Below are positions 1-42,576 of a stretch of DNA of 42,576 nt, piece by piece (within the stretch, counting starts at the first letter, position 1; every line of letters begins with the position of its first letter). Under the pieces are notes generated by a model that saw nothing but the letters and a program-made list of their open reading frames with translations, was not told where the DNA came from and searched no databases. The DNA is from a virus. A program made the translations under genes and the position numbers. The stretch lies in IMG/VR virus record IMGVR_UViG_3300009103_000064, positions 1 to 42,576 of that record; one strand, 5' to 3'.

Positions 1-683
1 TTGAGGGCACGTGACTTAGCAGTAACGGTTACCTTCTCAATACTGAATGCCATCTGGTTGAAGGCATTGCTGGCAGAATCGCCAAGTGCTTCAGACTCAG
101 ATGTCAACATGCCCTGACCAACGTTGTAGTCAGTCTTAGTAGCAGTTGATGTTGGGTTTAGAACAGATGGGTTAGTTCCCGACTGTAAAGTTGTACCAAT
201 ACCAGTGGAAGTATTACCAAATCCAGTAGTAAGGTTGTTGCTGCTGTTCTGTCCAGAGAATGCAGAGTTTGCTTCGTCGTAGAAAGCTTCGGATCCGTCC
301 TGAGTATTGTACTTGGAACGCATTGCGAAGATCAGTCCAGTAGGACCAGACATTGGTTGAACACCTGCCAGATCATATGCGATCAGGTTAGGCATTGAAC
401 GACGAATAAGGCTGATTAGAACAGGGTCGAAACCAGCAACAGGACCAGTAGCAGTTGCATCGCCACTAAATCCTTGGGGGTTTGAACCATCTGAGTTTGT
501 TGGAGCAGCCTCAGATAGTAGTGATCCACTGCGCTCGAATGCAGAGGTCTCACGTAAGAATTTTTCTTGGTTTTCTAGCAGGACAGCGGTGACAGAACGC
601 TTATGTGCGTCTTCAATTTTCTCTAGACCTTCGTAATTAAGAAGGGGAGCCCACTTTTCCTGCAATCTTTCGGATTGAAACAT
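1..683 (-). CDS. 23: Major capsid protein gp23, N-terminal part (cut by window edge)
   Basis: Head shell subunit that forms the hexamers of the T4-like prohead. I translated this by hand from the ATG at 681-683; the frame stays open for 227 codons to the left edge, so the C-terminal part is missing. The start MFQSERLQEKWAPLL and the later SMPNLIAYDLAGVQPMSGPTG stretch correspond to the conserved PNLIAFDICGVQPMNSPTG region of T4 gp23. The segment LLSEAAP around residues 55-61 fits the T4 prohead-protease rule (Leu/Ile-x-Glu, cut after Glu), which places maturation after Glu58 and would remove a propeptide similar in size to T4's 65 residues. A ribosome-binding stretch AGGTAAACAAGC precedes the ATG. 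It follows scaffold gp22 after a 46-base gap. Identity is very secure; only the downstream end is unknown. Confidence 0.97.
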   Translation of the reverse strand, partial: MFQSERLQEKWAPLLNYEGLEKIEDAHKRSVTAVLLENQEKFLRETSAFERSGSLLSEAAPTNSDGSNPQGFSGDATATGPVAGFDPVLISLIRRSMPNLIAYDLAGVQPMSGPTGLIFAMRSKYNTQDGSEAFYDEANSAFSGQNSSNNLTTGFGNTSTGIGTTLQSGTNPSVLNPTSTATKTDYNVGQGMLTSESEALGDSASNAFNQMAFSIEKVTVTAKSRAL

Positions 684-729
684 TGCTTGTTTACCTAATT
701 GTGTTTTGTTTGATTAATTAAAAATTCAG

Positions 730-1845
730 TTATTTGCTGAAAGCTGAAAGGGTCTTCAGATAGGATTCCATAGATCCGGATACTGATTCAGTACCTGAAC
801 TATCTACACCTTCTGAAAGGGTTTCAGTCTTAGCTGTTGTTGGAGCACTTTTTCCAGGGAAATAAGATTCCTTGAGGGTTTCCAACTTTTCACGATACTC
901 TTCATCACTGTCAAACTCTACACTTTCAGCAAGTGAGGCGAGCTTCTCTTTCTGGGTGGAGGCTAGTCCATCAGAAACAGATTCTAGGATACCATCAGCA
1001 ACCGACTCTGCGAGACGCTTGTTTAAGTTGATATTCTTTTCTATTTGCTCATTGAGCTTGGTTTCCATGTCATCAAGTTTTTCTACCATACTCTTAAGGA
1101 CATCATATTTTTCTTCAGGGATTTGTACATAATGTTCTTCAAAGAGACCCTTCATTCCTGTAAGGAATGATTCGGTCATATCTGCTTTGAGTCCGGCTTC
1201 TACTGCAAGTTGGTTTTCTTCGAACCATTCTTCAGCTACGTACTCAAGATAAGAATCTACACGCTCTTGAAGGGATGCTTTTGCTTCATTAAGATCCTCT
1301 TCTAGTTTTGCGTCATGTGCTGCTTGAATTTCTTCTCTAATGGCAGAAGCTTTAGAGTTGATAGCAGCTTCGAAAATAGTCTTAGCTTTTGCTTTGAACT
1401 CTTCACTGAGTTCTTCTCCACCTAGGAGAGCATTAACATCTGCTTCGACATCGTATTCAACAGTTTTTTCATCTACTTGATCTTCAGCAACTACTTCTTG
1501 TTGCTCTTCAGTTGCTGGATCTTCGGCAACAATTTCTTGATCGTCAGTCACTTCTACCTCGTCTCCTGCTTTAAGATCTTTTGCTAGTGCACCACTCACT
1601 TTACCTTTGCGATTAGTAATAGCATCCGACACTTGCTTTAACGTTCCACCAGGTGGCTTCAACTTCATGGAGTCGTTAGTTGGACTAGCATTCTCCGGTG
1701 TTGGTCCACCTAGATCCTCAATAGGAATCTTAGGATCAACTTGGTCTACGCCTTTCAGCGGCATCCCAGGTTTTGCATTAGCATTAACAGCAGTTTTGGA
1801 TTGCTTTGGCAACGCAATTTCTTGTAGTTCTTTCTCACTAGCCAT
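730..1845 (-). CDS. 22: Prohead core scaffold protein gp22
   Basis: Internal scaffold around which the gp23 shell assembles; in T4 it is degraded by gp21 before packaging. The 371-residue product is longer than T4 gp22 (269). It is strongly acidic and predicted mostly helical from about residue 140 to 330, with a Pro- and Gly-rich N-terminus (residues 20-75) and an acidic low-complexity stretch (about 90-135). Several Leu/Ile-x-Glu sites (LSE, LEE, LQE, LNE, LAE, LKE, IPE) are spread along the chain, as expected for a gp21 substrate. The position between protease gp21 and capsid gp23 is the T4 order. The start is supported by CGGAG nine bases upstream and a late promoter 34 bases upstream. 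Sequence similarity to T4 gp22 itself is weak, so the call rests on position, composition and cleavage sites. Confidence 0.9.
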   Translation of the reverse strand: MASEKELQEIALPKQSKTAVNANAKPGMPLKGVDQVDPKIPIEDLGGPTPENASPTNDSMKLKPPGGTLKQVSDAITNRKGKVSGALAKDLKAGDEVEVTDDQEIVAEDPATEEQQEVVAEDQVDEKTVEYDVEADVNALLGGEELSEEFKAKAKTIFEAAINSKASAIREEIQAAHDAKLEEDLNEAKASLQERVDSYLEYVAEEWFEENQLAVEAGLKADMTESFLTGMKGLFEEHYVQIPEEKYDVLKSMVEKLDDMETKLNEQIEKNINLNKRLAESVADGILESVSDGLASTQKEKLASLAESVEFDSDEEYREKLETLKESYFPGKSAPTTAKTETLSEGVDSSGTESVSGSMESYLKTLSAFSK

Positions 1846-1878
1846 TGAAGTGTCTCCGATTTTTCCTGTTGAAATCTA

Positions 1879-1890
1879 TATTTATTTAGA
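1879..1890 (-). promoter_or_regulatory. Late promoter for gp22
   Basis: Read on the minus strand, this gap between gp21 and gp22 contains two overlapping T4-type late elements, TCTAAATA and AATAAATA (consensus TATAAATA). They lie 34-45 bases before the gp22 ATG. In T4 such elements are recognised by the gp55 late sigma factor with gp33 and the gp45 clamp. This is a match by eye only. Confidence 0.6.
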
Positions 1891-1894
1891 AGTT

Positions 1895-2545
1895 TTATAA
1901 GTTTGATAAGAAATCATTAAATAGATCGAGTTTTTTCTCGTCTAATGCTTTCTTATCAACCAGTGTATTGATGGTCTTATAGGTTTTAGTTGCGAACCTC
2001 TCACGCAAAATACCTCCATCCCATACCCAGTCTTTTCCTTCCATAATACCTTCAACGAAAGCATCAGGTGCAGAAGGATCGGCAACGATATCAGCAGCAG
2101 TTGCTAATATAAAATCATCACCAACGACGTTTACACCTTCACGAGTTGGTTTCAACGAACCAATTCCTCTTGAAGAAACACCTAATTTTACTCCTTCCTC
2201 AATAAGGCTAGAAGCAATTTTTCCCATTGGAGTACCAAGAATCTTAGCTTTACCAACGAAATTAGAACCACTTTCTTTAAGTGATACTATTTTATGAGAG
2301 ACCCTATCAAGATTTACAGTAGGACCTTCTGGATGACCAAGTTCACCAAGTGCTCTGCCCGAAGTAACGTGATTTTCATTGTATCTACCAACTTCACGAC
2401 GAAGAGTTTCCATAGGATACATCCGACCATTACGGTTCTTGATGTTTCCCTGAAGGAATACACCTTCAATATACATTGATTTCTTGCCGTTTTTATTTTC
2501 GACTAGAAATTCAACATTTTCTACTTCTTCTCTAATGAGTTTCAT
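1895..2545 (-). CDS. 21: Prohead protease gp21
   Basis: Serine protease of the prohead core (Peptidase S77 type) that cuts scaffold, core proteins and the gp23 propeptide after Leu/Ile-x-Glu. The 216-residue length is close to T4 gp21 (212). Family signatures are visible: EGVFLQGNIKNRNGRMYP at residues 27-44, GELGHPEG with the likely catalytic His71, and GVSSRGIGS at 122-130 with the likely nucleophile Ser124 or Ser125. The ATG overlaps the TGA of the preceding 200-residue gene by one base (TGATG), and a GGGGA sequence sits just upstream. This indicates translational coupling and expression from the late promoter before that gene. The C-terminal tail after residue 165 is Lys-rich. Confidence 0.96.
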   Translation of the reverse strand: MKLIREEVENVEFLVENKNGKKSMYIEGVFLQGNIKNRNGRMYPMETLRREVGRYNENHVTSGRALGELGHPEGPTVNLDRVSHKIVSLKESGSNFVGKAKILGTPMGKIASSLIEEGVKLGVSSRGIGSLKPTREGVNVVGDDFILATAADIVADPSAPDAFVEGIMEGKDWVWDGGILRERFATKTYKTINTLVDKKALDEKKLDLFNDFLSNL

Positions 2546-3147
2546 CAGCTATCCCCAGAAACTTGGACTTGTTGATAATATAATGCTCCTGTAGCACCGC
2601 CAACGCCGATACCAAGTGAACTAACCTTAAATGAATTTCTCATCTCTGCAAAATTGGATGAGTCATACGCAGTTGCAATACCAGATGTATCAGCATTAAC
2701 TGAAATTCTGGTGCTGTAATAACCAACTACACCAGACTTATCCCATATTTTAGTAACAGTACCATAACCTACTGCTGCTTCAAAATATGGTTGACCATCT
2801 ACTCTTAAAGTAACCATATCATTTACACCAAAGGGAGAACCTGTTCCTTCTGGGAAATCGATAAGGGTTGTAGTTCCAGTTGTAATTCCAACTACTCTCT
2901 GCGAAGCAGGTCTGTTAATTGAAATTGTTGTTGGTTCATTCTTAAGAACTAAGTAGTCTGCGGAAGTTGCACTTGGATCAGTAGAAGTTCTAGAGATCGC
3001 AACATGTGCTCCCTGTACATTATCTGCTCCAACAAGAACAACCCTCAAGGTATCTGACATTTGGGAGACAACTCCACTAGTCCTTGAGTGACCTGGATTA
3101 ACAGATACTTGTACTGACGAGCCAGTTCCTACGGGTTGATGTGCCAT
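2545..3147 (-). CDS. Unknown protein in the prohead gene cluster (200 aa)
   Basis: I do not recognise a named family. The 200-residue product has no membrane segment and no Cys. It looks beta-rich, with many Ser, Thr, Val and Gly residues and alternating hydrophobic strands such as TLRVVLVG (33-40), and ends in a Gly-rich tail (GIGVGGATGAL). It lies between the gp67-like core protein and the protease gp21, where T4 carries gene 68, but gp68 is a helical core protein and this is not. A perfect late promoter lies just upstream and the stop overlaps the gp21 start. Co-expression with head genes suggests a head component, perhaps a decoration or internal beta-sandwich protein; this is inference. 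No strong ribosome-binding site precedes the ATG. Confidence 0.85.
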   Translation of the reverse strand: MAHQPVGTGSSVQVSVNPGHSRTSGVVSQMSDTLRVVLVGADNVQGAHVAISRTSTDPSATSADYLVLKNEPTTISINRPASQRVVGITTGTTTLIDFPEGTGSPFGVNDMVTLRVDGQPYFEAAVGYGTVTKIWDKSGVVGYYSTRISVNADTSGIATAYDSSNFAEMRNSFKVSSLGIGVGGATGALYYQQVQVSGDS

Positions 3148-3172
3148 TTATTTAGAATTCATTTATACTAGT

Positions 3173-3180
3173 TATTTATA
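3173..3180 (-). promoter_or_regulatory. Late promoter TATAAATA before the 200-aa gene and gp21
   Basis: An exact match on the minus strand to the T4 late consensus TATAAATA, 25 bases before the 200-residue gene. A weaker second copy, TATAAATG, lies 6 bases further downstream (3160-3167). The short distance implies a leader of about 20 bases. The unit would express this gene and the coupled protease gp21. Confidence 0.7.
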
Positions 3181-3183
3181 GAG

Positions 3184-3447
3184 TTACTCCTCTGCCTCAT
3201 CTTCAACTTCAGTATCAACTTCTGTTTCTACTTCTGATTGATCTTGACCACTAGCAACAGCTGTGGCATTAGCAACTACAGCATCTACCTCATCGGCTGA
3301 TTCTTGATCACCGAAAAGTGAATTTGCTACATTAGGACGATATGCGTCTATCTTTTCCGCCGATTTGGCAAATAAAATATCCTTTATCTTATCACTAACT
3401 TGAGAAGCCGAATCATCCGCAGCAATCATATCCATAAGTTCATCCAT
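3184..3447 (-). CDS. 67: Prohead core protein gp67-like (87 aa)
   Basis: Small internal head protein. In T4, gp67 is needed for correct prohead core assembly and shape, and is cut to internal peptides by gp21. The N-terminal half (residues 1-45) is helical with the pattern DKIKDILFAKSAEKIDAYRP followed by VANSLFG, which resembles the helical part of T4 gp67. The last 20 residues are almost all acidic with Val and Thr (EVETEVDTEVEDEAEE), the gp67 hallmark. The length is close to T4's 80 residues. It lies between portal gp20 and protease gp21, as in T4, but an extra 79-residue gene separates it from gp20. It has its own late promoter. The first Met lacks a clear ribosome-binding site; Met5 or Met7 are possible starts. 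Confidence 0.85.
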   Translation of the reverse strand: MDELMDMIAADDSASQVSDKIKDILFAKSAEKIDAYRPNVANSLFGDQESADEVDAVVANATAVASGQDQSEVETEVDTEVEDEAEE

Positions 3448-3475
3448 TTTAAAAAGACAATAAGTAACTAGTGTT

Positions 3476-3483
3476 TATTTATA
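3476..3483 (-). promoter_or_regulatory. Late promoter TATAAATA before the gp67-like gene
   Basis: An exact TATAAATA on the minus strand, 28 bases before the gp67-like ATG, in the 38-base gap after the 79-residue gene. This is one of the best late-promoter matches in the window. Confidence 0.7.
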
Positions 3484-3485
3484 AT

Positions 3486-3725
3486 CTATTCACAATCAGC
3501 ATCTGCTTGTTGAGAATGATAGTTAAATTCTAAGATCATTCTATCTAAAGTTTGCTTCATTTCAAAAACATATTCTGTAGGTTCTTTTAATTCTTCTTCT
3601 TTTTGTAGAAGTTCTACCCTATTATCCATATAAAAAGAAACAGCATTATGCAACAATCGCAAATGAGCCAGATTCCATTCTACTTTCATCTGGGGACGAT
3701 GATGTGGTTCCCCATTCGAAGACAT
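3486..3725 (-). CDS. Small unknown protein coupled to portal gene (79 aa)
   Basis: I do not recognise a named family. The 79-residue product has a polar His/Pro start (GEPHHRPQ) and then looks helical: VEWNLAHLRLLHNAVSFYMDNRVELLQKEEEL, a break at KEPTEY, and a second amphipathic helix to LEFNYH, ending DADCE. Its ATG shares one base with the stop of portal gp20 (TAATG), and GGTGGAG seven bases upstream is a strong ribosome-binding site, so it is very probably translated. There is no equivalent gene at this place in T4, where gp67 follows gp20 directly. A role in portal or core assembly is inferred only from position. Confidence 0.85.
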   Translation of the reverse strand: MSSNGEPHHRPQMKVEWNLAHLRLLHNAVSFYMDNRVELLQKEEELKEPTEYVFEMKQTLDRMILEFNYHSQQADADCE

Positions 3726-5434
3726 TAAATTTCTCCACCTTTAGGTTTACTTTTAACGATATCTGCGGATTGAGAGACTGCTTTAGTATCTACATCCATA
3801 GCTCTTAAAGGTGCATCTGGTTCACCACCAGCACCATTAGCACCAAGTTCTCCTTCAGGTGGTAATGGTCTCATACCTCCACTCCCTTCAGGATCCAACA
3901 TCAAAGAAGCAGGATCAGGAATAGTACCATCAGAAATTTCCTTCTCAATTTTATCATCCTGTTCAAGAATTTCTTCATCACTTTGACGAAGAACTTGACG
4001 ACGTACCCAATCTTGAGAATAATACTTTCCAATATATGGTTCTACAGTAGCAAGCAGAGCCATTCTTTCAGTTTGAAGTTCTGCTTCCTTTAATTCTGTA
4101 AAATGATTATCATATAAGAAATCATATTGAATATGCTCACTCATTACCTCCCAATCTTCAGGAGTAATTACGTTTGTTAGGAGTAATTGGGTCTTCAACA
4201 TGTCATTAAACATATTGGAGAATCTTTTTCTCAAACGTCCAACAAACTTACTAAATTTAACTTCGTCTCTTAGAATTTCAGAAGATCTTCCTAAATTAAA
4301 TCCTCCTTCACCATCCATTCTAGATGGTGGAACATTGAGACTGCGGTAGAGTTTTTTCTTGAAATACTCAATGTCCGTGATTTCTCCAAGGTTTTGACCT
4401 CCAGGAAGAGTAGAAATTTCAGTTCCACGTCCCCCTTCTCTTCTAGGAAGCCAGAAATCTTCCAACATTGCCATATACTTCTTGTCATCACGGATTTCTC
4501 CAGTATCAGCATTATAAACAAGCTTATTACGATACCTCATCATGACATCACGGAGGTATTGTTCTGCTTTAATTTTTGGCAAATTGCCTACATCAATATA
4601 GAAAATTCTTCTTTCTGGAGCACGAGATAATCTATAAATGACCAAACTATCCTCAATCATCCTTAATTGATTAAGAGATTTGATAGCCTTATGCATATAA
4701 GACAATGTAACTCCCTTATTTCTATCAACTAACCCTGAAGTACAATATGTAATTGCATCTTTTGCAATTTTAATTCCAGAACCTTGTCCAGTGTTTGAAG
4801 GATTACTAGTAGGATAAATTAATTTGGGTTGATATACAAAATATTCTTCAAGTTGAGGAAACTCATAATCCATAGGATTACCAGTATTAACATTTCCTAA
4901 ACGTTGCTTATCCTTATCAGTATTTTTTTGCTGCTTTACATAACGCATTTTCATTGCGTCAATGTACCGAACCTCTTGTAACCCTTCGTGAGGATTTTTT
5001 AAATCAATTATTTTATGATAATAAATTCTTCCATCAACATACCAATTCCTATAAATCTCATGTGCTTTTTTATCAAAATCCAATAAATCTTTAATAAATT
5101 TAAATGCTTCTCTAACCTTAGTCTTTATACCATCACTAGCATTTAAATGATCTAAATTAATTTCTACTGGGCTATCATTTGAATCAGAAACAAGTGCTTC
5201 ATTTACAATATCTTCAATTGCACTATCCGCTTCTGGATGAAGTGCCATTTCACGATATCTTTTAATTAAATCAAATTCAGTTCTATATACACCTTCAATA
5301 TCAACATATGAACCAAAAAAACCACTACTCATATAGTGGTCATTCCCGTCCTCATTATTCGGAGGTACGGGAGAAACTACTGATTGAGATTGTGGTTCGT
5401 TGTCCTCTATCGAGAACCCAAATAACTTGGCCAT
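3725..5434 (-). CDS. 20: Portal vertex protein gp20
   Basis: Forms the dodecameric portal at one head vertex, initiates prohead assembly and serves as DNA channel and terminase dock. The 569 residues compare with 524 in T4. Conserved portal signatures include LIKRYREMALHPEADSAIED (about 58-77), the NWYVDGRIYYHKI segment (about 130-142), RYIDAMKMRYV, and SRAPERRIFYIDVGNLPK followed by LGRSSEILRDEVKFSKFVGRLR in the stem and crown regions. The C-terminal 60 residues are Pro, Gly and Asp rich and probably disordered. The first ATG is preceded by CGGAAATAAATT. The gap upstream holds an imperfect palindrome, described separately. The identification is secure. Confidence 0.97.
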   Translation of the reverse strand: MAKLFGFSIEDNEPQSQSVVSPVPPNNEDGNDHYMSSGFFGSYVDIEGVYRTEFDLIKRYREMALHPEADSAIEDIVNEALVSDSNDSPVEINLDHLNASDGIKTKVREAFKFIKDLLDFDKKAHEIYRNWYVDGRIYYHKIIDLKNPHEGLQEVRYIDAMKMRYVKQQKNTDKDKQRLGNVNTGNPMDYEFPQLEEYFVYQPKLIYPTSNPSNTGQGSGIKIAKDAITYCTSGLVDRNKGVTLSYMHKAIKSLNQLRMIEDSLVIYRLSRAPERRIFYIDVGNLPKIKAEQYLRDVMMRYRNKLVYNADTGEIRDDKKYMAMLEDFWLPRREGGRGTEISTLPGGQNLGEITDIEYFKKKLYRSLNVPPSRMDGEGGFNLGRSSEILRDEVKFSKFVGRLRKRFSNMFNDMLKTQLLLTNVITPEDWEVMSEHIQYDFLYDNHFTELKEAELQTERMALLATVEPYIGKYYSQDWVRRQVLRQSDEEILEQDDKIEKEISDGTIPDPASLMLDPEGSGGMRPLPPEGELGANGAGGEPDAPLRAMDVDTKAVSQSADIVKSKPKGGEI

Positions 5435-5451
5435 AATTTATTTCCGAGTAC

Positions 5452-5482
5452 TTAGACTTACTGATATATTTAGTTAGTCTAA
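5452..5482 (-). promoter_or_regulatory. 31-base imperfect palindrome in the gp20 leader
   Basis: In the 58-base gap between gp19 and gp20, TTAGACT (5452-5458) pairs with AGTCTAA (5476-5482). After a T-T mismatch, ACT (5460-5462) pairs with AGT (5472-5474), leaving a 9-base loop, GATATATTT. No T-run follows on the minus strand, so it does not look like an intrinsic terminator. It could be an RNA hairpin in the gp20 leader, a processing site or a protein-binding site. A weak late-like CTAAATAT lies inside it. Confidence 0.5.
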
Positions 5483-5492
5483 TTATAGCATA

Positions 5493-6086
5493 TTAACCGT
5501 TAGGACCACCAGCTCCAGTCAATTTAAGGGACTGAACTTGGAATTCCACGGTAAATTCTTCAATTGTATCGCCAGTATCATAAGAAAGATCTATGTTAGA
5601 TACGGTTGTTGGGAATATATCAACAAATTCATACTCTTTTAGTACGACATTTGAATCCCCACTACTATCTGAACTTGACTTACTGGATCCTCTACCAAGT
5701 TGGAATACCTTGGCATTAGTCATATAAGCATTTGGATCAGTAGCACCAATGTTGGTATCTAGATCAGCAATCTGCTGAGTCCAATTCTCAAATGCATTTC
5801 TGATTCTGAAGTCTTCATCATTAATTACTGTAACAGTCCATGTATCAATGGTTCTGTCTCCAGCAACTTTAAAAATACGACCTCTGAACGGAACATCGAT
5901 GTTTGCGATATTCTGAGCAGGTAACGATGCACCTTTACATAAGAATTGGAAAATATCCGCATCCCAACCTGTTACTGCGTCGGGAAGTGTAGTAAGCTCT
6001 ACCTGAAATAGATTCGGTCTTGCACCGCCCCCAATAAGAGCAGATTTAAAATCCGAAATTGACTTGTTTGGTCTGGACGTTGCCAT
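5493..6086 (-). CDS. 19: Tail tube protein gp19
   Basis: Subunit of the inner tail tube through which DNA passes, stacked inside the gp18 sheath. The 197 residues compare with 163 in T4. The N-terminal region SDFKSALIGGGARPNLFQVEL (11-31), then PAQNIANIDVPFRGRIFKVAGDRTIDTWTVTVINDEDF with RNAFENW, are typical gp19 elements. A Ser-rich insertion (SSKSSSDSSGDS, about 134-145) and the following segment account for part of the extra length, and the C-terminus ends LKLTGAGGPNG. An excellent ribosome-binding site, AGGAGG, lies 9 bases before the ATG, fitting a very abundant protein. A near-consensus late promoter sits in the gap after gp18. Confidence 0.97.
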   Translation of the reverse strand: MATSRPNKSISDFKSALIGGGARPNLFQVELTTLPDAVTGWDADIFQFLCKGASLPAQNIANIDVPFRGRIFKVAGDRTIDTWTVTVINDEDFRIRNAFENWTQQIADLDTNIGATDPNAYMTNAKVFQLGRGSSKSSSDSSGDSNVVLKEYEFVDIFPTTVSNIDLSYDTGDTIEEFTVEFQVQSLKLTGAGGPNG

Positions 6087-6106
6087 TTAAATAATCCTCC
6101 TGTTGT

Positions 6107-6114
6107 TATTTAGA
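6107..6114 (-). promoter_or_regulatory. Late promoter for gp19
   Basis: TCTAAATA on the minus strand differs at one base from TATAAATA and lies 20 bases before the gp19 ATG, in the 35-base gap after the gp18 stop. It would allow tube production to be independent of the sheath gene. Confidence 0.55.
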
Positions 6115-6121
6115 GTTAGAA

Positions 6122-8347
6122 TTAAACTCTACCTGTAACTTCTTCAAATGCAACACCAGTACGTGTAGCAACGAAGGTCAGGGTTACGTAGTTGATAGAC
6201 TTCGCAGGCTTCAGGAAGATGTCTGCTCGGAATTCATTATTATCAATAACATCAGGTGTGTTATTTGTGGTGTCACAAACAACGAGGAATCCGTAAAGTC
6301 CTCTCTTAGCCTGAACGTCACGAAGATAAGGTTCAACAATGTTACGGAAGTTTGCTCTGGTTAACTCATCATTAAGTTCGAAGAGTTGAGCTTCTGCTGC
6401 TCGTTGTAGTGCTTGCTCAATTGTAAGGAACAAACGACGAACATTAATTCTATCAAATGCAGATGCATAACCAAGGGCAGTCTTATCACCAAAGAGAAGT
6501 GTTCCAATACCAGGTGTGGTAATGAAGGAATTAATTCTCTGAGGATAAAGTCTATCTCTTTGAGTCTTGGTTGGGTTGTATGCTAGTTTAACTGCATTGT
6601 TAATAACACCACGTTGCTGACCTGCAGGTGAGAACCATGGATAAGCAACAATATTTGTGCGAGTCATTAAACCTGCAACGTCTCCATTACATGGAACATA
6701 ACGGAATTGGTTGTTAAACCTATCATACATGTACTTGTAACCACTATCAAATACACCATAAGAGGAAGATGATAGAGGACTGAAGAAATTAATTACATTC
6801 TCAGTCTGAGTTTCAGTATTAGTAATGTTAACAACATTTGCTCTATGTGGACTGATGGTTGCCATGCAATCCATTCTATCTCCAGCAATTGAAAGCAATT
6901 GATTTGCTTTTGCCTGAGAATCAGATTCTACTGAACATCCTGGACCCATAATGAGGTAATCAACTTCTACCTCATCTTTATTAGCAAACAATCTGTATGA
7001 TGTCATCAAATCTGCTAATGTGGCTTTCATTCCACCCTTAGTTTCATTTGCTGGGATGGAACCATAATCTTGACCACCTGTTAGGGTGTAAGATACGTTA
7101 CCCAATCCAGAGTAAGTAACACCTTGTGCATCAAGACCCCATAGACCATCTCCAGTTGTAACTTTAGTGCAGACGGTAGAGAATCCAGATGATATTGGAT
7201 CTGTACTCCACTGAGTATCTGGTCCTTCAGAAGGGTTCTTACCTGCGTAGATATTCTCTGAATAAAGTGCTAGATAATCCTTATAGTAAGTCTTTTGAGG
7301 TGGATTGATAGAGGAAACTGTATCTTTTGCCTTCGAAAGGTTAAGATGCTTCTCTATAATATTTCCTTTGATTCCAGTAACTCTACCGTCATCATCCACA
7401 ACAACGACGTGCATACCATCGTTCTTACCTTTTCTAGTATCTACAAAATTACTATCTAATGGCTTAGGTGCTATTGTCTTCCAATAAGTCTTAGCATTAG
7501 TAATACCCAATGTCTGCTCATCATACCAGTCTTTAACTGATGCAGGAGTATATGCTGCATTAGCAGAGTGTCCTGTAGTAACACCCGAATTATTGAGGAA
7601 TTGAATTGCAGACGAAGTTGTATATGCTGCAATGCTATTTCCTTCAGCATAATCAATTGGGAAATAAGATGTTATACCACCAATAGCTGATATCCTATCA
7701 GTAATCTTAACATCAATTGTTGAATTAGAATTGGTTGAGTCTGTAGATACACCAGTAATAATTCCTTTAAGGAATCCAGTGAATCCACCAGTGGTTCCAA
7801 TTCCCGGAACAATTGATCCATCTATATTAGCAGTAACAGCATATCCAACAAAAGCACCAGCAAGTGCTAAGTTAACTGTGTTAATACCAATTGTTTGGTC
7901 TGCTAAATTATCAATCTGACAAACCTTTAATGTGTTTGCCCAAGTTCCTGGGTTTTTAGCACAATAAGTAAAGGTTGCATCACTTTGATGATTGTTAAGA
8001 TAATCATCATAGTTGTAAACTTTAAGAACTGCAGTAGAAGCAACACCAACACCTGCGTTTGCGTTGTTTAAGTTATCTCCTGCTGTTCTAACAACTTTGA
8101 GAACACCACCATATGAAAGGAAAGACGATGCCGTCATCCAGTATTCATACTGGGCATCTGTTCCTATTGGCTTACCAAAGGTGTTAACCAAATCTTCCTC
8201 TGTAGAAATATTGATTATGTCATCGACAGGTCCAATCTCAAATGGTCCGGCAATACCGCCGATATTATCCAGTACATTATCAGCTCTTCCTATCGTTAAG
8301 TCAACCTCCCTGACTAATACTCCAGGAGATAATTGAGGAGTAGCCAT
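6122..8347 (-). CDS. 18: Contractile tail sheath protein gp18
   Basis: Forms the contractile sheath around the tube. The 741 residues compare with 659 in T4. The N-terminal LSPGVLVREVDLT (6-18) and the segment FEIGPVDDIINISTEEDLVNTFGKP correspond to the T4 start. The C-terminal domain is highly conserved: RRLFLTIEQALQRAAE, FNDELTRANFRNIVEPYL-type pattern, VVCDTTNNTPDVIDNNEFRA and KPAKSINYVTLTFVATRTG. The extra length lies in the middle (about residues 100-330), which carries GIGTTGG-type beta segments and is the likely surface-exposed domain. Codon use appears more G/C-rich than in the giant tail genes, as in gp19 and gp23. CGGAG precedes the ATG, with a late promoter in the leader. Confidence 0.97.
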   Translation of the reverse strand: MATPQLSPGVLVREVDLTIGRADNVLDNIGGIAGPFEIGPVDDIINISTEEDLVNTFGKPIGTDAQYEYWMTASSFLSYGGVLKVVRTAGDNLNNANAGVGVASTAVLKVYNYDDYLNNHQSDATFTYCAKNPGTWANTLKVCQIDNLADQTIGINTVNLALAGAFVGYAVTANIDGSIVPGIGTTGGFTGFLKGIITGVSTDSTNSNSTIDVKITDRISAIGGITSYFPIDYAEGNSIAAYTTSSAIQFLNNSGVTTGHSANAAYTPASVKDWYDEQTLGITNAKTYWKTIAPKPLDSNFVDTRKGKNDGMHVVVVDDDGRVTGIKGNIIEKHLNLSKAKDTVSSINPPQKTYYKDYLALYSENIYAGKNPSEGPDTQWSTDPISSGFSTVCTKVTTGDGLWGLDAQGVTYSGLGNVSYTLTGGQDYGSIPANETKGGMKATLADLMTSYRLFANKDEVEVDYLIMGPGCSVESDSQAKANQLLSIAGDRMDCMATISPHRANVVNITNTETQTENVINFFSPLSSSSYGVFDSGYKYMYDRFNNQFRYVPCNGDVAGLMTRTNIVAYPWFSPAGQQRGVINNAVKLAYNPTKTQRDRLYPQRINSFITTPGIGTLLFGDKTALGYASAFDRINVRRLFLTIEQALQRAAEAQLFELNDELTRANFRNIVEPYLRDVQAKRGLYGFLVVCDTTNNTPDVIDNNEFRADIFLKPAKSINYVTLTFVATRTGVAFEEVTGRV

Positions 8348-8382
8348 GTGTTTGTTCTCCGAGTCTCAGTTTATCTAAAAAT

Positions 8383-8390
8383 TATTTATT
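8383..8390 (-). promoter_or_regulatory. Late promoter for gp18
   Basis: AATAAATA on the minus strand, a one-base variant of TATAAATA, 36 bases before the gp18 ATG in the 92-base gap after gp17. This is the longest gap in the window, and it also holds a terminator-like hairpin just upstream. Confidence 0.6.
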
Positions 8391-8412
8391 ATTACTGATG
8401 TTTACGTATAGT

Positions 8413-8433
8413 AAAAATGCATGAATCGTGCAT
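8413..8433 (-). terminator. Weak terminator-like hairpin after gp17
   Basis: On the minus strand ATGCA (8433-8429) can pair with TGCAT (8421-8417) across a 7-base loop, followed immediately by TTTTT. The stem is only 5 base pairs and not G/C-rich, so any termination would be partial. Its place just after the gp17 stop and just before the gp18 late promoter is where a terminator or attenuator would separate low-level packaging genes from high-level tail genes. Confidence 0.3.
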
Positions 8434-8439
8434 GAACAG

Positions 8440-10095
8440 TTACGAAAGATATTCCCACATATGCTGCATGTCTCCATACTCATCCGTTTTAGCAGTAAAC
8501 CACCTATCTCCATCACCATCAACTTCACCTTCATCATCTAATCCATCAACCATGAATCCAAATGGAGCCATATCTTGTTCTATTTGATTTTTTTGTTCTT
8601 CATATAATCTTTTTCTTACATCCTGATCTGTAAGTTCTTTAAAATAATCATTCTGAACTAACCATGCATATATTACAAGACACATTGCAAGGTCATCATT
8701 ACATCCTTCCTCTGCTTCAAATGAATTATGTTTTTGAATAAAAGTAGTTAATTCTGATATAATCTCATAATCTTTAAATGTTATCTTATCTTCTTCAATA
8801 AGAGCCTTTAAATTAAGAGATCCAACTTTCTTAACGGTTTTGGACATCTTAACTCCCATTTGAGTTTTCTTTCCAGAAAATCCCTGTCCGATAACCTGAC
8901 CAGCTCTTCCTCTCATAGATGCCATAAGAAGATTTTCATACTCTAAATCATAATGAATAATAGATGCTACTTGATCTCCTATATCATTTACTTCACATAA
9001 AATAAATGCTTGATTATATCTTCTTGCTACTTCCCAAATTACATTAGGAAATAACATAGGCTTAATCTCATTATTGCGGTATTTACCGACAATTCTATGT
9101 GGGAACTCTGTAATATCGATAATAACAAAAGCAGAATAATCTTCTGATACACCTCGTGCTACATCAACCGTCATCAAATAATCATGTTTCTTTTGAGGTT
9201 CTTCATAGATATCCAATCCAGCACTTCTCTTCATCGGTGCTTCATATACTAAAGTTCTCAATTTAGATGGATTGATAAGAGTATCAACAGATCCTAAAAA
9301 TTCACACTCAAACTCAATTTTAAATTGCTGTTCTGAAGTATTAGCAATTGTCTGTTGTTTCCATTTTGCATCTCTACCAGGAACTTCTGACCAATGAACT
9401 TCTGTGGGAACATATTCATTTTTCCCTCTTTCTGCATCATGCCAATACCTATAAAAATGATTCATACCATGAGGGGTAGAAACCATTATTACTTTCGTTG
9501 TTTTACCAGAAGTAATAGTAGGATAAACGGAACTAAAGAATGCTTCTGCAATATGATTTGGAACGAACGCAAATTCATCGAGGAAGAGGATGTTAAACGA
9601 CATACCTCGGACAGCACTTGCAGATGTAGAAGCTGCCAATATCTTACTGCCATTTTCTAACTCCAAAGAACCTTTATTCCACGATATAATACCCTGTTGC
9701 ATCCATTTAGGTAAATTCTCATATGCAGTTTGTAATCTTGCTAATAATTCCCTAGCAGTTGCTGCTTTGTTAGCAAGAATACCAATATTAACACTATCAT
9801 TAAAAACAACATAATGTAAGAGGTAGGCAACGACAGTCGTGGACTTACCAGTCTGACGAGGCATCTTACAAATGTTGAATCTGTTTTCATGGAAATTTTT
9901 AATTAACTCTTCCTGAAAGTGATAAGGTTTAAAATTAACTAAACCTTCATCAAGAGAAACAATTTTTACATACTTCTTGGTAAAATATATGGGGTCGGCT
10001 GCACATGCCATAAATTCAAGAATTTGTTCCTTACTAAATTCTTGATCAACATTAGCCTTTTTTAAATTCGGATTACCTAGATAAATGTCATCCAT
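8440..10095 (-). CDS. 17: Terminase large subunit gp17
   Basis: DNA-packaging motor: an N-terminal ATPase translocates DNA through the portal and a C-terminal RNase H-like nuclease cuts the concatemer. The 551 residues compare with 610 in T4. The Walker A motif is PRQTGKST (79-86), Walker B ILFLDE (169-174, Asp173 and Glu174), and the coupling motif VSTPHG is at 205-210. Nuclease acidic residues are Asp311 (TVDVARG), Glu368 (CEVND) and Asp467 or Asp468 (CNDDLA). All catalytic positions are present, so the enzyme should be active. The ATG overlaps the stop of the preceding small gene (TAATG), which indicates coupling. Small subunit gp16 is not adjacent, with about 5.5 kb of other genes between them. 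Confidence 0.98.
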   Translation of the reverse strand: MDDIYLGNPNLKKANVDQEFSKEQILEFMACAADPIYFTKKYVKIVSLDEGLVNFKPYHFQEELIKNFHENRFNICKMPRQTGKSTTVVAYLLHYVVFNDSVNIGILANKAATARELLARLQTAYENLPKWMQQGIISWNKGSLELENGSKILAASTSASAVRGMSFNILFLDEFAFVPNHIAEAFFSSVYPTITSGKTTKVIMVSTPHGMNHFYRYWHDAERGKNEYVPTEVHWSEVPGRDAKWKQQTIANTSEQQFKIEFECEFLGSVDTLINPSKLRTLVYEAPMKRSAGLDIYEEPQKKHDYLMTVDVARGVSEDYSAFVIIDITEFPHRIVGKYRNNEIKPMLFPNVIWEVARRYNQAFILCEVNDIGDQVASIIHYDLEYENLLMASMRGRAGQVIGQGFSGKKTQMGVKMSKTVKKVGSLNLKALIEEDKITFKDYEIISELTTFIQKHNSFEAEEGCNDDLAMCLVIYAWLVQNDYFKELTDQDVRKRLYEEQKNQIEQDMAPFGFMVDGLDDEGEVDGDGDRWFTAKTDEYGDMQHMWEYLS

Positions 10096-10283
10096 TACAT
10101 CATTTCACCAAACAAATGTTTATTGGGATCTTTGTTATTTAACATAAATTTTTTATCATGATCTATAGTTTTTCTTGTCATATCTAGGATTTTTTGTAAA
10201 TTCTCTGCTTTCTTCTTTAATGCTTCTATCTCTTTAGAAGACTCTAGGTCCTCCTGTTTGGAGGAGTGGTTCTCCTGGGTCAT
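10095..10283 (-). CDS. Small coiled-coil protein overlapping terminase region (62 aa)
   Basis: Unrecognised. From the ATG at 10283 the product has 62 residues. A GTG at 10316 would give 73 but would overlap the upstream gene by 83 bases, so I prefer the ATG (50-base overlap). The chain is highly charged and helical: a Ser/Glu-rich start (TQENHSSKQEDLESS) and a heptad-like EIEALKKKAENLQKILDM, then a polar end NKDPNKHLFGEMM. The stop overlaps the gp17 start (TAATG), so translation is probably coupled to the terminase. A packaging accessory role is inferred from position only. No clear ribosome-binding site is visible before either start. Confidence 0.65.
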   Translation of the reverse strand: MTQENHSSKQEDLESSKEIEALKKKAENLQKILDMTRKTIDHDKKFMLNNKDPNKHLFGEMM

Positions 10284-10689
10284 AGTCCGATACTTGGTAA
10301 TTCCAGAGACGTGCACCAGGATAAACTTTCTGCAACTGGTCGCGCACTTCTCTGCGTGAGGGGGTTTTGACGTGAGGGAAAAACATTTGAATGTTGTAGC
10401 TACTTCCTCTCCACGACAAATAAACAGTTATTATATTTCCCGTTCTTGGAGCAATTCGAGTGGATTCACTTACTCCTCCACCATTGCCACCATTAGAGCC
10501 GTTGCCGTTGCCACCATTACCATTGCCAGAATGGCCATTGCCATTTCCGTTACCGTTATTGGTCCCATTTTTCTTTTCCTCCTTATCACGCACAAGCCAT
10601 CCTAACCTAGTGGTATGATAACCACGAGGGATGGGTTTACATTTTTTATCATCATTACAATAATATTCACCAGGAGGGCATTTTTTCAT
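10234..10689 (-). CDS. Cys-rich/Asn-Gly-linker protein (151 aa)
   Basis: Three parts are visible. Residues 1-35 are a compact Cys-containing start (Cys4, Cys11, Cys17; MKKCPPGEYYC then KKCKPIPRGYH). Residues 41-72 are a nearly pure Asn-Gly linker. Residues 80-151 form a mixed alpha/beta domain with NIITVYLSWRG, MFFPHVKTPSRREVRDQL and KVYPGARLWNYQVSDYDPGEP. Proteins of this three-part form are, as I recall, conserved in T4-like cyanophages, but I know no assigned function. There is no signal peptide. A late promoter AATAAATA precedes it, and AGGAG lies 14 bases upstream of the ATG, which is rather far. The 3' end overlaps the small gene before gp17. Confidence 0.85.
   Translation of the reverse strand: MKKCPPGEYYCNDDKKCKPIPRGYHTTRLGWLVRDKEEKKNGTNNGNGNGNGHSGNGNGGNGNGSNGGNGGGVSESTRIAPRTGNIITVYLSWRGSSYNIQMFFPHVKTPSRREVRDQLQKVYPGARLWNYQVSDYDPGEPLLQTGGPRVF
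10474..10569 (-). repeat. Asn-Gly low-complexity repeat
   Basis: This stretch encodes residues 41-72 of the 151-residue protein, almost entirely Asn and Gly with single His, Ser and Thr residues. On the plus strand it reads as repeated CCATTGCC/CCGTTGCC hexamer-like units. Such a tract is prone to slippage, so its length should vary between related phages. Confidence 0.85.
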
Positions 10690-10710
10690 TAATAACGACA
10701 GCTCTCCTAG

Positions 10711-10718
10711 TATTTATT
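10711..10718 (-). promoter_or_regulatory. Late promoter for Cys/NG protein and gp17 unit
   Basis: AATAAATA on the minus strand overlaps the stop region of the membrane-protein gene and lies 22 bases before the 151-residue gene. It would drive that gene, the coiled-coil gene and gp17 as one unit. Confidence 0.55.
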
Positions 10719-11319
10719 GTTCTAAATCATTACAACCTGCAATACTTTGTGCCATTTCTCCACCAATCTCTGCTCCTTGATCCATACCCATCATCGTAGC
10801 AGCACCAGCAAGGACCCAACCCACATAAGGAATAGTGGAGAGAGTAGTAGCAGCAGAGGCACCCACGCTACCTCCAACAAGTCTTCCTGTTTGTTCTCCT
10901 CCTCCTGCAGCTTTAATACATTCGATGGTTTTGGCACTAATCTTTTTTTCGCCTTCCCCTCCCAGAGCAGATGGATCGATCCATGCTCTTGGAGTTGATA
11001 CTGGTCCACCATGGTGTTTTGCACCATCCATTGTATATTGTTCTTCAATTTGAGTTGTGTTATTACCCAATCCCAGAAACCCACCTTTAGATTTAATATT
11101 CTTCCTTGTTCCCATCACTAAAGGATCATTAGCACGATAGTTAATTCGATAACCTTTCTCACCTGCTTCTACACTATAAGAGGTATACTCACTAACAGGA
11201 AGATTAACTTGAGGAAATTTGCTTTCTCTAGTAGCAAGCATTCCTATCATCCCGATATGGGATAATGCAAATAAAGATCCAACTGTTCCAATTGAAATCC
11301 ACTTCCATTTCTCATTCAT
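10714..11319 (-). CDS. Membrane-anchored protein with glycine-zipper tail (201 aa)
   Basis: Unrecognised function. The N-terminus (NEKWKW then ISIGTVGSLFALSHIGMIGML, residues 8-29) is a single transmembrane anchor without a clear signal-peptidase site. The middle (35-135) is soluble, with YTSYSVEAGEKGYRINYRAND and a Gly-rich loop. Residues 145-190 form a second hydrophobic, Gly/Ala-rich stretch with GxxxG spacing (GRLVGGSVGASAATT, then VGWVLAGAATMMG), like a glycine zipper. Two Cys (134 and 196) flank it and could form a disulphide. Similar proteins occur, as I recall, near gp17 in T4-like cyanophages, where they are called hypothetical. A membrane role such as lysis, exclusion or assembly is possible but unproven. 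No strong ribosome-binding site precedes the ATG. Confidence 0.85.
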   Translation of the reverse strand: MNEKWKWISIGTVGSLFALSHIGMIGMLATRESKFPQVNLPVSEYTSYSVEAGEKGYRINYRANDPLVMGTRKNIKSKGGFLGLGNNTTQIEEQYTMDGAKHHGGPVSTPRAWIDPSALGGEGEKKISAKTIECIKAAGGGEQTGRLVGGSVGASAATTLSTIPYVGWVLAGAATMMGMDQGAEIGGEMAQSIAGCNDLEQ

Positions 11320-11350
11320 GAAGTTATAGCAAGGCTCTATTATATAGGCA

Positions 11351-11524
11351 TTACAGTCCTATAACAGTTAATGGATCTGTATAAACCGTTGCTACTCCTG
11401 CATTAGAATCAAATTTAACTCTATTACTTTGAAAATTTAAATCTGTCATATTACCTAGGCTACTCCCATCACTAGAAATTCCTACAGCACCCGTACTATT
11501 AACATTACTCAGAAGTCTAGGCAT
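11351..11524 (-). CDS. Small unknown protein after fibre gene (57 aa)
   Basis: Unrecognised. I chose the ATG at 11524 because GGAGA lies seven bases upstream; the frame is open to a TTG at 11548 but that has no support. The start overlaps the end of the 110-residue gene by 8 bases. The product is Ser, Asn and Gly rich (NSTGAVGISSDGSSLGN) and ends with FDSNAGVATVYTDPLTVIGL, which resembles a single beta-repeat of fibre type. It probably belongs with the preceding fibre and 110-residue genes as a structural accessory. Confidence 0.75.
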   Translation of the reverse strand: MPRLLSNVNSTGAVGISSDGSSLGNMTDLNFQSNRVKFDSNAGVATVYTDPLTVIGL

Positions 11525-11849
11525 TTGCAGTCTCCAATACAGAAACAAGAATTTTCAATGTACTATTTGCACCTGCAGTAGCAACAATATAATCACTAGT
11601 TTCTAAAACCAACTTACCATCTAAAGGAATGTATGCATCATTAACTGGAACATTTGCTTCTTTGATTATTTCAGTAGTAGTGCTACTTCTTACATGAGAA
11701 CAAGTAATTGTTGTAGCAGCTGAACCATAATTGGTTACATGTGCATATAAAATAATTGCTGTATACCCAGTAGGAGCAGTGTATATTGTCTGACTTGCAT
11801 CAGTAAGCTGCTTAGTGTATATTTTAAATCTATTGAGTGCGAGTGCCAT
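11517..11849 (-). CDS. Small beta-rich virion-type protein (110 aa)
   Basis: Unrecognised by family. The 110-residue chain begins LALNRFKIYTKQLTDASQTIYTAPTGYTAIILYAHVTN and continues with alternating strands to LVLETSDYIVATAGANSTLKILVSVLE. The TIYTAPTGYTAIIL pattern is common in small phage beta-sandwich structural proteins. It starts one base after the stop of the 1219-residue fibre-like gene and overlaps the next gene by 8 bases, so the three are one translational unit. A fibre- or tail-associated role is an inference from shape and neighbours. The ribosome-binding site is weak. Confidence 0.8.
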   Translation of the reverse strand: MALALNRFKIYTKQLTDASQTIYTAPTGYTAIILYAHVTNYGSAATTITCSHVRSSTTTEIIKEANVPVNDAYIPLDGKLVLETSDYIVATAGANSTLKILVSVLETANA

Positions 11850-11850
11850 A

Positions 11851-14800
11851 TTAACTGAGTGCTAGGATAAACGGTGTCATTTCTGAGAATAAACTCTTAG
11901 TGAAAGCTCTTCCACTAACTGTACCAGTTTCTTGATTGATTTGCAAATCTTCACCTATTCTAAAGTTACCTGCTTGGTCCGTACTGGTATAAAGAACCTT
12001 TCCACCATCTTCAAGATAAACTTCATTTTTCTGATTAAGAACTCCTCCTCGTTTTGGAGTAGCTTCAGTAATTGTATTACCAGCACCAACATATTCAAAT
12101 GTATGTGAACTAGCAACAATTCTACTTGCCTGAGAGAAGAATGCAGTAGATCCAACACCAACTGTATTAAGTAAATTACTGGCAAGTGTTAATGTAGTAA
12201 TTCCAGATGTAACTGGGGTCGAACTATTTATTACATAATAGATAGGATCCATTGACGCAGTGGCAGTTGCAGTGTTAATTCCTACATTAGGTCCTCCAAT
12301 TGTTACAGTAGGAGTTCCTTCATATTGATTTCCACTACTAATAATTGTGATTGATTTAATAGCTTCATCTTCTACAGTAGCATATGCAGAAGCAGTTTCT
12401 CCACTAGGTCCAGCAGGAGCATCTATAGTAACAGTCGGAGTAGAAGTGTATCCTGTTCCACCAGCACTAACCGTAATTTCTCTAACTGTTTTATAAAGCT
12501 TATCAAAATAAACCATTTGTCCATCATATGGTCTATCAACATCAATCTTTGCAGTACCAGCAGTTGCACCAGCACCTGCATAATAATGTTCTACTGTTGA
12601 AATACCAACATTAACTACAAACTTTGTAGTAGATGGAATTGAGTCAACAGTGAAAATATGAGGTCTTCTATAAGGATAAGTCTTTGATCCATATTCACAA
12701 GTTAATCCAATTCCTGCAAGAGTTACACCCATACCAACTTGGAAATCATGAGCAGCAGTTGTAGTAATGGTAGCAATACCAGTATTATTATCGTAAATAA
12801 AATTATTAATAGTCTTCTCAGGAGCATACGTATTTACATTTACCTCAACATCAGCTTGTGATATTGCTGCTGATGACGTAACAAAACCTGTGTATTGTAA
12901 ATCACTTACTCCTCTGGCAACTAGTCCATATGTACCAAAACTACAATTACTATTAGCAATGTCTGCTTGTCCACCTTTATCAACCTTAACTGCTTCCTGA
13001 CAGCAAATAGTAAACAATGAAACTAATTGTGCAAATCCACCATTAGTAACAGCAACTCCAATTCCACCCTGATTATATTGGGTGAAAGCATCGATATTCA
13101 TTGCTTTCAGAAGTCTTGCCTGATCACCATCAATATAACATCCAGTTCCAGTAGTAGTATCACTAGTACAGTTTTGAATATATGGTCCCTTCCACTTTCC
13201 ACCACCTACATTCTCTGCTATTTCATCAGTTGGGAAAGCAACAGCAGCTGCAGGAGCTTCATGATCCTTAAAGGTCATATTAGCTAATTTTGTTCCCTTT
13301 CTTACGTGGAAGATATCACTAGTAGTTGTAAGACCACTTACTTCTACAGTTCTTTGATCATCTCCTACAACAGAAACAAAAGCAGGAACTGAAATTGGAT
13401 TAGATTCTGCATATTTTCCAGAAAGAACTTTAACTGTTGTTCCTGATGATGCAGCACCTACTGCTGCAGAAATCGTTAAAAAGGCATTATCAATTGATGT
13501 TCCATTATTAGTATCAACACCATCCTTAGCAACATATAGAACATTGGGTGCAGAGTTAATACCAGATGCAGTAGCACTAATTGTTACACCAGTACCAATA
13601 GTAACAGCAGAATTAGTAATTACAACATCTTCATCACCAACTGTTATAGTATTGTTAACACCATCTATAGTAATAGATGCACTACCAACAGTTAGAATAC
13701 CCGTAACTCTTGCATCACCATCAACTAATAATGCAGTAGTTCCCACACCAATGTGGACTGTTCCTACTCCACTATTAGCCCCAAGAGTTGTAACACCTAG
13801 AATACTCGCATTGCGACGAATATCCAAATCACTCATACCAGTGATAATACCAACAGATTCAATATTCTTAACTGTTTCACTGTAAGTAGTACCACCAATG
13901 TGAACTACACCATCAAAATATGCTACATTATCATGAGTGTTTCCGGTACTAACATACAAAGCCCAATCTGATCTTGCAGTAGTCGCAATACCTACATTTT
14001 TAGTTGTATGAACACCAATAGAATTAGATGCCCAAGTTCCTCCAATTCCCGCACCAGCATCCCCTACATCCCACTTCTGTGTTGACGCATTCCATAAGAT
14101 AGTATCACCATCTTCTAATCCATCAATATTAACATCATCAAGATCCTTAAGGAATCCGGCACCACCGCCACCAATAGTATATAATTGTTGCTCAACTCTA
14201 TTAACAAATAATCTATAATTTGCTGCTAAATCTTTTAAAGTGGCAAACTCTTGATCTGTTGGAGTAAGAGGATCCTTACCTTGCTTAAGTTTTGGATCAG
14301 GAGTTAAAGGACGATCATTATATACTTCCTTTAATTCTTGCTGTTCACCCTTTATCTGTTCAACAATCTTATAAAGTTCACTAATATTAATTCCCCTATC
14401 TTCAACCTTATTTGTTAATGTGAAAAGATCTCTTTTTAATTCAACAATACTATCATCATAATTTTTTGGTTGAGGGAGATTATCAATTTCATTTTTTAAT
14501 CCTTCAAAATAATTAGTAATTGTTTTATTGGACTCATGATTATTATTATTAAATTCAAGTATCTGCTTCTCTAAATTTTGTTTTGTTTCATTAAGCTTAC
14601 TTAAAACTTGCTTCTTTAACTTTCTATCATCATCTTTAAATTGGGTATGATGATCCCATATTCTAATAGCAGATTCCTTTATCTCATGATAGATCTTATC
14701 TTTAGCTTCCTTTAAATTTTTCTTCAGTTCCTTAATTTCTACCCTATTTTCAAAATCTTTAGTATCAAGAGTTTCTGAAAGTGCATCAATATCCGAATCA

Positions 14801-15510
14801 AATTTAGTTTTAAGATCTTTTATATGATCCCCTACTTTAACAAAATCATCATCAATTACACTAAAAGTTTTTCCAATCCATGAAAAATCTGGAACTTCAT
14901 TAACTTTATTAACCCACTTGGGAAATGTAGGAATTTGACTTCTAACAGATTCAAGTTCTTCTTTTATAAATTGAAGATCATCTTCATAATATTTTGGTTC
15001 TGGTAAATTAGTAATTTCCTGTTGAATAAGATCAATTTTATCTTCAACACCATTTATCTGTTCATCATAATATTTTACCTCAGGTAAATTCTTAACAGAT
15101 TCCCTTACAAGATCAATTTGTTCACATATTGCTTCTACAGTTGGATCATAATCCTTTACTTCAGGAATACTCTCCTTAACATGTTCAATATGCTCAGAAA
15201 GTGCTTTCAGCTCATCATCATAATATTTTATTTCAGGAATATCAGGGATACTCTCGCGTAAATCATTTACCAGACGAATTAGTTCTGGCCATGGAGGAAC
15301 TATATCTTTAACTTCTACAAAACTATTTCCTTCAGCATCCTCAATAGTTTGAGTAGCTTCTTCTATTACTTCTTCTTCTTTTTCTGGTTCAACAAATTCT
15401 TCAACAGAAGGCAAATCCTCTGCGTCTTCTTCTGTTAAAAATTGATCAACCGATGGTAATTCATTAGAATCATCAAAATCATCTATTGACGGTAACTTGT
15501 CGTCAGGCAT
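11851..15510 (-). CDS. Fibre-like structural protein with coiled-coil stalk and beta-helix (1219 aa)
   Basis: A long multi-part protein. Residues 1-75 are acidic with three LPS[IV]xxF repeats (LPSIDDF, LPSVDQF, LPSVEEF). Residues 79-192 carry about four tandem 27-residue units built on [IL]PE[VIP]KYYD, and residues 200-395 are predicted coiled coil with another such unit. Residues 410-640 contain FLKDLDDVNIDGL and a series of VGIATT/GVTTLG beta repeats. From about 650 (NVLYVAKDGVDTNNG), repeated short strands suggest a right-handed beta-helix like pectate-lyase folds. Near 1015-1060 lie two GGxGYxxxPTVTI modules. The end (AGNFRIGEDLQINQETGTVSG then SLFSEMTPFILALS) resembles the C-termini of cyanophage fibres. 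A late promoter precedes it. Host contact or a structural spike is likely; the exact T4 counterpart is not identifiable. Confidence 0.9.
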   Translation of the reverse strand: MPDDKLPSIDDFDDSNELPSVDQFLTEEDAEDLPSVEEFVEPEKEEEVIEEATQTIEDAEGNSFVEVKDIVPPWPELIRLVNDLRESIPDIPEIKYYDDELKALSEHIEHVKESIPEVKDYDPTVEAICEQIDLVRESVKNLPEVKYYDEQINGVEDKIDLIQQEITNLPEPKYYEDDLQFIKEELESVRSQIPTFPKWVNKVNEVPDFSWIGKTFSVIDDDFVKVGDHIKDLKTKFDSDIDALSETLDTKDFENRVEIKELKKNLKEAKDKIYHEIKESAIRIWDHHTQFKDDDRKLKKQVLSKLNETKQNLEKQILEFNNNNHESNKTITNYFEGLKNEIDNLPQPKNYDDSIVELKRDLFTLTNKVEDRGINISELYKIVEQIKGEQQELKEVYNDRPLTPDPKLKQGKDPLTPTDQEFATLKDLAANYRLFVNRVEQQLYTIGGGGAGFLKDLDDVNIDGLEDGDTILWNASTQKWDVGDAGAGIGGTWASNSIGVHTTKNVGIATTARSDWALYVSTGNTHDNVAYFDGVVHIGGTTYSETVKNIESVGIITGMSDLDIRRNASILGVTTLGANSGVGTVHIGVGTTALLVDGDARVTGILTVGSASITIDGVNNTITVGDEDVVITNSAVTIGTGVTISATASGINSAPNVLYVAKDGVDTNNGTSIDNAFLTISAAVGAASSGTTVKVLSGKYAESNPISVPAFVSVVGDDQRTVEVSGLTTTSDIFHVRKGTKLANMTFKDHEAPAAAVAFPTDEIAENVGGGKWKGPYIQNCTSDTTTGTGCYIDGDQARLLKAMNIDAFTQYNQGGIGVAVTNGGFAQLVSLFTICCQEAVKVDKGGQADIANSNCSFGTYGLVARGVSDLQYTGFVTSSAAISQADVEVNVNTYAPEKTINNFIYDNNTGIATITTTAAHDFQVGMGVTLAGIGLTCEYGSKTYPYRRPHIFTVDSIPSTTKFVVNVGISTVEHYYAGAGATAGTAKIDVDRPYDGQMVYFDKLYKTVREITVSAGGTGYTSTPTVTIDAPAGPSGETASAYATVEDEAIKSITIISSGNQYEGTPTVTIGGPNVGINTATATASMDPIYYVINSSTPVTSGITTLTLASNLLNTVGVGSTAFFSQASRIVASSHTFEYVGAGNTITEATPKRGGVLNQKNEVYLEDGGKVLYTSTDQAGNFRIGEDLQINQETGTVSGRAFTKSLFSEMTPFILALS
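14935..15275 (-). repeat. Tandem ~27-residue coiled-coil repeats in fibre protein
   Basis: About four units of 75-81 bases encode [IL]PE[VIP]KYYD followed by a helical heptad segment (for example INGVEDKIDLIQQEI). On the plus strand the core appears as related blocks near 15225, 15148, 15070 and 14987, each containing TCATAATA or TCATAATC followed by a TTTTAC/TTC-rich stretch. A further diverged unit lies near 14460. Pro at the start of each unit suggests kinks between short trimeric helices. Confidence 0.75.
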
Positions 15511-15551
15511 CTTATTAGTAACTGAGGTACTTCGGGATTTCTCTCCCCAAG

Positions 15552-15989
15552 TTATTTATCCTCTTTAGGTACTCCAGTTTTTAAAAGTTTAGCAAGCTCT
15601 GAAGTGGATCCCACAAAAAGTGCATTATTAACGGTATTGGGTCCTTTAACTTTAGTTTCTTCTTCTACATCTTTCAATTTTTTCTGAAGATCCATCAATT
15701 TATCAGTAGCATCAGAAACACTCTTAATAAGTTGTCCTGCAACCTCATATGCTCTAGGCATCTCACTTTCTTGAGCAAGTTCAAGAATACCATTAATTGC
15801 TTCTTGTCCTTTTTCAATTATACTATAAAGATTACCTCTAGTATACTCATAATCTTTATCAATATCTGATTTAGTAAGCCTATCGGGTTTCTGTTCTGGT
15901 GTAATACCAACAGATTCTTTTACTTCTTCAACTACCTCAGCAGTAATATTAAAAGTATCATCAAGTTTATTATATTTTGTCATTTTCAT
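15552..15989 (-). CDS. 16: Terminase small subunit gp16
   Basis: DNA-recognition subunit that regulates and recruits gp17 at packaging initiation. From the ATG at 15989 the product has 145 residues, comparable to 164 in T4. It is helical: a central YEYTRGNLYSIIEKGQEAINGILELAQESEMPRAYEVAGQLIKSVSDATDKLMDLQKKLKD matches the conserved central coiled-coil region of gp16, followed by NNALFVGSTSELAKLL. The frame is open upstream to a TTG (16004) inside gp15, but ATG 15989, two bases after the gp15 stop, or ATG 15983 are more credible. Position directly after gp15 is the T4 order. The identification is good from pattern and context. Confidence 0.93.
   Translation of the reverse strand: MKMTKYNKLDDTFNITAEVVEEVKESVGITPEQKPDRLTKSDIDKDYEYTRGNLYSIIEKGQEAINGILELAQESEMPRAYEVAGQLIKSVSDATDKLMDLQKKLKDVEEETKVKGPNTVNNALFVGSTSELAKLLKTGVPKEDK
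15553..15560 (-). promoter_or_regulatory. Late promoter for fibre unit
   Basis: GATAAATA on the minus strand, one base from TATAAATA, overlaps the stop codon of gp16 and lies 43 bases before the 1219-residue fibre-like gene. GGGGAGAG follows in the leader but is too far from the ATG to be its ribosome-binding site. Confidence 0.5.
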
Positions 15990-15991
15990 AC

Positions 15992-17014
15992 TTACCCATT
16001 CCAAGTAGTGGTTCCATCAAATCCAAAGTCATCACCTTCCTCTACCAATAAACCATCAGCAGCAGTAATAGATTTGACAGATGTACCTCTTATATGAGCA
16101 AGTTTAGTAGTCCCATCTTGCCCTCTCTTGACAGTTAACTTATTACCATCAACAGCTTTAACATAAAGTTCTTCTCCACCAACATCAATATAAACACTAG
16201 TATCACCAGAAGATGCTGTAACATTACTTCCATCCTCAACCTCAAATGTAGTTTGAGTCTTGGTAATATCTGTTGTCAAAGTAGTCAAGACAGTTCCATC
16301 ATAATTTTGAATTGCCCTTGGAATAACAGAGTAAGTAAGATTACGTTGTGCGTTAGATGTATCTGTACCAGTAAGATAATTGATAGTAGACCTTGTAATA
16401 ACATCCTTGGAAGCATCGGAAACAGGACCGAATAGGTATGTTTTTGCAGTAAATCTTAAAGTATAAAGAAGAACTCTTCTCTTTTCAAAATCTCCTTCAT
16501 AATCATCTTGAAAGGTAATATTTTCTAAAATAATAGGAACATCTCTCTTTTCGTTTATTGAAGAAACTAAATTAACTGAAAGATTATAAGATGGTTGAAA
16601 ATAAGGTACTATTTGTTCTACAATTTGTAATGCATCATCATTTAACTTACACATAACAGCAAGTTCAAATTGCATGTTATAAGGAACAGGCATATACTGT
16701 TTCTTCTCATCAGGGGTGGTAGAATCAGGATTCTGAACCACAATTTGTTGAGTTGTTGTTACCTTTCTAGAAGGGTCATAAGTCAATCCTGTAAATTCAA
16801 AAGACATCCTTGGTAAAGACAAAGATGTTGCTTTATTTAAATCAGGAGATTGTTGAAGTCTTGCCAAAAACTTCTGAGTAGGACCATAAGCCAATGGTAC
16901 TCTTACAACACTATCATCATCACCACCAGTATGCTTAATACTGATACCATTAAACAGAGTACCAAACGCAATGATGGTCCTCCTCAATATTTCGTTATAA
17001 AAATATTCAAACAT
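15992..17014 (-). CDS. 15: Tail sheath terminator / completion protein gp15
   Basis: In T4, gp15 forms the hexameric cap on the sheath and tube and joins the tail to the head. The 340 residues compare with 272 in T4. The start MFEYFYNEILRRTIIAFGTLFNGI, then RVPLAYGPTQKFLAR and LPRMSFEFTGLTYDPSRK are characteristic, as are VPYNMQFELAVMCKLNDDALQIVEQI and FQPSYNLSV. The last 99 residues (242-340) are an added domain with YIDVGGEELYVKAVDGNKLTVKRGQDGT, a module also found in the giant baseplate proteins of this window. AAGGAC seven bases before the ATG is a good ribosome-binding site. The gene lies between gp14 and gp16, as in T4. Confidence 0.96.
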   Translation of the reverse strand: MFEYFYNEILRRTIIAFGTLFNGISIKHTGGDDDSVVRVPLAYGPTQKFLARLQQSPDLNKATSLSLPRMSFEFTGLTYDPSRKVTTTQQIVVQNPDSTTPDEKKQYMPVPYNMQFELAVMCKLNDDALQIVEQIVPYFQPSYNLSVNLVSSINEKRDVPIILENITFQDDYEGDFEKRRVLLYTLRFTAKTYLFGPVSDASKDVITRSTINYLTGTDTSNAQRNLTYSVIPRAIQNYDGTVLTTLTTDITKTQTTFEVEDGSNVTASSGDTSVYIDVGGEELYVKAVDGNKLTVKRGQDGTTKLAHIRGTSVKSITAADGLLVEEGDDFGFDGTTTWNG

Positions 17015-17038
17015 TGTTATAGTCCTTGTATCTTATAT

Positions 17039-18475
17039 TTAGGGAATACCGAATGGGTTTTGTTCACTGAAGTCTAAAATATCATCTGCAGCAGACTCTA
17101 TATTAACATTATCAGCAAATCCATCCTCTGGTGGATCTTCACTGAGAACCCGTAAAGCATGAACAGCACCAGTACTACTACCAGTTAGATATTCTCCAAT
17201 ACTAAACATTCCTGAAACATTTGCTACCTCTAAAACATTTGTGCCAGCATTCCAAGTTCTTACTCTTCCTGTTACACCACTTATAGAACCAGTAACAATT
17301 TCATTAAACTTATAATTACCACTATTATCGAGTGAAGGATCACCAATAGTAATCGTAGGACTTGATGTGTATCCAGCACCAGCATTAATAATATTAATTG
17401 CAGTAAGAGTACCTGCAGTACTTACCACTGCTTCTGCTGTTGCCGTTGTACCAACCCCTACAGGTCCTGCAATAGTAATTGTAGGTGCTGTAGTGTACCC
17501 AGAACCCTCTGAAGTTATAGTTACGATACCAATTGTCCCATCACCTATAAAGACCGTTCCAGCAGCACCTGAACCCCCTCCACCAGTAATCTGTAAAGTA
17601 GGTGCAAGGGTATATCCAGCACCTGGATTTGTTATCAAAACCTTCTGGACAGATTTTAAATTATCACTAATATTCAAATTACATACATTGATTCCAGAAA
17701 TCATTGAAGCTGTAAGAATACCTGTAACCTTACCACTAGGAGCAGAACTAACTCCAATGGTTGGAATAGCACTATATCCACCACCTCTATTGCTTAGGTT
17801 AATTAATCTAATAGAACCTTCAGTATTAAATCCAACTACAGCAGTAGCAGTAGCTCCAGTACCTACAAGTGTAAGAGTCTGAGAAGAACCAAGAACTGTA
17901 GAAAGACCTTCTTCAGATGTTCCATCCGCTTCATCACCCACTAATGTATCATCAATCTCAGAAACACCAGTATCAATAATTTCATCCTCATAACGGAAGA
18001 GTTCACATTTCAATTCATATACATATGTCTTTTGAAGTTGATAGAATGGCTTCTCATGTTCTACATACTTAATTTCAAATAAACGATCTCCCAATGGGAA
18101 ATAAATCAAATCACCCTCTTTAGGTCTAGTTGTTAATTTAACATTAGACTCATTTTTAAGTAAAGGTTGAATATAAGTTTCCCACCTCTCTCTTGAAATA
18201 ACAAGATTTATCTCATTTGTTTGTTCAATACCAAATTTTGAAAGAAGAGTGGGATTATCTCCATATCCATCAAAATTGTCTATATATGCTTCTAAAGGAT
18301 ATGAATCATCAAAGACAGACTGTACAACTTCTCTTAATACTGTTTTTTCATTAACATACTTACGAGGAAGATAGTGTACTTCGACACCATACATCCTCAA
18401 CTGTTCGTTGACAAGATCTTGAATAAGATTCTGTTCAGATGTAGCACCTTGTTGAAAAAACGGATTAAGTGCCAT
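17039..18475 (-). CDS. 14: Neck protein gp14 with repeat insertion
   Basis: Head-completion/neck protein that with gp13 closes the portal and provides the tail docking site. The 478 residues compare with 256 in T4. The N-terminal 175 residues are gp14-like: NPFFQQGATSEQNLIQDLV, EQLRMYGVEVHYLPRKYVNE, and KEGDLIYFPLGDRLFEIKYVEHEKPFYQLQKTYVYELKCELFRYEDE split over 130-175. After about residue 195 comes an insertion of roughly 190 residues with four GGxGYxxxPT[IL]x[IV] modules. The C-terminus (ESAADDILDFSEQNPFGIP) returns to the family pattern. It starts four bases after the gp13 stop, with AGGTTAAG upstream. The insertion should project from the neck surface. Confidence 0.94.
   Translation of the reverse strand: MALNPFFQQGATSEQNLIQDLVNEQLRMYGVEVHYLPRKYVNEKTVLREVVQSVFDDSYPLEAYIDNFDGYGDNPTLLSKFGIEQTNEINLVISRERWETYIQPLLKNESNVKLTTRPKEGDLIYFPLGDRLFEIKYVEHEKPFYQLQKTYVYELKCELFRYEDEIIDTGVSEIDDTLVGDEADGTSEEGLSTVLGSSQTLTLVGTGATATAVVGFNTEGSIRLINLSNRGGGYSAIPTIGVSSAPSGKVTGILTASMISGINVCNLNISDNLKSVQKVLITNPGAGYTLAPTLQITGGGGSGAAGTVFIGDGTIGIVTITSEGSGYTTAPTITIAGPVGVGTTATAEAVVSTAGTLTAINIINAGAGYTSSPTITIGDPSLDNSGNYKFNEIVTGSISGVTGRVRTWNAGTNVLEVANVSGMFSIGEYLTGSSTGAVHALRVLSEDPPEDGFADNVNIESAADDILDFSEQNPFGIP
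17335..17790 (-). repeat. Four GxGYxxxP modules inside gp14
   Basis: Four related protein repeats spaced about 45-60 residues apart: GGGYSAIPTIGV, GAGYTLAPTLQI, GSGYTTAPTITI and GAGYTSSPTITI. Each is followed by a Gly/Ala-rich turn (GGGGSGA, GPVGVGTTA). On the plus strand the matching bases are ACTATATCCACC, GGTATATCCAGC, AGTGTACCCAGA and TGTGTATCCAGC blocks. The same module occurs in four other proteins of the window. Confidence 0.85.
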
Positions 18476-18479
18476 AATC

Positions 18480-19334
18480 TTAACCTATCATATCTAATGG
18501 TGGTAATTCGTAAGTATTGGACATTTGCTCCCTAATCACTTCTAATTCTTTTTCAGCATCATCATAAATTTGTCGTCCATTTAATTCGATACCCCCAGGC
18601 AATTTAACTCCTTGGAATTTAAGTAAATTCTGTCCCCATTGCTTCTTAAGAAGGGCTGTGGTATACTTCTTTAAGAAAGAATCATTCCATACCCTCGCAT
18701 AATCACTTGGATTCATAAGCCTAAAACATTCAAGAACTATCCATTCATCTTTATTCACTGCTCCCCAATCAATATCAAGATATAATCTATCTTGTCTTTG
18801 ATTAAATCTAATTTGTTTATCAGTGGTTAATAAAAAATCAATATCAGACAAATATGTCTGTGTCATTGCATAACTTAAAAGTCCATTATATCCAAGATTA
18901 AAAGCAATATCATTTAAAAATAACTGATATTTGATACTAAACATATTGTTTGATATCGAATTGCTTCCACCAAAACGAAATATTTTTTCTACTCCAATTA
19001 TTGATGGTGGAACTTGTATATAATTACTATTTTCATACCAAGAAAAAGTAGTGTCTGTTCCTGCAATATTTGAAGATGCAGTCTCTGTTGTTATTCCTGT
19101 AGCATCTTTACCTGTTGCCATCGAGGCTTTGCCTCGCTTAATATCAGCATCAGTAAATTTATATTTTAAATAACACCGAACTACACCATCAAAATGTCTT
19201 TCTTGAAAGTATTGAATAGCATCATCTACAATATCTTCTACCTGTTCATCGGCGACATTAATTTCTAGTACAGGAGCACCTAACTGCCTCTTGCAGTAAC
19301 TTATAAATTCGGATCTACTTCCTGGTTGAGCCAT
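18480..19334 (-). CDS. 13: Neck protein gp13
   Basis: Head-completion protein that binds gp14 below the portal. The 284 residues compare with 309 in T4. The start SRSEFISYCKRQLGAPVLEINVADEQVEDIVDDAIQYFQERHFDGV (as a series of short conserved blocks over 5-52) is the clear gp13 signature, followed by YLKYKFTDADI. Middle blocks QLFLNDIAFNLGYNGLLSYAMTQTYLSDIDFLL and DRLYLDIDWG are also typical, and the C-terminus ends QMSNTYELPPLDMIG with a preceding KKQWGQNLLKFQGVKLPGG. GAGGT lies ten bases before the ATG. A weak late-like CTAAATAC (19353-19360) overlaps the stop of the previous gene. Confidence 0.96.
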   Translation of the reverse strand: MAQPGSRSEFISYCKRQLGAPVLEINVADEQVEDIVDDAIQYFQERHFDGVVRCYLKYKFTDADIKRGKASMATGKDATGITTETASSNIAGTDTTFSWYENSNYIQVPPSIIGVEKIFRFGGSNSISNNMFSIKYQLFLNDIAFNLGYNGLLSYAMTQTYLSDIDFLLTTDKQIRFNQRQDRLYLDIDWGAVNKDEWIVLECFRLMNPSDYARVWNDSFLKKYTTALLKKQWGQNLLKFQGVKLPGGIELNGRQIYDDAEKELEVIREQMSNTYELPPLDMIG

Positions 19335-19356
19335 TTATACAGTACCTCTAGTGTAT

Positions 19357-19761
19357 TTAGGGTGCGGAAGCAATTCCAGTATATACTAAAATGTTTCCAT
19401 TTACGATGTTATAGATTGTTGCTCCAGAACTTACTAAAACATTATAATCATATCTACCATTCGATAAATTGGAAGTATCAGTTGATCCCATAGATATTTG
19501 AAATATTCCACCACCAGCACTTGTAAAACCAACACTAAAGGTTCCTTGAGGAGTAGTTGTTGCACCAATACCAGCACCTTTCTGCATTTGAGCAGATCCT
19601 GTCCAAACTGAAGTAGTAGTTAATCCTTGAAAATCAAAAGCAACATCAGAAGTATCAACTACAGTAAAAGTAGTCTTAAAATCTGCACCAGTATACATTA
19701 CTAAATTAGCCGCATAAGCAACACCTGCGGATGGATCAAATGTTAAGGTTTTACTTGCCAT
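19357..19761 (-). CDS. Small beta-sandwich virion-type protein (134 aa)
   Basis: No named family recognised. The 134 residues have no Cys or membrane segment and show a beta-strand pattern: LTFDPSAGVAYAANLVMYTGADFKTTFTVVD, SVWTGSAQMQKGAG, GIFQISMGSTDTSNL and YDYNVLVSSGATIYNIVNGNILV (given as separate blocks). Such small proteins commonly occur in this position in T4-like cyanophages and look like fibre- or baseplate-associated beta sandwiches. An excellent AAGGAG lies eight bases before the ATG, predicting strong translation. The start overlaps the previous 74-residue gene by 11 bases. It occupies the place of T4 genes 11, 12 and wac, but no homology to them is visible. Confidence 0.85.
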   Translation of the reverse strand: MASKTLTFDPSAGVAYAANLVMYTGADFKTTFTVVDTSDVAFDFQGLTTTSVWTGSAQMQKGAGIGATTTPQGTFSVGFTSAGGGIFQISMGSTDTSNLSNGRYDYNVLVSSGATIYNIVNGNILVYTGIASAP

Positions 19762-19975
19762 TAACTAACTCCTTTAGTAGAGATTTTATTTCACCAATTT
19801 CACCTTTTAAACTAGCAAGATCTTCTTCCATAGATTCAACTTTTTCATGATTTGCTTTTTTTGCATCACGACCTGCAACGTAATGTTGATAATCTATAGA
19901 ATTCACATTAACTATTGATCCTGTTTTTGGATCTCTTGCAAGATCGTTATGTCCTTCGATGGTATAATGATCCAT
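19751..19975 (-). CDS. Small coiled-coil protein (74 aa)
   Basis: Unrecognised. The N-terminal half is polar (DHYTIEGHNDLARDPKTGSIVNVNSIDYQHYVAGRD, in two blocks) and the C-terminal half is a clear coiled coil: KVESMEEDLASLKGEIGEIKSLLKELV with Leu/Ile in heptad positions. It starts two bases after the stop of the 2545-residue protein and overlaps the next gene by 11 bases. The motif DPKTGSIVNVNSIDYQHY, a linear segment followed by a helical oligomeriser, suggests an adaptor or small scaffold for a neighbouring trimeric or hexameric structure; this is inference. Confidence 0.8.
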   Translation of the reverse strand: MDHYTIEGHNDLARDPKTGSIVNVNSIDYQHYVAGRDAKKANHEKVESMEEDLASLKGEIGEIKSLLKELVNGK

Positions 19976-19976
19976 A

Positions 19977-22900
19977 TTATGCTAATGCCATTACTCTCAA
20001 ATCTTTCACTCTAGGAACATAAACTTGAGTTGTAGATGTTAGTAAAAGTTTAATTCTATAATATCTAAATGATGGTAATTGATCAATAGTAAATGAATAC
20101 TCACTAAAGACTGCATCCTCACCAAAACCATATTGATTAGTTTTGGGAACAAGAATATCAGACTGTCCATTATTATCTTGTTTAGCAATTACTTGCCCTC
20201 TACTATTGAGATTACCATATCCAGGGAAAGGTGTATATATTGGATCAAATCCCATATCATTACCAATTGCATAGAATGCTCTTACATCTGCATTCTGATG
20301 AACATGAGCACTTAATAGTATCTTAATAGAAGTAGCAGCACTTTCTAACTGAATTTCTTTAGTTAGATAAGAACAAGCTGTTGGATCATCAAGAGCTGAT
20401 TTTACTCTATTATCAGTAGCATAGTTACTAACTACACTATTAACTCTATTATTAGTAAGAACAGTACTTACTCTTTGAGCATCAATTACTGGACTTACTT
20501 TAGTATTTGTAGTTCCTAAAGTTAATCTCAACTCCATAGATTTATTACCTTCAAGAAGATCAAGACTTTCATCTTCATTAACCTTAGAATAAATTGCTCT
20601 CGGAGTATCTAAGTAATTAACTTCACCTACAGTAACAGATTCAAATCCCTGATCAATATAAGGAATTTCATTACCACTGATACTTGGTGCGGATACGGTT
20701 CTTATTTCTGCACCTAATGAAGTTCCTTCAGTTGTTACATTTTGAACCATCGGAGTAACTACTTCAAAAGGCATATTTTGAGTTGCCTTTATATCATATC
20801 CACCAGCATTTTGAGATCTATTCAAATACAATTTAGGATATCCAGTATCATTACTTCTATCATCATTAACAGTACCAATTCCAGTCATATCCAGTTTGAT
20901 ATTATAAGAATCAAACGTAATAGATCCTGAAGTTGCTGTGGCAGTAGAAGTTGATAATCCATGAGTTTTATTAATTCTCTTCAAGCTCACACCACCAAGT
21001 TCATATTTGTAAACAGGTGTTCCTACAGAGTAGGTTACTTGACTATCACCTCTTGAAGAAATTGTAAGAACATTTCCAGTTACATTATTATATTCAATAA
21101 TTTCCTTTCCAAGTTTAACATAACCTCTATTGGTAGTTCCTACACCAACATTTTCAAAGTTTTCATAAGATGATCCATCATCTACTGTAAAGGAAGCTTC
21201 ATTACCAGGTTCTAAAGCAATACTAAGTTTTGAAGGTTTAATATCTGTTTGGACATCAGATATCTTCACAAGGTTATTAGTACCATACATTCCATGGTTA
21301 TGATGATTTACCTGTATATGCAATCCATCAGATTCCACATCAATTGAATCAATTTGTACATCTCCACCAGTACCATTTCTCCAATTTAATTCGGTTCTAA
21401 TTCCAGCACTACTAGTATAGAAGAGAGTCTTTGCAGAACCAACAACAAACTCACCTTGGACCTGATCCAAAATAAGTTCATTTGTCATGCCAATGCCAGC
21501 AACAGTAAATCTGGCATCTCTACCTACAGTTCCACTACCACCAGTAGAAAGTCCAATAGTAGTAATTCCCAAAACATCACCAACAGAATATCCACTTCCA
21601 CCAGAAGAAATAGTTGCAGCAGCTGCTACACCATTAGCAACATAAACATTAGCAGTTGCTCCTCTTCCATTGCCAGTAACAGTAACTAAATTAACACCAG
21701 AGAAAGTTAGATTTCCATCTAAAGGAGTGTATCCAATACCTGCATTAGAGATAGTTAGATTTCCAGTTACAGATCCAGCAGAACCTACAATATTTCCTGA
21801 TGCAAGAGTTCCTAACTGATCAAATCTATTACCTAATTCATAACTATCACCTACAGTAGTTCCCAAACCAACTCTTATTTTTCTAGATTTTAAAACTAAG
21901 GAATCTGGTAAAAGTGTTGGAATTTGATTATTTCCTTCAGTTAATTCTGGGTTATAGAAATCAACAGTTCCTGTAGTTTCAAATTCTGCTCTATAAAGAG
22001 TAAACTTCAAATCTTCCCATTGACTTGGCTCCCATGTAGAAGCATTTTGAGACTTAAAGAGAGATCCCAAATAAGGTTGATTAGAAATAAAGGTATCTGT
22101 AAGAATATCGTTCTCACCAATCCTTGAAATATAAACACTATATTTGGTGGAATTGGATGCTAGAGCTATAGCATATTCAGTGTTTCCACCTTCCAAATAA
22201 ACCGGTGCCTTAAATGATATAGTAGTAGCAACCGAACCATCTGCAGAAGTATTAACATCATTAGGATCTAATACAATTTCTGAGAAAGGTAAAACATGTT
22301 GAGTTGGGAATCCATTCTTCATAGATCTGATTTGGAATACCACGGGGATATCCATATCATCTTTTGTTCTAAAGAAGACATCGCATTTAGTTACAAACAC
22401 TCCACCTTCATCTTCAACAGCAAAGGATTGTGCTAAAGGATCATACCATCCTACAACTCTCTCATTTGCAGTTCGTCCAATAACTTGAGATCCTACAACT
22501 TCGGTTCCCAAAGTTCTATTAACATTTCTACTCTGGAATTCCTGCCTTTGCTCCACTCTTGCATTTCTTACAGAAATAATACTTTCTTGAACCGTTTCCA
22601 TGGTTCCAGATGCAGTAAATGTTTCATCTGTAAGAGTAGTTGCATTATCTGGATTATTATCAGGGTCATTAGTAAGACTCAGAACTTTTGTTCCTGTTTC
22701 AAATCTTGGGAAATTAAAGTTGTTAGGATTAGGAATAAAGAAAGATCCAGTACAATTTGCACCAATATCAGATACTAATTTTACTTCACCGATTGTTGCT
22801 CTTGCTCCACTTGATTCTCCTACAAGTAACATTCCTTCTTCAATCCAACCAAAATAAGCACCTTGAGGTTCATTAGATAAAGAGAATGTATCTACATTAA

Positions 22901-25900
22901 GAACAGATGAAGTAGATGAATAACTTGCACCTATGGCTCCATTTGTATAAGGATTTTGTGAATATGTTTTGGTAGGAACATCATAGGGACCTTCTCTATG
23001 ATTCTGTTGTGCAACTCTAAACGTAATACGAGGTAAAGTATCAGCAGTTACTTGGCTGAGACCAGTTGGATTGACCATTCCAGTGACAGTTTCTCCAACC
23101 TGGAATGTTCCAGATGTCATTGTTACTTCAATAAGTTTAGGAACACAATATTTGGTAACATCTTGACCATCAAAGAATGCATAAAGTTTAGTCAGAGGCT
23201 TAACTTTCTTAGCAACAAATTCAATATTTCTAGATCTCATGAAAGCAATAAGATCTCTGCTTACAACTCTATCCCCAACTGAAGTATTATCAAACTGTTC
23301 AGTAACAACCGTTCTTAAACCATTTCTAGACTCAACTCCAGTTTGACGTGTTTCACGTAGATTTTCTCTTGTTGTTGTAGTTGTTCTTCTTCTGATCCAT
23401 CGAGCGGGGTTTCCGAATCCTCCACTAAAGTTATTAATCCAACCACCCATACCAAACACATTATCTGTAGTACGAGTTCTATTTCTAGTGGTGTCTACAA
23501 CCTCAGTTCCAGTCCAATTAGTTTGCCAAGAATCCCAAAGAATAGGACCAAATCCAGTTTGAGGATCAATCTCACCTGAATTAGCCATTTGATCAAATGT
23601 GGATTGATAATTACCCTCCATACTAATAACTTTGGCTTCTAATCTAGTTGTATCTACCCAAGTATCAGATGCAGGACTCAATTCCATAGTTCCCTGCCAG
23701 AAACTAATCAAGAAAGGTGTTACACTTTCAGATCGAGTTGCAAAACTTTGCTTAATATACTCAACTTCAGAATAATCTAAAGTTACAATATCATTATTTT
23801 TTCTTACATTAATACCTTCAATAGTAGCAAATTTAAGATCATCTGTAGGATCATTTCCTACAACAGGACCAAAAATAAGATCAACAGAATTGGTATAATG
23901 TCTAGGTCTTAATTGCTTATTTTTTCTATCTATAGAATTATTAATAACACTTAAACCATCTTCTTGAGGTTTAAAGGAATCAAAATTATCTACAATAAAT
24001 CCAGCTTTAAATCTATTCAGACCATCTTGATCAGGAACAAAGAAATTAGCTGTATTAGTTTCTAATAAAGAAAGAGTAGTATAATATTCAAGATTCTTGA
24101 TCCTATTCTCAAGATTCTTAATATCTACCATCCTATATCTCTTGTAATTTAAAAATTCAAGAGAAGCTTGGGAAACATCATAAAGATATGGTGGAAGAGA
24201 TACAGTTGCTATTTCTATTGCATTATCAACAGGAACTGGTTTTACAGGAGTCTCTGAAGGATCTCCATACTTGACTTGGAACTTCCCATCTTTAGTAAGG
24301 AAAATTCTATCAATCCTTCCAAGATAGAAGGAGAAATCCATCAATAATGTTTCATCTGATGCTAAAATATTAGGTGCAGAATCTCCAGAGGCATTAAAGC
24401 TTCTACCCATAAATTCTAATGGAGATCTATCACCTTCTTCAACAGCAGTAATTGCAGTAGTTCTAGGTCTAATATCAATCATATCAGTGTTAGATATTCC
24501 ATTAACTCTAGGAATATCTTCACCATAATTATACTGATCGTATGAATTAACAGTTATAATGTCACCATTATCATTTGAATCAAAAGATCCATTCTCATAA
24601 TAAATTTTTATCTTTCTAGCAGGTGCAACAGCATCTGATTTTCTCTTAATGGTTCCATAATTATAGAAAGTAGATTCCTGACCATCTCTAAATGTGTAAT
24701 TTGGAGATATATTAAAACTAGGAGAATTGAGACTTGATACGACTGCTGAAGCTCCACTTTCTTGGAATGATACAGTCTCTCCTTCTTTAAATAAATTTTC
24801 GTTTTGATAAAGGAAACTAATTGTAGTACTATCTACTTTTTCTGCTACAATTGCAACAGCATCACTAGATTGTCCAATTAATTGTTCTCCAATAATTAAT
24901 TCATTAGTTGTATTTGTATCAGTAACTATAGAACTAAGAGTTGCTTTTGGTGCTGATGGATCACTAGTATCAGCAGATTCATAAATTCCATGAATATCTA
25001 CAAGATCAGGAGCATTAACAGATATAAGTTCATCTTGAACTCTAGTTCCAAATGGATAACTTCCATATTTTAATCCATCATTTAATGTCGTTGTTCCTAT
25101 TCCAGACCCAACCTGATCAGAATAATTAACTACTATAGACTTAACTCTATTTCTTATTTTTTGTTTTGCTACTGGCTTTGTTTTCTTAATTGTAGCAATA
25201 AGAGTTGCTCCCTTATTAGCTGCAGGAGGGCTCTCCAAACCACGAATCTGACAAGTATTACCAGATCCAAAATCAAATTGATCTGCTGTTAATTCATGAG
25301 TTTTACCATCTGCACCAATAAGAGAATATCTCTTTGTAGTAAATGGTTGGAAAGATTCTGTTGCAGCAGGTACAGTAGGTGTAGGAGTATCTAATTGTCC
25401 GTTAGTAATAGTAACGGGGAAGGTTTTCCTTATTATAATAGAAGCACCTGTTAAATCAACATTTGAAATGTTTGGTTTAGGAAGTGGAGTATATAAAGTA
25501 TTATCAGAAGACTTGTCTAATTGAGTATGAAGAACCTTAAGATCAGATACATTCAAATAAGGTGTGACACTTGTAATACCAGAAGACGTAGTAGGTAATC
25601 CACCATTACAAATTCCAGATACAGTTGTAACACCAACAACAGTAACATAATTACTTGCAACACTAATAACTCTAGCTAAAATAGGATCTTCAGATATACC
25701 AAGATCACTATATTGGATAAGATTACCAATAGTAGTAATTCCTGGGAAATTGGGATTAGAACTTTGAATCTTAGTTCCTAAAGACCCAGAATCCAAACCA
25801 ACAGTAGCAACACCAACATTATATAAAACAGACGGAATACAGTTAGCACTAAAAGTATTAATGCCAACAAGTCCATCATCTGTACCATATACAGATTTTA

Positions 25901-27614
25901 CATCTGATATAGAATGTTCTGTAACTCCTAATGCAATTCTTCCATTATCAACACCATTAATTATGAGTTGTTCATTCTTAATAAAATTACCAGTTTTTTC
26001 ATAAACAGTTAGTCCTAATCCAGCAGTAACGTTACTATAAAGGAAAGCAGTAGCACCACTATTTTTTCCTTTAATATAAGTAGGAACAGTAGCTGTCAGA
26101 GGAGAATTTAATTCTATTTCTGAAAAAGTTTGTACATCAAAAAGAGAAATATCCCATTCATTTTTAACTTTATCTGCAGCATTAACTTCATATTTTCCTG
26201 ATTCGAGTCTAAAATCATAAACCCTAGCAACACCAATACATCCACCAGGAGCAGTTTCAGAATTTACACCAACCCTCTGATCTCTAAGACTTAGTATATA
26301 TGTACTACCTATTCCTACTGTAGGAGTTCTAAAAACGTTATTTAATTTAAGAGTAGGACCTGTATTATAAATTAGTGCCTCATCTTCAACCGTTTTTGTA
26401 GTTCTTGGTTTTGGAGCATCGATAAAGGTAGGAGTATCAGTTTCTATCTCATATCCTTTAACATATGCTTTTCCTGGAGAAAGTCTATATAATCCTAAAT
26501 CATCATTTACTGTCTCTCCACCAGGAGTAAATTGACCAGATTGAAAAACTCCTCTATTTCCAATATTATCATTTAAAGAATTTAAAACAGTAACATCAAA
26601 AGGTTTTACATCATAATTACCACTTTCATCAAAAGTTCTTCTAGCAAGAGTATCTGTTAAATCATAAGTAAACGATCCACCACTACCAGTAGCTGTTCTA
26701 ACATTATTAGAATTAATAACATTTTTTAAAACACCATCTTCTACCGATGATAATTCTGTAAAAGTAGAATATGCATCTGTCCCAGTACCACCAGAAGTAT
26801 CTTGAAAATCATCTAAAGGCTTCTTAAATAGGCTACATGAAATCTTTAATCTATCTGCACCTGGAGCAGAATAGTTGTTAAATCCTTGAGAATTATCATT
26901 TAAACTTTCATCTATATCTGCATTAACTATTTCTTCAATAACTTGCAATCCTACTCTATAGTTAGAATTAGGTTCATATTGACTTAAAATAAGAGTTTCT
27001 TGACTTACATTAACAAAATTACCCCGAATAAAATAAACACCATTTTGAATTTGATATGACGATCCTGTTACTGCAGCATTATTTGCAATAGTTACTGCAA
27101 ATGGAGCTCCTGCTGCAATTGATGTATTACCCAATAATCCAGATGTAATAATTTCATTACATGTTAATGGTTCTCCATCAGAAAATACTTGAGTAGAATT
27201 ATTACTTGTATTTGATCCAAGATAGTTAATATAAAGAGTAAGTTGACTCCTATCAGAATCTTCGGGCATTAAAACCTTATCAACAACTGCTGTTACACCC
27301 GAACTTTGTCCCGTAATCTTAGTACCAACTAACTGATCTGCATAAGCTGCTACAGGAATACCTTGATAATTATTGTTTATTTGAATACCATAATAAAGTC
27401 TATTATATCCCGTATTTCCAGGAATAACCTTATCACCTTCTTTAAAGAAATGTTGTCCAAACTTTTCAATCTGATGCTGTAGGATAGACTGAAGAGTTGT
27501 TAATTCTCTAGCCTGTACAGGATATCCTGGTTTGAATAATACTTTATGGTAATCATTAGCAGCATCAAAGTCGTCAAAATATGGAGCTACGTTTAAATTC
27601 GTTTGCTGGGGCAT
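19977..27614 (-). CDS. Giant baseplate/virion structural protein at gp9/gp10 position (2545 aa)
   Basis: Very large tail protein with an N-terminal domain of the DUF4815 type: NVAPYFDDFDAANDYHKVLF, FKPGYPVQARELTTLQSIL and FGQHFFKEGDKVIPGN (residues 7-69). The middle contains DRVVSRDLIAFMRSRNIEF and LYAFFDGQDVTKYCVPKLIEV, then GVFVTKCDVFFRTKDDMDIP, blocks shared with large cyanophage structural proteins. Residues about 1950-2025 carry GxGY modules and 2140-2210 a GKEIIEYNNVTGNVLTISSRG module. The C-terminus (SFRYYRIKLLLTS, YVPRVKDLRVMALA) is compact and beta-rich. It follows gp8 by six bases, where T4 has gp9 and gp10, so a baseplate periphery and fibre-connector role is likely. The ribosome-binding site is weak. 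Confidence 0.92.
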   Translation of the reverse strand: MPQQTNLNVAPYFDDFDAANDYHKVLFKPGYPVQARELTTLQSILQHQIEKFGQHFFKEGDKVIPGNTGYNRLYYGIQINNNYQGIPVAAYADQLVGTKITGQSSGVTAVVDKVLMPEDSDRSQLTLYINYLGSNTSNNSTQVFSDGEPLTCNEIITSGLLGNTSIAAGAPFAVTIANNAAVTGSSYQIQNGVYFIRGNFVNVSQETLILSQYEPNSNYRVGLQVIEEIVNADIDESLNDNSQGFNNYSAPGADRLKISCSLFKKPLDDFQDTSGGTGTDAYSTFTELSSVEDGVLKNVINSNNVRTATGSGGSFTYDLTDTLARRTFDESGNYDVKPFDVTVLNSLNDNIGNRGVFQSGQFTPGGETVNDDLGLYRLSPGKAYVKGYEIETDTPTFIDAPKPRTTKTVEDEALIYNTGPTLKLNNVFRTPTVGIGSTYILSLRDQRVGVNSETAPGGCIGVARVYDFRLESGKYEVNAADKVKNEWDISLFDVQTFSEIELNSPLTATVPTYIKGKNSGATAFLYSNVTAGLGLTVYEKTGNFIKNEQLIINGVDNGRIALGVTEHSISDVKSVYGTDDGLVGINTFSANCIPSVLYNVGVATVGLDSGSLGTKIQSSNPNFPGITTIGNLIQYSDLGISEDPILARVISVASNYVTVVGVTTVSGICNGGLPTTSSGITSVTPYLNVSDLKVLHTQLDKSSDNTLYTPLPKPNISNVDLTGASIIIRKTFPVTITNGQLDTPTPTVPAATESFQPFTTKRYSLIGADGKTHELTADQFDFGSGNTCQIRGLESPPAANKGATLIATIKKTKPVAKQKIRNRVKSIVVNYSDQVGSGIGTTTLNDGLKYGSYPFGTRVQDELISVNAPDLVDIHGIYESADTSDPSAPKATLSSIVTDTNTTNELIIGEQLIGQSSDAVAIVAEKVDSTTISFLYQNENLFKEGETVSFQESGASAVVSSLNSPSFNISPNYTFRDGQESTFYNYGTIKRKSDAVAPARKIKIYYENGSFDSNDNGDIITVNSYDQYNYGEDIPRVNGISNTDMIDIRPRTTAITAVEEGDRSPLEFMGRSFNASGDSAPNILASDETLLMDFSFYLGRIDRIFLTKDGKFQVKYGDPSETPVKPVPVDNAIEIATVSLPPYLYDVSQASLEFLNYKRYRMVDIKNLENRIKNLEYYTTLSLLETNTANFFVPDQDGLNRFKAGFIVDNFDSFKPQEDGLSVINNSIDRKNKQLRPRHYTNSVDLIFGPVVGNDPTDDLKFATIEGINVRKNNDIVTLDYSEVEYIKQSFATRSESVTPFLISFWQGTMELSPASDTWVDTTRLEAKVISMEGNYQSTFDQMANSGEIDPQTGFGPILWDSWQTNWTGTEVVDTTRNRTRTTDNVFGMGGWINNFSGGFGNPARWIRRRTTTTTRENLRETRQTGVESRNGLRTVVTEQFDNTSVGDRVVSRDLIAFMRSRNIEFVAKKVKPLTKLYAFFDGQDVTKYCVPKLIEVTMTSGTFQVGETVTGMVNPTGLSQVTADTLPRITFRVAQQNHREGPYDVPTKTYSQNPYTNGAIGASYSSTSSVLNVDTFSLSNEPQGAYFGWIEEGMLLVGESSGARATIGEVKLVSDIGANCTGSFFIPNPNNFNFPRFETGTKVLSLTNDPDNNPDNATTLTDETFTASGTMETVQESIISVRNARVEQRQEFQSRNVNRTLGTEVVGSQVIGRTANERVVGWYDPLAQSFAVEDEGGVFVTKCDVFFRTKDDMDIPVVFQIRSMKNGFPTQHVLPFSEIVLDPNDVNTSADGSVATTISFKAPVYLEGGNTEYAIALASNSTKYSVYISRIGENDILTDTFISNQPYLGSLFKSQNASTWEPSQWEDLKFTLYRAEFETTGTVDFYNPELTEGNNQIPTLLPDSLVLKSRKIRVGLGTTVGDSYELGNRFDQLGTLASGNIVGSAGSVTGNLTISNAGIGYTPLDGNLTFSGVNLVTVTGNGRGATANVYVANGVAAAATISSGGSGYSVGDVLGITTIGLSTGGSGTVGRDARFTVAGIGMTNELILDQVQGEFVVGSAKTLFYTSSAGIRTELNWRNGTGGDVQIDSIDVESDGLHIQVNHHNHGMYGTNNLVKISDVQTDIKPSKLSIALEPGNEASFTVDDGSSYENFENVGVGTTNRGYVKLGKEIIEYNNVTGNVLTISSRGDSQVTYSVGTPVYKYELGGVSLKRINKTHGLSTSTATATSGSITFDSYNIKLDMTGIGTVNDDRSNDTGYPKLYLNRSQNAGGYDIKATQNMPFEVVTPMVQNVTTEGTSLGAEIRTVSAPSISGNEIPYIDQGFESVTVGEVNYLDTPRAIYSKVNEDESLDLLEGNKSMELRLTLGTTNTKVSPVIDAQRVSTVLTNNRVNSVVSNYATDNRVKSALDDPTACSYLTKEIQLESAATSIKILLSAHVHQNADVRAFYAIGNDMGFDPIYTPFPGYGNLNSRGQVIAKQDNNGQSDILVPKTNQYGFGEDAVFSEYSFTIDQLPSFRYYRIKLLLTSTTQVYVPRVKDLRVMALA

Positions 27615-27620
27615 GATTTC

Positions 27621-29177
27621 TTAGAACTGCAAAATAATTTTGATATCTTCTTTTTGGCTTGATGATCTAGTTATAGATGGTCTATTATCAACGAAAATAA
27701 TGTTTCCCGAGTATTTTTTAACTTCGGGATTTGCAATACCACTACTAAATGTCTGGCCAAGGTAATATGTCTTATTATTTATTGAAGTAGACAGACCTGA
27801 AAACCCAGTATCAATCTGTAAAGTAGATCCAGTAGATGGAGCAATATTTACAGTGCCATCTCCAGTTGGAGAAGCAGTAAATGCATTTAAATTAAATCCG
27901 TATGTAGGTTCCGTTTGAGCAGTTCCTACAGTATTAAAACCAGCAAGAGATCTATCCTGCCAATACTTTAAAACCCCAGTTGTTTGATCATAGTTAATTA
28001 CTCTTGCAACAGCAGTAGATCCAGTAGCAATAGTTTGTGTAAATTCAGAATCTGCTGTAAACGTAGCAGAACTATATCCTGCTCCTGCTAATCTTAAAGC
28101 CCCTACTGCACTTGCCTTATCTGCACTTAAGAGAGAAGTTGATCCATACTGTTGAGGATCTTCAACAACACCCACTCTAGCAATTTGATTTCCAGTTATA
28201 AAATCGGGATTTTCATTATCATTCTCTATTCGTGAATATAGAAGCACATTCATAGCTCCCAATTCTCTATAGATATCCGCACCGTGACCACCTTGAGGAG
28301 AAATAATAACATCAAACGTAGGTCTTGTAGTTCCAGTGGGAACTCCACCTGCTACTAAATCTACATTACCATAAGTATATGCGGATCCTTGTTTTGAAAT
28401 AACTATAGTATCAATTTGCTGATCATTTGTTGTAGTAATAGTACATTCAGCACCTGACCCATCTCCCTTAATAGGGACATTAACATATTGTGTTCCACCC
28501 GTAGGTCCAATACCTTCACCACGATTAGTAACTGTTACAATTTTAATAGAACCATCAACTGCATTATCTCTCACTGTTGCATTATCTGAACTAGTAGACC
28601 AATCCGTAGGGACGGGCATAAAATCTGTAGAATCAAATTTTACAATATCAGATGGTTTAATAGTATAAAGGTATTTCCAAATATAATTATCACCACTACT
28701 ACCTGCTGATCTAGGTTCTAAATCTGTAAAAGTAGGTTCATCCAAAGATGGTCTTCCATTGGGGTTATCTGGATCTGTTCCATTTTGAAGACAAATATAA
28801 ACCCTATAATCACTATTAACAACATAATAAGTGGAAGAATAAAGGTTTGTTGCACCAGAAACAGGAGCAGTATTTGACCTACTATAATCTGCCCTATACA
28901 TATCATAAGTAGTTCCTGAAGACCAAGTTCTTTTAGTAATTACTTGTCTACAATCCGCCGAATTAATTTTTTTCAACGCAATCATTGTATCCCAATAATC
29001 ATCCTCTTCTGAGAAATTATCTTTAGGAGATGGTGGGGTAGTGTTCCAATCTGATTGATAATCAGTTGGATTTGGCAATCCAATAAAAGAATAATAAGAA
29101 TTTGAACTAGAAGTCACTCCAGCCACAAAATTCTTAGCATTTAATATTCTTATCTGATCAGTTATAATGGCAGCCAT
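27621..29177 (-). CDS. 8: Baseplate wedge protein gp8
   Basis: Wedge component that joins gp7 and gp10 in the T4 baseplate. The 518 residues compare with 334 in T4. The N-terminal blocks ITDQIRILNAKNFVAGV, YYSFIGLPNPTDY, DDYWDTMIALKKIN and VITKRTWSSGTTYDMYRADY, followed by YRVYICLQNGTDPDNPNGRP and YIWKYLYTIKPSDIVKF, match gp8. The middle has an insertion with NRGEGIGPTGGTQ, KQGSAYTYGNVDL and LAGAGYSSATF, diverged copies of the GxGY module. The C-terminus GNIIFVDNRPSITRSSSQKEDIKIILQF is the conserved gp8 end. A late promoter lies upstream, making this the first gene of a long unit. No clear ribosome-binding site is visible. Confidence 0.95.
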   Translation of the reverse strand: MAAIITDQIRILNAKNFVAGVTSSSNSYYSFIGLPNPTDYQSDWNTTPPSPKDNFSEEDDYWDTMIALKKINSADCRQVITKRTWSSGTTYDMYRADYSRSNTAPVSGATNLYSSTYYVVNSDYRVYICLQNGTDPDNPNGRPSLDEPTFTDLEPRSAGSSGDNYIWKYLYTIKPSDIVKFDSTDFMPVPTDWSTSSDNATVRDNAVDGSIKIVTVTNRGEGIGPTGGTQYVNVPIKGDGSGAECTITTTNDQQIDTIVISKQGSAYTYGNVDLVAGGVPTGTTRPTFDVIISPQGGHGADIYRELGAMNVLLYSRIENDNENPDFITGNQIARVGVVEDPQQYGSTSLLSADKASAVGALRLAGAGYSSATFTADSEFTQTIATGSTAVARVINYDQTTGVLKYWQDRSLAGFNTVGTAQTEPTYGFNLNAFTASPTGDGTVNIAPSTGSTLQIDTGFSGLSTSINNKTYYLGQTFSSGIANPEVKKYSGNIIFVDNRPSITRSSSQKEDIKIILQF

Positions 29178-29196
29178 TTGGACAGAGATTTTTCTT

Positions 29197-29204
29197 TATT
29201 TATT
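29197..29204 (-). promoter_or_regulatory. Late promoter for gp8 unit
   Basis: AATAAATA on the minus strand, a one-base variant of TATAAATA, lies 20 bases before the gp8 ATG in the 37-base gap after the giant gp7-like gene. The next good late element downstream is at 15553-15560, so this one may serve gp8 through gp16. Confidence 0.6.
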
Positions 29205-29214
29205 AATGATTTAA

Positions 29215-32200
29215 CTATGTAACTTTATAGTTCTTATATTTAAGGGAAGCAGATCTTCTTACAACCATAGAAGTTGTAATTCCACCCACTCCTCCATCAG
29301 TATATGCATTATAAGAATTACTTTCAGATCGTGAAGGAAGAACAATCTTACCCCAACTATATGATCCAAAGTAATTACCAGTTTGAATTCCAACTCCACT
29401 GAAGGAAGGCCATTGACCACTCCAATCAAGATGCTCACCTATTTTCACAAATACCCTCTTCAGATGTGTAGTACCAATTCCTACTCCATTTGTATGAACA
29501 CCCGTAGGAGCTTGAACTATTTCAAAAGTACTAGCTTCATAAACATTATCTACAAATGCAGTACCAATTCCAATAGTAGCACCATCTGCAGCAAGGGAAG
29601 ATATAGTTGTTGTTGCAATACCAACAATAGAATCATTAACAACAAAGTAATCACCGGTACTAATTCCACTAATAGTAACTGCAGTTCCTGCAATAGTAGA
29701 ATTTCTCAAATCTGAAGCAAGTGGTATATGTAAATCAAAGACTAATTGATACCCTGTGGCAACTCCAACAGTAGTAGTACCAAATCCAACAATAATTCCT
29801 TCATCTCCAGTATAACTACTTATCTTATTCTCTTCCTCAGACCATGTTGGAGGACTAATAAGAACCATTGGTGGGTTAGAAGATGTATATCCTGCACCTA
29901 CACTTGTGATGGCAATACCAGTAATAGTTCCTGCAGAACCAATTATAGGAGTACCATAAGCATTAGTAGATGTAGTTCCAACACCAACTTCAGTTCCATC
30001 AATAGATGTTGTTCCAAAACTAACTGTTGCAGTACTATATCCAACACCACCATTAGAAATAATGACAGAACTAATAGTTCCTGCGATAGAAACTAAAGCA
30101 GTTCCTGCAGCACCAGTCTTATTCTCTTGAGAAATAAACTTAACTTTATTTTGGAAAGTAAAGTCAGCAGATGCACTTCCTAATACCTCATTCTGACCAT
30201 CAAAGAATGGTCTTAGACTTTCAACATAAACGATTGTTGATCCAATACCAACAGATTTAATAATACATGAACGAGGATTAATAACTGGCTCATAGATTTC
30301 TCTATCTTTACCAACACCTTTTTCATTAATAATTTTATCTTCAGTTTGTCTGCACCATTTTACAGGTCTTTCTAAATCAGAATCTCCAGTATTTCCTGGA
30401 CCATAATAAGAAGGTGTTTTAACAAGATCTGTAGAATCTACACTAAGTGGAACTCTAGCTGTTTCTTGTAACCATGTTGGTTGAGAATTCAAACGACCAA
30501 TAGTTAAATTATCACCTGGTTTAACAGTTTCTAAAACTAATCTTTCAATAACATCTTCAGATCCTGTTCCCTTATAGAACATAACATCTATAGTATCATC
30601 AATCTTAGGTGCCTCTGTAAAGGTAATTACGCTTCCACCTGAGAACTTATATCCTTTACCAGGAACTTGAGGAATATTATTAACAAAGACTAAGAGACAT
30701 TCTTGAACATCGATCTTAGACCCTTTCTTAGCTACAATAGACAGAGTATCTCCACCAACCGTCATTGGGAAATCAACTCTACTTCCATCAATATATCTTT
30801 CCATATTGTCTAGAGTTTGAAGTTGTCCAACAGACCATCCAGTAAATTCATCCCTGAATACTTTCTCTATATCAATCTGGAATTCTACAAATGTTTTACT
30901 TGGATCAGTTGGAATACCAGCATTTCCACCAATAGGAACAGTTAGAATCTCACCATTGCCATAACCACTTCCTGTATTAGAAACTGTAAATGAAATTACA
31001 CTAGATCCTTGACCCACTACAATATCAATTTCTGCACCAGTTCCTACACCACTAACAGAAGAAGAACTATAACTTAAACCAATTCCAGAATAGGAAAGTG
31101 GATCATCAAAGACGACCTCTGAATATCCATTAACAACTCCACCTCTAGCATAAGCATGATTTCTAGATGATACCCCACTATTAATTTCAAATGACTTAGA
31201 ATCAACAATACGTACAACTTCACTACTGGTTCTAGCAGGATCTGCTTCCACTAAACCACGCCCACTTGCTCTAGGAGCAACGATAGCAGCTTGACATGAA
31301 CCATATCCAACATAATAAGTAGGAACTGTGGATACTCCAATATTACATTCAAATGTCGTAGTTCCTACACCAACAGCAGTAACTTCAGTTCCAGAATAAT
31401 AAGGATCTGGCTTTCTAGGATACTTATGAACACTTGCATAATTGTCCCTAGAACATCTGAACGATAAAGCTTCTGTATCAATCTTAATACTTGTTCCAGT
31501 AGTCAATCCATGCAAAGAACCATCACTACCAAGTGTCATCGTTAAGATGCCAGCAGATGCACTGTATACTGCAGTAGAAATATTATAATTTACTATTGTA
31601 GATACACCTACATTAATAGAGAATGCATTAGTAGATGCAGAAGTTATTGAAGTACTTCCATATCCTACAATAGGATCATCAGCACGAGGATAAGAATGTA
31701 AGGTAGAATAATCATCCATCGAACATCTAAAGACTAAGCTACTTTGAGCAACAGAAACATAATTTGAAGTAGTAAGTCCATGATTGGCAAGAGTAAATGT
31801 TACAATACCACTTGGTCCATCATAAGTAGCATTTGTAGGAGTATATCCTAGTCCAGAAGAAACCTCGGTAACTGCACCATTAGTAATACTTACAAATCTA
31901 TGACTATAATCTCCACCAGTAATTACTGCATTACTTGAAGCACTTACAAATTTATGAACGAATTGATCTCCAGGAGCACCATATCCAACATCAACAGTAA
32001 TAGTAGTATTAGACGTACCAACAATATTCACTGAAGTATTATATGCTCTATCTTCTCCTCTAGGATAGTAATGAATATTTGCTCCAGCATCTAAAGAACA
32101 TGTAAATCCTAATCCAGTAAAGATAACAACACTCTTCTGACCTGTTGTTGACAACCCATGACCTACTGCAGTTGTAACAGTCATAATGCCTGAACTGTTA

Positions 32201-35200
32201 TCATAAACAGCAGTGTAAATTCCTACCCTACCAGCATAATCACAAGTGAAAGCAATACCAGAAACTGTAACTTCATCACCAGAAGATAATCCATGATTAG
32301 TCTGTGTAGTAATGGTTGAGATACCCGTTACAGAACTATAACCAACATTAGCAACCTTTCTAGGTGAATAGAATAGGTGACTCATATTAGTAACAGCAAT
32401 ACCTGTAATATGACCAGTAGTAATTTGTGCTGTTCCAATTCCAATTACATTGGTTCCAGTACGACTGAGAGTCTTAATACCAACATTAACAGTTTGAATT
32501 CCTGCTCTATATCCAGATCCTGTATTACCAATACTAACAGACTTAATAGTACCACCAGCAGAGACTGTAACAGTTCCTCCTGCTGCTACAAGAGGTTGAT
32601 AACCAAATCCTTCTGTAGATCCAACTGAAACAATGATTCCACCCATAGGAAGAGTTCCTACATTAGCTGCTCCTGGAACTGAAGATCCAGTACCAGTGAA
32701 AGTAATTGTAGTAACTCCTGCTGTTCCTTCTTCTAAGGTATATTCGTTAGTGGATCCAGGAGTCTGGAAAATATCATTAATAAGAATAATAGCATTATCA
32801 GTGGTGAGTCCAGATACATTAGATTGTTCAGACTGTAAAGTGAAGGCATCTTTTTGTCCAGTAAACTGAGATGAAAGACTATCAAAGATATAATTTCTAT
32901 AGTAAGATTCATTAGCAGTATCTGGAACTCCAGAACGCATAAACATTCTTCCCTGGAAACTAGATCCAGTTGCAATACCTACCCAATCTCTATCATCTGG
33001 TGCATTTGTAGAACTACTAATAGGAAGAAGACCATATGGAGCCTCAACAAAGTTTATAGTGTTATCAACAATATTATAATTACCATCAACTTTAGTAACT
33101 AAGGTTCCCGTTCCATATCCTGCTAAAGCAGTTCCTGCCCAAGGTCTCTTAACTCTAATTTGATTAGCACTTGTGCCAATACCAATGGCATCAAGACGCA
33201 TTATCTCACTACCAATTTGAACTAAATCTGAACCATAGAAAGAAGTAATTCCAGCAAAATTAATCGTATCATCAGTTGTAAGTACACTATCAATTAAATG
33301 TGTAGTAACCGATGTTGATACGATAGGAGATTGAATAAGATTATCAATAGCAACCATAACTCTTGCGTTTTGGTTGATTGTATTAAATCTATGAGAAGTA
33401 CCAATACCAACACTAGTAATATCTACTACTTCAGGAACAGTCTTTAATGCTTTTTCAGCAGTCTCTGCAAGTTTAATAGTATCATCATCAATCTTAACAA
33501 CCCAAAGATCCCCAGGAAGTTTATTTGTTGTGCCCACCCCAACAAATCCATTTGTAGTCGCAATACCGACTGCCATTGTTTTACCAGTGCCAGCATGGTT
33601 ATAAGTAATCTTTTCTCCAGTAACGAAGAAGTGGTTTGGTAAAATAACAGTATTATTAGCAGCACTGATTATAGCACTATCACTACCATCAAATTCTTTT
33701 TCAAAAATAGGATCATCTCTATGCTCTAATGGGAAAGCTCTCTTAATATCACTTTCTGTTCCGCTATATTCTCCAAATCCGGATTGAATATAACCATTTC
33801 CTAGATCAACTACACTCTTACTATCATCAGCAATCTTTAATGCATTCATATACACATTAACTTGTGTATTAATACTTGCATTAGGTGTAAAGAGAATTGA
33901 AACAGTTCCTGATGAATCGCACTTAGAACCAAGAGTTCCAAGACCAGCATTACCAGAATAAACATTAGCCCATTCAGTATCAAAGGTTTCTGTTGTTTCA
34001 CCACTTTCAAAGTCAGTTACAACAACAAATTCAGAGAATTGATATGCTTGATTAGTGGCATCTGTAACCTGAATGAAGCAATAAGCACATTCATAATCAG
34101 AACTAAACTGAGCAACTGTATTAATTCCTGGAGATCCAGCTGCAGCAATACCAGTTGTGTTGCATTGAAGTTTTGCATGATTAAGATCAACTGTTCCTAT
34201 GCCAGTAGATGTAGAATCTCCCATGGCAACAACAGTAGTGTTAATTACTCCAGTTGTACCAATACCAACATCAGAATTAGGAATGAAATCAATTTTTAAG
34301 TTTGATCCATCAATATAACCACGGAATGTTCCCATTCCAGAAGTAGCCCAGCTATCTGGAGTGGTAATCATTCTACCCCATTCCATGACCTCAACTTCAT
34401 CTCCATTATGAACAATATTCAGTTGAGTATACTCATATTCATTATATTCTTGATCAGGATTAATAGCTACCATTACCTTGGCAGATCTATAAGTGCTAGC
34501 AATACCTACAACCGTTGTAGTTCCTATTCCAGATAAAGTAACACTTTCATTATCAATTAAAGAAGGTCCAATAACAGTACTTCCTGCAGTTAATAAATTA
34601 TCATCTAAATTGTAAGAAAGATTAGCAATCCAATAATCATTAACCGCATATCTCTCAGGATAAAAGACTAATTGCCCTTCACTACCTGCAATACTGAAAT
34701 CAAATGATCCTTGATCATATACAGTTTCAACTCTTCCATATTGATTAATATATGATAGACTTCCATCATGAAGAATATCAACAATCATTAATTGTCGTTG
34801 AGCAGTAAATCTCTTATCTCTTACATAAGTAATATACTTTAATGCTCTTCTATCAGATAAAGTAAATGTATCAACTACACTAAATCTAGTTGATCTTGGT
34901 AAATGATTAAATGTTCCACTAAAATCATTAATAGAAACAACCCTATTACCAACAGATTCTGAATAATCTTGTAAAATGCGATTAGAGAATGTTATTTCAT
35001 TTGATAAAGTATTAGATCCAATTGTTAAAGCATTTTCTTTTACTAAGTCAAAATCATATACACAATTTGTATCACCAATACTATACAAATCATTAACAGC
35101 ACTAACATCTGTTAATTCAGTTGATAATCCAACAACTAAAGATTGTTTGTTATCGGGAAGTGCTTCTAATTGATAATCAGAAAATTTCTTAAATCCTAAA

Positions 35201-38200
35201 GTATGATTAAGAGTAGAAACAGGATCATTCCATGTATCCATATCTACTCTAGATCTTATTGAATATGAAAGATTTTGATAATAATCACTATCCTGAATTC
35301 TCTGCAAACTCTTATTAAAGAATCCCGAATCTGTTTCCCATCCACTTTCTACTCTTGAAGACGCATCGGTAATAAGGTAAGAATCAAATGATTTTATAGA
35401 AGATGCAACTCCTTGAGTTTTAGAAGATAATCCTTCAATAACATCATTAATAACAAAATCATCATTGGAAGAAACTCTTAAGATTCCTGTATTAGGATAC
35501 CAATTCTCGACTGTTCCTGTTGTACTACTAATAGATCCAACAACAGTTTCACCATCCACAAAATCATTGGGTTTTAACTTAACATCAAATAATGGGAAAT
35601 ACTTCTCTGGAACTATTCTACCAGCTGAATTAATTGAATCAAATTGTCCTGGTGTAAGTTCAGGAGCCATCTCACTTGTAAAGTAATCAGAAAGGTTATA
35701 AGTAACGGTTCCAATTCCACCATAATTCTGATCAACTGCAGTTAAAGTGAATAATTTATATCCATAATCTTCAGAATTATATCCTCTTGCCGTTGTACCA
35801 ACTCCAACTCCAATACCTTCAACAAATACATTATCACCCACTCCAAATGGGAAGGAATCAGCAGTACTAAATCCAACAGATAAAGTAACAGTTACGTCTT
35901 TAGAGACCGTATTAAATCCAACTGTACTAATTCCTACACCATTAGAGTTTCTGTCAGGAATAATTTTAGGTGGTGTATTAGTAATGCCATAAGTATTCTT
36001 TAAAATTTCTACTTCAGGATTACCGAGTGTATATCTAAGATCAATATCTGAAATTACTTTATTAGTTTTTCCATCCAATACCACCAATTCAGGTGCAGAA
36101 ACATATCCTCTTCCAAAAGAAGATACCCCAACAGATTCTACAGAAGTAAGAGCTTCAATTTTAACAATCTGAGGTAAAGCAACACTTGGTTTTATTGTAG
36201 TATCAGATGGGAAATTATATCCAATATCATTTATTTTTACTTTCTTAATTTTACCAATTGAAGTACTTTGTGCTTCAAGAACTGCACCACTTCCAACTGC
36301 AGTTGTAATAGTTGTAATACCAGGAAGATTGCGATAATTTGCTCCTTGATTGTCTATTACTAACTTCGATATCGATCCATATGCATTAATACTATTAGTT
36401 GTATAAGATAGATTAGATGTTGACCCATAAGAAACTCTTTCGGGAATAACATTTAATGTATAAGTAAACTGATTAGTAGCAGCTACCGTAATTTTTTGTT
36501 TTCCGTTATAATTACTCTCTACTACTTGAAGTTCATTTCCAGCAACAATATCCGGATCTACATCAATTTGTGCTTTTACAGTTGGAAGAGTACTTTCATA
36601 AACTGGATCAAATTTGTAGAATAATATTTCTGGTATATTCTCAGTAACTGATACCGTTACTTTAGCATCTGTTGATACACCAGGTTTTCCATTTCTAACA
36701 ACATTAAATGTACTGTCTCTCTTAGAGGTATCCCAAACCTTAGTAAAGTTTTCATCAGTATATAAATTTAATCTGAATGCAGGATAATCTGTAGATTGAT
36801 GACTATATCCTAAAGAAGAATGTGAAAGATCAAAAATAACATCCTGGTTCTTATATCCTTTTACTGAAGGGTTAATTGGATTAATAGTTCCCGTAGAAGT
36901 ATCAGCAACTCCAACAACATTTGGTTTTAACTCTGTTGCCTCATGATAAGTATTAGCTAATTTAAAGGTATCATCATCAACTTTTATTATGTAATAAATT
37001 GCATTATCTGTAAGACCTTCACAAGGAGAAGAAGATGTATGAATAATTTTCTCACCAGTTTTAAATCCGTGGTCAGTTATGGTAAATGCATTTGTAGTAG
37101 TATTAACTCCAGCTGCAGTAAATGATTTTGGATCTATTACAATTCTTCTATTATAATCATTATACTGAACCACAAAGGTGGTTGATAGACCTGGACTTAC
37201 ATCCATATGAACATCATCATTATTCAACAATCCATGAGTTTGGGCTGTTGCAACAGTAACCTTAATTCTATTAGCTTCTGCTGTTATAGGACTAAAATTA
37301 GTTTTAAAGCTATGGTATACACCTGTACCAATACCAGAGAAGAAGACCGTTGTAGAGTCCCTCTGTGTGCTTGCAATGCCCACAAAAGTACCAGTAGTAC
37401 CCATACCTACCTTACAGGTGGATATACCCACTAGATCTGCTGAGATCACAGCAGCAAAAACTGATTGTCCATCTACTAAAGTGGTTATTCCAGATGCAGC
37501 TCCTGCTTTACCAGATTCCCATATAGTAATACCAGATCCATTATTTGGAGAATATGTTAATTTATCCCCTGTCTTTAATTGGTGTTTTGGAAGATAAATT
37601 GCTTTACTCTGTATAAAGAGTTCTGTTATTCCTACTCCAGGATTTGTAAAGACAATTGTTGATCCAATACCAACTCCAGATAAAGTAGATACACCAACAG
37701 AATCAACTGGATTGAAATAATATTGTTTGTTTATTCTATAATCATAAGTTGAATTAAATCCAGCATTTACTGTAATCTTTCTTGGATCTTCAAGAAGTTC
37801 TGTAGTTACTGTATGAGAAACTCCCGTAACTCCATTAACAGCTCTCAGAACTCTAATTCTTGATAAAAGAGGTTCTACATTTAATACTTTTACTTGTTCT
37901 GTTCCAATACCAAGAATATCATTTTCCCTAATCTTAGTATCGACTAAATCACCCTCAACATCAAAGTGAGTAACTATTCCAGTAGCACCATCAGTTCCAA
38001 TTGCAACAGATGTTGTTCCAACTCCAGTTAAAGAAAGACGATTTGAACTAATACCAGCAACATAACTACCTTCAATTTTAGATGATGTTGTAGATAGTCC
38101 TGTAATAGTAATTACATCTTGATTAATCCAATTATGAGGTTCATCAGAAATAATTTGATATCTTCCTTTTTGCTCTGAAGGATATATTTCAACACTACTT

Positions 38201-41200
38201 AATGTGCTCGTAGCAGCACTTACACTACTTACATGCTTACCCAGAAGTCTTTGAACTTTAGCATCAACAAGTGATCCATCAGTATCAGTATTATCAAAAA
38301 CTAATTGATCATGAACTTTATAATTAATTCCTCCAGTTACAATTCCAATACTCTCAACAGAACCAGTTTCTACTCCTTTAATATCTACAGTTTGAGATAA
38401 CTGATTAGGAATAGGCATATAAGGATAATTAAGATCCCCTTCCACCAAATTATAAGGAGTAGTAATTCTACACCAATCAGACTTTTCTAATTCATATTGG
38501 TCTTGATTAGAACGAGAATTGAAGTTAAATTCAAGTGGTGTTGATTGATAATTATGACCAATCAAATATGGGAATACTGGTAATTTAAATGTATTAAACT
38601 TACCACCTTGTTCTGCTCCTCCATCACTAATTGTTGCAAAATATGCATATGTTCCACTAGGATATTCTGGTGTAATACAGAATCTTCCATTATTTTCATC
38701 AAGAATAGTTTCATCATTTACTTGCTTATAAGTAAAGTCTTCAATAAAGAATCCTGCAGGGAATACACTTAAAGATGGTCTATTTTCCTTAATTGCTGCT
38801 TCTTGAATATAACCAGATTTCATCTGGCCTACTGTACCACCAGCTTGTTTAATATAACCGTAAGGACCATATATCGGATTTCCATCATAGGCCCATCCAA
38901 TAATAGGAGAATGATTTTCCGAAGGAGATTCTATCCCATTAACCTTCCTTAAATCAGGTTGACCATATAAAGAGTTTCCTTCTTGATTAACTGCATATAC
39001 AGATTCTCTAAGCTTTCTAGGAGCATAAAGATGAGCATATTGAAGATCATAATTACTATTCAATCCTTTTTTAATAAATCCATCATCATCAACTATCTGT
39101 TCAGTTTGATAATATTTTTCAAATAGGTTTACATTCCATTTTTGAATATTAGAACGAAGATTTACTCCACTTCCCGCAGAAACTACATCAACAGTTGTTC
39201 CTGATGCACTATATCCAGCACCTTGCTCAATTACCTTAACTTCGTCTATAACATACTGAGTGGTAGTTCCTATCCCCACAGTCTTCATGACGGGTGTAAG
39301 GACGGCACCAGTACCATCTCCATCTACCACTATATCTGGTGGGGAATTATATTCCGTACCACCATTTACAACATAAGCAGCAATAATTTTTCCTTGGCTA
39401 ACAGTAACCGAAACTTGTCCATTAACTCCTGAAGATAAAGTTACTTGTGGTTCTTTAACAAAATTAACAACCTCGGATGAACCATAACCAACACCCTTAT
39501 CCTCTAAATGAATTGATGTAATTTCACCTCGGAATATAGGCTGAATTTCTGCTTCAAAAGTATGTACTCCTATAGAATCTATCCCTACTTTACCAATTAA
39601 AGTTACATTAATATCTTGATAGTTAAAGATATGAGTTCCTACACCAACCGTTTCTAAATTACGATATTGTTGAGTATTATAATAAAAATCCTTAGCAGTT
39701 GTTCCTACACCAACACTGGATAATTTAAAATTATCATTATCAATCTTTGTAACATAAAAATCAGTAGAAGTAGTAAGACCTGTTATAAAAGTACCATTAC
39801 ATGTATAATTAACAATCTCTCCAGATTCATAATCATGATTATCAATATTAATTTGATTTAATGCTGTATTAATTCCTGCAGGAGTAGCAGTTCTTTTCTT
39901 ATTTTGATATCCAGTTCCACCAGATAATATATTAATAGATCCTATAATTGACTTTTTATTAATAGATTTTAAATATTGCTTTCCTATACCAAAGGAAGTT
40001 AATTCAACAGTATTGATACCAGATCTAGCACCAGCTTCTGTTGTATGTAATCTTACTGTAGATGGACCTACCTGAGAAACAAAATAATGTGCATCTGTTG
40101 TTAATCCACCAACAACAGTTTGGCCTCCTGTAACATATACAACTTCCTCAGCATTTCTAAATTTATGATACGTACTAAATCCAATTGTTGATGGAAGACT
40201 TTGAGAATAAGAAGATCCTACAGTGGTTCCTAAACCAACTTTTGTGTTTATTGCTGCATCAAATGAAACAGAATGTTCCACCAATTGCATATTAACAGAA
40301 GCTCTAGCATCTGATCCATTACCACCTGTAATTTTTATTGTTGGAGGTGCTTCATAATCAAAACCAGGATTAAGAAGTCTGAGTTCTTGTAAAGATCCAG
40401 AAACAGCAACATATCCAGTACCTCCTACACCAATAGAATCACTAATATTCAAAAAAGGAGGATTAATTACATCATAATCCCCTCCAGGAGCAAGAACATC
40501 AATACTTTCTAATTTTCCATAATGAACTTGGTCATATGACTTATAATTTAAAATTTCTACTCCATTAACTAATATACCTGTTGTTCCAGGAGTAGTTTCA
40601 TCTACTGTACCAGTATCAATTGGAGGAGTAACTTGTCTTAAAAGCTTTTGTGATTGTAAAGTCTTATTATTAAAATCGTATGGTCCTATTTTGTTATCTG
40701 TTACAATTCCCGTATTAGTATTACTATTGACAGAAACAAATATACCATTGGCAAGATTAGTTCTACTCTTAGCAAATTTTAATGTTGTTTCGTTTACTCT
40801 TTGAACAAAATATAAACCTTCATCATCAACATCTCCATCAAATAATCCAGATCTTACTTCAAAATTGTCTATAGAAGTTCCACTGGTAGGATCAACAAAA
40901 GGATTGTTAACTATTTGAGGAGTATAATATACTGCATCTCCAGTATAGAATCCATGGTCTACAACAGGAACCCCAGTAGGAGTAGTAGTAGAATTTGTTA
41001 TAACTTTAAATTCATCACCACTAAAGGTTCCATCAAATATAAATTCTCCTCCAGCAAGTCCTAAAGTTTGAGCACCATATGTTGGAATAGATGATGAAGC
41101 AACTAAAAGATCTGATGAACCTTTCTTTTGATATACATTTTGAACGTTTGTAGCATATACAGCAGCACCAGGATAATTAATGGCATTAGATTTTAAAATC

Positions 41201-42576
41201 TGCCTTTCAATAGTAAATGTCTTACTAACATCAATTTCTCCTTGTCCTTTTAATATAATTGACTTATCAGAAGTTATTTGAGTGATATTGGAAATTGGTA
41301 AAGCAATACTATCATTTCCAATAATGACTGCTTTATCTCCAATCTTAAAATCATGAATTACATTTAAATTAACTTCATATGTCCAATCTGAAGAATCTTT
41401 AAGAACTATATTGTTTACCTTATAAACTGGTGCAATATTATAGAACCAATCACTTGCTTTAAATCCTGTATTACCAACACCTAAAGTCTTAATATGAGCA
41501 GTATCACCAGATCCATATAAACAATTATTTCCAGAGAATTCAAGACTATTAAGAACAGACGTAATTCTTACTTCAATTGTTTCATCTGGATTTACAGAAG
41601 ATTTACCATATGCAAAAGTATTAATACCAATAGTAGATTGATCTGAAATTGTTTTACCAATACCAGTTAATCCAAAGAATTGAGTTAGGTTTTTAGAAGT
41701 ATAAGAACTTACTCCTACTGTATTATCAACATAATTAAAATACAATTCTCCAGTTGTACCAAATCCTACTGTAGAATCAACATCAATAACGGTAATTCCT
41801 GCTCCTACTTCACCAATTAATTTAGTTCTGGGATGAACATGGAAAGTACCATAAGTAACACCCTGTACTCCACTATCTCTATTATATCCAGCATCTATAC
41901 TAAACTTATAAAATGTTGTTCCAGCACTAACTTGAATTTTCTCTATGTCAGTAATAGGAGCATATGCCTTATTAAAAATTTCATCATATCCATCTTGATA
42001 TAAAGTAGAAAATTCTAAATCTTCAGGATTGCCGTAAATAGGTTCTACTACAAAATCATTTGTAATTTTATAATTAGCATTAGATGGTGTGAAAAGGAAT
42101 TCTGACGGTCTTACAATTTTTACATTTTCATTATATAAAGCTTTAAATAGAATTTCAAAACCCCTATCTGTTCCTTTACTTAGATAGAAATCTTTTGCTT
42201 GCTTTATAAAAACATTCTGATTCAGATTTGCTGTAAGAGTTCTTCCTTCAAAACCTGGTGTAAGTTGATGTTTTGTTTTAACTAAAAATTCTTTAAGGAA
42301 AAGAGAACTTAAATTTTGTACAATATCTCCTTTATTATGCTCTTCTGCATCTGTAGACTCAAAAACTAATTCTTCTGGATTGGTAGGACTTGTATATGAA
42401 GTAATACCACTAAATCCCCTAACACATCCAGTAAAGGCAAAAGTGGTTATTCCTGTATATGTAATAATCTCATCATTGATTTTCAGTAATCCATAAGAAT
42501 CTGGGAATCCCAAAGTTCCTGTAGGATACTTTTTCATATCAACTTCAATGGTCTCACTAGTGATACCAACAGATGC
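29215..42576 (-). CDS. 7: Giant gp7-like baseplate wedge protein (at least 4453 aa, start beyond window)
   Basis: The frame is open to the right edge (ASVGITSETIEVD precedes the first in-window Met), so the true start lies outside. T4 gp7 has 1032 residues; this has at least 4453. The N-terminal part fits the gp7 type: GLLKINDEIITYTG, GCVRGFSGITSY, NLSSLFLKEFLVKTK, TPGFEGRTL, NVFIKQAKDFYLSKGTDRGF and ILFKALYNENVKIVRPSEFLF. A YHYH-like domain lies at about residues 1180-1370. Many beta modules follow: GxGYxxxP repeats (over a dozen), six HGFxTGDxVxY units, GEExLxVxR units, and three Cys-Asp-His-YPR repeats near residues 3490-3725. No frameshift is seen. It precedes gp8, as T4 gp7 does. Function beyond wedge assembly is unknown; host contact by the repeats is possible. 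Confidence 0.88.
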   Translation of the reverse strand, partial: ASVGITSETIEVDMKKYPTGTLGFPDSYGLLKINDEIITYTGITTFAFTGCVRGFSGITSYTSPTNPEELVFESTDAEEHNKGDIVQNLSSLFLKEFLVKTKHQLTPGFEGRTLTANLNQNVFIKQAKDFYLSKGTDRGFEILFKALYNENVKIVRPSEFLFTPSNANYKITNDFVVEPIYGNPEDLEFSTLYQDGYDEIFNKAYAPITDIEKIQVSAGTTFYKFSIDAGYNRDSGVQGVTYGTFHVHPRTKLIGEVGAGITVIDVDSTVGFGTTGELYFNYVDNTVGVSSYTSKNLTQFFGLTGIGKTISDQSTIGINTFAYGKSSVNPDETIEVRITSVLNSLEFSGNNCLYGSGDTAHIKTLGVGNTGFKASDWFYNIAPVYKVNNIVLKDSSDWTYEVNLNVIHDFKIGDKAVIIGNDSIALPISNITQITSDKSIILKGQGEIDVSKTFTIERQILKSNAINYPGAAVYATNVQNVYQKKGSSDLLVASSSIPTYGAQTLGLAGGEFIFDGTFSGDEFKVITNSTTTPTGVPVVDHGFYTGDAVYYTPQIVNNPFVDPTSGTSIDNFEVRSGLFDGDVDDEGLYFVQRVNETTLKFAKSRTNLANGIFVSVNSNTNTGIVTDNKIGPYDFNNKTLQSQKLLRQVTPPIDTGTVDETTPGTTGILVNGVEILNYKSYDQVHYGKLESIDVLAPGGDYDVINPPFLNISDSIGVGGTGYVAVSGSLQELRLLNPGFDYEAPPTIKITGGNGSDARASVNMQLVEHSVSFDAAINTKVGLGTTVGSSYSQSLPSTIGFSTYHKFRNAEEVVYVTGGQTVVGGLTTDAHYFVSQVGPSTVRLHTTEAGARSGINTVELTSFGIGKQYLKSINKKSIIGSINILSGGTGYQNKKRTATPAGINTALNQINIDNHDYESGEIVNYTCNGTFITGLTTSTDFYVTKIDNDNFKLSSVGVGTTAKDFYYNTQQYRNLETVGVGTHIFNYQDINVTLIGKVGIDSIGVHTFEAEIQPIFRGEITSIHLEDKGVGYGSSEVVNFVKEPQVTLSSGVNGQVSVTVSQGKIIAAYVVNGGTEYNSPPDIVVDGDGTGAVLTPVMKTVGIGTTTQYVIDEVKVIEQGAGYSASGTTVDVVSAGSGVNLRSNIQKWNVNLFEKYYQTEQIVDDDGFIKKGLNSNYDLQYAHLYAPRKLRESVYAVNQEGNSLYGQPDLRKVNGIESPSENHSPIIGWAYDGNPIYGPYGYIKQAGGTVGQMKSGYIQEAAIKENRPSLSVFPAGFFIEDFTYKQVNDETILDENNGRFCITPEYPSGTYAYFATISDGGAEQGGKFNTFKLPVFPYLIGHNYQSTPLEFNFNSRSNQDQYELEKSDWCRITTPYNLVEGDLNYPYMPIPNQLSQTVDIKGVETGSVESIGIVTGGINYKVHDQLVFDNTDTDGSLVDAKVQRLLGKHVSSVSAATSTLSSVEIYPSEQKGRYQIISDEPHNWINQDVITITGLSTTSSKIEGSYVAGISSNRLSLTGVGTTSVAIGTDGATGIVTHFDVEGDLVDTKIRENDILGIGTEQVKVLNVEPLLSRIRVLRAVNGVTGVSHTVTTELLEDPRKITVNAGFNSTYDYRINKQYYFNPVDSVGVSTLSGVGIGSTIVFTNPGVGITELFIQSKAIYLPKHQLKTGDKLTYSPNNGSGITIWESGKAGAASGITTLVDGQSVFAAVISADLVGISTCKVGMGTTGTFVGIASTQRDSTTVFFSGIGTGVYHSFKTNFSPITAEANRIKVTVATAQTHGLLNNDDVHMDVSPGLSTTFVVQYNDYNRRIVIDPKSFTAAGVNTTTNAFTITDHGFKTGEKIIHTSSSPCEGLTDNAIYYIIKVDDDTFKLANTYHEATELKPNVVGVADTSTGTINPINPSVKGYKNQDVIFDLSHSSLGYSHQSTDYPAFRLNLYTDENFTKVWDTSKRDSTFNVVRNGKPGVSTDAKVTVSVTENIPEILFYKFDPVYESTLPTVKAQIDVDPDIVAGNELQVVESNYNGKQKITVAATNQFTYTLNVIPERVSYGSTSNLSYTTNSINAYGSISKLVIDNQGANYRNLPGITTITTAVGSGAVLEAQSTSIGKIKKVKINDIGYNFPSDTTIKPSVALPQIVKIEALTSVESVGVSSFGRGYVSAPELVVLDGKTNKVISDIDLRYTLGNPEVEILKNTYGITNTPPKIIPDRNSNGVGISTVGFNTVSKDVTVTLSVGFSTADSFPFGVGDNVFVEGIGVGVGTTARGYNSEDYGYKLFTLTAVDQNYGGIGTVTYNLSDYFTSEMAPELTPGQFDSINSAGRIVPEKYFPLFDVKLKPNDFVDGETVVGSISSTTGTVENWYPNTGILRVSSNDDFVINDVIEGLSSKTQGVASSIKSFDSYLITDASSRVESGWETDSGFFNKSLQRIQDSDYYQNLSYSIRSRVDMDTWNDPVSTLNHTLGFKKFSDYQLEALPDNKQSLVVGLSTELTDVSAVNDLYSIGDTNCVYDFDLVKENALTIGSNTLSNEITFSNRILQDYSESVGNRVVSINDFSGTFNHLPRSTRFSVVDTFTLSDRRALKYITYVRDKRFTAQRQLMIVDILHDGSLSYINQYGRVETVYDQGSFDFSIAGSEGQLVFYPERYAVNDYWIANLSYNLDDNLLTAGSTVIGPSLIDNESVTLSGIGTTTVVGIASTYRSAKVMVAINPDQEYNEYEYTQLNIVHNGDEVEVMEWGRMITTPDSWATSGMGTFRGYIDGSNLKIDFIPNSDVGIGTTGVINTTVVAMGDSTSTGIGTVDLNHAKLQCNTTGIAAAGSPGINTVAQFSSDYECAYCFIQVTDATNQAYQFSEFVVVTDFESGETTETFDTEWANVYSGNAGLGTLGSKCDSSGTVSILFTPNASINTQVNVYMNALKIADDSKSVVDLGNGYIQSGFGEYSGTESDIKRAFPLEHRDDPIFEKEFDGSDSAIISAANNTVILPNHFFVTGEKITYNHAGTGKTMAVGIATTNGFVGVGTTNKLPGDLWVVKIDDDTIKLAETAEKALKTVPEVVDITSVGIGTSHRFNTINQNARVMVAIDNLIQSPIVSTSVTTHLIDSVLTTDDTINFAGITSFYGSDLVQIGSEIMRLDAIGIGTSANQIRVKRPWAGTALAGYGTGTLVTKVDGNYNIVDNTINFVEAPYGLLPISSSTNAPDDRDWVGIATGSSFQGRMFMRSGVPDTANESYYRNYIFDSLSSQFTGQKDAFTLQSEQSNVSGLTTDNAIILINDIFQTPGSTNEYTLEEGTAGVTTITFTGTGSSVPGAANVGTLPMGGIIVSVGSTEGFGYQPLVAAGGTVTVSAGGTIKSVSIGNTGSGYRAGIQTVNVGIKTLSRTGTNVIGIGTAQITTGHITGIAVTNMSHLFYSPRKVANVGYSSVTGISTITTQTNHGLSSGDEVTVSGIAFTCDYAGRVGIYTAVYDNSSGIMTVTTAVGHGLSTTGQKSVVIFTGLGFTCSLDAGANIHYYPRGEDRAYNTSVNIVGTSNTTITVDVGYGAPGDQFVHKFVSASSNAVITGGDYSHRFVSITNGAVTEVSSGLGYTPTNATYDGPSGIVTFTLANHGLTTSNYVSVAQSSLVFRCSMDDYSTLHSYPRADDPIVGYGSTSITSASTNAFSINVGVSTIVNYNISTAVYSASAGILTMTLGSDGSLHGLTTGTSIKIDTEALSFRCSRDNYASVHKYPRKPDPYYSGTEVTAVGVGTTTFECNIGVSTVPTYYVGYGSCQAAIVAPRASGRGLVEADPARTSSEVVRIVDSKSFEINSGVSSRNHAYARGGVVNGYSEVVFDDPLSYSGIGLSYSSSSVSGVGTGAEIDIVVGQGSSVISFTVSNTGSGYGNGEILTVPIGGNAGIPTDPSKTFVEFQIDIEKVFRDEFTGWSVGQLQTLDNMERYIDGSRVDFPMTVGGDTLSIVAKKGSKIDVQECLLVFVNNIPQVPGKGYKFSGGSVITFTEAPKIDDTIDVMFYKGTGSEDVIERLVLETVKPGDNLTIGRLNSQPTWLQETARVPLSVDSTDLVKTPSYYGPGNTGDSDLERPVKWCRQTEDKIINEKGVGKDREIYEPVINPRSCIIKSVGIGSTIVYVESLRPFFDGQNEVLGSASADFTFQNKVKFISQENKTGAAGTALVSIAGTISSVIISNGGVGYSTATVSFGTTSIDGTEVGVGTTSTNAYGTPIIGSAGTITGIAITSVGAGYTSSNPPMVLISPPTWSEEENKISSYTGDEGIIVGFGTTTVGVATGYQLVFDLHIPLASDLRNSTIAGTAVTISGISTGDYFVVNDSIVGIATTTISSLAADGATIGIGTAFVDNVYEASTFEIVQAPTGVHTNGVGIGTTHLKRVFVKIGEHLDWSGQWPSFSGVGIQTGNYFGSYSWGKIVLPSRSESNSYNAYTDGGVGGITTSMVVRRSASLKYKNYKVT
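31402..32106 (-). repeat. Three Cys-Asp-His-Tyr-Pro-Arg repeats in the giant protein
   Basis: Copies at 32050-32106 (FTCSLDAGANIHYYPRGED), 31672-31731 (FRCSMDDYSTLHSYPRADDP) and 31402-31461 (FRCSRDNYASVHKYPRKPDP). All share F-x-C-S-x-D, then His six residues after the Asp, then x-Y-P-R and an acidic end. They are spaced 125 and 90 residues apart. A degenerate copy, FTCDYAGRVGIY, lies at 32216-32250, without His-x-YPR. Each is preceded by a GI[LV]T[MF]T...HGL turn. Confidence 0.85.
38480..39030 (-). other. YHYH-like domain within the giant gp7-like protein
   Basis: The core HSPIIGWAYDGNPIYGPYGY (Trp-Ala-x-Asp-Gly-x-Pro-Ile-Tyr-Gly) and later DENNGRFCITPEYPSGTYAY are the landmarks of the YHYH family. 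At the place where the family has Tyr-His-Tyr-His after Gly-Thr, this copy reads Tyr-Ala-Tyr-Phe, so the name-giving His residues are lost. The flanking blocks (PRKLRESVYAVNQ; LPVFPYLIGHNYQSTP) are typical of cyanophage versions. Confidence 0.75.

Follow-up and report, generated by a model that had tools for sequence, protein, structure and literature searches.

The window, by which we mean the whole 42,576-nt stretch of viral DNA that was analysed, carries on its minus strand the gene of a giant baseplate wedge subunit, gp7, with an array of repeated units inside it, and a tail-fibre gene with one divergent unit. The gp7 ORF (29215-42537) encodes 4,440 amino acids counted from the first ATG. 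The frame is still open where the contig ends at 42576, and the PHROG profile is matched from its position 90 onward, so the absolute residue numbers used here are about 70-90 too small. The assignment to the baseplate made in the preliminary description was confirmed by the match to phrog_2885, baseplate wedge subunit (3716 bits, aligning residues 7-4435 with profile positions 90-4178), and by gp7 synteny, as gp8 (PF09215) lies adjacent and a gp8/VrlC-type neighbour order was also seen in L097-L102. The protein shared 35-57% identity with the gp7 proteins of Bellamy, S-SM2, SynMITS9220M01, P-TIM68, S-B05 and S-SCSM1, and in those six isolates gp7 adjoins gp6 and lies near gp8. The phrog_2885 match over the whole length, together with the gp8/VrlC-type gene order, identified it as a cyanophage-type gp7, while no PDB relative of the whole protein was found by sequence.

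The motif F-x-C-S-x-D-x5-H-x-Y-P-R had been reported three times in gp7, and exactly three matches were recovered, at residues 3478, 3603 and 3693. None of 2,000 composition-preserving shuffles contained even one match (expected number 3e-9). The protein is indeed Cys-poor, as had been noted, with 21 Cys in 4,440 residues. The results showed that the true repeat is not this 16-residue motif, and is instead a unit of about 80-85 residues with the consensus A-x-Y-x3-[ST]-G-x-x-T-x-T...H-G-[LF]...F-x-C-x-x-D...YPR-x-x-DP...[TF]-x-V-N-V-G, with an identity to copy 1 of 39% for copy 2 and 43% for copy 3. The linker between units 1 and 2 carries a second short repeat, H-x-F-V-S-[AI]...GGDY (HKFVSA at residue 3528 and HRFVSI at 3546). 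The three full units together span 31330-32223; the interval first given for the array, 31402-32250, has one boundary within the half-unit and the other within unit 3.

Table 1. Features of the repeat array, its gp7 host gene and the tail-fibre copy.
Feature	Position	Strand	Basis
gp7, giant baseplate wedge subunit, 5' end missing at contig end	29215..42576	-	4,453 codons in frame; phrog_2885
Inserted block of about 420-424 residues holding the unit array	~31117..32385	-	alignment gap in all six orthologs
Half-unit ("fourth copy"), GYSSVTGISTITTQTNHGLSSGDEVTVSGIAFTCDY, without H-YPR	32218..32358	-	HMM match positions 2-44, 32 bits
Unit 1, FTCSLDAGANIHYYPR at 32059-32106	31978..32223	-	A1 model E 3e-41; HMM 79 bits; motif position
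Linker between units 1 and 2	31843..31977	-	read from sequence
Unit 2, FRCSMDDYSTLHSYPR at 31684-31731	31600..31842	-	A1 model E 4.9e-43; HMM 90 bits; AlphaFold2 model
Unit 3, FRCSRDNYASVHKYPR at 31414-31461	31330..31584	-	A1 model E 7.5e-45; HMM 81 bits
Motif copies	32059-32106, 31684-31731, 31414-31461	-	pattern match
Divergent single unit in tail-fibre ORF 11851-15510, LTCEYGSKTYPYRRP	12598..12813	-	A1 model E 5.7e-5; HMM 36 bits; sequence

The fourth copy, which had been described as having lost its His-YPR part, proved to be a half-unit (residues 3394-3440, with C3432-D3433). It is kept as such in the other viral contigs L002, L003, L004, L013 and L022 ("SGIAFTCDYSPxLGI"), and other arrays also showed half-length matches, where consecutive matches begin 29 and 45 residues apart. 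Because the half-unit is conserved in relatives and half-lengths recur elsewhere, it is not a copy that decayed recently in this gene. The tail-fibre ORF that holds the divergent single unit matched phrog_17885, tail fiber protein.

An HMM built from the three copies gave 649 domain matches in 81 loci, and one ORF carried up to 26 matches, full and partial units included. From viral contigs and phage loci we collected 794 distinct near-full units, of which 378 were non-redundant at 70%. The unit was found in 325 of 50,697 phage records, at 877 places, and all 325 were Synechococcus, Prochlorococcus, cyanophage or "Marine virus" records. The sole match in 84,980 cellular genomes (A1; L086) covered only 48 residues and was rejected as apparent chance, since it lies on the strand opposite what reads as a GTPase gene. 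Among the collections searched, the unit is therefore restricted to viruses of marine cyanobacteria. In line with the view that it belongs to no named family, no curated Pfam or NCBIfam family spans it, and no paper describing the repeat was found in the open-access literature. The phrog_1276 profile matched significantly (E 8.7e-12 for unit 2; 104 of 105 units), and PHROGs 1276, 701, 5342 and 18802, annotated as virion structural, tail fibre or unknown, were each matched by 102-104 of the 105 units. Three of them group giant proteins (3,007-6,136 positions) and phrog_1276 has 325 positions; none sets out the unit of about 80 residues as a domain or gives it a function. The domain is thus common but unnamed.

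Alignment of gp7 showed that the array sits in an insertion. The spacing from flank to flank is 424 residues here versus about 13-17 in Bellamy, SynMITS9220M01, S-SCSM1 and S-B05, and an intact empty site, "AITNPGTGYTSTEPPVVIFDDPISY", is present in Bellamy gp7. At this site the relatives are either empty or hold a different insert. The unit search found no units in gp7 of the six orthologs Bellamy, S-SM2, SynMITS9220M01, P-TIM68, S-B05 and S-SCSM1, while S-SCSM1 had five HMM matches in its long tail fibre. In contrast to these gp7 proteins without an array, those of S-SSM7, P-SSM4 and MED4-213 contain larger arrays than the one described here (18, 16 and 7 HMM matches, respectively). The GC content of the insert did not differ from that of its flanks, so composition gives no sign of a recent foreign origin.

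The structure of unit 2, predicted by AlphaFold2 with 104 homologs, was a small beta-domain (pLDDT 85.2, pTM 0.73). The model of the four-copy block was of low confidence (pTM 0.38), and its Foldseek matches were discarded as meaningless because the model is poor. For the single unit, the best PDB matches in Foldseek were endosialidases (4hiz, probability 0.97 and TM 0.48 with a non-significant E of 0.27; 3gvj; 1v0e), followed by weak matches to the Uba1 FCCH region (6dc6, 2v31). The A1 and A2 sequence matches to the PDB (TAL effector, carbonic anhydrase, CTP synthase, antibodies) were very short, sub-threshold or to unrelated folds, and were set aside as chance.

All these results suggested, with moderate confidence, that a shuffled beta-barrel module forms an exposed, variable arm on the baseplate and fibres, and that the motif locks a core hairpin of the barrel. 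The barrel of about 80 residues would be an interchangeable block in the large baseplate and tail-fibre proteins of marine T4-like cyanophages, with 3.5 copies placed here as a cassette of about 420 residues that is inserted within a conserved part of gp7. The array would probably project from the baseplate wedge as an arm of variable length, presumably exposed at the surface. Such an arm would take part in contact with the cyanobacterial surface, as the endosialidase barrel binds capsule sugar. Host contact had been raised in the preliminary description as an inference; it becomes more plausible given the insertion, the copy-number pattern and the occurrence in fibres. Contact with a glycan is proposed by analogy, and any particular ligand would be speculative.

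The arm might instead be an inert spacer or scaffold, its barrels only setting the length or stiffness of gp7 and the fibres and having no ligand of their own. The wide differences in copy number among relatives and the existence of truncated and half-units suit such a role, and the most conserved residues look more like parts of the fold than like a binding patch on the surface. However, the insertion at this site varies between lineages, with relatives having no insert or another one there, the same domain occurs in tail fibres, as suits a host-facing part, and the closest relative by structure is a capsule-glycan binder (PMC12632334). We regard a mere spacer as rather unlikely. Going further than the exposed, variable arm, one may tentatively propose a cyanophage-specific adhesin cassette, in which arrays of a so far undefined beta-barrel domain move between gp7 and tail fibres by shuffling and are expanded or lost at insertion hotspots to give a modular glycan-binding baseplate arm; at present this seems possible but doubtful. 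In this bolder reading, the invariant Cys and its His/Lys-Asp network would lock a beta-hairpin in a manner that has so far not been described.

The recognition of picocyanobacteria by the very large baseplate and fibre proteins of marine cyanophages, which are abundant viruses, is still poorly understood. The insertion hotspot in gp7 divides a conserved wedge core from variable arms, the domain definition annotates parts of many "structural" and "hypothetical" proteins across the 325 records, and the unit offers a tractable construct of about 85 residues for structural and binding work.

The role of the conserved residues was assessed in the 378 non-redundant units. Cys and Pro were each conserved in 99%, Tyr in 91%, Arg and Asp56 in 88% and Asp43 in 84%, while position 49 was His in 66% and Lys in 22%; such conservation agrees with the earlier claim that selection rather than drift maintains the motif. 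Ordinary packing in a core would not require a Cys to be kept as strictly as this (99%). At positions 36, 38, 40 and 51, 96-100% of the residues were hydrophobic or Cys, and the intervening ones were polar, so that the Cys extends the hydrophobic alternation of the strand (36, 38, 40), as a residue probably buried in the core would. On the question whether the conserved residues converge, the predicted structure placed them on one hairpin (beta3-beta4 and the following loop), and DCA coupled 40-51, 40-53, 43-51, 49-53, 49-56 and 51-56, a signal that may partly reflect unit subfamilies. The identity of residue 49 (His or Lys) was also associated with that of residue 43 (Asp or other) in canonical units (Fisher p 1.3e-5), again possibly in part through subfamilies. 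Mutual coupling and a shared predicted hairpin indicate that the residues probably do converge. The motif residues seem to belong to the fold and not to a metal site: together, Cys, Asp, His/Lys, Tyr-Pro-Arg and Asp-Pro would most likely form internal packing and a network of hydrogen bonds or a salt bridge that holds an elaborated hairpin to the barrel.

The metal or disulphide role first suggested for these residues fared poorly. The conserved Cys, Asp and His, coupled and on a single predicted hairpin, could in principle hold a metal such as Zn in each unit and stabilise the fold. But Lys takes the place of His in 22% of units, and of the 66 ORFs that have at least five distinct full units, 48 contained both forms. 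Cys, Asp, His and YPR occurred all together in only 223 of the 378 units, among which no invariant ligand set per unit, as in a Cys/His metal domain, was found. Loss of one metal ligand should release the others, yet Cys persisted in 125 of 129 units lacking His and in 56 of 60 lacking Asp43 (in at least 92% lacking His, Asp or YPR), which makes a metal site improbable. A disulphide or thiol cross-link, joining the one Cys of each unit to a Cys of an adjacent unit or chain in the mature virion, is very improbable. In its favour, few residues are as invariant as the Cys, which persists whether or not the other motif residues do, and there is precedent in phage Milano, all of whose tail components are cross-linked by disulphides (PMC10811340). 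Against it, the Cys follows the inward-facing strand alternation, exactly one Cys was present in 153 of 170 units, so that a second is rare and the paired Cys of a disulphide-stabilised repeat are lacking within the unit, some arrays, this one included, have an odd number of full units, and linkers differ in length.

Compared with known systems, this gp7 is orthologous to the cyanophage "baseplate wedge initiator" of Bellamy, S-SM2, S-SSM7 and P-SSM4, with the common order gp25-gp6-gp7-gp8-VrlC. The first catalytic cysteine half-domain of ubiquitin-activating enzyme (E1_FCCH, PF16190) is a similar small barrel with a different function, and its sequence match to the unit is not significant: gp7 scored 12.3 bits against a gathering threshold of 29.5, and weak pointers came from 2 of 105 units and from gp7 residues 3405-3428 (E 0.18). 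We know of no E1_FCCH domain with the cyanophage hairpin motif. Comparison with endosialidase barrels by hhalign gave P 2.8e-5 and a probability of 74% over only 25 of about 90 columns, around HGLxxGDxV. The family PF12195 (End_beta_barrel) was reached by 3 of 105 units at E <= 0.1 (best 0.0073), and in Pfam neither unit 2 nor the whole gp7 matched it. No beta-propeller or sialidase domain was found in gp7, as an endosialidase-type insertion would have. Because the unit HMM also missed the K1F endosialidase, the proposed kinship comes from profile-profile and fold comparison. Unlike the unit, the aligned endosialidase barrels have no Cys-Asp-His-YPR hairpin, and K1F has one barrel-matching stretch, in contrast to the tandem arrays here. 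The endosialidase barrel (K1F, CUS-3, K1G and phi92 tailspikes) is likewise of about 83 residues, shares with the unit a T-x-I-x-x-H-G-L-x-x-G-D-x-V segment and likewise belongs to a receptor-contact protein of a phage, and in K1F it holds a polysialic-acid binding site (PMC12632334).

The F-x-C-S-x-D-x5-H-x-Y-P-R pattern was found by pattern search at residues 3478, 3603 and 3693 of gp7, the giant baseplate protein, and at no place in 2,000 shuffles, confirming the repeated Cys-Asp-His-Tyr-Pro-Arg module proposed in the preliminary description. Aligned with one another, the three copies define a unit about 80-85 residues long in which 22 columns are invariant; among these are A-x-Y, G-I, H-G-L and L-x-F-x-C-S-x-D...H-x-Y-P-R-x-x-D. 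The three-copy profile recovered its own copies at E 3e-41 or better, matched the half-unit, formerly counted as a fourth copy, at E 7e-6, and detected a divergent extra copy in a tail-fibre ORF at E 6e-5. With its shortened hairpin (LTCEYGSKTYPYRRP), the tail-fibre unit is possibly an intermediate between an endosialidase-like barrel and the full unit. The preliminary description gave no named family for this signature, and the unit is without a Pfam or NCBIfam entry. A second, shorter repeat in the linker joining units 1 and 2 was also found in other unit arrays.

Coordinates of the unit-bearing genes and neighbouring features in the window
Feature	Position	Strand	Remark
gp7 ORF	29215-42537	minus	4,440 aa counted from first ATG
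Open end of gp7 ORF	42537-42576	minus	reaches contig end
YHYH domain in gp7	38629-38925		residues 1205-1303; PF14240, E 1e-21
Insert in gp7	31117-32385	minus	units 1-3 and half-unit
Half-unit	32218-32358	minus	without H-YPR
Linker repeat	31843-31977		H-x-F-[VI]-S-[AI]-x-x-x-x-A-V-x-x-G-G-x-Y
Tail-fibre ORF	11851-15510
Tail-fibre unit	12598-12813		hairpin shortened
Small ORF	10234-10689		Cys-rich N-terminus (MKKCPPGEYYCNDDKKCKP), then Gly/Asn-rich tract; sole match a PHROG of unknown function, on first 40 residues

An HMM seeded with the three copies was iterated: round one produced 551 domain hits, and after four rounds there were 649 (81 loci). The enlarged locus set yielded 794 distinct near-full-length units, 378 being non-redundant at 70% identity. 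Successive unit starts clustered at 84-88 residues; spacings of 29 and 45 residues form another class, which represents half-units. The unit is apparently a cyanophage-restricted domain in the collections searched: it matched 325 of 50,697 annotated phage records (877 places), and each of these records bears the name Synechococcus, Prochlorococcus, Cyanophage or Marine virus. When 84,980 bacterial and archaeal genomes were scanned with the strict pattern, a single match came up, which looks like chance.

T4-like structural genes in the window include portal gp20 (PF07230), prohead protease (PF03420), terminase large subunit, gp8 and the gp7-type giant protein. Because T4 gp7 was reported absent in a marine myophage comparison, apparently replaced by VrlC, the name gp7 is based on PHROG, record annotation and gene order; the same comparison counts YHYH domains of structural proteins as putative carbohydrate-binding or host-recognition domains (PMC7029224). 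In the isolates checked, gp6 is followed by gp7, with gp8 directly next or beyond one or more interposed genes. At its N-terminus the window gp7 is about 70-90 residues shorter than Bellamy gp7 and phrog_2885. No end repeats were found in the 42,576-base record, which is probably a fragment.

Bellamy gp7 was the closest isolate relative found (56.5% identity across 3,443 residues), and the unit was absent from six gp7 orthologs. The conserved flanks, ending ...GHITGIAVTN and restarting VVFDDPLSY in the window, lie 424 residues apart, versus 13 in Bellamy (SVAITN-PGTGYTSTEPPV-VIFDDPISY) and SynMITS9220M01, about 12 in S-SCSM1 and about 16 in S-B05, while P-TIM68 (about 103 residues) and S-SM2 (>100) carry other, unrelated-looking sequence there. 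The unit is a real, strongly conserved domain showing insertion/absence polymorphism, and these comparisons suggest that its array is one filling among several at an insertion hotspot of gp7. Copy number also varied: gp7-type proteins of MED4-213, P-SSM4 and S-SSM7 gave 7, 16 and 18 HMM hits, counting partial matches, and S-SCSM1 carries five hits in its long tail fibre and no unit in gp7. In S-SSM7 (L087:7917-27011), gp7 apparently consists of two ORFs separated by a further structural gene; the first matches the N-terminal part of window gp7, and the second, with the 18 hits, the C-terminal part.

AlphaFold2 modelling from 105 aligned units (pLDDT 85.2, pTM 0.73) predicted strands at 8-12, 17-21, 40-43, 52-55, 68-73 and 77-81. 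Matches among viral structure models were cyanophage proteins with E down to 1e-8, so the fold recurs in separately made models, although of related sequences. Endosialidase and E1 FCCH, the ubiquitin-activating enzyme barrel, were the best PDB matches and also the most frequent families among weak Pfam hits, and the unit profile aligned across 25 columns with that of seven endosialidase barrels (P 2.8e-5). On the strength of these matches, the modelled unit is read as a small barrel of this type with an added hairpin bearing the signature, and common descent with endosialidase-type barrels is plausible.

In HMM numbering the motif comprises F38, C40, D43, H49, Y51, P52, R53, D56 and P57. Among the 378 non-redundant units, conservation was high (C 99%, P 99%, Y 91%, F 90%, R 88%, D56 88%, D43 84%), and position 49 was H in 66% and K in 22%. 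Positions 36, 38, 40 and 51 were hydrophobic or Cys in 100%, 100%, 99% and 96%; since 36, 38 and 40 alternate with polar 37 and 39, the Cys40 side chain is expected to face the barrel interior. Direct couplings (DCA) defined the hairpin (37-48, 37-50, 39-45) and joined the motif residues (40-51, 40-53, 43-51, 49-53, 49-56, 51-56). With other motif residues canonical, D43 was missing in 16/78 K49 units versus 8/224 H49 units (p 1.3e-5, optimistic since units are related), a result compatible with residues 43 and 49 being in donor-acceptor contact; the loop-length subfamily FGGASGxAAxKxYPR may account for some of this association. The metal-site role first suggested for Cys, Asp and His is disfavoured, because a shared site should decay as a set, yet Cys was retained in 125/129 units without His, 56/60 without Asp43 and 45/49 without YPR. 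At position 40, Cys was strictly preferred over other small core residues.

The motif residues would act as a structural hairpin lock, and the unit array would occupy an exposed position on the baseplate. Of the 41 structural proteins that virion proteomics identified in S-SM1, 18 were hypothetical (PMC3037559). In the K1F endosialidase barrel, loops near the sialic-acid site influence how K1 hosts are told apart (PMC12632334), and by analogy glycan contact by the units could be envisaged, speculatively. The endosialidase barrel and the modelled unit appear alike in their type of small barrel, whereas the Cys-Asp-His-YPR hairpin would be the unit's own addition.
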